Assembly: GCA_030737835.1 (NCBI GenBank)
Contig: JAUJYN010000017.1
Location: forward strand, 124,001 to 188,000
Reading direction: 5' to 3'
DNA: 64,000 nt
Source of the DNA: Acorus gramineus
Taxonomy: Eukaryota > Streptophyta > Magnoliopsida > Acorales > Acoraceae
The notes under the pieces were generated by a model that made no database searches, was not told where the DNA came from, and saw nothing but the letters and a program-made list of their open reading frames with translations. Positions within the stretch are counted from its first letter, which is position 1. The number at the start of each line of letters is the position of its first letter. Of this stretch, positions 1 through 64,000 are shown in pieces. A program made the translations under genes and the position numbers.

Positions 1-3000
1 CGCTTCGAGCAGTCAGCGGCTCCCTCTCTCCCAGCAGATGTGGTGCCAGCGCGAGGCCCTGCACCCATCGCAGCCGTGCCGGTCCAGTCGAGGCGACCGG
101 AGACGAGGCGCTGCTATCACTGTCAGCGCGTCGGGCATATTCTGTATAATTGCCCCGACGCTGGCCGACCCAAAGTGATGCCTCAGCAGCAGCAGCAGCA
201 GTTGCAGCAGCCGTTCCAGCAGCCGTTTCAGCAGCGCCAGCAGCAGCAGCCTCAGCGCCAGCCGCAGCAGCAGCCTCAGCGTCAGCAGCAGCAGCCACAG
301 GGTGGCCGTGCTGATCAGAGGAGGCAGCCAGCGCAGCAGGCGAGGCGTGCCATTGCTCCTCAGCCTCAGTTCGTTCAGGGCCGAGTGGCAGCGCTTTCGG
401 CAGAGGAGGCCCAGGCATCCGGCAGCGTGGTTAGAGGTACTGTTCAGATCTCCCAGCTTCCTGCTTATGTGCTATTCGATTCCGGAGCCACCCACTCGTT
501 CGTGTCTCCCGCTTTCGCGAGACGGACGGGTGTGGCGTCCGCTCCTCTAGATGCTGTGTTAGAGGTAGCATTGCCCGTGGGAGACCGGATTCTCCTTAGT
601 TCTGTGTACCGAGGGTGCACGGTGGAGATCGCGGATCATGAGTTTCCGGTAGAGCTGGTGGAGCTCGCGATGTCGGATTTTGATGCCATCCTGGGGATGG
701 ATTGGCTTGCAGCTAGTCATGCCAGCATCGACTGTTTCGCCAAGTCGGTGTCGTTCCACCTTCCTGGTCGGAGGTCTTTCCAGTACGTGGGCGATCGAGA
801 CGTAGCTCCTTTGGGGTTCGTGTCGTCCATGCAGGCGTGGAGACTCCTTCAGGGTGGATGCGAGGGCTTTCTGGCTTATATTGCTCTGGAGGATGCACCG
901 CTGCGGGCAGATATCAGTCAGACTCCAGTCGTGGCAGAGTTTCCTGAGGTTTTCCCCGACGATCTTCCGGGATTACCGCCGGACCGCGCGATTGAGTTTG
1001 AGATCAATCTGCTTCCGGGGACCGAGCCGGTTTCGAGGGCTCCGTACCGGATGGCTCCCGCAGAGCTGAGGGTGCTGAAGGAGCAGTTGGAGGAGTTGCT
1101 GGAGAAGGGCTTCGCACGTCCGAGCGTGTCTCCGTGGGGAGCCCCTGTCCTGTTCGTCCGGAAGAAGGACGGTTCACTGCGGCTGTGTATTGATTACAGG
1201 CAGTTGAATAAGCGGACAGTGAAGAACAAGTACCCGTTGCCGCGGATCGACGATCTGTTTGACCAGCTTCAGGGAGCGTGTGTCTTTTCCAAGATCGATC
1301 TCCGCTCGGGGTACTACCAGTTGAAGATCCGGGAGTCAGATATTCCGAAGACGGCCTTTCGCACCCGGTACGGGCACTACGAGTTCAGAGTACTGCCTTT
1401 CGGGTTGACGAACGCGCCGGCGGCCTTCATGGATCTGATGAACCGGGTATTTCGACCCTTCCTCGACTCCTTTGTGGTAGTATTCATCGATGACATATTG
1501 GTGTACTCGAGGAGTCTGGAGGAGCACGCTCACCACCTCCGCACTGTTTTGGAGACTCTGGCTGGACATCAGTTGTTCGCCAAGTTCAGCAAGTGCGAGT
1601 TCTGGTTGGAGCGGATGGCCTTTCTGGGCCATGTGATTTCCGGTGAGGGTATAGCTGTGGACCCGGAGAAGACGCTCGCCGTGTCGAATTGGCGTCGACC
1701 GTCGAACCCCACAGAGATTCGTAGCTTCTTGGGCTTGGCGGGTTATTATAGGAGGTTTGTGGAGGGTTTCTCCAAGATAGCCGTTCCTCTTACCCGCCTC
1801 ACTCGGAAAGACGTTCGGTTCGAGTGGTCCCCTTCTTGCGAGGAGAGCTTCCAGGAGCTGAAGCGAAGACTCACCTCAGCGCCGGTTCTTACCCTTCCAT
1901 CTGGGAGCGGTGGGTTCGCAGTGTATACAGATGCATCGCAGTTGGGTGTGGGCGGCGTCCTGATGCAGTACGGTAAGGTGGTGGCTTACGCGTCTCGTCA
2001 GTTGAAGCCCCATGAGCAGAACTACCCCACCCATGACCTTGAGTTGGCTGCGATTATATTTGCGCTGAAGATGTGGAGGCATTATCTCTACGGAGAGGAG
2101 TTCGAGCTCTTTACAGATCATAAGAGCTTGACGTATCTGCAGTCTCAGCCGGAGCTCAACATGCGACAGAGGCGTTGGGTTGAGTTCCTGACAGACTATG
2201 ACTGTGACATCGCTTACCATCCGGGTAAGGCGAATGTCGTTGCAGATGCGCTCAGTAGACAGCCCCTGGGCATGGCCGCCCACATGGCTGTCCGTCGTTG
2301 GAGGCTTCTGGAGGAGGCCGCTTGCTGGATCAGTGTTCGGGAGACCCCTGCGGGTGGCTTTCTGGCCAGGCTGGTGGTGCAGCCGGTTCTTCTCGATGAG
2401 ATCCGCACGGCTCAGGCTCAGGACCCGCATTTCATAGTCCTTTCTGAAGGCGTCGCCCGGGGCGAGCGCCAGGACTACCAGATTCGTGCAGACGGGATCC
2501 TGAGATTCAGAGGCCGAGTGTGCATCCCCGACGACGCAGAGCTGAGGCGGAAGATTCTGGACGAGGCCCATCGCTCGAGGTACACAGTGCACCCTGGAGG
2601 CACGAAGATGTACAGGGGCCTTCGTCGCGGCTACTGGTGGCGCGGGATGAAGACAGATATTGCCAGATTTGTTGCCCGATGCCTAGTATGCCAGCAGGTG
2701 AAGTCGGAGCATCAGCGCCCTGCGGGGAAGCTGCAGTCCATTGAGATCCCTCAGTGGAAGTGGGAGCAGATCACTATGGACTTCGTCTCGGGTTTGCCGA
2801 GGTCACGCTCGGGTCGCGATGCCATCTGGGTGATCGTCGACCGGCTGACGAAGTCTGCTCATTTCCTCCCCATCCGACTCACCGATTCTCTGGACACCCT
2901 GGCGCAGTTATTCGTCTCCGAGATTGTCCGACTCCATGGCACTCCAGTCAGTATCATTTCTGATCGAGACGCGCGTTTCACTTCGAGGTTCTGGCGTAGC

Positions 3001-3819
3001 CTCCAGCACGCCCTTGGTACGAACCTCCACTTCAGTACCGCGTTTCATCCTCAGACGGACGGCCAGTCGGAGAGGACGATCCAGACCCTTGAGGACATGC
3101 TGCGGGCCTGTGTGCTCGATTTCGGGGGCAGTTGGGAGAGGCACCTTCCGTTGGTGGAGTTTGCCTACAACAACAGCTATCATTCGAGCATCCGGATGGC
3201 TCCCTACGAGGCACTTTATGGCCGCAGCTGCAGGTCCCCCCTGTGTTGGGATGAGGTCGGAGAGCGCCAGCTAGAGGGACCAGAGATCGTTCACCAGACC
3301 TCCGAGATGGTGAAGACGATCCGCGAGCGTATCCGAGTCGCTCAGAGTCGTCAGAAGAGCTACGCCGACCGCCGTCGCCGTGAGCTCTCCTTCGAGGTCG
3401 GTGATCATGTGTTCTTGAAGGTGTCCCCGATGAAGGGCATCTTCCGATTCGGTGTGCGGGGCAAGCTGAGTCCGCGTTTCATTGGGCCTTTCCTCATACT
3501 CGAGCGAGTTGGAGAGGTGGCCTATCGCATCGCTCTGCCCCCACAGTTGGCTCAGGCCCATGACGTCTTCCACGTCTCGCAGCTGAGGCGATACGTCCAC
3601 GATCCTGCTCACATCATTCCGTTCGAGCCGCTCGTCTTCGAGCCGGACTTGTCTTTCGTGGAGCAGCCGATTGAGATCATGGACCGCCGCGAGAAGAGGC
3701 TCCGCACCAAGACCGTCCAGCTGGTCAAGGTGCGATGGCAGCACCGTTCCGGTGCCGAGGCCACCTGGGAGCTCGAGGACGCCATGCGTGACGCGTATCC
3801 ACATCTTTTCCCTTCTTAG
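1..3819 (+). CDS. Gag-Pol polyprotein (5' partial): zinc knuckle, protease, RT, RNase H, integrase, chromodomain
   Basis: The frame is open from base 1 and continuous to the stop at 3817-3819, so there is no start codon in the window. The GTG at 40 is internal. In order, the domains are: CCHC zinc knuckle (nt 112-153, C-x2-C-x4-H-x4-C); Q/P-rich linker (about 184-300); aspartic protease with DSGA (478-489) and ILGMDWL; RT with active site FIDD (1483-1494); RNase H with D (1930), E (2041) and D (2116); integrase with an HHCC zinc site (His near 2569, Cys at 2680 and 2689); DD35E triad (D 2779, D 2962, E 3070); GPF module near 3484; and a C-terminal chromodomain (about 3661-3816, with [10 protein letters not shown] and ATWELED). 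PR-RT-RNH-IN order defines Ty3/gypsy, and the chromodomain defines the chromovirus branch. All catalytic residues are present and no frameshift is seen. The clade (Tekay/Del) is judged from general resemblance only. Confidence 0.95.
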
Positions 3820-3854
3820 ATGTACTTGTATTTATTTTGAGGACAAAATTTCCT

Positions 3855-3866
3855 AAGGGGGGAGAA
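3855..3866 (+). other. Polypurine tract of element A
   Basis: A run of 12 purines (AAGGGGGGAGAA) directly abuts the TGTTATATATG start of the 3' LTR. This is the expected plus-strand primer position. The same motif precedes the 3' LTRs at 28246, 49822 and 63522. Confidence 0.9.
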
Positions 3867-4450
3867 TGTTATATATGTGTCACTTTTTGGCCTATTGGCA
3901 ATCATTGGAGCATTTTTGGCAGTTTTAAAATTTTTAGGGTTTTTTCGATCGGAACCGCATAATTTCAGACTGTTAGCTATCGTCTGAGCTAGAGGACTCC
4001 GATTGAAAATCTAACTGCATATTATGTGTCCTGGTGCCATTTTAAGCCACTCATGAAAATTTCATCGAATTCTGGCATCGTTTGCAAAAATTTCGCAGTT
4101 CCGGGGCGTATCCGGGTTTTTAAGTCGCGCTCTACTTAAAAGGAATCAAAATATCTACTATTCATCATCTTCCCGACTAGCTTCTCTCTCTCCTCTCCTC
4201 CGATTTTCTTCCGTTCGAGCCCCTACACCCCTCAAAACCAAAAACCTAAAGCACGGGAAGTGTAGATCGGGTCCCGATCTACGCTCCGGTGCCTTCAAAT
4301 CCCGATTCCGACGATCCTAGCCTCCCCGACCTCCCCTCTCTCTCCTCTGTTTCGAGCCAAACCGAGGGCCGTGATAGATCGGGTCGTGAGAAGGCTTGTG
4401 GCAAGGGTTTCGGCGCGTGGAGATCCACCGGACACCTCCTCCTCCCCTCG

Positions 4451-5163
4451 GTAAGCCTCCTTTCCCTCTATTTCTGTCTAGATGATTGCTAGGGGAGGGT
4501 TTTGTGTTTGGGAGGTGGTTGGTGGCGGTGGGGGTCGTCGGAGGGTGGTCGGAGGTGGCTGGAGGTGGTCGGGGCAGTGGGAGGGGTGGTTGGAGGCGCT
4601 CGGCAGGCTGGGGACTGTCCCGGGCAGCAGGGAGCAGCGGCAGCGGCCAGGCAGCGCGCAGGCCGGGCGCGCGCGGGCATGCGCGCGTGCGTGCGCGGGT
4701 GTGCGTGCGCGCGGCGTGTGCGTGGGTGTGCGCGGGCTGGTGCGTGGGGCTGGTCGTGCTGGCAGCGCTGGATGGGCTGGGGGCCTCAGGCAGCACAGGC
4801 AACGAGCAAGAGCCGGCTGGGCGTGCGCGCGTGCGTACGCGCGAGCGTGCGCGCGGGCGTGCGCTCGGGGGAGCTGGTCGCGGCGGTGCGAGGCGTGCGA
4901 GCTGCTCGGGTGGTGCTGTGCGCGGGTCTGCTCGTGCAGCTGTGCGCGAGGAGCTGGTCTGGGCGCTGGTCTGGGCGCGCGCGGAGGTGCTGGCCGAGAT
5001 GCTGGACGCGCGGAGGTGCGCGCGGAGGTGCTGGCCGAGATGCTAGACGCGCGGAGGTGCGCGCGGAGGTGCTGGCCGAGGTGTTGGATGTTTGTTTGTG
5101 TGTGTTATGTATTTTTGGGATAATTGTGGATTTATTCTAACCAGTTAATACCTTGTCTTGCAG
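4451..5163 (+). other. Predicted LTR leader intron 1 (element A)
   Basis: The segment begins CTCG^GTAAGC and ends TTGTCTTGCAG^ATCTCG. A plant-like branch site (TTCTAAC, about 28 nt before the acceptor) is visible. It is 713 bp long and very GC-rich, with alternating GCGC/GTGC runs. The call rests mainly on the comparison of the D LTRs with LTR F, where the corresponding segment is exactly absent or present. Long open frames inside it are composition artefacts. Confidence 0.6.
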
Positions 5164-5199
5164 ATCTCGACGGACGGTCGCGCGTCGACCCGATTCCCG
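5164..5199 (+). other. Predicted leader micro-exon (element A LTR)
   Basis: This block of 36 nt starts ATCTCGACGGACGG and lies between the predicted acceptor at 5163 and a second consensus donor (CCCG^GTGAGT at 5200). The equivalent 37-nt block is conserved in every other LTR that covers this point. A possible downstream acceptor is GCCTTTTCAG at 6248. Without RNA data the second intron is only a hypothesis. Confidence 0.4.
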
Positions 5200-5945
5200 G
5201 TGAGTGGGACAACCCAACCCAGTTTGGGAGGCGTTACATGCTTTGGGCGTGTACCGCTCTCCCCTGGGGCGTATAGCTTGTATTAACTGTTATTTTATAA
5301 TCCATGTAAGCATGATGTGTGTGTAGAATTGCATGCCACCCTAGATTGTGTGATAGGGACTTGCACCCTTAGGATTGTGCATGAGCCATGCATCCTGCCA
5401 CCTCGCTATCATGCTAGGAAAGCCCGACCTGTGCATGCGTCCTATTAGTTTGGTTTATTTAATTAAATGCGAACTGTAATAATAGATAGCATGCTTAGGG
5501 AATATAAGGGGGGCCTTGCGAGGTTAACATTGAGACCCGGGTTAGGGTACTCCGTGTTCCTCGTTTGGTTGTCGAATGTCCTACATCGGGACCTCAGGTT
5601 ACCCTCCCAAGGTCTCTATTTTCCCTTGTATTATGATTACTAAATGCATGTTCCCCGCATCCTGGTTATGCGCGCTGGTGGAATTCTGAGGAATTCGAGA
5701 CATTAGAGTCTTAGAGATGTGCTGTCAGCGGATCCGATTGGATCATATGCGATGGATAGGCTGTTCTGTTTCCCTCGTCGGATCCGTGTAGAGACTACCT
5801 CGGCGTTAGACAGGTTGTCCCGTGCAGGGGCTCCCACTAGTAGGCGCCTCCGGCTTGGAAGGACTGCGCTGAACATGGGAGTGGCCAAACAACCGCGGAG
5901 TGAGGAGAGACTATCGGTGGACCAAGGGTAACCAACAGCCTAGTC

Positions 5946-6127
5946 AGTCCCAAGAGCCTAGGTCACCTGTTGAGAGGTGAGGGTGAGGGTATGGTGGGCC
6001 GGCGATGCGACGACCCACAGGATTATGAATGGATGTTTATTAACCCGCTAAGTCCCAATATCCTAGGTCACCTGTTGAGGGTGAGGGTGAGGGTGAGGGT
6101 ATGGGGTTCGGCGATGAACGAACCCCC
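5946..6127 (+). repeat. Hairpin minisatellite in LTR A (2 units)
   Basis: Two diverged units begin with AGTCCCAA. Each holds a small hairpin (unit 1: CACCT 5964-5968 with AGGTG 5975-5979), a GGGTGAGGGTGAGGGT run and a second hairpin. In unit 2 the second hairpin has a perfect 8-bp stem, GGGGTTCG (6103-6110) with CGAACCCC (6119-6126). Homologous arrays of 2-4 units occur in all other LTRs here. Confidence 0.8.
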
Positions 6128-6667
6128 GGATGGTGATATTATGCCACTTGTGGCTTATGAATTGATTAAATGTGGTTAATATGACTGTATGCATGGGTTG
6201 TGCTATTCACTGAGCGTGTGGCTCACCCCTCGCATATTGCCTTTTCAGTGATCTCTGAGGGAGGAGCTTCCCGAGCGACTACACCAGCAGAGGGCAGCGC
6301 CGCGTCCCACGAGTTTTGAGGCCATCAGCACCCTTCTTTCTGTTGTACGTATATGTTCTGTGCTTGGGCACTTAGTTGGATTGTATTTGGATTTTGTTGT
6401 GTATATATATATGGGCATGTTGGCTCTCACGGGACTTTTGATTATGTATCGAGTCTGTAGTATGTTTTTGACTACAGACTCAGTCTTTTAGCTTCCGCAT
6501 TCGGTGTATATATTATGTCAGCCCTGTTTTTATCTGTGTGTCATTTTAGTGATTGTTTGTGGTTTATTATTGATTCCTGTCACTGATATCATATATACAC
6601 TTGCCGCGTCCCGGGGACGGCCGCCCTGGGGCGTGACATCCGGCTCCTCCTACAAATTGACTAGAAT

Positions 6668-6693
6668 ATGCTCTATATGACAATATAGAACAT
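6668..6693 (-). other. Hairpin next to the primer-like site, present in each satellite unit
   Basis: ATGCTCTATAT (6668-6678), loop GACA, then ATATAGAACAT (6683-6693). In other units (for example 7431-7456) the right arm is ATATAGAGCAT, making a perfect 11-bp stem. Read as minus-strand RNA, the variant position gives a tolerated G-U pair. Confidence 0.6.
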
Positions 6694-6706
6694 CGTGCAG
6701 ATAACG

Positions 6707-7001
6707 TGTTAAATATCGAAGTAAAAGAATAAAATTAAATATACCAACTAAAAGAGAAATACGAGAGAGAGAGAAGAAGGAAGAGCTCTTTATGTATTTT
6801 CTATGTTCTTGATTGATACAATGAATACAATGCAGGCCTATATTTATAGACAGTAAAATATAATAACAAACAAGATTTGAGGGGATTTTGTGTTACCAAT
6901 ATAAGTAATTACAAAGTCAAAATGATTGAGTCCAATCCTTTATGATAAGTGATTACAAAGTCAACAGTGGTTATCCATAGTGGTCATCCATATTTACAAC
7001 A
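6707..7001 (-). repeat. LTR-like module of the satellite unit (first example, 295 bp)
   Basis: On the minus strand this stretch runs TGTTGTAAATATGG ... TTAACA, with TG...CA ends and a TGTT/AACA terminal inverted repeat. It has a TATAAATA box (plus-strand TATTTATA at 6841-6848) followed by a CT-rich leader. It is immediately followed on the minus strand by CGTTATCTGCACGATG, which resembles the primer-site sequence I recall beside LTRs of some plant Ty1/copia elements (CGTTATCAGCACGA type). The remaining roughly 463 bp of each unit would be the internal region. No clear polypurine tract precedes the minus-strand LTR start. Confidence 0.6.
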
Positions 7002-10000
7002 TTTTTAATATTATATCAAAACTCATTAATAAATGTTATTAATATTAATCTATTTTTATTAAAATTATACTATTGAAAATGTCTAGTTGAAACCTATAAA
7101 ATAAGTGTAATATTAAATGGTTTCTGAGTTATTTTTAAATTAGTATTTTTTAATTAAATAAAATAACATATCTTGAATAATAAAACATATGAGTATCTAT
7201 TTAACCCGTCCCAAAAGGAAACTACGAGTCACAGAATAAGCCATTGGAAACTACAAGTCATAACAGCAAAAAATCCAGTAGGTCATCTCCATAGCCACCG
7301 GTTCTATAACCATGTTCCATGGTCACCTCCCTTCTTGACCGCTCTGGTACCCACCTCCTCCATGTTGATCTTCCAATGGACCTCCATATTCATTTTCCAT
7401 ATCCGGCTCCTCCTGCAAATTGACAAGAATATGCTCTATATGACAATATAGAGCATCGTGCACATAATGTGTTAAAAATCAAAGTAAAAGAATAAAATTA
7501 AATATACCAACTAAAAGAGAAATACGAGAGAGAGAAGAAGGAAGAGCTCTTTATGTATTTTCTATGTTCTTGATTTATACAATGAATACAATGCAGGCCT
7601 ATATTTATAGACAGTAAAATATAATAACAAACAAGATTTGAGGGGATTTTGTGTTACCAATATAAGTAATTACAAAGTCAAAATGATTGAGTCCAATCCT
7701 TTATGATAAGTGATTACAAAGTCAACAGTGGTTATCCATATTGGTCATCCATATTTACAACATTTTTAATATTATATCAAAACTCATTAATAAATGTTAT
7801 GAATATTAATCTATTTTTATCAAATTTATACTATTGAAAATGTCTAGTTGAAACCTATAAAATAAGTGTAATATTAAATGGTTTCTGAGTTATTTTTAAA
7901 TTAGTATTTTTTAATTAAATAAAATAACATATCTTGAATAATCAAACATATAAGTATCTATTTAACCCGTCTCAAAAGGAAACTACGAGTCACAGAATAA
8001 GCCATTGGAAACTACAAGTCATAACAGCAAAAAATCCAGTAGGTCATCTCCATAGCCACCGGTTCTATAACCATGTTCCATGGTCACCTCCCTTCTTGAC
8101 CGCTCTGGTACCCACCTCCTCCATGTTGATCTTCCAATGGACATCCATATTCATTTTCCATATCCGGCTCCTCCTACAAATTGACTAGAATATGCTCTAT
8201 ATGACAATATAGAACATCGTGCAGATAACGTGTTAAAATCGAAGTAAAAGAATAAAATTAAATATACCAACTAAAAGAGAAATACGAGAGAGAGAAGAAG
8301 GAAGAGCTCTTTATGTATTTTCTATGTTCTTGATTGATACAATGAATACAATGCAGGCCTATATTTATAGACAGTAAAATATAATAACAAACAAGATTTG
8401 AGGGGATTTTGTGTTACCAATATACGTAATTACAAAGTCAAAATGATTGAGTCCAATCCTTTATGATAAGTGATTACAAAGTCAACAGTGGTTATCCATA
8501 GTGGTCATCCATATTTACAACATTTTTAATATTATATCAAAACTCATTAATAAATGTTATTAATATTAATCTATTTTTATTAAAATTATACTATTGAAAA
8601 TGTCTAGTTGAAACCTATAAAATAAGTGTAATATTAAATGGTTTCTGAGTTATTTTTAAATTAGTATTTTTTAATTAAATAAAATAACATATCTTGAATA
8701 ATAAAACATATGAGTATCTATTTAACCCGTCCCAAAAGGAAACTACGAGTCACAGAATAAGCCATTGGAAACTACAAGTCATAACAGCAAAAAATCCAGT
8801 AGGTCATCTCCATAGCCACCGGTTCTATAACCATGTTCCATGGTCACCTCCCTTCTTGACCGCTCTGGTACCCATCTCCTCCATGTTGATCTTCCAATGG
8901 ACATCCATATTCATTTTCCATATCCGGCTCCTTCTACAAATTGACTAGAATATGCTCTATATGACAATATAGAACATCGTGCAGATAACGTGTTAAAAAT
9001 CGAAGTAAAAGAATAAAATTAAATATACCAACTAAAAGAGAAATACGAGAGAGAGAAGGAAGAGCTCTTTATGTATTTTCTATGTTCTTGATTGATACAA
9101 TGAATACAATGCAGGCCTACATTTATAGACAGTAAAATATAATAACAAACAAGATTTGAGGGGATTTTGTGTTACCAATATAAGTAATTACAAAGTCAAA
9201 ATGATTGAGTCCAATCCTTTATGATAAGTGATTACAAAGTCAACAGTGGTTATCCATATTGGTCATCCATATTTACAACATTTTTAATATTATATCAAAA
9301 CTCATTAATAAATGTTATGAATATTAATCTATTTTTATCAAAATTATACTATTGAAAATGTCTAGTTGAAACCTATAAAATAAGTGTAATATTAAATGGT
9401 TTCTGAGTTATTTTTAAATTAGTATTTTTTAATTAAATAAAATAACATATCTTGAATAATCAAACATATGAGTATCTATTTAACCCGTCCCAAAAGGAAA
9501 CTACGAGTCACAGAATAAGCCATTGGAAACTACAAGTCATAACAGCAAAAAATCCAGTAGGTCATCTCCATAGCCACCGGTTCTATAACCATGTTCATGG
9601 TCACCTCCCTTCTTGACCGCTCTGGTACACCTCCTCCATGTTGATCTTCCAATGGACATCCATATTCATTTTCCATATCCGGCTCCTCCTGCAAATTGAC
9701 TAGAATATGCTCTATATGACAATATAGAACATCGTGCAGATAACGTGTTAAAAATCGAAGTAAAAGAATAAAATTAAATATACCAACTAAAAGAGAAATA
9801 CGAGAGAGAGAAGAAGGAAGAGCTCTTTATGTATTTTCTATGTTCTTGATTGATACAATGAATACAATGCAGGCCTACATTTATAGACAGTAAAATATAA
9901 TAACAAACAAGATTTGAGGGGATTTTGTGTTACCAATATAAGTAATTACAAAGTCAAAATGATTGAGTCCAATCCTTTATGATAAGTGATTACAAAGTCA

Positions 10001-13000
10001 ACAGTGGTTATCCATATTGGTCATCCATATTTACAACATTTTTAATATTATATCAAAACTCATTAATAAATGTTATGAATATTAATCTATTTTTATCAAA
10101 ATTATACTATTGAAAATGTCTAGTTGAAACCTATAAAATAAGTGTAATATTAAATGGTTTCTGAGTTATTTTTAAATTAGTATTTTTTAATTAAATAAAA
10201 TAACATATCTTGAATAATCAAACATATGAGTATCTATTTAACCCGTCCCAAAAGGAAACTACGAGTCACAGAATAAGCCATTGGAAACTACAAGTCATAA
10301 CAGCAAAAAATCCAGTAGGTCATCTCCATAGCCACCGGTTCTATAACCATGTTCCATGGTCACCTCCCTTCTTGACCGCTCTGGTACCCACCTCCTCCAT
10401 GTTGATCTTCCAATGGACCTCCATATTCATTTCCATATCCGGCTCCTCCTGCAAATTGACTAGAATATGCTCTATATGACACTATAGAGCATCGTGTAGA
10501 TAACGTGTTAAAAATCAAAGTAAAAGAATAAAATTAAATATACCAACTAAAAGGGAAATACGAGAGAGAGAAGAAGGAAGAGCTTTTATGTATTTTTATG
10601 TTCTTGATTGATACAATGAATACAATGCAGGCCTATATTTATAGACAGTAAAATATAATAACAAACAAGATTTGAGGGGATTTTGTGTTACCAATATAAG
10701 TAATTACAAAGTCAAAATATTGAGTCCAATCCTTTATGATAAGTGATTACAAAGTCAACAGTGGTTATCCATAGTGGTCATCCATATTTACAACATTTTT
10801 AATATTATATCAAACCTCATTAATAAATGTTATTAATATTAATCTATTTTTATTAAAATTATACTATTGAAAATGTCTAGTTGAAACCTATAAAATAAGT
10901 GTAATATTAAATGGTTTCTGAGTTATTTTTAAATTAGTATTTTTTAATTAGATAAAATAACATATCTTGAATAATCAAACATATGAGTATCTATTTAACC
11001 CGTCCCAAAAGGAAACTACGAGTCACAGAATAAGCCATTGGAAACTACAAGTCATAACAGCAAAAAATCCAGTAGGTCATCTCCATAGCCACCGGTTCTA
11101 TAACCATGTTACATGGTCACCTCCCTTCTTGACCGCTCTGGTACCCATCTCCTCCATGTTGATCTTCCAATGGACATCCATATTCATTTTCCATATCCGG
11201 CTCCTTCTACAAATTGACTAGAATATGCTCTATATGACAATATAGAACATCGTGCAGATAACGTGTTAAAAATCGAAGTAAAAGAATAAAATTAAATATA
11301 CCAACTAAAAGAGAAATACGAGAGAGAGAAGGAACAGCTCTTTATGTATTTTCTATGTTCTTGATTGATACAATGAATACAATGCAGGCCTACATTTATA
11401 GACAGTAAAATATAATAACAAACAAGATTTGAGGGGATTTTGTGTTACCAATATAAGTAATTACAAAGTCAAAATGATTGAGTCCAATCCTTTATGATAA
11501 GTGATTACAAAGTCAACAGTGGTTATCCATATTGGTCATCCATATTTACAACATTTTTAATATTATATCAAAACTCATTAATAAATGTTATGAATATTAA
11601 TCTATTTTTATCAAAATTATACTATTGAAAATGTCTAGTTGAAACCTATAAAATAAGTGTAATATTAAATGGTTTCTGAGTTATTTTTAAATTAGTATTT
11701 TTTAATTAAATAAAATAACATATCTTGAATAATCAAACATATGAGTATCTATTTAACCCGTCCCAAAAGGAAACTACGAGTCACAGAATAAGCCATTGGA
11801 AACTACAAGTCATAACAGCAAAAAATCCAGTAGGTCATCTCCATAGCCACCGGTTCTATAACCATGTTCCATGGTCACCTCCCTTCTTGACCGCTCTGGT
11901 ACCCACCTCCTCCATGTTGATCTTCCAATGGACCTCCATATTCATTTTCCATATCCGGCTCCTCCTGCAAATTGACTAGAATATGCTCTATATGACAATA
12001 TAGAGCATCGTGCAGATAACGTGTTAAAAATCAAAGTAAAAGAATAAAATTAAATATACCAACTAAAAGAGAAATACGAGAGAGAGAGAAGAAGGAAGAG
12101 CTCTTTATGTATTTTCTATGTTCTTGATTGATACAATGAATACAATGCAGGCCTATATTTATAGACAGTAAAATATAATAACAAACAAGATTTGAGGGGA
12201 TTTTGTGTTACCAATATAAGTAATTACAAAGTCAAAATGATTGAGTCCAATCCTTTATGATAAGTGATTACAAAGTCAACAGTGGTTATCCATAGTGGTC
12301 ATCCATATTTACAACATTTTTAATATTATATCAAAACTCATTAATAAATGTTATTAATATTAATCTATTTTTATCAAAATTATACTATTGAAAATGTCTA
12401 GTTGAAACCTATAAAATAAGTGTAATATTAAATGGTTTATGAGTTATTTTTAAATTAGTATTTTTTAATTAAATAAAATAACATATCTTGAATAATCAAA
12501 CATATGAGTATCTATTTAACCCGTTCCAAAAGGAAACTACAAGTCACAGAATAAGCCATTGGAAACTACAAGTCACAACAGCAAAAAATCCAGTAGGTCA
12601 TCTCCATAGCCACCGGTTCTATAACCATGTTCCATGGTCACCTCCCTTCTTGACCGCTCTGGTACCCACCTCCTCCATGTTGATCTTCCAATGGACATCC
12701 ATATTCATTTTCCATATCCGGCTCCTCCTACAAATTGACTAGAATATGCTCTATATGACAATATAGAACATCGTGCAGATAACGTGTTAAAAATCGAAGT
12801 AAAAGAATAAAATTAAATATACCAACTAAAAGAGAAATACGAGAGAGAGAAGAAGGAAGAGCTCTTTATGTATTTTCTATGTTCTTGATTGATACAATGA
12901 ATACAATGCAGGCCTATATTTATAGACAGTAAAATATAATAACAAACAAGATTTGAGGGGATTTTGTGTTACCAATATAAGTAATTACAAAGTCAAAATG

Positions 13001-13248
13001 ATTGAGTCCAATCCTTTATGATAAGTGATTACAAAGTCAACAGTGGTTATCCATAGTGGTCATCCATATTTACAACATTTTTAATATTATATCAAAACTC
13101 ATTAATAAATGTTATGAATATTAATCTATTTTTATCAAAATTATACTATTGAAAATGTCTAGTTGAAACCTATAAAATAAGTGTAATATTAAATGGTTTC
13201 TGAGTTATTTTTAAATTAGTATTTTTTAATTAAATAAAATAACATATC

Positions 13249-16200
13249 TTGAATAATCAAACATATGAGTATCTATTTAACCCGTCCCAAAAGGAAACTA
13301 CGAGTCACAGAATAAGCCATTGGAAACTACAAGTCATAACAGCAAAAAATCCAGTAGGTCATCTCCATAGCCACCGGTTCTATAACCATGTTCCATGGTC
13401 ACCTCCCTTCTTGACCGCTCTGGTACCCACCTCCTCCATGTTGATCTTCCAATGGACCTCCATATTCATTTTCCATATCCGGCTCCTCCTGCAAATTGAC
13501 TAGAATATGCTCTATATGACAATATAGAGCATCGTGCAGATAACGTGTTAAAAATCAAAGTAAAAGAATAAAATTAAATATACCAACTAAAAGAGAAATA
13601 CGAGAGAGAGAAGGAAGAGCTCTTTATGTATTTTCTATGTTCTTGATTGATACAATGAATACAATGCAGGCCTATATTTATAGACAGTAAAATATAATAA
13701 CAAACAAGATTTGAGGGGATTTTGTGTTACCAATATAAGTAATTACAAAGTCAAAATGATTGAGTCCAATCCTTTATGATAAGTGATTACAAAGTCAACA
13801 GTGGTTATCCATAGTGGTCATCCATATTTACAACATTTTTAATATTATATCAAAACTCATTAATAAATGTTATTAATATTAATCTATTTTTATCAAAATT
13901 ATACTATTGAAAATGTCTAGTTGAAACCTATAAAATAAGTGTAATATTAAATGGTTTCTGAGTTATTTTTAAATTAGTATTTTTTAATTAAATAAAATAA
14001 CATATCTTGAATAATCAAACATATGAGTATCTATTTAACCCGTCCCAAAAGGAAACTACGAGTCACAGAATAAGCCATTGGAAACTACAAGTCATAACAG
14101 CAAAAAATCCAGTAGGTCATCTCCATAGCCACCGGTTCTATAACCATGTTACATGGTCACCTCCCTTCTTGACCGCTCTGGTACCCCTCCTCCATGTTGA
14201 TCTTCCAATGGACATCCATATTCATTTTCCATATCCGGCTCCTCCTGCAAATTGACTAGAATATGCTCTATATGACAATATAGAACATCGTGCAGATAAC
14301 GTGTTAAAAATCGAAGTAAAAGAATAAAATTAAATATACCAACTAAAAGAGAAATACGAGAGAGAGAGAAGGAAGAGCTCTTTATGTATTTTCTATGTTC
14401 TTGATTGATACAATGAATACAATGCAGGCCTACATTTATAGACAGTAAAATATAATAACAAACAAGATTTGAGGGGATTTTGTTTTACCAATATAAGTAA
14501 TTACAAAGTCAAAATGATTGAGTTCAATCCTTTATGATAAGTGATTACAAAGTCAACAGTGGTTATCCATATTGGTCATCCATATTTACAACATTTTTAA
14601 TATTATATCAAAACTCATTAATAAATGTTATTAATATTAATCTATTTTTATCAAAATTATACTATTGAAAATGTCTAGTTGAAACCTATAAAATAAGTGT
14701 AATATTAAATGGTTTATGAGTTATTTTTAAATTAGTATTTTTTAATTAAATAAAATAACATATCTTGAATAATCAAACATATGAGTATCTATTTAACCCG
14801 TCCCAAAAGGAAACTACAAGTCACAGAATAAGCCATTGGAAACTACAAGTCATAACAGCAAAAAATCCAGTAGGTCATCTCCATAGCCACCGGTTCTATA
14901 ACCATGTTCCATGGTCACCTCCCTTCTTGACCGCTCTGGTACCCACCTCCTCCATGTTGATCTTCCAGTGGACCTCCATATTCATTTTCCATATCCGGCT
15001 CCTCCTGCAAATTGACTAGAATATGCTCTATATGACACTATAGAGCATCGTGTAGATAACGTGTTAAAAATCAAAGTAAAAGAATAAAATTAAATATACC
15101 AACTAAAAGGGAAATACGAGAGAGAGAAGAAGGAAGAGCTTTTTATGTATTTTTATGTTCTTGATTGATACAATGAATACAATGCAGGCCTATATTTATA
15201 GACAGTAAAATATAATAACAAACAAGATTTGAGGGGATTTTGTGTTACCAATATAAGTAATTACAAAGTCAAAATGATTGAGTCCAATCCTTTATGATAA
15301 GTGATTACAAAGTCAACAGTGGTTATCCATAGTGGTCATCCATATTTACAACATTTTTAATATTATATCAAACTCATTAATAAATGTTATTAATATTAAT
15401 CTATTTTTATTAAAATTATACTATTGAAAATGTCTAGTTGAAACCTATAAAATAAGTGTAATATTAAATGGTTTCTGAGTTATTTTTAAATTAGTATTTT
15501 TTAATTAGATAAAATAACATATCTTGAATAATCAAACATATGAGTATCTATTTAACCCGTCCCAAAAGGAAACTACGAGTCACAGAATAAGCCATTGGAA
15601 ACTACAAGTCATAACAGCAAAAAATCCAGTAGGTCATCTCCATAGCCACCGGTTCTATAACCATGTTACATGGTCACCTCCCTTCTTGACCGCTCTGGTA
15701 CCCATCTCCTCCATGTTGATCTTCCAATGGACATCCATATTCATTTTCCATATCCGGCTCCTTCTACAAATTGACTAGAATATGCTCTATATGACAATAT
15801 AGAACATCGTGCAGATAACGTGTTAAAAATCGAAGTAAAAGAATAAAATTAAATATACCAACTAAAAGAGAAATACGAGAGAGAGAAGGAACAGCTCTTT
15901 ATGTATTTTCTATGTTCTTGATTGATACAATGAATACAATGCAGGCCTACATTTATAGACAGTAAAATATAATAACAAACAAGATTTGAGGGGATTTTGT
16001 GTTACCAATATAAGTAATTACAAAGTCAAAATGATTGAGTCCAATCCTTTATGATAAGTGATTACAAAGTCAACGGTGGTTATCCATATTGGTCATCCAT
16101 ATTTACAACATTTTTAATATTATATCAAAACTCATTAATAAATGTTATGAATATTAATCTATTTTTATCAAAATTATACTATTGAAAATGTCTAGTTGAA

Positions 16201-19200
16201 ACCTATAAAATAAGTGTAATATTAAATGGTTTATGAGTTATTTTTAAATTAGTATTTTTTAATTAAATAAAATAACATATCTTGAATAATCAAACATATG
16301 AGTATCTATTTAACCCGTCCCAAAAGGAAACTACGAGTCACAGAATAAGCCATTGGAAACTACAAGTCATAACAGCAAAAAATCCAGTAGGTCATCTCCA
16401 TAGCCACCGGTTCTATAACCATGTTCCATGGTCACCTCCCTTCTTGACCGCTCTGGTACCCACCTCCTCCATGTTGATCTTCCAGTGGACCTCCATATTC
16501 ATTTTCCATATCCGGCTCCTCCTGCAAATTGACTAGAATATGCTCTATATGACACTATAGAGCATCGTGTAGATAACGTGTTAAAAATCAAAGTAAAAGA
16601 ATAAAATTAAATATACCAACTAAAAGGAAATACGAGAGAGAGAAGAAGGAAGAGCTTTTATGTATTTTTATGTTCTTGATTGATACAATGAATACAATGC
16701 AGGCCTATATTTATAGACAGTAAAATATAATAACAAACAAGATTTGAGGGGATTTTGTGTTACCAATATAAGTAATTACAAAGTCAAAATGATTGAGTTC
16801 AATCCTTTATGATAAGTGATTACAAAGTCAACAGTGGTTATCCATAGTGGTCATCCATATTTACAACATTTTTAATATTATATCAAAACTCATTAATAAA
16901 TGTTATTAATATTAATCTATTTTTATTAAAATTATACTATTGAAAATGTCTAGTTGAAACCTATAAAATAAGTGTAATATTAAATGGTTTCTGAGTTATT
17001 TTTAAATTAGTATTTTTTAATTAAATAAAATAACATATCTTGAATAATCAAACATATGAGTATCTATTTAACCCGTCCCAAAAGGAAACTACGAGTCACA
17101 GAATAAGCCATTGGAAACTACAAGTCATAACAGCAAAAAATCCAGTAGGTCATCTCCATAGCCACCGGTTCTATAACCATGTTACATGGTCACCTCCCTT
17201 CTTGACCGCTCTGGTACCCATCTCCTCCATGTTGATCTTCCAATGGACATCCATATTCATTTTCCATATCCGGCTCCTTCTACAAATTGACTAGAATATG
17301 CTCTATATGACAATATAGAACATCGTGCAGATAACGTGTTAAAAATCGAAGTAAAAGAATAAAATTAAATATACCAACTAAAAGAGAAATACGAGAGAGA
17401 GAAGGAACAGCTCTTTATGTATTTTCTATGTTCTTGATTGATACAATGAATACAATGCAGGCCTACATTTATAGACAGTAAAATATAATAACAAACAAGA
17501 TTTGAGGGGATTTTGTGTTACCAATATAAGTAATTACAAAGTCAAAATGATTGAGTCCAATCCTTTATGATAAGTGATTACAAAGTCAACGGTGGTTATC
17601 CATATTGGTCATCCATATTTACAACATTTTTAATATTATATCAAAACTCATTAATAAATGTTATGAATATTAATCTATTTTTATCAAAATTATACTATTG
17701 AAAATGTCTAGTTGAAACCTATAAAATAAGTGTAATATTAAATGGTTTCTGAGTTATTTTTAAATTAGTATTTTTTAATTAAATAAAATAACATATCTTG
17801 AATAATCAAACATATGAGTATCTATTTAACCCGTCCCAAAAGGAAACTACGAGTCACAGAATAAGCCATTGGAAACTACAAGTCATAACAGCAAAAAATC
17901 CAGTAGGTCATCTCCATAGCCACCGGTTCTATAACCATGTTCCATGGTCACCTCCCTTCTTGACCGCTCTGGTACCCACCTCCTCCATGTTGATCTTCCA
18001 ATGGACCTCCATATTCATTTTCCATATCCGGCTCCTCCTGCAAATTGACTAGAATATGCTCTATATGACACTATAGAGCATCGTGTAGATAACGTGTTAA
18101 AAATCAAAGTAAAAGAATAAAATTAAATATACCAACTAAAAGGGAAATACGAGAGAGAGAAGAAGGAAGAGCTTTTTATGTATTTTTATGTTCTTGATTG
18201 ATACAATGAATACAATGCAGGCCTATATTTATAGACAGTAAAATATAATAACAAACAAGATTTGAGGGGATTTTGTGTTACCAATATAAGTAATTACAAA
18301 GTCAAAATGATTGAGTCCAATCCTTTATGATAAGTGATTACAAAGTCAACAGTGGTTATCCATAGTGGTCATCCATATTTACAACATTTTTAATATTATA
18401 TCAAAACTCATTAATAAATGTTATTAATATTAATCTATTTTTATTAAAATTATACTATTGAAAATGTCTAGTTGAAACCTATAAAATAAGTGTAATATTA
18501 AATGGTTTCTGAGTTATTTTTAAATTAGTATTTTTTAATTAAATAAAATAACATATCTTGAATAATCAAACATATGAGTATCTATTTAACCCGTCCCAAA
18601 AGGAAACTACGAGTCACAGAATAAGCCATTGGAAACTACAAGTCATAACAGCAAAAAATCCAGTAGGTCATCTCCATAGCCACCGGTTCTATAACCATGT
18701 TACATGGTCACCTCCCTTCTTGACCGCTCTGGTACCCATCTCCTCCATGTTGATCTTCCAATGGACATCCATATTCATTTTCCATATCCGGCTCCTTCTA
18801 CAAATTGACTAGAATATGCTCTATATGACAATATAGAACATCGTGCAGATAACGTGTTAAAAATCGAAGTAAAAGAATAAAATTAAATATACCAACTAAA
18901 AGAGAAATACGAGAGAGAGAAGGAACAGCTCTTTATGTATTTTCTATGTTCTTGATTGATACAATGAATACAATGCAGGCCTACATTTATAGACAGTAAA
19001 ATATAATAACAAACAAGATTTGAGGGGATTTTGTGTTACCAATATAAGTAATTACAAAGTCAAAATGATTGAGTCCAATCCTTTATGATAAGTGATTACA
19101 AAGTCAACGGTGGTTATCCATATTGGTCATCCATATTTACAACATTTTTAATATTATATCAAAACTCATTAATAAATGTTATGAATATTAATCTATTTTT

Positions 19201-21084
19201 ATCAAAATTATACTATTGAAAATGTCTAGTTGAAACCTATAAAATAAGTGTAATATTAAATGGTTTCTGAGTTATTTTTAAATTAGTATTTTTTAATTAA
19301 ATAAAATAACATATCTTGAATAATCAAACATATGAGTATCTATTTAACCCGTCCCAAAAGGAAACTACGAGTCACAGAATAAGCCATTGGAAACTACAAG
19401 TCATAACAGCAAAAAATCCAGTAGGTCATCTCCATAGCCACCGGTTCTATAACCATGTTCCATGGTCACCTCCCTTCTTGACCGCTCTGGTACCCACCTC
19501 CTCCATGTTGATCTTCCAATGGACCTCCATATTCATTTTCCATATCCGGCTCCTCCTGCAAATTGACTAGAATATGCTCTATATGACACTATAGAGCATC
19601 GTGTAGATAACGTGTTAAAAATCAAAGTAAAAGAATAAAATTAAATATACCAACTAAAAGGAAATACGAGAGAGAGAAGAAGGAAGAGCTTTTATGTATT
19701 TTTATGTTCTTGATTGATACAATGAATACAATGCAGGCCTATATTTATAGACAGTAAAATATAATAACAAACAAGATTTGAGGGGATTTTGTGTTACCAA
19801 TATAAGTAATTACAAAGTCAAAATGATTGAGTCCAATCCTTTATGATAAGTGATTACAAAGTCAACAGTGGTTATCCATAGTGGTCATCCATATTTACAA
19901 CATTTTTAATATTATATCAAAACTCATTAATAAATGTTATTAATATTAATCTATTTTTATTAAAATTATACTATTGAAAATGTCTAGTTGAAACCTATAA
20001 AATAAGTGTAATATTAAATGGTTTCTGAGTTATTTTTAAATTAGTATTTTTTAATTAAATAAAATAACATATCTTGAATAATCAAACATATGAGTATCTA
20101 TTTAACCCGTCCCAAAAGGAAACTACGAGTCACAGAATAAGCCATTGGAAACTACAAGTCATAACAGCAAAAAATCCAGTAGGTCATCTCCATAGCCACC
20201 GGTTCTATAACCATGTTACATGGTCACCTCCCTTCTTGACCGCTCTGGTACCCACCTCCTCCATGTTGATCTTCCAATGGACATCCATATTCATTTTCCA
20301 TATCCGGCTCCTTCTACAAATTGACTAGAATATGCTCTATATGACAATATAGAACATCGTGCAGATAACGTGTTAAAATCGAAGTAAAAGAATAAAATTA
20401 AATATACCAACTAAAAGAGAAATACGAGAGAGAGAAGGAAGAGCTCTTTATGTATTTTCTATGTTCTTGATTGATACAATGAATACAATGCAGGCCTATA
20501 TTTATAGACAGTAAAATATAATAACAAACAAGATTTGAGGGGATTTTGTGTTACCAATATAAGTAATTACAAAGTCAAAATATTGAGTCCAATCCTTTAT
20601 GATAAGTGATTACAAAGTCAACAGTGGTTATCCATAGTGGTCATCCATATTTACAACATTTTTAATATTATATCAAAACTCATTAATAAATGTTATGAAT
20701 ATTAATCTATTTTTATCAAAATTATACTATTGAAAATGTCTAGTTGAAACCTATAAAATAAGTGTAATATTAAATGGTTTCTGAGTTATTTTTAAATTAG
20801 TATTTTTTAATTAAATAAAATAACATATCTTGAATAATCAAACATATGAGTATCTATTTAACCCGTCCCAAAAGGAAACTACGAGTCACAGAATAAGCCA
20901 TTGGAAACTACAAGTCATAACAGCAAAAAATCCAGTAGGTCATCTCCATAGCCACCGGTTCTATAACCATGTTCCATGGTCACCTCCCTTCTTGACCGCT
21001 CTGGTACCCACCTCCTCCATGTTGATCTTCCAATGGACCTCCATATTCATTTTCCATATCCGGCTCCTCCTGCAAATTGACTAG
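13249..21084. repeat. Two-unit higher-order repeat zone within satellite block 1
   Basis: From 13249 to 21084 the 758-bp units strictly alternate between a GTTCCATGG type (units at 13249, 14765, 16282, 17798, 19316, 20830) and a GTTACATGG type (14007, 15524, 17040, 18558, 20074). Other markers follow the same rhythm, such as CACTATAG with GTGTAGATAACG (near 15036, 16554, 18070, 19588). The higher-order period is about 1516 bp. Units before 13249 do not alternate regularly. Confidence 0.8.
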
Positions 21085-21706
21085 AATATGCTCTATATGA
21101 CACTATAGAGCATCGTGCAGATAACGTGTTAAAAATCAAAGTAAAAGAATAAAATTAAATATACCAACTAAAAGAGAAATATGAGAGAGAGAAGAAGGAA
21201 GAGCTTTTTATGTATTTTTTATGTTCTTGATTGATACAATGAATACAATGCAGGCCTATATTTATAGACAGTAAAATATAATAACAAACAAGATTTGAGG
21301 GGATTTTGTTTTACCAATATAAGTAATTACAAAGTCAAAATATTGAGTCCAATCCTTTATGATAAGTGATTACAAAGTCAACAGTGGTTATCCATAGTGG
21401 TCATCCATATTTACAACATTTTTAATATTATATCAAAACTCATTAATAAATGTTATTAATATTAATCTATTTTTATCAAAATTATACTATTGAAAATGTC
21501 TAGTTGAAACCTATAAAATAAGTGTAATATTAAATGGTTTATGAGTTATTTTTAAATTAGTATTTTTTAATTAAATAAAATAACATATCTTGAATAATCA
21601 AACATATGAGTATCTATTTAACCCGTCCCAAAAGGAAACTACGAGTCACAGAATAAGCCATTGGAAACTAAAGTCATAACAGCAAAAAATCCAGTAGGTC
21701 ATCTCC

Positions 21707-21710
21707 ATGC
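21707..21710. other. Left target-site duplication of element C (ATGC, one base lost)
   Basis: The uninterrupted satellite unit reads CATCTCCATAGCCACC. Here it reads CATCTCCATGC before the LTR, which is ATAGC minus one A. Confidence 0.7.
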
Positions 21711-21976
21711 TGTTATATATGTGTCACTTTTTAGCCTGCTGGTAACCGTTAGAGCGTTCTGGCAGTTTTTCAATTTTTTTCGGTTTTTCGATCGGTACCG
21801 CTAATTTTTGGACTGTTAGCTATCGTCCTGAGCTAGAGGACTCCGATTGAAAATCTAACTGCATATTTGGTGTCCTGGTGCCATTTTAGACCTCTCACGA
21901 AAATTTCATCGAATTCCGGCATCGTTTACAAAAATTTCGCAGTTCCGGGGCGTATCCGGGTTTTTAAGTCGCGCAC

Positions 21977-21984
21977 TATAAATA
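21977..21984 (+). promoter_or_regulatory. TATA box of element C 5' LTR
   Basis: TATAAATA lies in GCGCACTATAAATAAGTGG. Transcription would be expected to start about 30 bp downstream, near 22010, which places the predicted intron in R/U5. The 3' LTR has the same box at 28511-28518. Confidence 0.75.
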
Positions 21985-22302
21985 AGTGGGATCTAAAATC
22001 CCGAGTTACTGTTCATCATCCCCGACCTTGAGCATTTTCTCTCTCCCCTCTCTCTTTTTCTCACTTTCAAGCCCCCTAGAGCCCTCAAAGCTTAAAACCT
22101 AAAACATAGGAAGTGTAGATCGGGTCCCGATCTACACTCTGGTGTTTTCAAATCCCAATTCCGGCGAGCTTTGCCCGTCCGTCCGCCCTCTCTTCGTCCC
22201 TGATTTGAGCCATCTCGGCGGTGGAGGTAGATCGGGGCGTATGAGAGCCTTTGGGAAAGGTTTCGGCGCGCGGAGAGCGACCGGACTTCGCTTCCTCCCT
22301 TG

Positions 22303-23618
22303 GTAAGCCTCCTTTTCCCTCTTTTTCTTGCATAGATGTATGCTAGGCGGGTGGTTTTGTGGTTGGGAGGCGGTTGGCGGCGGTGGGTGGCCGTCGGAGG
22401 GTGGTGGGAGGCGGTCGGAGGCTGTGGTGGTGGTCGGAGGTGGGTGGTAGAGGAGCTCGGGCTCGGGCAGGATGGCAGGGCAGCAGCAGCAGGCGCAGCA
22501 GCCGCAGGCGCAGCAGGCAGGGCCGCTGGGCGTGCGCGCGGGCGTGCGCTCGGGCTGGCGCTGGGCGTGCCTGGTGCTGGGCGTGCAGGGCTAGTCGGGT
22601 GCTAGGCTGGCAGGGCTAGCTGGGTAGGCTGGGAGCAGGGCACCAGTTTGCTGGGCGCGCGAGCGCGTGCGCGCGGGCGCGCGCGCGGGCGTGCGCTCGG
22701 GGGGTGCAGGGAGAGGCGTGCGGAGAAGGCTGCTGGGCTGTGCGCGCTGGCAGGCCGGGCGAGCTGACTGGGCGCGCAGACGAGCAGGGCAGGGGCGCTC
22801 AGGCATCAGGCGGGCAGTGCCCCGGGCGTGCAGGCGAGCGGTGCTCGGGCCACTCGGCGACGCGCGCAGGCAGGCAACGCGGGCAGGTTGGCAGGAGCGC
22901 TGGGCGCGTGCTGCCAGGCGCGCTGGGCGCGTGTTGCGCGGGCTTGCGCGTGGACGCAGGGTGAGGGTCCCGGGCGCTGGGCGCTGGGTCGCGGGTGCCG
23001 GGTGCTGGGCGCTGGGCGCTGGCGGGCGCAGTCGGGCGCGCAGTCGTGCGCGGGTGCGTGCGCGCGGGTGCGCGGGTGCGCGCGGAGTTGGTGCGCGGGT
23101 GCGCGCGGGTGCTGGCGCGAGCGGGGGTGTGCGCGGGCAGGGCGCCTGGGCACTGTGCCTGGGTGCTGGGCAGGGCGCCTAGGCATGTGCCTGGGCGCGG
23201 TGCTGGGGGCCAGTGCGCGCGGTGCTGGGGGCCAGTGCGTGCGCGTGCTGGGGCGTGCGTGCAGTGCGCGCGGGGGCGCGCTGGGCTGGACGCGCGGTGC
23301 GCGCGGGCGCGCGCGAGTGTGCGCGTGCGTGCGGCGGTGCGTCGGGGCGCGCGGGCCGGCGTGCGACAGTGCGCCGGTGGTGTCCGGGTGTGCTGGCTGG
23401 GCTCGGCAGTGCGCCTTGGCGCGCGGGCCGAGGCTCGGCTGTGCGCTCGGGGCGGGTGGCCGTGCGTGCGGCTGCCCGGTGGGTTCGGGAGTGAGTCGGG
23501 ATGCTCGGATACACGTGCGTACGGGCCGTATGTACGTTTATCCGAGTATTGGGTATTTTAGATGTATTTTTGGGTATTTTATGCATTGTTCTCACCATAT
23601 TGAATGTCTGTCTTGCAG
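22303..23618 (+). other. Predicted LTR leader intron 1 (element C 5' LTR)
   Basis: The donor is CCTTG^GTAAGCCTCC and the acceptor is GTCTGTCTTGCAG^ATCTAG, with CTCAC as a possible branch site about 25 nt upstream. It is 1316 bp long and extremely GC-rich, with alternating purine-pyrimidine GCGCG/GTGCG runs and internal duplications (GGTGCTGGGGGCCAGTGCG occurs twice). The large open frames here on both strands reflect composition. Confidence 0.6.
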
Positions 23619-23655
23619 ATCTAGACGGACGGTCGCGCGACGACCCCGATCTCTG
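23619..23655 (+). other. Predicted leader micro-exon (element C 5' LTR)
   Basis: A conserved block of 37 nt starts ATCTAGACGGACGG and ends ATCTCTG, followed by the consensus donor GTGAGT at 23656. A candidate acceptor is TTTTCTCTTCAG at 24731. Confidence 0.4.
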
Positions 23656-24420
23656 GTGAGTGGGACAATCCAACCCAGTAGAGAGGTGTTATACGCACTT
23701 GGGCGTATACCGACCTCTCCTGGGGCACCAGGGATAAATATTGACATATTGTAATGTGTATATCATGCGAGCATGATTAAATTGTAGAATGCATGTTACC
23801 CTAGACTTTGCATGTTAGGGACTTGCACCCTTAGGATATGTGTATGAGCTATGCAGCATGTCCCCTGGTTCCATGTTAGGAAGCCCGGCCGATGCATGTG
23901 CCCTACTAGTTTATTTATTTGATTAAATGCTAGTATTTTGTTAAATTGCATGTTATAGTGAATATTACAGGGGAGGGCCTTGCGAGGACAGCGGTGAGAC
24001 CCGGGTTAGGGTACACCGTGTTCTTTCTTTGGTTGTCGGGGTGCCCTATAACGGGAACTCACGCTGCCCTCCCGAGTTTCTTTCCCCCAATGATATTCCA
24101 CCCTTGTTATAACCTTATGCATGTTCCCCGCATCGTAGTTATGCGCCCTGGTGGGTTCTGAGGAATTCAGAACATTAGTGTTGTTATAATGTGCCGTCTG
24201 CGGATCCAAGTGGATCATATGCGATGGGTAGGCTGTTCTGTTCCCTTCGTTGGATCCGGTAGAGACTACCCCAGCGTTAGACAGGCCTTCCTGACAGAGG
24301 GCTCCCATCAGTAGGCACCTCCTGATTTAGGACGGACTGTGCTGAATGTGGGAGTAGACCAGGCGGCCTACGGAGTGGAGGAGAGACTATCGGTGGACCA
24401 AGGGTGACCAACAGCCTAGT

Positions 24421-24585
24421 CAGTCCCAAAATCCTATGTCACCCATTGAAGGGTGAGGGTGAGGGTATAGCGGGTTGGCGGAAGCGACCCGTTGGTTTTT
24501 GGTGCAGTTAGTCCCAATATCCTATGTCACCCATTGAAGGGTGAGGGTGAGGGTGTAGTGGGTTGGCGATTGAGCAACCCACGGC
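24421..24585 (+). repeat. Hairpin minisatellite in C 5' LTR (2 units)
   Basis: Units begin GTCCCAA(A/T)ATCCTATG. Each has hairpin 1 (CACCC, loop ATTGAA, GGGTG), a GGGTGAGGGTGAGGGT run and hairpin 2. In the second unit hairpin 2 is GTGGGTTG (24558-24565) with CAACCCAC (24575-24582). Copy number differs from the 3' LTR. Confidence 0.85.
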
Positions 24586-25129
24586 TTTGAGTTGTGCTAT
24601 CATTTGTGGATTAAGTAATATGAATTGTGGATTATAAGGATATCTGGTTGTGGTCAATATTGTCTGTGATGCATGGGTTGTGCCGTTCACTGAGCGTGTG
24701 GCTCACCCCTCGCATAATATTTTCTCTTCAGTGTCATCTGAGTCGGATCCAGAGGAGGAGCTCCCCGAGGGACTTCATCAGTAGCGGAGTAGCGCCACGT
24801 CCCGCGAGTTTCTGAGACTATCAGCATCCCTTGTGCCAGTATGTATTATTTTCCGTGCTTGGGCATGCGTTTGTGTTGTATTTGGATGTCTTTGTATGTA
24901 TATTGGCTCTCACAGGACATGTGATTATGTATGGAGTCTGTAGTGTGTTTTGATTACAGATTCAGTCTTTAGTTATCCGCATTTGGTGTATATATCATGT
25001 CAGCCCTGCTTTTGTTGTCTGTATGTCATTCTAGTAGCTTGTGTATGATATTATTGACCTCCTGTGTAGATTCTGATATTTTATATACACTTGCCGCGTC
25101 CCGGGGACGCCCGGGGCGTGACAAATTGG

Positions 25130-25141
25130 TGGTATCAGAGC
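25130..25141 (+). other. Primer-binding site of element C
   Basis: TGGTATCAGAGC matches the complement of the plant initiator tRNA-Met 3' end and lies six bases after the 5' LTR. Confidence 0.92.
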
Positions 25142-25243
25142 CTGGTCCTGTCAGAGCCAATGGTCTTCTTTCGTAGAGATGAGTCCTAGGATTTTGATAT
25201 GAGTATTCTGATCCTAGTGTCTGGTTTTCTTAGGATTGCTGAT

Positions 25244-26569
25244 ATGTCTCCTCGTGGAGGACGGCGCGGACATGGTCCCTCTCGACCTTTGGAGGTTTCC
25301 GGACCTGCCGGAGGCGAGGATGCTACTGGAGAGTCCATGGCTGTGAGGCCAGGATCGGCGCAGGAGCCTCCCGCACGGGAACGTGCGTTCGCTCGGATAG
25401 CGGATTCGGTGGAGACTCGGATCAAGGCACTGGAGGCGCAGACCAGAGCGTTGGTAGAGCAAGCGCGGGAGATCCGGGAGCTGAGGGTGGCCCGTGATGC
25501 AGTTCCACAGGTCCCCTTGGCAGCAGATTCGTCTGTGGTACCCAAAGTACCCCCAGTTCCCGTGGTGATTCTAGCGGCGAGGGTTCAGGATCCCCTGGTG
25601 AGGGAGGTGGGACTAGAGGCTGCAGCGCGAGTGCAGCAGAGTGGCCTCGCAGCCTTTTTGAAGCTCCATCCTCCAGAATTCTATGGCCAGTTGGCGGATC
25701 CCCTTGCCCCAGAGCGATGGTTGATGGAGGTGGAGGTGATCTTCTCGACCATGCTTTGCACCGATCGCCAGCAAGTCTCTTTGGCCACCTTCATGCTGAA
25801 GGGTAGCGCTGCCGACTGGTGGGCTATCCGAGTGGTGGACATTCCAGAGGGAGTGGAGCGGTTTTCTTGGGCAGGATTCCAGAGGTATTTCCTGGAGGAG
25901 TACTTCCCGTTCTCGGCGCAGCAGATCGTGGTGCAGGAGTTTGAGCGGTTGACGCAAGGCTCTATGTCTGTCGCCGATTACTCCACGCGCTTCACGAGGC
26001 TATCCAGGTTCGCTCCAGCTTTGGTGATGGACGAAGAGGCGCGGTGCCGTCGTTTCGAGTTTGGCCTCTGCAGCGCCATTCGGGTGCATGTCTCCTCCCA
26101 GGCTTTCTCGAGGTTCTCGGACTTGGTGTCTCGGGCGAAGACAGTCGAGCGAGACCTCGGGATTATCGTGGGGGTTCCGACCCCACCTGCAAATCAGGGT
26201 CCTTCCGGGAGTCGGGACCAGGGGCAGCACAAGAGGAGGAGGCCCCGTTTCGATCAGTCAGCGGCTGTCTCTCCTCCAGCTGATGTGGTGCCAGAGTGGG
26301 ATCCAGCACCCATTGCGGCAGTGCCCATCCAGTCCTGGCGGCCGGGGAGGCGGCGCTGTTTCCATTGTCAGCGCATCGGGCATATTAGATACAATTGCCC
26401 TGATGCTGGCCGACCCTGTGTGCTACCTCAGCAGTGGCAGCCGGCGGGGCGTGCTCCTGCTCCTCTGCCGCAGTTTGTTCAAGGCAGAGTTGCAGCTCTT
26501 TCGGCTGAGGAGGCGCAGGTTTCGGGCGTCATGGTTCGAGGTAATGTTTTGTTCCCTAGCTGCCTATGA
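25244..26569 (+). CDS. Gag protein of element C
   Basis: The intact frame is 442 codons long when started at the Met of MSPRGGRRGHG. That start is preferred over an in-frame ATG 45 bp upstream because the equivalent Met is also the first usable one in element B (58670), where the upstream frame is not conserved. The protein has an Arg/Gly-rich N-terminus, a helical region, a retrotransposon Gag core (about residues 115-220, with FLKLHPPEFYG, MLKGSAADWWA and YFLEEYFP), a basic stretch (HKRRRPRF) and a CCHC zinc knuckle (CFHCQRIGHIRYNC). It follows the A/B Gag up to VRG near 26541, then departs just before the protease and stops after about ten foreign residues. It probably forms particles and binds element RNA, with enzymes supplied in trans. 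The family assignment is secure; the trans-mobilisation is inference. Confidence 0.92.
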   Translation: MSPRGGRRGHGPSRPLEVSGPAGGEDATGESMAVRPGSAQEPPARERAFARIADSVETRIKALEAQTRALVEQAREIRELRVARDAVPQVPLAADSSVVPKVPPVPVVILAARVQDPLVREVGLEAAARVQQSGLAAFLKLHPPEFYGQLADPLAPERWLMEVEVIFSTMLCTDRQQVSLATFMLKGSAADWWAIRVVDIPEGVERFSWAGFQRYFLEEYFPFSAQQIVVQEFERLTQGSMSVADYSTRFTRLSRFAPALVMDEEARCRRFEFGLCSAIRVHVSSQAFSRFSDLVSRAKTVERDLGIIVGVPTPPANQGPSGSRDQGQHKRRRPRFDQSAAVSPPADVVPEWDPAPIAAVPIQSWRPGRRRCFHCQRIGHIRYNCPDAGRPCVLPQQWQPAGRAPAPLPQFVQGRVAALSAEEAQVSGVMVRGNVLFPSCL

Positions 26570-27690
26570 ATATATGTGTGTGTTGGTTGCTGTTAAGCAT
26601 GTGTGTGTGTTATCTCGTTGAGCGGGTAATGAATGTGGTTGTTCGAGTTAAAGAGGCCGGGTTGTAGCCGTCCTGGCAGGAGGCTCTCATCCGTAGGTAC
26701 CGCCGATGCAGTCGGAGGGGTACTGATCGTGGGAGTATGTCAGGTAGGGGCTAACCCGGAAATGGATTAATGGATGGTGCCGCGAGCGTGGAATCGCTCT
26801 CCCCTTCGTCGGATCCGCGTAGTACAGCCCCGGCGTTAGACAGGCTCCCGGTCAGAGGACCAGGCGAGCTACGGAGCGGGGAGAGGCTACCGGTGGACCA
26901 GGGGTAGAGAGCAGTCTAAGTCTCTCCCAAAGTCCCAATATGTCTCCTGATGGGAGTGAGGGTGTGGATGAGACAAAGACGCGTCACCTCGTGACCCAAT
27001 TGTTGTTCGACCATTCCCGATGATGTTGGGTTCGGTCCTGTAATGGATGATGTCGCGAGTATGGAATCGTTCTCCCCTTCGTTGGACCCGAGTAGGGACT
27101 CCTCAGCGTTAGAGAGGCCTTCCTGACAGAGGGCTCCCCTCAGTAGGCACCTCCTGATTTGGTTTCGGACTGTGCTGAATTGTGGGAGCGGACCAGGCGG
27201 CCTACGGTGTGGAGGAGAGGCTACCGGTGGACCAGGGGTGAAGAACAGTCTAAGTCTCTCCCAAAGTCCCAATATGTCTCCTGATGGGAGTGAGGGTGTG
27301 GATGAGACGAAGACGCGTCGCCTCGTGACCCAATTGTTGTTCGACCGTTCCCACGGATGTTGGGTCCGGTCTTGTGATGGAGGTTGAAGGTTATCGGTGG
27401 GTGATTATCTAGGTGTAGATGATCAAATGCGGTTGGTGGTATTCTTTAGGGCTGATGTCTTCTTCTAGTGTTCCTTTCTGGATTAAGGGGCCTTGTGAGG
27501 TCAGCGTTGAAACCCGGGCTAGGGTACTTCGTGTTCTTTGTTTGGTTGTCGGGGTATCCTATGTCGGGATTTCATACTGCTTTCCCGAGGTTTCTTTTCC
27601 CAGTCAAGGGATACCCTGGAAGCATCAGCTGGTGATGGATCAGGTGTGAGTTTTGGTTGGAGGTTAAGGCCTTTTGGGCTGAGTAATTTC
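26570..27690 (+). other. Non-coding internal module of element C with LTR-like segments
   Basis: No gene is seen. Two tandem diverged copies (about 26740-26960 and 27040-27300) resemble the part of the LTRs that runs from GGATCC and GTTAGACAGG to the AGTCCCAA minisatellite. A later stretch (about 27485-27615) resembles the LTR segment GGGGCCTTGCGAGG ... GGTTGTCGGGGT. The order is rearranged relative to the LTR. This material occupies the place of protease and most of RT. Confidence 0.7.
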
Positions 27691-27691
27691 T

Positions 27692-27979
27692 GGTAAAGGC
27701 ATATCTGTGGACCCGGGCAAGACGCTCGTCGCGTCTTATTGGCGTCGACCGTCGAACCCTGCTAGGATTCGGAGCTTCCCGAGTTTGGCGGGTTATTGCA
27801 GGAAGCTTGACGAGGGTCTCTCGAAGATAGCTGTTCCTCTTAACCGCCTTACTTGGAAGGGTGTCCGGTTCGAGTGGTCCCCTTCTTGCGAGGAGAGCTT
27901 CCTGGAGTTTTATCAGAGGCTCACCTCAGCGCCAATTCTTACCTCTCCGTCTTGGAGTGGTGGGTTCGCAGTTGGGTAA
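27692..27979 (+). pseudogene. RT C-terminal / RNase H N-terminal remnant (element C)
   Basis: The translation follows A pol from [12 protein letters not shown] to SGGFAV (compare nt 1640-1920), with WRRPSNPARIRSF, the AGYCRK region and [11 protein letters not shown] clear. It has no catalytic residue and stops at the RNase H start. It is a deletion remnant, not a working enzyme. Confidence 0.88.
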
Positions 27980-28200
27980 AGGTGTCCGTGATCCTGCTCA
28001 CGTCATCCCGTTCGAGCCGCTCGTCTCTGAGCCGGACAGTCATTCGTGGAGCAGTCGATTGAGATCATGGACCGCCGCGTGAGGAGGCTCTGCACCAAGA
28101 CCGTCCAGTTGGTCGAGGTGCGATGGCAGCACCGTTCCGGTGTCAAGGACACATGGAAGCTCATGGATGCCAGGTGTGACGCATCTTTTCCCCTCCTAGA
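27980..28200 (+). pseudogene. Integrase C-terminal / chromodomain remnant (element C)
   Basis: It resumes at the position equivalent to [11 protein letters not shown] of A and runs to the end of the chromodomain ([28 protein letters not shown]) with a frame change. About 1.6 kb of RNase H and integrase coding sequence is missing between this and the preceding remnant. It precedes the polypurine tract at its normal distance. Confidence 0.85.
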
Positions 28201-28232
28201 TGTTTTTGCATATTTTGAGGACAAAATTTCCT

Positions 28233-28245
28233 AAGGGGGGAAGAA
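28233..28245 (+). other. Polypurine tract of element C
   Basis: AAGGGGGGAAGAA lies directly before the 3' LTR start TGTTATATATG. Confidence 0.9.
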
Positions 28246-31200
28246 TGTTATATATGTGTCACTTTTTAGCCTGCTGGTAACCGTTAGAGCGTTCTGGCAG
28301 TTTTTCGTTTTTTTCGGTTTTTCGATCGGTACCGCTAATTTTTGGACTGTTAGCTATCGTCCTGAGCTAGAGGACTCCGATTGAAAATTTAACTGCATAT
28401 TTGGTGTCCTGGTGCCATTTTAGACCTCTCACGAAAATTTCATCGAATTCCGGCATCGTTTCCAAAATTTTCGCAGTTCCGGGGCGTATCCGGGTTTTTA
28501 AGTCGCGCACTATAAATAAGTGGGATCTAAAATCCCGAGTTACTGTTCATCATCCCCGACCTTGAGCATTTTCTCTCTCCCCTCTCTCTTTTTCTCACTT
28601 TCAAGCCCCCTAGAGCCCTCAAGGCTTAAAACCTAAAACATAGGAAGTGTAGATCGGGTCCCGATCTACACTCCGGTGTTTTCAAATCCCAATTCCGGCG
28701 AGTTTTGCCCATCCGTCCGCCCTCTCTTCGTCCCTGATTTGAGCCATCTCGGCGGTGGAGGTAGATCGGGGCGTAGGAGAGCCTTTGAGAAAGGTTTCGG
28801 CGCGCGGAGAGCCACCGGACTTCCCCTCCTCCCCTTGGTAAGCCCCCTTTCCCTCTTTTTCTTGCATAGATGTATGCTAGGGGGGTGGTTTTGTGGTTGG
28901 GAAGCGGTTGGCGGCGGTGGGTGGCCGTCGGAGGGCTGTGGGAGGCGGTCGGAGGCTGTGGTGGTGGTCGGAGGTGGGTGGTAGAGGAGCTCGGGCTCGG
29001 GCAGGATGGCAGGGCAGCAGCAGCAGGCGCAGCAGCCGCAGGCGCAGCAGGCAGGGCCGCAGGCAGGGCGCGCGCGTGCGTGCGCGCGGGCGTGCGCTCG
29101 GGCTGGCGCTGGGCGTGCCTGGTGCTGGGCGTGCAGGGCTAGTCGGGTGCTAGGCTGGTAGGGCTAGCTGGGTAGGCGGGAGCAGGTGCACCAGTTTGCT
29201 GGGCGCGCGAGCGCGTGCGCTCGGGGGGTGCAGGGAGAGGCGTGCGGAGCAGGCTGCTGGGCTGTGTGCGCTGGCAGGTCGGGCGAGCTGACTGGGCGCG
29301 CAGGCGAGCAGGGCAGGGGCGCTCGGGCATCAGGCGGGCAGTGCCCCGGGCGTGCAGGCGAGCGGTGCTCGGGCCACTCGGCGACGCGCGCAGGCAGGCA
29401 ACGCGGGCAGCAGCGCGGGCAGGCTGGCAGGCGCGCTGGGCGCGTGTTGCGCGGGCGTGCGCGTGGACGCTGGGTGAGGGTCCCGGGCGCTGGGCGCTGG
29501 CGGGCGCAGTCGGGCGCGCAGTCGTGCGCGGGTGCGTGCGCGCGGGTGCGCGCGCGAGCGGGGGTGTGCGCGGGAGTCCGCGCGGGTGCGCGCGGGCGTG
29601 CGCGCGAGCGTGCGCGCGCGCGGGCAGGGCGCCTGGGCACTGTGCCTGGGTGCTGGGCAGGGCGCCTGGGCATGCGCCTGGGCGCGGTGCTGGGGGCCAG
29701 TGTGCGCGGTGCTGGGGGCCAGTGCGTGCGCGTGCTGGGGCGTGCGTGCAGTGCGCGCGGGGGCGCGCTGGGCTGGCGCGCGGTGCGCGCGGGCGCGCGC
29801 GAGTGTGCGCGTGCGTGCGGCGGTGCGTCGGGGCGCGCGGGCCGGCGTGCGACAGTGCGCCGGTGGTGTCCGGGTGTGCGGGCTGGGCTCGGCAGTGCGC
29901 CTTGGCGCGCGGGCCGAGGCTCGGCTGTGCGCCCGGGGCGGGTGGCCGTGCGTGCGGCTGCCCGGTGGGTTCGGGAGTGAGTCGGGATGCTCGGATACAC
30001 GTGCGTACGGGCCGTATGTACGTTTATCCGAGTGTTGGGTATTTTAGATGTATTTTTGGGTATTTTATGCATTGTTCTCACCATATTGAATGTCTGTCTT
30101 GCAGATCTAGACGAACGGTCGCGCGACGACCCCGATCTCTGGTGAGTCGGACAATCCAACCCAGTAGAGAGGTGTTATACGCACTTGGGCGTATACCGAC
30201 CTCTCCTGGGGCACCAGGGATAAATATTGACATATTGTAATGTGTATATCATGCGAGCATGATTAAATTGTAGAATGCATGTTACCCTAGACTTTGCATG
30301 TTAGGGACTTGCACCCTTAGGATATGTGTATGAGCCATGCAGCATGTCCCCTGGTTCCATGTTAGGAAGCCCGGCTGATGCATGTGCCCTACTAGTTTAT
30401 TTATTTGATTAAATGCTAGTATTTGTTAAATTGCATGTTATAGTGAATATTATAGGGGAGGGGCCTTGCGAGGACAGCGGTGAGACCCGGGTTAGGGTAC
30501 ACCGTGTTCCTTGTTTGGTTGTCGGGGTGCCCTATAACGGGAACTCACGCTGCCCTCCCGAGTTTCTTTCCCACAATGATATTCCACCCTTGTTATAACC
30601 TTATGCATGTTCCCCGCATCGTAGTTATGCGCCCTGGTGGGTTCTGAGGAATTCAGGACATTAGTGTTGTTATAATGTGCCGTCTGCGGATCCAAGTGGA
30701 TCATATGCGATGGGTAGGCTGTTCTGTTCCCTTCGTTGGATCCGGTAGAGACTACCCCAGCGTTAGACAGGCCTTCCTGACAGAGGGCTCCCATCAGTAG
30801 GCACCTCCTGATTTAGGACGGACTGTGCTGAATGTGGGAGTAGACCAGGCGGCCTACGGAGTGGAGGAGAGACTATCGGTGGACCAAGGGTGACCAACAG
30901 CCTAGTCAGTCCCAAAATCCTATGTCACCCATTGAAGGGTGAGGGTGAGGGTGTAGTGGGTTAGCGATGAACGACCCACTGGAGTTGTGATTGGATGCTT
31001 GTAAGTCCCAAAATCCTATGTCACCCATTGAAGGGTGAGGGTGAGGGTATAGCGGGTTGGCGGAAGCGACCCGTTGGTTTTTGGTGCAGTTAGTCCCAAT
31101 ATCCTATGTCACCCATTGAAGGGTGAGGGTGAGGGTGTAGTGGGTTGGCGATTGAGCAACCCACGGCTTTGAGTTGTGCTATCATTTGTGGATTAAGTAA

Positions 31201-31705
31201 TATGAATTGTGGATTATAAGGATATCTGGTTGTGGTCAATATTGTCTGTGATGCATGGGTTGTGCCGTTCACTGAGCGTGTGGCTCACCCCTCGCATAAT
31301 ATTTTCTTCAGTGTCATCTGAGTCGGATCCAGAGGAGAAGCTCCACGAGGGACTTCATCAGTAGCGGAGTAGCGCCACGTCCCGCGAGTTGCAGAGACTA
31401 TCAGCATCCCTTGTACCAGTATGTATTATTTTCCGTGCTTGGGCACGCGTTTGTGTTGTATTTGGACGTCTTTGTATGTATATTGGCTCTCACAGGACAT
31501 GTGATTATGTATGGAGTCTGTAGTGTGTGTTGATTACAGATTCAGTCTTTAGTTATCCGCATTTGGTGTATATATCATGTCAGCCCTGCTTTTGTTGTCT
31601 GTATGTCATTCTAGTAGCTTGTGTATGATATATTATTGACCTCCTGTGTAGATCCTGATATTTTATATACACTTGCCGCGTCCCGGGGACGCCTGGGGCG
31701 TGACA
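28246..31705 (+). repeat. 3' LTR of element C (3460 bp)
   Basis: It has the same layout as the 5' LTR: TATA box at 28511-28518, splice-bounded GC-rich segment at 28838-30104 (1267 bp), 37-nt block at 30105-30141 followed by GGTGAGT, and a three-unit hairpin minisatellite at about 30907-31165. It ends GGGGCGTGACA at 31705, followed by the ATAGC target copy. Confidence 0.93.
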
Positions 31706-31710
31706 ATAGC
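31706..31710. other. Right target-site duplication of element C (ATAGC)
   Basis: ATAGC follows the 3' LTR and continues in phase into the satellite (ATAGCCACCGGTTC). It matches the left flank except for one deleted A. Confidence 0.75.
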
Positions 31711-33194
31711 CACCGGTTCTATAACCATGTTCCATGGTCACCTCCCTTCTTAACCGCTCTGGTACCCACCTCCTCCATGTTGATCTTCCAATGGACCTCC
31801 ATATTCATTTTCCATATCCGGCTCCTCCTGCAAATTGACTAGAATATGCTCTATATGACACTATAGAGCATCGTGCAGATAACGTGTTAAAAATCGAAGT
31901 AAAAGAATAAAATTAAATATACCAAATAAAAGAGAAATACGAGAGAGAGAAGAAGGAAGAGCTTTTTATGTATTTTTTATGTTCTTGATTGATACAATGA
32001 ATACAATGCAGGCCTATATTTATAGACAGTAAAATATAATAACAAACAAGATTTGAGGGGATTTTGTGTTACCAATATAAGTAATTACAAAGTCAAAATG
32101 ATTGAGTCCAATCCTTTATGATAAGTGATTACAAAGTCAACAGTGGTTATCCATAGTGGTCATCCATATTTACAACATTTTTAATATTATATCAAAACTC
32201 ATTAATAAATGTTATTAATATTAATCTATTTTTATTAAAATTATACTATTGAAAATGTCTAGTTGAAACCTATAAAATAAGTGTAATATTAAATGGTTTC
32301 TGAGTTATTTTTAAATTAGTATTTTTTAATTAAATAAAATAACATATCTTGAATAATCAAACATATGAGTATCTATTTAACCCGTCCCAAAAGGAAACTA
32401 CGAGTCACAGAATAAGCCATTGGAAACTACAAGTCATAACAGCAAAAAATCCAGTAGGTCATCTCCATAGCCACCGGTTCTATAACCATGTTCCATGGTC
32501 ACCTCCCTTCTTGACCGCTCTGGTACCCACCTCCTCCATGTTGATCTTCCAATGGACATCCATATTCATTTTCCATATCCCGCTCCTCCTACAAATTGAC
32601 TAGAATATGCTCTATATGACAATATAGAACATCATGCAGATAACGTGTTAAAAATCGAAGTAAAAGAATAAAATTAAATATACCAACTAAAAGAGAAATA
32701 CGAGAGAGAGAAGAAGGAAGAGCTCTTTATGTATTTTCTATGTTCTTGATTGATACAATGAATACAATGCAGGCCTATATTTATAGACAGTAAAATATAA
32801 TAACAAACAAGATTTGAGGGGATTTTGTGTTACCAATATAAGTAATTACAAAGTCAAAATGATTGAGTCCAATCCTTTATGATAAGTGATTACAAAGTCA
32901 AAAGTGGTTATCCATAGTGGTCATCCATATTTACAACATTTTTAATATTATATCAAAACTCATTAATAAATGTTATGAATATTAATCTATTTTTATCAAA
33001 ATTATACTATTGAAAATGTCTAGTTGAAACCTATAAAATAAGTGTAATATTAAATGGTTTCTGAGTTATTTTTAAATTAGTATTTTTTAATTAAATAAAA
33101 TAACATATCTTGAATAATCAAACATATGAGTATCTATTTAACCCGTCCCAAAAGGGAACTACAAGTCACAGAATAAGCCATTGGAAACTACAAG
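31706..33194. repeat. Satellite block 2 (about two 758-bp units)
   Basis: This is a direct continuation of block 1 across element C, in the same orientation. It is cut at 33194 (ACTACAAG) by the D-type LTR start TGTTGTGCC. The five bases ACAAG are the expected D target site, but no matching copy is found at the right end of the compound block. Confidence 0.95.
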
Positions 33195-35687
33195 TGTTGT
33201 GCCTGTGTCATTTTGGAGCGCTCTGTTTGAAAATTTTGGGTACATAAATTTTTTTCGTAAGTTATGTATTTCCAATTTGCCGTTTGGATTTGATTTTGTA
33301 AAAATCCAAGATGAAGAGGTAAAATTCTGATTTTATTATGAGACGTCCAGTTTTGAGTTAGCTTTCGTTTGGAAGTGGAATTAGATCAACTGGATTCTTG
33401 TAGTAAAAGTTATGGGTATTCTTCCAAGTGTATCCCGGGGATGGAAATTCTGGCTGCAGCCCTGTTCCATGTTTGACTCTAAATTCGGAATAGCTGGGGA
33501 GATTATTTGATCATGTCATAAACATGAAAGTTGTAGATAATCTTCTTAGCTTTCCACCGGTTTTGGAATTGATCCATTCGGAGCTATATCGAGGAAGTTA
33601 TGGCTGTTCTAGTGAAGCTTGCGCAGAATTTCGAGTGAAAGGGTGCGTATGTCATTTCCCCTTAAGTTATATGATAAATATCTCATCTATCTCTCTCTCC
33701 CTCCCAAGTGCACGTCGACCTTCATCTGAGGCTCTCTCTTTCACCTCTTCAAGCCCCCCCTTGTGTTTGTTTAAATGCCCCAAAGAGAAGGAGGAGGTGG
33801 AGGAGGAAGTGGTGGTGGATTCTTGGTGCATGTGTGATGGTTGTTTGTTTTCCTCTCTCTCAAGCTCTCCCTTTCCATGCTTTCCCCCCCCCCCTGATTT
33901 TGGCTGAAGAGGAGGCTGAGGAGAGGTGGTGGTGGTGGTGGTTTCGGTGGCGGCGTTTCGGTGCGCGAAGGGCCCCCGAACATCCCCCTTTGTTCCCCCT
34001 CCAAGATCTGGACGGACGGTCGCGCGACGACCCCGATCTCTGGTGAGTGGGACAATCCAACCCAGTAGAGAGGTGTTATACGCACTTGAGCGTATACCGA
34101 CCTCTCCTGGGGCACCATGGATAGATATTGGCATGTGAAATATGTATATCATGCGAGCATGATTTAATTGTAGAATGCATGTTACCCTAGACTTTGCATG
34201 TTAGGGACTTGCACCCTTAGGATATGTATATGAGCCATGCAGCATGTCCCCTGGTTCCTTGTTAGGAAGCCCGACCGATGCATGTGCCCTACTAGTTTAA
34301 TTTATTAAATTAAATGCTAGTAAATGTTAAATTGCATGTTATAGTGAATATTATAGGGAAGGGCCCTTGCGAGGACAGCGGTGAGACCCGGGTTAGGGTA
34401 CACCGTGTTCCTTGTTTGGTTGTCGGGGTGTCCTATAACGGGAACTCACGCTGCCCTCCCGAGTTTCTTTCCCCAACAATATTCCACCTTGTTATAACCT
34501 TATGCATGTTCCCCGCATCGTAGTTATGCGCCCTGGTGGGTTATGAGGAATTCAGAACATTAGTGTTGTTATAATGTGCCGTCTGCGGATCCAAGTGGAT
34601 CATATGCGATGGGTAGGCTGTTCTGTTCCCTTCGTTGGATCCGGTAGAGACTACCCCAGTGTTAGACAGGCCTTCCTGACAGAGGGCTCCCATCAGTAGG
34701 CACCTCCTGATTTAGGACGGACTGTGCTGAATGTGGGAGTAGACCAGGCGGCCTACGGAGTGGAGGAGAGACTATCGGTGGACCAAGGGTGACCAACAGC
34801 CTAGTCAGTCCCAAAATCCTATGTCACCCATTGAAGGGTGAGGGTGAGGGTGTAGTGGGTTGGCGATGAACGACCCACTGGAGTTGTGATTGGATGCTTG
34901 TAAGTCCCAAAATCCTATGTCACCCATTGAAGGGTGAGGGTGAGGGTGTAGCGGGTTGGCGGAAGCGACCCGTTGGTTTTTGGTGCAGTTAGTCCCAATA
35001 TCCTATGTCACCCATTGAAGGGTGAGGGTGAGGGTGTGGCGGGTTGGCGGAAGCGACCCGCTGGTTATGTGTAGCCAGTCCCAATATCCTTTGTCGCCCA
35101 TTGAAGGGTGAGGGTGAGGGTGTAGTGGGTTGGCGATTGAGCAACCCACGGCTTTGAGTTGTGCTATCATTTGTGGATTAATTAATATGAATTGTGGATC
35201 ATAAGGATATCTGGTTGTGGTCAATATTGTCTGTGATGCATGGGTTGTGCCGTTCACTGAGCGTGTGGCTCACCCCTCGCATAATATTTTCTTCAGTGTC
35301 ATCTGAGTCGGATCCATAGGAGGAGCTCCCCGAGGGACTTCATCAGTAGCGGAGTAGCACCACGTCCCGCGAGTTGCAGAGACTATCAGCATCCCTTGTA
35401 CCAGTACGTATTATTTTCCGTGCTTGGGCACGCGTTTGTGTTGTATTTGGACGTCTTTGTATGTATATTGGCTCTCACAGGACATGTGATTATGTATGGA
35501 GTCTGTAGTGTGTTTTGATTACAGATTCAGTCTTTAGTTATCCGCATTTGGTGTATATATCATGTCAGCCCTGCTTTGTTGTCTGTATGTCATTCTAGTA
35601 GCTTGTGTATGATATTATTGACCTCCTGTGTAGATTCTGATATTTTATATACACTTGCCGCGTCTCGGGGACGCCCGGGGCGTGACA
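33195..35687 (+). repeat. 5' LTR of element D (2493 bp, intronless form)
   Basis: It starts TGTTGTGCCTGTGTCATTTT and ends GGGGCGTGACA. The U3 is unrelated by eye to the A/C/E U3, while the downstream part (from ATCTGGACGGACGG onward) is shared with them. At 34005/34006 the sequence reads CCAAG/ATCTGG with no GC-rich segment between. LTR F has the same flanks with an 827-bp GT...AG segment at exactly this junction. A four-unit hairpin minisatellite lies at about 34806-35152. Confidence 0.92.
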
Positions 35688-35693
35688 AAAAGG

Positions 35694-35705
35694 TGGTATC
35701 AGAGC
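35694..35705 (+). other. Primer-binding site of element D
   Basis: TGGTATCAGAGC lies six bases after the LTR end. Confidence 0.9.
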
Positions 35706-35807
35706 CTGGTCCTGTCAGAGCCAATGGTCTTCTTTCGTAGAGATGAGTCCTAGGATTTTGATATGGGTATTCTGATCCTAGAGTCTGGTTTTCTTAGGAT
35801 TGCTGAT

Positions 35808-36236
35808 ATGTCTCCTCGTGGAGGACGGCGCGGACATGGTCCCTCTCGACCTTTGGAGGTTTCCGGACCTGCTAGAGGCGAGGATGCTACTGGAGAGTCC
35901 ACGGCTGTGAGGCCAGGATCGGCGCAGGAGCCTCCCGCACGGGAACGTGCGTTCGCTTGGACAGCGGATTCGGTGGAGACTCGGATCAAGGCACTGGAGG
36001 CGCAGACCAGAGCGTTGGTAGAGCAGGCGCGGGAGATCCGGGAGCTGAGGGCGGCCCGTGATGCAGTTCCACAGGTCCCCTTGGCAGCAGATCCGTCTGT
36101 GGTACCCGAAGTACCCCCAGTCCCCGTGGTGTTTCCAGCGGTGAGAGTTCAGGATCCCCTAGTGAGGGAGGTGGAGCTAGAGGCTGCAGAGCGGGTAATG
36201 AGTGTGGTTGTTCGAGTTAAAGAGGCCGGGTTGTAG
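35808..36236 (+). pseudogene. Truncated gag of element D (143 codons)
   Basis: The frame starts MSPRGGRRGHG, follows the C gag for about 128 residues to ELEAAERV, then runs into non-gag sequence and stops at VKEAGL. The Gag core and zinc knuckle are missing. The deletion joins the early gag to the sequence that in element C lies just after gag (GGTAATGA...TGTGGTTG). The E internal region has the same deletion, so it predates the split of these copies. Confidence 0.85.
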
Positions 36237-36920
36237 CCGTCCTGGCAGGAGGCTCTCGTCCGTAGGTACCACCGATGCAGTCGGAGGGGTACTGATCGTG
36301 GGAGTGTGTCAGGTAGGGGCTAACCCGGAAATGGATTAATGGATGGTGTCGCGAGCGTGGAATCGCTCTCCCCTTCATTGGATTCGAGTAGTACAGCCCC
36401 GACGTTAGACAGGCTCCCAGTCAGAGGACCAGGCGAGCTACGGAGCGGGGATAGGCTACCGGTGGACCAGGGGTAGAGAGCAGTCTAAGTCTCTCCCAAA
36501 GTCCCAAAATGTCTCCTGATGGGAGTGAGGGTGTGGATGAGACAAAGACGCGTCAACTCGTGACCCAAATTGCTGTTCGACCATTCCCCTAGAGGTTGGG
36601 TCCGGTCTTGAGAAGGATGTTGAATGACATCGTTGGGTGATCATCTAGAGGTAGATGATCCGGAGGGGTTAGTGGTGTTCTTTTAAATGATGTCTTCTTC
36701 CAGTGTTCCTTTCTGGATTAATGGGCCTTGTGAGGTCGGCGTTGGAACCCGGGCTAGGGTACTTCGTGTTCCTTGTTTGGTTGTCGGGGTATCCTATATC
36801 GGGATTTCATGGTGCCCTCCCGAGGTTTCTTTTCCCAGGTAAGGGATGCCATGGAAGCATCAGATAGATGAGAGATCAAGTGCGAGTTTGGTTAGAGGTT
36901 AAGGCCTTTTGGGCTGAGTG
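36237..36920 (+). other. Non-coding internal module of element D with LTR-like segments
   Basis: No gene is seen. The stretch is homologous to 26640-27690 of element C but has one copy, not two, of the GGATTCG...GTTAGACAGG segment, followed by a GTCCCAAAATGTCTCC unit and the GGGCCTTGTGAGG stretch. Confidence 0.7.
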
Positions 36921-37240
36921 ATTTCTGGTGAAGGCATATCTGTGGACCCGGGTAAGACGCTTGCTATGTCGAATTGGCGTAGGCCGTCGAACCCCGCAAG
37001 GATTCGGAGCTTCCCGAGTTGGCGGGTTATTGCAGGAAGCTTGACGAGGGTCTCTCGAAGATAGCTGTTCCTCTTAACCGCTTTACTTGGAAAGATGTCC
37101 GGTTCGAGTGGTCCCCTTCTTGCGAGGAGAGCTTTCTGGAGTTTTATCGGAGGCTCACCTCAGCGCCAGTTCTTACCCTTCCGTCTTGGAGGGGTGGGTT
37201 CGCAGTTTGCTCCGATGCATCGCGGTTGGATGTGGTGATG
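36921..37240 (+). pseudogene. RT C-terminal / RNase H start remnant (element D)
   Basis: It is collinear with A pol nt 1637-1960: [18 protein letters not shown], then [11 protein letters not shown] and the start of RNase H (FAVCSDAS). Frameshifts break it. Confidence 0.85.
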
Positions 37241-37840
37241 CGTTCGATCGGGATCGGGTGCGTCCTATTGCAGCTAAGTGGGCGATCGCTAGTGGACTGA
37301 GTTCCATAGTGGCATTTGGAGTCGCTTCGATATGTCATTGTGCGTTGTAGCTGCCCGGTTGAGGCCAGAGCCCTGTTAGGTGCTCCCCACTGTTGTGCTT
37401 GTTGGTGCGCCCATATGGCAGATATAGCGGGCTTGGGAGGCTACCAGGTAGAGGCCACACCGGGAGAGTGCTGCTAAATGATGTCGAGAGTATGGACTCC
37501 TTGTGATGAATCTGCCCATGGAGTGCAGGATGCCGGAGTCCAATGGTTATATGAGCGGCCTATCTCTGGTGGCATGTAAGCACAGTTTTGGATACTGTCG
37601 CGTTTTGCCCCACATTGGTCGCAAATAAGGAGGCGCGATGCTAGCGTTCGTGATGGGACTCAACCGCCATATCAGATTGATGACGTCGCATAGGCATTGT
37701 CGAGATTCGACGACCCCTTTATTGCGTGTCTTGTGGATTAAGTGCGGTTGAGCGGCTTACCTAGCGTGTAAGTGTTATCATGAGCGCCAGCCATGCTCGA
37801 AGAGCAGAATCCGAACTTGATTGTTCATGGTGTTGTTTTG
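37241..37840 (+). other. Unrecognised filler in element D internal region
   Basis: No domain, RNA gene or repeat is recognised. The same sequence occurs in the E internal region at about 47741-48330, so it is a shared component of this sub-family. Confidence 0.5.
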
Positions 37841-38130
37841 ATCTCCCCGTGGAGGTTGAAGATCAATTACCTTTGCCGCGAATCGATCATCTATTTGACC
37901 AGCTCTGGGAGCGAGTGTCTGCTGTTAGATCGATCTTCGCACAAGGGTACCACAAGCCGGAGATCCGAGAGTTGGACATCCCGTAGATGGCCTTTCGTGA
38001 CCGTTCAAGCACTACGAGTTTTAAGTACTGCCGTCAGGGTTGACGAATGCGCCGGATGCCTTTGTGGATCTCAAAAGTTTTATTGGGTTTCCGAGGACTA
38101 CTTTGGGGTAGTCTTTGTTGAGTTGCTGTG
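37841..38130 (+). pseudogene. Degenerate RT N-terminal remnant (element D)
   Basis: This matches A pol nt 1223-1450 (LPLPRIDHLFDQL, then a degenerate [13 protein letters not shown] region) with several frameshifts and a stop. It lies downstream of the RT C-terminal remnant, so the pol order is scrambled. Confidence 0.75.
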
Positions 38131-39310
38131 GTGTGATGAAAAGGTGATGTGGGTGACCTTGATTTCCCCAAGTTGGCATGCCCTCAAGCAAGATTCAAAA
38201 ATCATCATTGCGTGGAAAACGTCAGTCCATCGAGATTCCTCAGTGGACGTGGGAGTGGGTTATCAGGGATTGCTGCAGACTCGTTAATGTCACGTTCGGG
38301 TCACGACACCGTCTAGGTGATCATCGACCGACTGACTAAGTCCGCGATTCCCTCCCTATCAGACTGATTGAGTCTCTGGACGTCTTGACGTGGGTTTCCA
38401 CCTTCGCGATTGTTCGTCTTCATGGCACTCCAGTCGGCGCTATTTTCGGTTGAGACGCGAGGGCTACTTTGAGGTTGTGGCGCAGGCTTTGGCGCGAGCC
38501 TCCATTTAAGTACAGCGTTTCTTCGCCGATGGACAGCCAGTCAAAGAGGACGATTCGGACCTTGGAGGACATGCTAATTGCCTGCGTGCTCGATGGTGAG
38601 GGCAGTTGGGTGAGGCACCACCCGTTTGTTGGGGTATGCCTGCAAGCGACTGCCATTCGAGCACCCGGATGGATCGGTGATGGGCACTCTACAGACGCAG
38701 TTTCATACCTCCCTTGTGTTGGGACGGTTGAGGAGCGCCAGTTGGAGGGGCCATAAGTTAGTTGTTTGACCTCGCGGTGGCCGGGTTGGTTAGGGTGTAC
38801 ATCTGCACCTCCCAGAACCGACAGGAGGGCTACCCGGGTCATCGTCGCCAGAAGCTTACCTTCGGGTTTGGCGACCATAATTGCAAGGAAGTGTCCTGGT
38901 TTAAGGGCATCCTCCGTTTTGACGTTCGGGGCTAGCTAAGTTGGCTCTTTAATGGGACTGTTTCTCGTCATTGAGTGGATTGGGGAGGTGGCTTGTCATG
39001 TAGCCTTTCCCCCACCGCTGGCTTATGCCCACGACGTCGTCCTTGTCTCTTGACTGAGGCGTTATGTCCAAGATCCTGCTCATGTCTTTCTGTTCGACCG
39101 CCTCATTCTGGAGGTGGATTTGTCGTTCGTGGAGCAGTGGATCGAGGTCAGAGACCAGCATGAGAAGAGGCTCCACGCTAAGACCGTTCCTTTGATTATA
39201 GTGTGTTGGTAGCGCCAGTCCGGTGCGAAGACCACTTGGGAGCAAAGGTCTAAGCATGATACTTTCGGTCTTCCCTTTGGGTTTCCTTAAATTTCGAGGA
39301 CTAAATTTCC
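38131..39310 (+). pseudogene. Degenerate integrase and chromodomain remnants (element D)
   Basis: Fragments correspond to the integrase catalytic core (VIIDRLTKSA near 38320; a [15 protein letters not shown]-like stretch near 38530), then the C-terminal region and a decayed chromodomain (LSFVEQ near 39120). Many frameshifts and stops are present. Confidence 0.8.
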
Positions 39311-39324
39311 TAAGGGGGGAATGA

Positions 39325-41816
39325 TGTTGTGCCTGTGTCATTTTGGAGCGCTCTGTTTGAAAATTTTGGGTACATAAATTTTCTTCGTAAGTTATGTATT
39401 TCCAATTTGCCGTTTGGATTTGATTTTGTAAAAATCCAAGATGAAGAGGTAAAATTCTGATTTTATTATGAGACGTCCAGTTTTGAGTTAGCTTTCGTTT
39501 GGAAGTGGAATTAGATCAACTGGATTCTTGTAGTAAAAGTTATGGGTATTCTTCCAAGTGTACCCCGGGGATGGAAATTCTGGCTGCAGCCCTGTTCCAT
39601 GTTTGACTCTAAATTCGGAATAGTTTGGGAGATTATTTGATCATGTCATAAACATGAACATTGTAGATAATCTTCTTAGCTTTCCACCGGTTTTGGAATT
39701 GATCCATTCGGAGCTATATCGAGGAAGTTATGGCTGTTCTAGTGAAGCTTGCGCAGAATTTCGAGTGAAAGGGTGCGTATGTCATTTCCCCTTAAGTTAT
39801 ATGATAAATATCTCATCTATCTCTCTCTCCCTCCCAAGTGCACGTCGACCTTCATCTGAGGCTCTCTCTTTCACCTCTTCAAGCCCCCCTTGTGTTTGTT
39901 TAAATGCCCCAAAGAGAAGGAGGAGGTGGAGGAGGAAGTGGTGGTGGATTCTTGGTGCATGTGTGATGGTTGTTTGTTTTCCTCTCTCTCAAGCTCTCCC
40001 TTTCCATGCTTTCCCCCCCCCTGATTTTGGCTGAAGAGGAGGCTGAGGAGAGGTGGTGGTGGTGGTGGTTTCGGTGGCGGCGTTTCGGTGCGCGAAGGGC
40101 CCCCGAACATCCCCCTTTGTTCCCCCTCCAAGATCTGGACGGACGGTCGCGCGACGACCCCGATATCTGGTGAGTGGGACAATCCAACCCAGTAGAGAGG
40201 TGTTATACGCACTTGAGCGTATACCGACCTCTCCTGGGGCACCATGGATAGATATTGGCATGTGAAATATGTATATCATGCGAGCATGATTTAATTGTAG
40301 AATGCATGTTACCCTAGACTGTGCATGTTAGGGACTTGCACCCTTAGGATATGTATATGAGCCATGCAGCATGTCCCCTGGTTCCTTGTTAGGAAGCCCG
40401 ACCGATGCATGTGCCCTACTAGTTTAATTTATTAAATTAAATGCTAGTAAATGTTAAATTGCATGTTATAGTGAATATTATAGGGGAGGGGCCTTGCGAG
40501 GACAGCGGTGAGACCCGGGTTAGGGTACACCGTGTTCCTTGTTTGGTTGTCGGGGTGTCCTATAACGGGAACTCACGCTGCCCTCCCGAGTTTCTTTCCC
40601 CAACAATATTCCACCTTGTTATAACCTTATGCATGTTCCCCGCATCGTAGTTATGCGCCCTGGTGGGTTATGAGGAATTCAGAACATTAGTGTTGTTATA
40701 ATGTGCCGTCTGCGGATCCAACTGGATCATATGCGGTGGGTAGGCTGTTCTGTTCCCTTCGTTGGATCCGGTAGAGACTACCCCAGCGTTAGACAGGCCT
40801 TCCTGACAGAGGGCTCCCATCAGTAGGCACCTCCTGATTTAGGACGGACTGTGCTGAATGTGGGAGTAGACCAGGCGGCCTACGGAGTGGAGGAGAGACT
40901 ATCGGTGGACCAAGGGTGACCAACAGCCTAGTCAGTCCCAAAATCCTATGTCACCCATTGAAGGGTGAGGGTGAGGGTGTAGTGGGTTGGCGATGAACGA
41001 CCCACTGGAGTTGTGATTGGATGCTTGTAAGTCCCAAAATCCTATGTCACCCATTGAAGGGTGAGGGTGAGGGTGTAGCGGGTTGGCGGAAGCGACCCGT
41101 TGGTTTTTGGTGCAGTTAGTCCCAATATCCTATGTCACCCATTGAAGGGTGAGGGTGAGGGTGTGGCGGGTTGGCGGAAGCGACCCGCTGGTTATGTGTA
41201 GCCAGTCCCAATATCCTTTGTCGCCCATTGAAGGGTGAGGGTGAGGGTGTAGTGGGTTGGCGATTGAGCAACCCACGGCTTTGAGTTGTGCTATCATTTG
41301 TGGATTAATTAATATGAATTGTGGATCATAAGGATATCTGGTTGTGGTCAATATTGTTTGTGATGCATGGGTTGTGCCGTTCACTGAGCGTGTGGCTCAC
41401 CCCTCGCATAATATTTTCTCTTCAGTGTCATCTGAGTCGGATCCATAGGAGGAGCTCCCCGAGGGACTTCATCAGTAGCGGAGTAGCGCCACGTCCCGCG
41501 AGTTGCAGAGACTATCAGCATCCCTTGTACCAGTATGTATTATTTTTCGTGCTTGGGCACGCGTGTGTGTTGTATTTGGACGTCTGTGTATGTATATTGG
41601 CTCTCACAGGACATGTGATTATGTATGGAGTCTGTAGTGTGTTTTGATTACAGATTCAGTCTTTAGTTATTCGCATTTGGTGTATATATCATGTCAGCCC
41701 TGCTTTGTTGTCTGTATGTCATTCTAGTAGCTTGTGTATGATATTATTGACCTCCTGTGTAGATTCTGATATTTTATATACACTTGCCGCGTCTCGGGGA
41801 CGCCGGGGGCGTGACA
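39325..41816 (+). repeat. Second LTR of element D (2492 bp, intronless form)
   Basis: It is nearly identical to 33195-35687 and carries the same exact CCAAG/ATCTGG junction (40132/40133) without the GC-rich segment. A purine tract (AAGGGGGGAATGA) precedes it. A four-unit minisatellite lies at about 40931-41278. It is followed not by host DNA but by another primer site and gag start. Confidence 0.92.
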
Positions 41817-41822
41817 AAAAGG

Positions 41823-41834
41823 TGGTATCAGAGC
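41823..41834 (+). other. Primer-binding site after second D LTR
   Basis: TGGTATCAGAGC again lies six bases after the LTR end, showing that this LTR also acts as a 5' LTR for the next internal segment. Confidence 0.88.
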
Positions 41835-41936
41835 CTGGTCCTGTCAGAGCCAATGGTCTTCTTTCGTAGAGATGAGTCCTATGATTTTGATATGGGTATT
41901 CTGATCCTAGAGTCTGGTTTTCTTAGGATTGCTGAT

Positions 41937-42365
41937 ATGTCTCCTCGTGGAGGACGGCGCGAACATGGTCCCTCTCGACCTTTGGAGGTTTTCGGACCTG
42001 CTAGAGGCGAGGATGCTACTGGAGAGTCCACGGCTGTGAGGCCAGGATCGGCGCAGGAGCCTCCCGCACGGGAACGTGCGTTCGCTCGGATAGCGGATTC
42101 GGTGGAGACTCGGATCAAGGCACTGGAGGCGCAGACCAGAGCGTTGGTAGAGCAAGCGCGGGAGATCCGGGAGCTGAGGGCGGCCCGTGATGCAGTTCCA
42201 CAGGTCCCCATGGCAGCAGATCCGTCTGTGGTACCCGAAGTACCCCCAGTCCCCGTGGTGTTTCCAGCGGTGAGAGTTCAGGATCCCCTAGTGAGGGAGG
42301 TGGAGCTAGAGGCTGCAGAGCGGGTAATGAGTGTGGTTGTTCGAGTTAAAGAGGCCGGGTTGTAG
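41937..42365 (+). pseudogene. Truncated gag, second internal copy (143 codons)
   Basis: It has the same start and end as the frame at 35808-36236 with a few substitutions (for example REHGPSRPLEVF). It lacks the Gag core and zinc knuckle. Confidence 0.85.
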
Positions 42366-43136
42366 CCGTCCTAGCAGGAGGCTCTCGTCCGTAGGTACCA
42401 CCGATGCAGTCGGAGGGGTACTGATCGTGGGAGTATGCCAGGTAGAGGCTAACCCGGAAAAGGATTAATGAATGATGTCGCGAGCGTGGAATCGCTCTCC
42501 CCTTCATTGGATTCGAGTAGTACAGCCCCGACGTTAGACAGGCTCCCAGTCAGAGGACCAGGCGAGCTACGGAGCGGGGATAGGCTACCGGTGGACCAGG
42601 GGTAGAGAGCAGTCTAAGGCTCTCCCAAAGTCCCAATATGTCTCCTGATGGGAGTGAGGGTGTGGATGAGACAAAGACGCGTCAACTCGTGACCCAAATT
42701 GCTGTTCGACCATTCCCACGGAGGTTGGGTCCGGTCTTGAGAAGGATGTTGAATGACATCGTTGGGTGATCATCTAGAGGTAGATGATCCGGAGGGGTTA
42801 GTGGTGTTCTTTTAAATGATGTCTTCTTCAAGTGTTCCTTTCTGGATTAAGGGGCCTTGTGAGGTCGGCGTTGGAACCCGGGCTAGGGTACTTCGTGTTC
42901 CTTGTTTGGTTGTCGGGGTATCCTATATCGGGATTTCATGGTGCCCTCTCGAGGTTTCTTTTCCCAGGTAAGGGATACCATGGAAGCATCAGAAAGATGA
43001 GAGATCAAGTGCGAGTTTGGTTAGAGGTTAAGGCCTTTTGGGCTGAGTGATTTCTGGTGAAGGCATATCTGTGGACCTGGGTAAGACGCTTGCTATGTCG
43101 AATTGGCGTAGGCCGTCGAACCCCGTAAGGATTCGG
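42366..43136 (+). other. Truncated second internal region
   Basis: This is the LTR-like non-coding module plus the first part of the RT C-terminal remnant ([18 protein letters not shown]). It breaks at GGATTCGG and joins an E-type LTR that lacks its first 21 bases. The trinucleotide AGC is shared at the join (43137-43139), which suggests end-joining at microhomology. Confidence 0.75.
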
Positions 43137-46100
43137 AGCCTGCTGGTAACCGTTGGAGCGTTCTGGCAGTTTTTAAAATTTTTAGGGTTTTCGATCGGAA
43201 CCGCTAATTTTTGGACTGTTAGCTATCGTCCTGAGTTAAAGGACTCAGATTGAAAATCTAACTGAATATTTGGTGTCCTGGTGCCGTTTTAGACCTCCCA
43301 CGAAAATTTCATCGAATTCCGGTAACGTTCCCGAAATTTCGCAGTTCCGGGGCGTATCTGGGTTTTTAAGTCACACACTATATAAGGATGGGATCTAATT
43401 TTCGAGGTACTATTCATCATCCCTACCAAATGAGATTTTCTCTCTCCTTCTCTCTTTTTCTCACTTTTGAGCCCCCTAGAGCCCTCAAAGCTTAAAACCT
43501 AAAGCATAGGAAGTGTAGATCGGGTCCCGATCTACACCCCGGTGCTTTCAAATTCGAATTCCGGCGAGATTTGCCCCTCCGTCCCCCCTCTCTTCTTCCC
43601 TGATTTGAGCCATTTCGGTGGTGGAGGTAGATCCGGGCGTTAGAAGCCTTTTGAGGGAGGTTTCGGTGCGTGGAGAGCAACCGGACTTCGCTTCCTCCCC
43701 TTGGTAAGCCTCTTTTCCTCTCTTTTCTTGCATAGATGTATGCTAGGGGATGGATTTGGGGTTGGGTGGCTGTGGGTGGCCATCGGAGTGGTGGTCGGAG
43801 GCCATTGGTGGCCGGAGGTGGGTGGTAGGGGAGCTCGGGCTGGCAGGCAGGCAGCAGCACAGGCAGCAGCAGCAGGCGCAGCAGGCAGGGCCACTGGCAG
43901 GGCGCGCGCGTGCGTGCGCGCGGGCGTGCGCGCGGGTGGCGCTGGGCACTGGGTGCTGGGCACTGGGCGCGGGCGTTGGGCGCTGGGTGCTGGGCGCTGG
44001 GCGCGGGTGCTGGTGCGAGCGGGGGTGTGCGCGCGGGTGCGCGCGGGCGGGCGCGGGCGTGCGCGCGCGCGGGCAGGGCGCCTGGGCACTGTGCCTGGGT
44101 GCTGGGCAGGGCGCCTGGGCATGCGCCTGGGCGCGGTGCTGGGGGCCAGTGCGCGCGGTGCTGGGGGCCAGTGCGTGCGCGTGCTGGGGCGTGCGCGCGG
44201 GGGCGCGCTGGGCTGGACGTGCGGTGCGCGCGGGCGCGCGCGAGCGTGCGCGTGCGTGCGGCGGTGCGTCGGGGCGCGCGGGCCGGCGTGTGACAGTGCG
44301 CCGGTGGTGTCCGGGTGTGTGGGCTGGGCTCGGCAGTGCGCCTTGGCACGCGGGCCGAGGCTCAGCTGTGCGCTCGGGGCGGGTGGCCGTGCGTGCGGCT
44401 GCCCGGTGGGTTCGGGAGTGAGTGGGTTTTGTGTGTTTGGGGTATTTTAGAGTATTTATGTATTGTTCTCACCATATTGAATGTCTGTCTTGCAGATCTG
44501 GACGGACGGTCGCGCGACGACCCTGATCTCTGGTGAGTGGGACAATCCAACCCAGTAGAGAGGTGTTATACGCACTTGGGCGTATACCGACCTCTCCTAG
44601 GGCACCATGGATAAATATTGACATATTGTAATGTGTATATCATGCGAGCATGATTAAATTGTAGAATGCATGTTACCCTAGACTTTGCATGTTAGGGACT
44701 TGCACCCTTAGGATATGTGTATGAGCCATGCAGCATGTCCCCTGGTTCCATGTTAGGAAGCCCGGCCGATGCATGTGCCCTACTAGTTTATTTATTTAAT
44801 TAAATGCTAGTATTTGTTAAATTGCATGTTATAGTGAATATTATAGGGGAGGGGCCTTGCGAGGACAGCGGTGAGACCCGGGTTAGGGTACACCGTGTTC
44901 CTTGTTTGGTTGTCGGGGTGTCCTATAACGGGAACTCACGCTGCCCTCCCGAGTTTCTTTCCCCAACGATATTCCACCATGTTACAACCTTATGCATGTT
45001 CCCCGCATCGTAGTTATGCGCCCTGGTGGGTTCTGAGGAATTCAGAACATTAGTGTTGTTATGATGTGTTGTTGCGGATCCGAGTGGATCATATGCGATG
45101 GATAGGCTGTCTGTTCCCTTCGTTGGATCCTTTAGACACTACCTCAGCGTTAGACAGGTTGTCCCGTGCAGGGGCTCCCAGTAGTAGGCGCCTCCTGATT
45201 TGGTGAAGGACTGTGCTGAACGTGGGAGTGGCCAAACGACCTACGGAGTGAGGAGAGACTATCGGTGGACCAAGGGTGACCAACAGCCTAGTCAGTCCCA
45301 AGAGCCTATGTCACCCGTTGTAGGGTGAGGGTGAGGGTGTAGTGGGTTGGCGATGAGCGACCCGCTGGATTTGTCTATGGATGATTGTCAGTCCCAATAT
45401 CCTATGTCACTCCTGTTGAGGGGTGAGGGTGAGGGTGTAGTAGGTTGGCGATAGCGACCTGCTGGATTGGTGTAGTAAGTCCCAATATCCTTGGTCACCC
45501 ATTGAGGGTGAGGGTGAGGGTGTAGCGGGTTGGCGGAAGCGACCCGTTGGTTTTGTGTTGATTAGTCCCAATATCCTTGGTCACCCATTGAGGGTGAGGG
45601 TGAGGGTGTAGTGGGTTGGCGGTAGCGACCCACTAGTTGAGGAATTGTTGATTATTGGTGGCTATGGTAAATGTGGTTGTGGATGTTAAGAATTATCTGG
45701 TTGTGGTCAATATTGTCTGTGATGCATGGGTTGTGCCGTTCACTGAGCGTGTGGCTCACCCCTCGCATAATATTTTCTTCAGTGTCATCTGAGTCGGATC
45801 TGGAGGAGGAGCTCCCCGAGGGACTTCATCAGTAGCGGAGTAGCGCCACGTCCCGCGAGTTCCAGAGACTATCAGCATCCCTTGTGCCAGTATGTATTAT
45901 TTTCCGTGCTTGGGCACGCGTTTGGTTGTATTTGGATGTCTTTGTATGTATATTGGCTCTCACAGGACATGTGATTATGTATGGAGTCTGTAGTGTGTTT
46001 TGATTACAGATTCAGTCTTTAGTTATCCGCATTTGGTGTATATATCCTATCAGCCCTGCTTTTGTTGTCTGTGTGTCATTTTGGCTGCTTGTGTATGATA

Positions 46101-46173
46101 TTATTGACCTCCTGTGTAGATTCTGATATTATATATACACTTGCCGCGTACCGGGGACGCCCGGGGCGTGACA
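43137..46173 (+). repeat. 5' LTR of element E, lacking its first 21 bp
   Basis: It begins at AGCCTGCTGGTAACC, which in the partner LTR at 49822 is 21 bases in. It ends CGGGGCGTGACA. It holds a TATA box (43379-43386), a GC-rich splice-bounded segment (43704-44495, 792 bp; CCTTG^GTAAGC to TCTTGCAG^ATCTGG) and a four-unit hairpin minisatellite (about 45294-45635). Confidence 0.88.
43379..43386 (+). promoter_or_regulatory. TATA box of E 5' LTR
   Basis: TATATAAG lies in CACACACTATATAAGGATGG, at the position equivalent to the TATA box of the C LTRs. Confidence 0.7.
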
Positions 46174-46294
46174 AAAAAGGTGGTATCAGAGCCTGGTCCT
46201 GTCAGAGCCAATGGTCTTCTTTCGTAGAGATGAGTCCTAGGATTTTGATATGAGTATTCTGATCCTAGTGTCTGGTTTTCTTAGGATTGCTGAT

Positions 46295-46723
46295 ATGTCT
46301 CCTCGTGGAGGACGGCGCGGACATGGTCCCTCTCGACCTTTGGAGGTTTCCGGACCTGCTAGAGGCGAGGATGCTACTGGAGAGTCCACGGCTGTGAGGC
46401 CAGGATCGGCGCAGGAGCCTCCCGCACGGGAACGTGCGTTCGCTCGGATAGCGGATTCGGTGGAGACTCGGATCAAGGCACTGGAGGCGCAGACCAGAGC
46501 GTTGGTAGAGCAGACGCGGGAGATCCGGGAGCTGAGGGCGGCCCGTGATGCAGTTCCACAGGTCCCCTTGGTAGCAGATCCGCCTGTGGTACCCAAAGTA
46601 CCCCCAGTCCCCGTGGTGTTTCCAGCGGTGAGAGTTCAGGATCCCCTGGTGAGGGAGGTGGAGCTAGAGGCTGCAGCGCGAGTATTGAGTGTGGTTGTTC
46701 GAGTTAAAGAGGCCGGGTTGTAG
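46295..46723 (+). pseudogene. Truncated gag of element E (143 codons)
   Basis: It starts MSPRGGRRGHG, follows the C gag to ELEAAARV and then continues into LSVVVRVKEAGL and a stop. It carries the same deletion as both D copies. The Gag core and zinc knuckle are absent. Confidence 0.85.
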
Positions 46724-47408
46724 CCGTCCTGGCAGGAGGCTCTCATCCGTAGGTACCGCCGATGCAGTCGGAGGGGTACTGATCATGGGAGTGTCTCAGG
46801 TAGGGGCTAACCCGGAAATGGATTAATGGATGGTGTCGCGAGCGTGGAAATCGCTCTCCCCTTCGTTGGATCCGCGTAGTACAGCCCCGGCGTTAGACAG
46901 GTTCCCGGTCAGAGGACCAGGCGAGCTACGGAGCGGGGAGAGGCTACCGGTGGACCAGGGGTAGAGAGCAGTCTAAGTCTCTCCCAAAGTCCCAATATGT
47001 CTCCTGATGGGAGTGAGGGTGTGGATGAGACAAAGACGCGTCAACTCGTGACCCAAATTGCTGTTCGACCATTCCCACGGAGGTTGGGTCCGGTCTTGAG
47101 AAGGATGTTGAATGACATCGTTGGGTGATCATCTAGAGGTAGATGATCCGGAGGGGTTAGTGGTGTTCTTTTAAATGATGTCTTCTTCCAGTGTTCCTTT
47201 CTGGATTAAGGGGCCTTGTGAGGTCGGCGTTGGAACCCGGGCTAGGGTACTTCGTGTTCCTTGTTTGGTTGTCGGGGTATCCTATATCGGGATTTCATGG
47301 TGCCCTCCCGAGGTTTCTTTTCCCAGGTAAGGGATGCCATGGAAGCATCAGATAGATGAGAGATCAAGTGCGAGTTTGGTTAGAGGTTAAGGCCTTTTGG
47401 GCTGAGTG

Positions 47409-47740
47409 ATTTCTGGTGAAGGCATATCTGTGGACCCGGGTAAGACGCTTGCTATGTCGAATTGGCGTAGGCCGTCGAACCCCGCAAGGATTCGGAGCTT
47501 CCCGAGTTGGCGGGTTATTGCAGGAAGATTGACGAGGGACTCTCGAAGATAGCTGTTCCTCTTAACCGCCTTACTTGGAATGATGTCCGGTTCGAGTGGT
47601 CCCCTTCTTGCGAGGAGAGCTTCTGGAGTTTTATCGGAGGCTCACCTCAGCGCCAGTTCTTACCTTCCGTCTGGGAGGGGTGGGTTCGCAGTTTGCTCCG
47701 ACGCATCGCAATTGGGTGTGGTGATGCGTTCGATCGGAAT
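47409..47740 (+). pseudogene. RT C-terminal / RNase H start remnant (element E)
   Basis: It matches A pol nt 1637-1960 with frameshifts ([30 protein letters not shown]). Confidence 0.83.
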
Positions 47741-48330
47741 CAGGTGCGTCCTATTGCAGCTCAGTGGGCGATCGCTAGTGGACAGGGTTCCATAGTGGCA
47801 TCTGGAGTCGCTTCGATAAATCATTATGTGTTGTAGCTGCCCGGTTGAGGCCAGAGCCCTATGAGGTGCTCCCAGATGCTATGCTTGTTGGTGCGCCCAT
47901 ATGGCAGAGATAGCGGGCTTGGGAGGCTACCAGGTAGAGGCCACACCGGGAGAGTGCTGCTAAATGATGACGAAAGCATGGACTCCCCGTGATGAATCTG
48001 CCCATGGAGTGCAGGATGCCGGAGTTCCAATGGTTGTGATGAGCGGCCTATCTCTGGCGGCATGTAAGCACAGTTGTAGATACTGTCGCGTTTTGCCCCA
48101 CATTAGTCGCAAATAAGGAGACGCGATGCTAGCGTTCGTGATGGGACTTGACCGCCATATCAGATAGATGACGTTGCATAGGCATTGTCGAGGTCCGACG
48201 ACCCCTTATTGCATGTCTTGTGGATTAAGTGCGGTTGAGCGGCTTACCGAGCGTGTAAGTGTTATCATGAGCGCCAGCCATGCTCGAAGAGCAGAATCCG
48301 AACTTGATTGTTCATGGTGTTGTTTTGATC

Positions 48331-48640
48331 TCCCCGTGGAGGTAGAAGATCAATTACCTTTGCCGCGAATCGATGATCTATTTGAGCAGCTCTGAGAGCG
48401 AGTGTCTGCTGTTAGATCGATCTTCGCACAAGGGTACCACAAGCCGGAGATCCGAGAGTTGGACATCCCGTAGATGGCCTTTCGTGACCGTTCAGGCACT
48501 ACGAGTTTTAAGTACTGCCGTCGAGGTTGACGAATGCGCCGGATGCCTTCGTGGATCTCAAAAGTTTTATTGGGTTTCCGAGGACTACTTTGGGGTAGTC
48601 TTTGTTGAGTTGCTGTGGTGTGATGATAAGATGATGTGGG
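48331..48640 (+). pseudogene. Degenerate RT N-terminal remnant (element E)
   Basis: [13 protein letters not shown], followed by degenerate RT sequence equivalent to A nt 1223-1450. As in D it lies after the RT C-terminal piece. Confidence 0.75.
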
Positions 48641-48699
48641 TGACCTTGTTTCCCCAGGTTGGCATGCCCTCAGGCAAAGTTCGAGAATCATCATCGAGT

Positions 48700-49810
48700 G
48701 AAAAGCGTCAGTCCATCAAGATTCCTCAGTGGACGTGAGAGTGGGTTGTTAGGGATTGTTGCAGACTCGTTAATGTCACGTTCGGGTCACGACGCCGTCT
48801 GGGTGATCATTGACCGACTGACTAAGTCCGCGATTCCCTCCCTATCAGACTGATTGAGTCTCTGGATGCCTTGACGTGGGTTTTCACCTTCGCGATTGTT
48901 CGTCTTCATGGCACTCCAGTGGGCGCTATTTTCGGTTGAGACGCGAGGGTTACTTTGAGGTTGTGGCGCAGCCTTTGGCGCGAGCCTCCATTTAAGTATA
49001 GCGTTTCATCGCCGATGGACAGCCATCAATGAGGACGATTCGAACCTTGGAGGACATGCTATGTGCCTGCGTGCTCGATGATGAGGGCAGTTGGGTGAGG
49101 CACCACCCATTGTTGGGGTATGCCTGCAAGCGACTGCCATTCGAGCACCCAGATGGATCTGTGAAGGGCACTCTACAGGCGCAGTTCCATACCTCCCTTG
49201 TGTTGGGACGGTAGTGGAGCGCCAGTTGGAGGGGCCATAAGTTAGTTGCTTGACCTTGCGGTGGCCGGGTTGGTTCGTGTGTATATCTGCACCTCCCAGA
49301 ACCGACAGAGGGCTACCCAAGTCATCGTCGCCAGGGGCTTACCTTTGGGTTTTGGCGACCATATTTTTCAGAAGGTGTCCTGGTTTAGGGGCACCCTCTG
49401 TTTCGACGTTCGGGGCAAGCTGAGTTGCTCTTTAATGGGACCTTTTTCTCGTCATTGAGTGGATTGGGGAGGTGGCTTATCATGTAGCCTTTCCCCCACA
49501 GCTGGTTCATGCCCACGACGTCGTCCTTGTCCCATGGCCGAGGCGTTATGTCCACGATCCTGCTCACGTCATCCCGTTCGAGCCGCTCGTCGTCGAGCCG
49601 GGCTTGTCATTCGTTGAGCAGTCGATTGAGATCCTGGACCGCCGCGTGAAGAGGCTCTGCACCAAGACCGTCCAGTTGGTCGAGGTGAAATGGCAGCACC
49701 GTTCCGGTGTCAAGGACACATGGAAGCTCATGGATGCCAGGTGTGACGCGTATCCGCATCTTTTTCCCCTCGTAGATGTTTTTGCATATTTTGAGGACAA
49801 AATTTCCTAA
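48700..49810 (+). pseudogene. Integrase and chromodomain remnants (element E)
   Basis: Integrase core fragments (GHDAVWVIIDRLTKSA near 48790; a TIRTLEDML-like stretch near 49035), then a C-terminal region (HDPAHVIPFEPLV, LSFVEQSIEILDRR) and a chromodomain with VEVKWQHRSGVKDTWKL. The last 240 bases are open; the upstream part is broken by stops and frameshifts. Confidence 0.83.
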
Positions 49811-49821
49811 GGGGGGGAGAA

Positions 49822-50505
49822 TGTTATACTTGTGTCACTTTTAGCCTGCTGGTAACCGTTGGAGCGTTCTGGCAGTTTTTAAAATTTTTAGGGTTTTCGA
49901 TCGGAACCGCTAATTTTTGGACTGTTAGCTATCGTCCTGAGTTAGAGGACTCCGATTGAAAATCTAACTGCATATTTGGTGTCCTGGTGCCGTTTTAGAC
50001 CTCTCACGAAAATTTCATCGAATTCCGGTAACGTTTCCGAAATTTCGCAGTTCCGGGGCGTATCTGGGTTTTTAAGTCGCACACTATATAAGAGTGGGAT
50101 CTAATTTCCGAGGTACTGTTCATCATCCCTACCAAATGAGTTTTTCTCTCTCCCCTCTCTCTTTTTCTCACTTTTGACCCCCCTAGAGCCCTCAAAGCTT
50201 AAAACCTAAAGCATAGGAAGTGTAGATCGGGTCCCGATCTACACCCCGGTGCTTTCAAATTCGAATTCCGGTGAGATTTGCCCCTCCGTCCCCCTCTCTT
50301 CTTCCCTGATTTGAGCCATATCGGTGGTGGAGGTAGATCCGGGCGTTAGAAGCCTTTTGAGGGAGGTTTCGGTGCGTGGAGAGCAACCGGACTTCGCTTC
50401 CTCCCCTTGGTAAGCCTCTTTTCCTCTCTTTTCTTGCATAGATGTATGCTAGGGGGATGGATTTGGGGTTGGGTGGCTGTGGGTGGCCGTCCGAGTGGTG
50501 GTCCG
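49822..50505 (+). repeat. 3' LTR of element E, left portion
   Basis: It starts TGTTATACTTGTGTCAC after the purine tract, with a TATA box at 50085-50092 and a GTAAGC donor at 50410. It stops at GTGGTGGTCCG near 50501-50505, where the sequence switches to an inverted gag start. The right portion of what is probably the same LTR reappears at 53998. Confidence 0.85.
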
Positions 50506-50681
50506 AAAACCTCCAATGGTCGAGAGGGACCATGTCCGCGCCGTCCTCCACGAGGAGACATATCAGCAATCCTAAGAAAACCAGACACTAGGATCAGAGT
50601 ACTCATATCAAAATCCTAGGACTCATCTCTACGAAAGAAGACCATTGGCTCTGACAGGACCAGACTCTGATACCACCTATT

Positions 50682-53600
50682 TGTCACGCCCCAGGCGTCC
50701 CCGGGACGCGGCAAGTGTATATATAATATCAGAATCTACACAGGAGGTCAATAATATCATACACAAGCAACCAGAATGACACACAGACAACAAAAGCAGG
50801 GCTGACATGATATATACACCAAATGCGGATAACTAAAGACTGAATCTGTAATCAAAACACACTACAGATTCCATACATAATCACATGTCCTGTGAGAGCC
50901 AATATACATGCAAAGACATCCAAATACAACACAAAACGCGTGCCCAAGCACGGAAAATAATACATACAGGTACAAGGGATGCTGATAGTCTCTGCAACTC
51001 GCGGGACGTGGCGCTACTCCGCTACTGATGAAGTCCCTCGGGGAGCTCCTCCTCTGGATCCGACTCAGATGACACTGAAGAGAAAATATTATGCGAGGGG
51101 TGAGCCACACGCTCAGTGAACGGCACAACCCATGCATCACAGACAATATTGACCACAACCAGATATCCTTATAATCCACAATTCATATTACTTAATCCAC
51201 AAATGATAGCACAACTCAAAGCCGTGGGTTGCTCAATCGCCAACCCACTACACCCTCACCCTCACCCTTCAATGGGCGACAAAGGATATTGGGACTGGCT
51301 ACAGATAACCAGCGGGTCGCTTCCGCCAACCCGCCACACCCTCACCCTCACCCTTCAATGGGTGACATAGGATATTGGGACTAACTGCACCAAAAACCAA
51401 CGGGTTGCTTCCGCCAACCCGCTACACCCTCACCCTCACCCTTCAATGGGTGACATAGGATTTTGGGACTTACAAGCATCCAATCACAACTCCAGTGGGT
51501 CGTTCATCGCCAACCCACTACACCCTCACCCTCACCCTTCAATGGGTGACATAGGATTTTGGGACTGGCTAGGCTGTTGTTCACCCTTAGTCCACCGATA
51601 GTTCTCCTCCACTCCGTAGGCCGCCTGGTCTACTCCCACATTCAGCACAGTCCGTCCTAAATCAGGAGGTGCCTACTGATGGGAGCCCTCTGTCAGGAAG
51701 GCCTGTCTAACGCTGGGGTAGTCTCTACCAGATCCAACGAAGGGAACAGAACAGCCTACCCATCGCATATGATCCACTTGGATCCGCAGACGGCACATTA
51801 TAACAACACTAATGTTCTGAATTCCTCAGAACCCACCAGGGCGCATAACTACGATGCGGGGAACATGCATAAGGTTATAACAAGGTGGAATGTCGTTGGG
51901 GAAAGAAACTCGGGAGGGCAGCGTGAGTTCCCGTTATAGGACACCCCGACAACCAAACAAGGAACACGGTGTACCCTAACCCGGGTCTCACCGCTGTCCT
52001 CGCAAGGCCCTCCCCTATAATATTCACTATAACATGCATTGTAAACAAATACTAGCATTTAATTTAATAAATAAACTAGTAGGGCACATGCATCGGTCGG
52101 GCTTCCTAGCATGGAAACAGGGGACATGCTGCATGGCTCATACACATCCTAAGGGTGCAAGTCCCTAACATGCAAAGTCTAGGGTAACATGCATTCTACA
52201 ATTAAATCATGCTCGCATGATATACACATTACAACATGCCAATATTCATCCATGGTGCCCCAGGAGAGGTCGGTATACGCCCAAGTGCGTATAACACCTC
52301 TCTACTGGGTTGGATTGTCCCACTCACCAGAGATCGGGGTCGTCGCGCGACCGTCCGTCCAGATCTACAAGACAGACATTCAATATGGTGAGAACAATGC
52401 ATAAAATACCCAAAAATACATCTAAAATACCCAACACTCGGATAAACGTACATACGGCCCGTACGCACGTGTATCCGAGCATCCCGACTCACTCCCGAAC
52501 CCACCGGGCAGCCGCACGCACGGCCACCCGCCCCGGGCGCACAGCCAAGCCTCGGCCCGCGCGCCAAGGCGCACTGCCGAGCCCAGCCCGCACACCCGGA
52601 CACCACCGGCGCACTGTCGCACGCCGGCCCGCGCGCCCCGACGCACCGCCGCACGCACGCGCACGCTCGTGCGCGCCCGCGCGCACCGCGCGTCCAGCCC
52701 AGCGCGCCCCCGCGCGCACTGCACGCACGCCCCAGCACGCGCACGCACTGGCCCCCAGCACCGCGCGCACTGGCCCCCAGCACCGCGCCCAGGCGCATGC
52801 CCAGGCGCACTGCCCAGCACCCAGGCGAAGTGCCCAGGTGCCCTGTCGCGCGCGCGCACGCTCGCGCGCACGCCTGCGCGCGCCCGCGCGCACCTGCGCA
52901 GACCCCCGCTGGCACGCCCGCTCGCGCCAGCATCCGCGCGCACCCGCGCACCCGCTCCGCGCGCACCCGCGCACTCGCGCGCAAGCGCCCGCGCGCGCCT
53001 GCGCGCCCGACTGCGCCTGCCTGGGCGCGCGCCCGCGCGCAAACGACGCCCAGACCGCGCCCAAGCCCTCTTAACCTCCTTTTAACCCATTCTAACCCCT
53101 CCCACACACCCCAACCTACCCAGCCACCATGCATGACCTTCCCAACACCCTTAAGCCAAAAAAAATTAAGAAAAGGAGGGGAGGAGCTCACCTTGGAGGG
53201 GGAACAAAGGGGGATGTTCGGGGGCCCTTCGCGCACCGAAACGCCGCCACCGAAACCACCACCACCACCACCTCTCCTCAGCCTCCTCTTCAGCCAAAAT
53301 CAGGGGGGGGAAAGCATGGAAAGGGAGAGCTTGAGAGAGAGGAAAACAAACAACCATCACACATGCACCAAGAATCCACCACCACTTCCTCCTCCACCTC
53401 CTCCTTCTCTTTGGGGCATTTAAACAAACACAAGGGGGGGCTTGAAGAGGTGAAAGAGAGAGCCTCAGATGAAGGTCGACGTGCACTTGGGAGGGAGAGA
53501 GAGATAGATGAGATATTTATCATATAACTTAAGGGGAAATGACATACGCACCCTTTCACTCGAAATTCTGCGCAAGCTTTACTAGAACAGCCATAACTTC

Positions 53601-53997
53601 CTCGATATAGCTCCGAATGGCTCAATTCCAAAACCGGTGGAAAGCTAAGAAGATTATCTACAACTTTCATGTTTATGACATGATCAAATATCCTCTCCAG
53701 CTATTCCGAATTTAGAGCCAAACATGGAACAGGGCTGCTGCCAGAATTTCCATCCCCGGGGTACACTTGGAAGAATACCCATAACTTTTACTACAAGAAT
53801 CCAGTTGATCTAATTCCACTTCCAAACGAAAGCTAACTCAAAACTGGACGTCTCATAATAAAATCAGAATTTTACCTCTTCATCTTGGATTTTTACAAAA
53901 TCAAATCCAAACGGCAAATTGGAAATACATAACTTACGAAAAAATTATGTACTCAAAATTTTCAAACAGAGCGCTCCAAAATGACACAGGCACAACA
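50682..53997 (-). repeat. Inverted D-type LTR of F, intron-containing form (3316 bp)
   Basis: It shares its U3 with the two D LTRs but is about 823 bp longer. The extra sequence is the segment 52365-53191. It holds a four-unit hairpin minisatellite at 51222-51575 (minus strand). It ends GGGGCGTGACA on the minus strand (TGTCACGCC at 50682). Confidence 0.9.
52365..53191 (-). other. Predicted LTR leader intron 1 in F (827 bp), exactly absent from the D LTRs
   Basis: On the minus strand the flanks read CCAAG^GTGAGCTCC at 53191 and GTCTGTCTTGTAG^ATCTGG at 52365. The two D LTRs read CCAAGATCTGG with nothing between. Removal from GT to AG reproduces the D sequence exactly, as expected if D descends from a spliced, reverse-transcribed RNA. 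Confidence 0.78.
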
Positions 53998-55112
53998 TAT
54001 GATGTGTTGTCTGCGGATCCGAGTGGATCATATGCGATGGATAGGCGGTCTGTTCCCTTCGTTGGATCCTTTAGAGACTACCTCAGCGTTAGACAGGTTG
54101 TCCCGTGCAGGGGCTCCCAATTGTAGGCGCCTCCTGATTTGGTGAAGGACTGTGCTGAACGTGGGAGTGGCCAATCGACCTACGGAGTGAGGAGAGACTA
54201 TCGGTGGACCAAGGGTGACCAACAGCCTAGTCAGTCCCAAGAGACTATGTCACCCGTTGTAGGGTGAGGGTGAGGGTGTAGTGGGTTGGCGATGAGCGAC
54301 CCGCTGGATTTGTCTATGGATGATTGTCAGTCCCAATATCCTATGTCACTCCTGTTGAGGGGTGAGGGTGAGGGTGTAGTAGGTTGGCGATAACGACCTG
54401 CTGGATTGGTGTAGTAAGTCCCAATATCCTTGGTCACCCATTGAGGGTGAGGGTGAGGGTGTAGCGGGTTGGCGGAAGCGACCCGTTGGTTTTGTGTTGA
54501 TTAGTCCCAATATCCTTGGTCACCCATTGAGGGTGAGGGTGAGGGTGTAGTGGGTTGGCGGTAGCGACCCACTAGTTGAGGAATTGTTGATTATTGGTGG
54601 CTATGGTAAATGTGGTTGTGGATGTTAAGAATTATCTGGTTGTGGTCAATATTGTCTGTGATGCATGGGTTGTGCCGTTCACTGAGCGTGTGGCTCACCC
54701 CTCGCATAATATTTTCTACAGTGTCATCTGAGTCGGATCTGGAGGAGGAGCTCCCCGAGGGACTTCATCAGTAGCGGAGTAGCGCCACGTCCCGCGAGTT
54801 TCTGAGACTATCAGCATCCCTTGTACCAGTATGTATTATTTTCCGTGCTTGGGCACGCGTTTGGTTGTATTTGGATGTCTTTGTATGTATATTGGCTCTC
54901 ACAGGACATGTGATTATGTATGGAGTCTGTAGTGTGTTTTGATTACAGATTCAGTCTTTAGTTATCCGCATTTGGTGTATATATCCTATCAGCCCTGCTT
55001 TTGTTGTCTGTGTGTCATTTTGGCTGCTTGTGTATGATATTATTGACCTCCTGTGTAGATTCTGATATTATATATACACTTGCCGCGTCTCGGGGACGCC
55101 CGGAGCGTGACA
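53998..55112 (+). repeat. 3' LTR of element E, right portion
   Basis: It begins TATGATGTGTTGTCTGCGGATCC, equivalent to about 45059 in the E 5' LTR, and ends GGAGCGTGACA. It includes a four-unit hairpin minisatellite (about 54235-54575). Together with 49822-50505 it makes an LTR from which about 1.25 kb is missing at the F insertion. Confidence 0.82.
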
Positions 55113-55500
55113 GCATCGTGCACATAATGTGTTAAAAATCAAAGTAAAAGAATAAAATTAAATATTCCAACTAAAAGAGAAATACGAGAGAGAGAAGAAG
55201 GAAGAGCTCTTTATGTATTTTCTATGTTCTTGATTGATACAATGAATACAATGCAGGCCTATATTTATAGACAGTAAAAGATAATAACAAACAAGATTTG
55301 AGGGGATTTTGTGTTACCAATATAAGTAATTACAAAGTCAAAATGATTGAGTCCAATCCTTTATGATAAGTGATTACAAAGTCAACAGTGGTTATCCATA
55401 GTGGTCATCCATATTTACAACATTTTTAATATTATATCAAAACTCATTAATAAATGTTATGAATATTAATCTATTTTAATCAAAATTATACTATTGAAAA
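55113..55500. repeat. Satellite block 3 (partial unit, 388 bp)
   Basis: It resumes at GCATCGTGCACATAATG and ends at CTATTGAAAA where the B LTR begins. The phase does not join directly to block 2: about 196 bp of the unit (or that plus whole units) is missing across 33195-55112. Confidence 0.93.
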
Positions 55501-57982
55501 TGTTATATATGTGTCACTTTTTGGCCTATTGGCAATCATTGGAACATTTTTGGCAGTTTTAAAATTTTTAGTGTTTTTCGATCGGAACCGCATAATTTCA
55601 GACTGTTAGCTATCGTCTGAGCTAGAGGACTCCGATTGAAAATCTAACTGCATATTATGTGTCCTGGTGCCATTTTAAGCCACTCATGAAAATTTCATCG
55701 AATTCTGGCATCGTTTGCAAAAATTTCGCAGTTCCGGGGCGTATCCGGGTTTTTAAGTCGCGCTCTACTTAAAGGAATCAAAAATATCTCAACACTATTC
55801 ATCATCTTCCCGACTTGCTCTCTCTCTCTCCTCTCCTCCGATTTTCTTCCGTTCGAGCCCCCTACACCCCTCAAAACCAAAAACCTAAAGCACGGGAAGT
55901 GTAGATCGGGTCCCGATCTACGCTCCGGTGTCTTCAAATCCGAATTCCGACGATCCTAGCCTCCCCGACCTCCTCTCTCTCTCTCCTCTGTTTCGAGCCA
56001 AATCAAGGGCCGTGATAGATCGGGGCGTGAGAAGGCTTGTGGGAAGGGTTTCGGCGCGTGGAGATCCACCGGACGCCTCCTCCTCCCTCGGTAAGCCTCC
56101 TTTCCCTCTTATTTCTCGTCTAGATGATTGCTAGGGGAGGGTTTTGTGTTTGGGGGTGGTTGGTGGCGGTGGGGGTCGTCGGAGGGTGGTCGGAGGTGGT
56201 TGGAGGTGGTCGGGGCAGTGGGAGGGGTGGTTGGAGGCGCTCGGCAGGCTGGGGGACTGTCCCGGGCAGCAGGGAGCAGCGGCAGCGGCCAGGCAGCGCG
56301 CAGGCCGGGCGCGCGCGGGCATGCGCGCGTGCGTGCGCGGGTGTGCGTGCGCGCGGCGTGTGCGTGGGTGTGCGCGGGTCTGGTGCGTGGGGCTGGTCGT
56401 GCTGGGCGCGCTGGATGGGCTGGGGGCCTCAGGCAGCACAGGCAACGAGCACAGGAGCCGGCTGGGCGTGCGCGCGTGCGTACGCGCGAGCGTGCGCGCG
56501 GGCGTGCGCTCGGGGGAGCTGGTCGCGGCGGTGCGAGGCGTGCGAGCTGCTCGGGTGGTGCTGTGCGCGAGGGGCTGATGGCGAGCTGGTCTGGGCGCTG
56601 GTCTGGGCGCGCGCGGAGGTGCTGGCCGAGGTGCTGGACGCGCGAGGTGCTGGCGGAGGTGCTGGACGCGCGAGGGCTGGCGAGGTGCTGGCCGAGGTGG
56701 GCGGAGCGCACGGGTGCTGGGGCGCGCGCGGAGGAGGCGCGGGGCGAGGAGCTGGCGCGAGGTGTGCGCGGGCGCGAGGTGGTGTGCGCGGGGGCGAGGC
56801 GCCGCGCGCGGGGGCGTGCGGGGTGCTCGCGGCCAGCGCACGGCGTGCGGGGCGCGTGCGGGCTGCCGCGGCTGGGCTCGGTGGACGCGCGGGCCCCGGG
56901 CGGTGCGCGGAGTGCGCGGGCTGAGGCGCGGCGGCGCGTCCGGGCGGTCGGGTGGCCGTGCGGGGGTGCCGGGGTGTTGGGGGTGTTTGTTTGGGTGTTT
57001 GTTTGTGTGTGTTATGTATTTTTGGGATAATTGTGGATTTATTCTAACCAGTTAATACCTTGTCTTGCAGATCTCGACGGACGGTCGCGCGTCGACCCGA
57101 TTCCCGGTGAGTGGGACAACCCAACCCAGTGTGGGAGGCGCTACATGCTTTGGGCGTGTACCGTCCTCCCCTGGGGCTTATAGTTAGTATTAACTGCTTT
57201 GATGTAATCCATGTATGCATGATGTGTGTGTAGAATTGCATGCCACCCTAGATTGTGTGATAGGGACTTGCACCCTTAGGATTGTGCATGAGCCATGCAT
57301 CCTGCCACCTCGCTATCATGCTAGGAAAGCCCGACCTGTGCATGCGTCCTATTAGTTTGGTTTATTTAATTAAATGCGAACTGTAATAATAGATAGCATG
57401 CTTAGGGAATATAAAGGGGGCCTTGCGAGGTTAACACTGAGACCCGGGTTAGGGTACTCCGTGTTCCTCGTTTGGTTGTCGGATGTCCTACATCGGGACC
57501 TCAGGTTACCCTCCCAAGGTCTCTATTTTCCCTTGTATTATGATTAATAAATGAATGTTCCCCGCATCCTGGTTATGCGCGCTGGTGGAATTCTGAGGAA
57601 TTCGAGACATTAGAGTCTTAGAGATGTGCTGTCAGCGGATCCGATGGATCATATGCGATGGATAGGCTGTTCTGTTCCCCTCGTCGGATCCGTGTAGAGA
57701 CTACCTCGGCGTTAGACAGGTTGTCCCGTGCAGGGGCTCCCACTAGTAGGCGCCTCCTGACTTGGAAGGACTGCGCTGAACATGGGAGTGGCCAAACAAC
57801 CGCGGAGTGAGGAGAGACTATCGGTGGACCAAGGGTAACCAACAGCCTAGTCAGTCCCAAGAGCCTAGGTCACCTGTTGAGAGGTGAGGGTGAGGGTATG
57901 GTGGGCCGGCGATGCGATGACCCATAGGTTTATGAATGGATGATTATCAACCCGCTAAGTCCCAACATCCTAGGTCACCTGT

Positions 57983-58013
<31 letters not shown>

Positions 58014-58550
58014 ATGGAGTTCGGCGATGAACGAACCCCCAGATGGTGATATTATGCCACTTGTGGCTTATGAATTGATTAAATGTGGTTAATATGAACT
58101 GTATGCATGGGTTGTGCTATTCACTGAGCGTGTGGCTCACCCCTCGCATATTGCCTTTTCAGTGATCTCTGAGGGAGGAGCTTCCCGAGCGACTACACCG
58201 GCAGAGGGCAGCGCCGCGTCCCACGAGTTTTGAGGCCATCAGCACCCTTCTTTCTGTTGTACGTATATGTTCTGTGCTTGGGCACTTAGTTGGATTGTAT
58301 TTGGATTTTGTTGTGTATATTTATGACATGTTGGCTCTCACAGGACTTATGATTATGTATCGAGTCTGTAGTATGTTTTTGACTACAGACTCAGTCTTTT
58401 AGCTTCCGCACTCGGTGTATATATTATGTCAGCCCTGTTTTTATCTGTGTGTCATTTTAGTGATTGTTTGTGGTTTATTATTGATTTCCTGTTACTGATA
58501 TCATATATACACTTGCCGCGTCCCGGGGACGGCCGCCCTGGGGCGTGACA
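55501..58550 (+). repeat. 5' LTR of element B (3050 bp)
   Basis: It starts TGTTATATATGTGTCAC and ends GGGGCGTGACA, homologous to LTR A throughout. The GC-rich splice-bounded segment is longer than in A (56091-57070, 980 bp, CCTCG^GTAAGC to TTGCAG^ATCTCG). A two-unit hairpin minisatellite lies at about 57856-58042. Confidence 0.94.
56091..57070 (+). other. Predicted LTR leader intron 1 (element B)
   Basis: Donor CTCG^GTAAGC and acceptor CTTGTCTTGCAG^ATCTCG, with branch-like TTCTAAC upstream. It is 267 bp longer than the A equivalent because of extra GC-rich repeats such as GAGGTGCTGG. The next 36 nt (57071-57106) form the conserved block, followed by GGTGAGT. Confidence 0.6.
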
Positions 58551-58555
58551 AAAGT

Positions 58556-58567
58556 TGGTATCAGAGC
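58556..58567 (+). other. Primer-binding site of element B
   Basis: TGGTATCAGAGC lies five bases after the 5' LTR, complementary to the initiator tRNA-Met 3' end. Confidence 0.93.
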
Positions 58568-58669
58568 CTGGTCCTGTCAGAGCCAAATGTCTTCCTTTGA
58601 TAGAGATGAGTCCTAGGATTTCTATATGCGTATTCTGATCCTAGTGTCTGGTTTTCTTAGGTTGCTGAT

Positions 58670-59711
58670 ATGCCTCCTCGCAGAGGACGACGCGGACGTG
58701 GCCCCTCTCGACCCTTGGAGGTCTCCGGACCTGCCAGAGTCGAGGATGTTATCGGTGAGTCCTCAGCTGATAGGTCAGGACCAGCGCAGGAGCCTCCTGC
58801 CTGGGAGCGCGCGATTGCGCGGTTAGCAGATATGGTGGAGACCCAGACGAGGATGTTAGCAGATCAGGCACGGGAGATACAGGAGCTGCGGGCGGCCCGC
58901 GAGGCAGTACCGCAGGTTCCCTTGGCGGCAGATCCGCCTGTAGTGCCTGATACACCCCCAGTCCCCGTGGTGGAGATTCCGGCGGCCAGAGTCCAGGATC
59001 CTCAGGAGAGGGAGATGGGGCTAGAGGCTGCAGCGAGGGTCCAGCAGAGTGGACTCTCAGCCTTTCTGAAGCTCCACCCTCCCGAGTTTCGAGGACAGAC
59101 GGAGGACCCCCTTGCTCCGAGAGATGGTTGATGGAGGTGGATACCATCTTCTCGACGATGCTATGCACAGACCGCCAGAGGGTCTCCCTGGCTGCGTTTA
59201 TGCTGAAGGGTAGCGCCGCCGAGTGGTGGGCTACTAGATCAGTTGACATTCCAGAGGGACTGGAGCAGCTCACCTGGGCGGGTTTCAGGGGATATTTCTT
59301 GGAGGAGTATTTCCCCTACTCGACCCGACAGCTAGTGGAGCGGGAGTTTGAGCAGCTGACACAGGGCACCATGTCCGTCGCTGAGTACTCCACGCGGTTC
59401 ACGAGGCTGTCCAGGTTCGCTCCAGCCCTGGCGATGGATGAGGTGTCGAGGTGCCGTCGGTTCGAGCTCGGTCTGAGCAATGCCATCCGAGTGCACGTCA
59501 CCGCCCAGGGATTCACGAGGTTCTCCGACTTGGTCTCGCGGGCGAAGACTGTCGAGAGAGACCTCGGGATCCAGGTGCAGGCTCCGACCCCGCCGACAGA
59601 CCAGAGGCCACCCAGAGGCCAGGACAGAGGGCAGCGGAAGAAGAAGAGGGCCCGCTTCGAGCAGTCAGCGGCTCCCTCTCTTCCATCAGATGTGGTGCCA
59701 GCGCGAGGCCA
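58670..59711 (+). pseudogene. gag portion of element B, broken by two frameshifts
   Basis: It starts MPPRRGRRGRGPSRP. The first frame runs to about 59119, where one base is missing relative to element C (between CCG and AGAGATGG), which truncates the protein before the main Gag core. The second frame (about 59120-59711) holds the core (MLKGSAAEWWA, YFLEEYFPYS) and the basic stretch. Near 59711 another base is missing relative to element A (GGCCAGC against GGCCCTGC), which separates gag from the zinc knuckle and pol frame. Both lesions move the frame the same way and neither is in a homopolymer. Each site is intact in a related copy here, so programmed frameshifting is unlikely. Confidence 0.85.
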
Positions 59712-62700
59712 GCACCCATCGCAGCCGTGCCGGTGCAGTCGAGGCGACCGGAGACGAGGTGCTGCTATCACTGTCAGCGCGTCGGGCATATTCTGTATAA
59801 TTGCCCCGACGCAGGCCGACCGAGAGTGATGCCTCAGCAGCAGCAGCAGCAGTTGCAGCAGCAGCCGTTCCAGCAGCCGTTTCAGCAGCGCCAGCAGCAG
59901 CAGCCTCAGCGCCAGCCGCAGCAGCAGCCTCAGCGTCAGCAGCAGCAGCCACAGGGTGGTCGTGCTGACCAGAGGAGGCAGCCAGCGCAGCAGGCGAGGC
60001 GTGCCATTGCTCCTCAGCCTCAGTTCGTTCAGGGCCGAGTGGCAGCGCTTTCGGCAGAGGAGGCCCAGGCATCCGGCAGCGTGGTTAGAGGTACTGTTCA
60101 GATCTCCCAGCTTCCTGCTTATGTGCTATTCGATTCCGGAGCCACCCACTCGTTCGTGTCTCCCGCTTTCGCGAGACGGACGGGTGTGGCGTCTGCTCCT
60201 CTAGATGCTGTGTTAGAGGTAGCATTGCCCGTGGGAGACCGGATTCTCCTTAGTTCTGTGTACCGAGGGTGCACGGTGGAGATCGCGGATCATGAGTTTC
60301 CGGTAGAGCTGGTGGAGCTCGCGATGTCGGATTTTGATGCCATCCTGGGGATGGATTGGCTTGCAGCTAGTCATGCCAGCATCGACTGTTTCGCCAAGTC
60401 GGTGTCGTTCCACCTTCCTGGTCGGAGGTCTTTCCAGTACGTGGGCGATCGAGACGTAGCTCCTTTGGGGTTCGTGTCGTCCATGCAGGCGTGGAGACTC
60501 CTTCAGGGCAGGTGCGAGGGCTTTCTGGCTTATATTGCTCTGGAGGATGCACCGCTGCGGGCAGATATCAGTCAGACTCCAGTCGTGGCAGAGTTTCCTG
60601 AGGTTTTCCCCGACGATCTTCCGGGATTACCGCCGGACCGCGCGATTGAGTTTGAGATCAATCTGCTTCCGGGGACCGAGCCGGTTTCGAGGGCTCCGTA
60701 CCGGATGGCTCCCGCAGAGCTGAGGGTGCTGAAGGAGCAGTTGGAGGAGTTGCTGGAGAAGGGCTTCGCACGTCCGAGCGTGTCTCCGTGGGGAGCCCCT
60801 GTCCTGTTCGTCCGGAAGAAGGACGGTTCACTGCGGCTGTGTATTGATTACAGGCAGTTGAATAAGCGGACAGTGAAGAACAAGTACCCGTTGCCGCGGA
60901 TCGACGATCTGTTTGACCAGCTTCAGGGAGCGTGTGTCTTTTCCAAGATCGATCTCCGCTCGGGGTACTACCAGTTGAAGATCCGGGAGTCAGATATTCC
61001 GAAGACGGCCTTTCGCACCCGGTACGGGCACTACGAGTTCAGAGTACTGCCTTTCGGGTTGACGAACGCGCCGGCGGCCTTCATGGATCTGATGAACCGG
61101 GTATTTCGACCCTTCCTCGACTCCTTTGTGGTAGTATTCATCGATGACATATTGGTGTACTCGAGGAGTCTGGAGGAGCATGCTCACCACCTCCGCACTG
61201 TTTTGGAGACTCTGGCTGGACATCAGTTGTTCGCCAAGTTCAGCAAGTGCGAGTTCTGGTTGGAGCGGATGGCCTTTCTGGGCCATGTGATTTCCGGTGA
61301 GGGTATAGCTGTGGACCCGGAGAAGACGCTCGCCGTGTCGAATTGGCGTCGACCGTCGAACCCCACAGAGATTCGTAGCTTCTTGGGCTTGGCGGGTTAT
61401 TATAGGAGGTTTGTGGAGGGTTTCTCCAAGATAGCCGTTCCTCTTACCCGCCTCACTCGAAAGGACGTTCGGTTCGAGTGGTCCCCTTCTTGCGAGGAGA
61501 GCTTCCAGGAGCTGAAGCGAAGACTCACCTCAGCGCCGGTTCTTACCCTTCCATCTGGGAGCGGTGGGTTCGCAGTATACTCAGATGCATCGCAGTTGGG
61601 TGTGGGCGGCGTCCTGATGCAGTACGGTAAGGTGGTGGCTTACGCGTCTCGTCAGTTGAAGCCCCATGAGCAGAACTACCCCACCCATGACCTTGAGTTG
61701 GCTGCGATTATATTTGCGCTGAAGATGTGGAGGCATTATCTCTACGGAGAGGAGTTCGAGCTCTTCACAGATCATAAGAGCTTGACGTATCTGCAGTCTC
61801 AGCCGGAGCTCAACATGCGACAGAGGCGTTGGGTTGAGTTCCTGACAGACTACGACTGTGACATCGCTTACCATCCGGGTAAGGCGAATGTCGTTGCAGA
61901 TGCGCTCAGTAGACAGCCCCTGGGCATGGCCGCCCACATGGCTGTCCGTCGTTGGAGGCTTCTGGAGGAGGCCGCTTGCTGGATCAGTGTTCGGGAGACC
62001 CCTGCGGGTGGCTTTCTGGCCAGGCTGGTGGTGCAGCCGGTTCTTCTCGATGAGATCCGCACGGCTCAGGCTCAGGACCCGCATTTCATAGTCCTTTCTG
62101 AGGGCGTCGCCCGGGGCGAGCGCCAGGACTACCAGATTCGTGCAGACGGGATCCTGAGATTCAGAGGCCGAGTGTGCATCCCCGACGACGCAGAGCTGAG
62201 GCGGAAGATTCTGGACGAGGCCCATCGCTCGAGGTACACAGTGCACCCTGGAGGCACGAAGATGTACAGGGGCCTTCGTCGCGGCTACTGGTGGCGCGGG
62301 ATGAAGACAGATATTGCCAGATTTGTTGCCCGATGCCTAGTATGCCAGCAGGTGAAGTCGGAGCATCAGCGCCCTGCGGGGAAGCTGCAGTCCATTGAGA
62401 TCCCTCAGTGGAAGTGGGAGCAGATCACTATGGACTTCGTCTCGGGTTTGCCGAGGTCACGCTCGGGTCGCGATGCCATCTGGGTGATCGTCGACCGGCT
62501 GACGAAGTCTGCTCATTTCCTCCCCATCCGACTCACCGATTCTCTGGACACCCTGGCGCAGTTATTCGTCTCCGAGATTGTCCGACTCCATGGCACTCCA
62601 GTCAGTATCATTTCTGATCGAGACGCGCGTTTCACTTCGAGGTTCTGGCGTAGCCTCCAGCACGCCCTTGGTACGAACCTCCACTTCAGTACCGCGTTTC

Positions 62701-63473
62701 ATCCTCAGACGGACGGCCAGTCGGAGAGGACGATCCAGACCCTTGAGGACATGCTGCGGGCCTGTGTGCTCGATTTCGGGGGCAGTTGGGAGAGGCACCT
62801 TCCGTTGGTGGAGTTTGCCTACAACAACAGCTATCATTCGAGCATCCGGATGGCTCCCTACGAGGCACTTTATGGCCGCAGCTGCAGGTCCCCCCTGTGT
62901 TGGGATGAGGTCGGAGAGCGCCAGCTAGAGGGACCAGAGATCGTTCACCAGACCTCCGAGATGGTGAAGACGATCCGCGAGCGTATCCGAGTCGCTCAGA
63001 GTCGTCAGAAGAGCTACGCCGACCGCCGTCGCCGTGAGCTCTCCTTCGAGGTCGGTGATCATGTATTCTTGAAGGTGTCCCCGATGAAGGGCATCTTCCG
63101 ATTCGGTGTGCGGGGCAAGCTGAGTCCGCGTTTCATTGGGCCTTTCCTCATACTCGAGCGAGTTGGAGAGGTGGCCTATCGCATCGCTCTGCCCCCACAG
63201 TTGGCTCAGGCCCATGACGTCTTCCACGTCTCGCAGCTGAGGCGATACGTCCACGATCCTGCCCACATCATTCCGTTCGAGCCGCTCGTCTTCGAGCCGG
63301 ACTTGTCTTTCGTGGAGCAGCCGATTGAGATCATGGACCGCCGCGAGAAGAGGCTCCGCACCAAGACCGTCCAGCTGGTCAAGGTGCGATGGCAGCACCG
63401 TTCCGGTGCCGAGGCCACCTGGGAGCTTGAGGACGCCATGCGTGACGCGTATCCACATCTTTTCCCTTCTTAG
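59712..63473 (+). CDS. Zinc knuckle and Pol polyprotein of element B
   Basis: The frame is open and intact from PAPIAAVPV to the stop, cut off from its gag start by the frameshift at 59711. Upstream residues of the long open frame (from 59451) are an out-of-frame reading of gag. Domains match element A in order: CCHC knuckle at 59763, Q-rich linker with one extra Gln codon, protease DSGA near 60132, RT FIDD at 61137-61148, RNase H, integrase HHCC and DD35E, GPF, chromodomain. By eye only a few residues differ from A (for example GRCEGF for GGCEGF and YSDASQ for YTDASQ). The enzymes look functional, but the chain has no start of its own, so expression from this copy is doubtful. Confidence 0.93.
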
Positions 63474-63508
63474 ATGTACTTGTATTTATTTTGAGGACAA
63501 AATTTCCT

Positions 63509-63521
63509 AAGGGGGGGAGAA
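63509..63521 (+). other. Polypurine tract of element B
   Basis: AAGGGGGGGAGAA lies immediately before the 3' LTR start TGTTATATATG. Confidence 0.9.
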
Positions 63522-64000
63522 TGTTATATATGTGTCACTTTTTGGCCTATTGGCAATCATTGGAGCATTTTTAGCAGTTTTAAAATTTTTAGGGTTTTTC
63601 GATCGGAACCGCATAATTTCAGACTGTTAGCTATCGTCTGAGCTAGAGGACTCCGATTGAAAATCTAACTGCATATTATGTGTCCTGGTGCCATTTTAAG
63701 CCACTCATGAAAATTTCATCGAATTCTGGCATCGTTTGCAAAAATTTCGCAGTTCCGGGGCGTATCCGGGTTTTTAAGTCGCGCTCTACTTAAAAGGAAT
63801 CAAAATATCTCACTATTCATCATCTTCCCGACTTGCTCTCTCTCTCCTCTCCTCCGATTTTCTTCCGTTCGAGCCCCCTACACCCCTCAAAACCAAAAAC
63901 CTAAAGCACGGGAAGTGTAGATCGGGTCCCGATCTACGCTCCGGTGTCTTCAAATCCGAATTCCGACGATCCTAGCCTCCCCGACCCCCCTCTCTCTCCT
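63522..64000 (+). repeat. 3' LTR of element B (first 479 bp, cut by window)
   Basis: It starts TGTTATATATGTGTCAC and matches the B 5' LTR with few differences (for example GGAGCATTTTTAGCAG against GGAACATTTTTGGCAG). The rest lies beyond the window. Confidence 0.93.

Follow-up and report, generated by a model that had tools for sequence, protein, structure and literature searches.

A putative intron inside the LTR of a plant Ty3/gypsy retrotransposon family and its apparent loss through a spliced template

An 827-bp block that begins with GT and ends with AG is present in one LTR (F) of a retrotransposon family in Acorus gramineus and is missing from both LTRs of a second element (D) in the same window, the window being the whole 64,000-nt stretch of DNA analysed here. 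The preliminary description of this DNA had proposed an intron inside the LTR and descent of D from a spliced genome, and this remains the best-supported reading: we consider it very probable that a leader intron lies wholly within the LTR (in R-U5), that it is usually retained in the RNA that is reverse-transcribed, and that D derives from a spliced template. The segment is kept in five more LTRs, in which donor, branch-like site and acceptor are conserved, evidence that is new since the first reading.

The gap in both LTRs of element D

The features of F and D are as follows (a slash within letters marks a splice junction).

33195..35687, plus strand: LTR D5, intronless, exon-exon-like junction at 34005/34006
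39325..41816, plus strand: LTR D3, intronless, junction at 40132/40133; downstream of it lie a PBS and a second internal region
50682..53997, minus strand: LTR F, 3316 bp, in inverse orientation within the 3' LTR of element E
53192..53997, minus strand: upstream part of LTR F, putative U3 plus exon 1, with TATA-like GATAAATA at LTR position 477
52365..53191, minus strand: predicted intron 1 of LTR F, 827 nt, CCAAG/GTGAGC ... CTTGTAG/ATCTGG, missing from D5 and D3
52328..52364, minus strand: predicted exon 2 of LTR F (37 nt), last bases CTCTG, before a further conserved donor (GTGAGT, starting at 52327)

The bases and coordinates first given for the block were correct, and direct reading of D5 and D3 gave CCAAG/ATCTGG at both junctions. 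It had been proposed that F be aligned with the D LTRs to see whether the gap is a clean GT-AG one. In BLAST alignments the gap is clean; the flanks of the block in F overlap by 2 nt (AG) on D5 and likewise on D3, giving three equivalent placements of the gap, one of which is GT-AG. Both D LTRs have the gap at the exon-exon-like junction, the mark expected of a retro-spliced copy. The missing block nearly accounts for the difference in LTR length (F 3316, D5 2493 and D3 2492 bp), as first noted, since F without the segment measures 2489 bp; in this form it is 98.07% identical to D5 and 97.71% to D3.

D is a tandem with the order LTR-internal-LTR-internal, and the intron-minus state is represented in the window by this one lineage, as the two LTRs of a single tandem. 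The simultaneous loss from both LTRs, which had been taken as a sign of splicing, is a valid observation but not a diagnostic one, because any R-U5 deletion in the parental 5' LTR would be copied into both. The discriminating evidence is the exact fit of the gap to conserved splice sites.

F belongs as 5' LTR to a truncated, not a complete, element, which consists of the LTR and 182 bp that include the PBS-like TGGTATCAGAGTC. Judged by predicted gene content, the family is plant Ty3/gypsy and chromovirus-like. The domains above cut-off in element G (RVP_2, RVT_1, RT_RNaseH and Integrase_H2C2) follow the Ty3/gypsy order (gag, protease, RT-RNaseH, integrase), with rve under cut-off (22.3 vs 32.6 bits). 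A Retrotrans_gag match came from element B, the short gag ORF of G (58670-59131) being without one, and Chromo at the integrase C-terminus (E 2.8e-4, 21.2 bits) fell under the curated cut-off of 25.1. From LTR length we presume, as a guess, membership of the Tekay/Del clade. The acceptor/exon-2 block gave no exact-pattern match in the viral or genome contigs scanned, as expected for a plant element.

Splice signals and predicted leader layout in the LTRs that keep the segment

The segment is kept in each of the five further LTRs covering the site (A3, B5, C3, E5 and G5), with the donor TTG/GTAAGC or TCG/GTAAGC and the acceptor CTTGCAG/ATCT.

4451..5163, plus strand: predicted intron 1 of LTR A3 (LTR 3867-6638), 713 nt
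22303..23618, plus strand: predicted intron 1 of LTR B5 (LTR 21711-25123), 1316 nt, TTG/GTAAGC ... CTTGCAG/ATCT
28838..30104, plus strand: predicted intron 1 of LTR C3 (LTR 28246-31705), 1267 nt
43704..44495, plus strand: predicted intron 1 of LTR E5 (LTR 43137-46173, 5'-truncated), 792 nt
56091..57070, plus strand: predicted intron 1 of LTR G5 (LTR 55501-58550), 980 nt, TCG/GTAAGC ... CTTGCAG/ATCT
50409..50416, plus strand: donor GGTAAGCC in the 5' fragment of the 3' LTR of E (E3, 49823-50503), the acceptor being lost where F sits
57107..58162, plus strand: second leader intron of G5, prediction only, donor CCG/GTGAGT, candidate acceptor TTTTCAG/TG

U2-type GT-AG motifs, taken as donor GTRAG, acceptor YAG and a branch-like YTNAY 18-40 nt upstream, are present in all six intron-bearing LTRs (F and the five above). 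The branch-like match lies at -24 or -25 in each, the motif being weak and having further matches within 60 nt of the acceptor. When sites were scored with a plant matrix of assumed rather than fitted splice-site frequencies, the donor of F came first among 287 GTs and its acceptor fourth among 188 AGs; weaker donors were found in G5 (rank 12 of 233) and A3 (rank 11 of 208). Furthermore, the plus strand of the window has six copies of GGTAAGCC, every one an LTR donor, and the minus strand three, none of them a donor, while the six occurrences of CTTGYAGATCTNGACG over both strands are all acceptors (mean of 0.00 in 100 shuffles).

None of the 10 donor columns is invariant in the whole-LTR MAFFT alignment, as the donors are out of register by 2-3 nt there; donors were therefore located by motif and then checked by local alignment, which placed the end of exon 1 in one column in five of the six LTRs, B5 being one column off. 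Sliding 40-column identity between F and LTRs of the other type gave a mixed picture for the region upstream of the intron. Between F and C3 it was highest (0.70) immediately before the donor; between F and G5 the best value (0.72) lay in the GC-rich part of the intron, with 0.62 before the donor. C3 and G5 are about 66% identical across intron and flanks, and their longest identical run there, TGTCTTGCAGATCT, covers the acceptor. Smaller gaps inside the segment leave both splice sites untouched.

Plant introns are typically U-rich, and the LTR intron did not show U-richness relative to exons in B5, E5, G5 and F, with 17-20% T vs 25-30% in exon 1. Its GC content is 69-74% in the six LTRs. T-rich stretches in the F intron are confined to its two ends (36% T in the first 100 nt, 40% in the last 120 nt).

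The intron lies inside the LTR and upstream of the PBS, its first base being 326 (B5), 325 (E5), 323 (G5), 327 (C3) and 330 nt (F) from the TATA-like box. Transcription would start about 30 nt beyond that box, the sole guide to the start site, which would put a GT-AG intron between start and PBS, i.e. in the R-U5 leader, with an exon 1 of about 290-300 nt, an intron of 713-1316 nt and an exon 2 of 36-37 nt. Rfam gave no matches in the window at gathering scores.

The second predicted donor is present in all eight LTRs, and D retains it together with candidate acceptors, which means either that the template of D had undergone no more than partial splicing or that the second intron does not exist. 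The idea that splicing of intron 1 frees the gag start by removing uORFs was rejected on upstream ATG counts, which depend on the assumed start site: intron 1 contains 9 of 50 in B5, 6 of 50 in E5 and 5 of 53 in G5, while the second predicted intron would take out 28, 34 and 38, respectively.

The favoured reading takes intron-retaining RNA as the usual template, so that most copies would keep the intron. For the ancestor of D it supposes that the packaged RNA was a spliced one, still equipped with R, the PBS and the polypurine tract; minus-strand strong-stop DNA would have been copied from its spliced R-U5, and strand transfer would have brought the intronless version into both LTRs.

Alternative origins of the gap

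A DNA deletion by microhomology in the parental 5' LTR of D, GT-AG by chance and then copied to both LTRs, is an improbable source of the gap, although the segment ends do carry the 2-nt AG repeat and any U5 deletion would reach both LTRs. In LTR F there are 3,510,864 distinct possible deletions of 100-2499 nt, 21,829 (0.62%) of which can be placed as GT-AG and four of which have a donor and acceptor at least equal to the observed pair by the assumed, not fitted, frequencies. With an exact 2-nt slip, 2,702 (1.6%) are GT-AG and 4 of 172,711 fit as well as the observed one. The GC-rich segment is unstable in length, with 24 gap rows of at least 15 nt in seven pairwise comparisons (some recording the same event twice); however, 23 of these lie in the intron, no closer than 60 nt to a splice site, and the remaining row, over the donor in C3 vs F, reflects alignment failure in the dissimilar 5' part. 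As a control, the six elements were screened for gaps of 50-2499 nt that fall between, not within, neighbouring BLAST pieces; the only other clean ones were a gag gap of about 987 bp (D and E vs B) and one of 291 bp (A vs G), neither of them GT-AG. The conservation of the splice sites in copies that still have the segment likewise argues against a chance deletion.

It is highly improbable that the intronless D type is ancestral and that F acquired the segment by insertion or by recombination with B/C-like LTRs. F is indeed a mosaic, unlike B, C and E before intron nucleotide ~228-303 and 92-96% like them thereafter. However, D lacks the first ~230 nt of the F intron, and B5, C3 and E5 match them at just 52-54% identity, so that a third source abutting the donor precisely would be needed. 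The intron is, moreover, common to both diverged subfamilies, which makes its presence the older state within the sample. Least probable of all is that the motifs serve otherwise, for example as a protein-binding or packaging element, with a coincidental GT-AG look, for donor and acceptor are among the conserved blocks, and D lacks exactly the stretch between them.

Precedents and significance

The R-U5 intron of lentiviruses is several times shorter than the putative LTR intron described here (713-1316 nt). In SIV/HIV-2 the R-U5 part of the LTR holds what has been called a functional intron, one that could regulate packaging of genomic RNA; these are lentiviruses, and the available text does not mention a spliced proviral copy (PMC1766366). 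The maize CRM4TR-derived full-length cDNAs are LTR/UTR transcripts of plant chromovirus origin, and one of three such CRM4-derived cDNAs has a splice in the LTR. They differ in being transcripts of a CRM-derived satellite with the main splice in the UTR, and the text available describes neither a genomic LTR-intron-minus copy nor an LTR intron conserved across subfamilies (PMC3648361). At first reading such an intron was not known to have been described for chromovirus LTRs; LTR introns as such are not new, given SIV/HIV-2 and the one maize cDNA.

Internal introns are known in Ogre, EVADE and BARE1, and spliced isoforms in sunflower Tyran and Varan (PMC3735527, PMC12786077, PMC7730604). Only a share of the transcripts of these elements is spliced, as is supposed for the present family; their introns are coding or inter-ORF, none being stated in the available text to lie in an LTR, whereas in the present case the spliced form apparently does exist as a genomic copy. 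The BARE authors state that spliced RNA has to be kept from reverse transcription, and they could not amplify DNA copies of the spliced BARE RNA (PMC3735527). In the intron-marked Ty assay (TyH3 with an inserted intron) intron loss is proof of RNA passage (PMC12786077), the intron there being engineered and here natural and intra-LTR. The parts available of PMC2832683, PMC3605345, PMC6317226, PMC7010299 and PMC7730604 do not describe an LTR intron, and the matches listed, as open-access titles and abstract starts, included no plant element with an LTR intron lost by reverse transcription.

As a possible but doubtful extension, the LTR intron may act as a sorting device and exchange point. Intron-retaining RNA would serve as genome and spliced RNA as message, the information for packaging being located in or close to the intron. 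The intron would also allow promoter modules to be swapped; D would then be a rare escape, either with no further need of sorting or having lost it. Such sorting would explain why both subfamilies keep an intron that reverse transcription of spliced RNA can erase in a single step. In D and F, dissimilar U3-R regions are joined to a B/C-like U5, the breakpoint in F lying inside the intron with both splice sites intact.

How retrotransposons exclude spliced mRNA from the reverse-transcribed pool is an open question, and this genome apparently holds a natural trace of a spliced RNA that served as an element genome. An LTR intron lends itself to scoring, since a single loss leaves its mark in both LTRs, and a tally of intron-plus vs intron-minus LTRs in any genome with this family would measure how often spliced RNA takes the role of genome. 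Differences in LTR length and swaps between LTRs may stem from splicing and recombination in an intron rather than from DNA deletion.

A GT-AG gap between related LTRs

On alignment of LTR F, the 5' LTR of a truncated element, with the LTRs of element D (the digits 5 and 3 denoting 5' and 3' LTRs), a clean GT-AG gap of 827 nt was obtained, AAG/GTGAGC ... CTTGTAG/ATC. The coordinates and bases reported for it in the preliminary description were exact on re-reading of the sequence.

33195-35687: D5, segment missing
39325-41816: D3, segment missing
53997-50682, minus strand: LTR F
53191-52365, minus strand: the 827-nt segment (putative intron) in F

By BLAST, the matches of D5 and D3 to F stop at the predicted donor and resume at the acceptor, the two pieces overlapping by 2 nt (AG); the gap has three equivalent placements, one of them GT-AG. 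Without the segment F measures 2489 bp, against 2493 bp for D5 (98.07% identity) and 2492 bp for D3 (97.71%), so that the segment accounts for the F/D length difference, as had been proposed, save for a few small indels.

The LTRs usable for comparison were A3, B5, C3, D5, D3, E5 (5' truncated), F (minus strand) and G5. All five of the others spanning the region carry the segment, which starts at TTG or TCG/GTAAGC and ends at CTTGCAG/ATCT; the donor is also retained in E3.

Length of the segment in the other LTRs
B5: 1316 nt
C3: 1267 nt
E5: 792 nt
G5: 980 nt
A3: 713 nt

Exon 1 ends in one column of the local alignment for F, C3, E5, G5 and A3, with B5 one column off. YTNAY, a weak motif with further matches close by, is found at -25 (CTCAC) or -24 (CTAAC). 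The six plus-strand occurrences of GGTAAGCC are all LTR donors, and the three on the minus strand lie elsewhere. The looser donor pattern GGTRAGCYYCY gave 12 matches (0.60 in shuffles), of which seven are LTR donors read in the LTR's own sense; the other five lie elsewhere on the minus strand. All six acceptor-pattern matches are acceptors (0.00 in shuffles). Given the relatedness of the copies, such numbers reflect conservation and not independent origins. The comparison of C3 with G5 is more telling, as the two are 66% identical over the intron and short flanks and their longest identical run is TGTCTTGCAGATCT. Furthermore, TATA-like boxes lie 326 (B5), 325 (E5), 323 (G5; a weak box, CTTAAAGG), 327 (C3) and 330 nt (F) before the intron, suggesting that it is probably transcribed as leader.

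Length variation and the odds of a chance fit

With 69-74% GC in six LTRs, the intron is unlike a U-rich plant intron save at its ends, as measured in F. Its body (e.g. 22303-23618) is very GC-rich and of low complexity, with many length variants. Seven pairwise comparisons gave 24 gap rows of at least 15 nt in the segment, some being one event seen twice; 23 are internal, at least 60 nt away from either splice site, and the remaining one (C3 against F), which crosses the donor, reflects a failed alignment across the dissimilar 5' portion. The segment is liable to length change, but nothing else in the sample removes it exactly.

When 3,510,864 different deletions, each of 100-2499 nt, were introduced into LTR F in silico, a GT-AG placement was possible for 0.62%, and four had donor and acceptor scores at least equal to the observed pair. 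Restricted to deletions with a 2-nt slip, 1.6% could be placed as GT-AG and 4 of 172,711 scored as high. The splice-site matrix was an unfitted one, and ranks therefore weigh more than scores: by this matrix the F donor ranks first of 287 GTs and the F acceptor fourth of 188 AGs, with lower donor ranks in G5 (12 of 233) and A3 (11 of 208). A small control, covering gaps of 50-2499 nt between neighbouring BLAST pieces of the elements, turned up further clean gaps (about 987 bp in gag, D and E against B; 291 bp, A against G), none of which is GT-AG.

A second donor-like site, CTG/GTGAGT (CCG/GTGAGT in G5 and A3), is present in all eight LTRs, 36-37 nt past the acceptor:

34043, 40170, 52327 (minus strand), 23656, 30142, 44533, 57107, 5200: second predicted donor

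Candidate second acceptors, TTCAG/TG and TACAG/A, lie about 390 and about 163 nt before the LTR end. These sites predict a further leader intron, which none of the eight LTRs has lost. As D retains these sites, its template would not have been fully spliced if the second intron is real.

The element nest and the mosaic F LTR

In the window, Ty3/gypsy elements form a nest of plant type, lying within and next to a satellite with a unit of about 758 bp. This array (~6775-21735, 31706-33195 and ~55196-55518) is interrupted by the nest; many 300-nt stretches of its units are 98-100% identical, some 65-84%. Domains of protease, RT, RNaseH and integrase are encoded by element G, and gag by element B. 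A chromodomain match at the integrase end (E-value 2.8e-4, 21.2 bits) falls under the Pfam cut-off of 25.1. Complete LTRs start with TGTT and end with GACA. Directly after B5, D5, D3, E5 and G5 stands TGGTATCAGAGC, which we take to be the PBS of initiator-Met tRNA, and a variant of it follows F.

Element D forms a tandem LTR-internal-LTR-internal arrangement (33195-43136) cut off by element E, its internal copies being 98.0% identical over the 1320-nt stretches compared. E3 is split in two pieces with F inverted between them (49823-55112); about 1.26 kb of that LTR has given way to F, which consists here of its LTR and 182 bp. About 987 bp of B's gag is missing from E and both D internal copies, a deletion common to D and E in a lineage that is probably non-autonomous:

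25632-26620: gag stretch of B
36189-36196 and 42318-42325 (D), 46678-46683 (E): gap sites, 6-8 nt overlap, not GT-AG

The upstream LTR part (U3/exon 1) common to F and D is 98-99% identical between them and aligns at only 50-54% identity to the other LTRs:

33195-34005, 39325-40132 and 53192-53997 (minus strand): dissimilar U3/exon-1 region of D and F

Downstream of the acceptor, by contrast, 96-97% identity links F and D to B5 and C3, pointing to an LTR module swap joining the D/F U3/exon-1 region to a nearly identical downstream LTR. Within the F intron, the first ~230 nt show 52-54% identity with B5, C3 and E5, and have no BLAST match elsewhere within the window before about nt 157, and the rest is 92-96% like these LTRs, indicating that F is a mosaic with its breakpoint inside the intron. 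The intron occurs in both diverged subfamilies, which argues that, within this sample, an LTR with the intron is the older form and that D lost it.

Probable loss through a spliced template

Retroviral replication takes the U5 sequence from the 5' end of the RNA and places it in both LTRs. A spliced leader would retain R, the PBS and the polypurine tract, and could be reverse-transcribed. Absence from both D LTRs at once, put forward earlier as a mark of such a template, does fit one but is not proof, since any parental U5 deletion gives the same result; the argument rests on the exact match to conserved splice signals. With the gap lying at signals conserved in five other LTRs, the proposal of an intron inside the LTR, with D descended from a spliced genome, is supported, and on this sequence evidence we consider it very probable. 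Against it count the single loss event, in the D lineage, the GC-rich composition of the intron, the weaker donor ranks of G5 and A3, and the second predicted donor and candidate acceptors still present in D.

In the literature consulted, splicing in the LTR, as predicted here, is known from SIV/HIV-2, with a functional R-U5 intron (PMC1766366), and from maize CRM4TR, where one of three cDNAs is spliced in the LTR (PMC3648361), whereas the spliced introns of Ogre, EVADE and BARE1 are internal (PMC12786077, PMC3735527). Against this background, what would be new is the combination of a conserved plant-LTR intron and a genomic copy from which it was removed via RNA. The intron is kept by six of eight LTRs covering the site, suggesting that the replicating RNA is usually unspliced or rarely spliced, which might reflect a sorting of unspliced RNA into replication.
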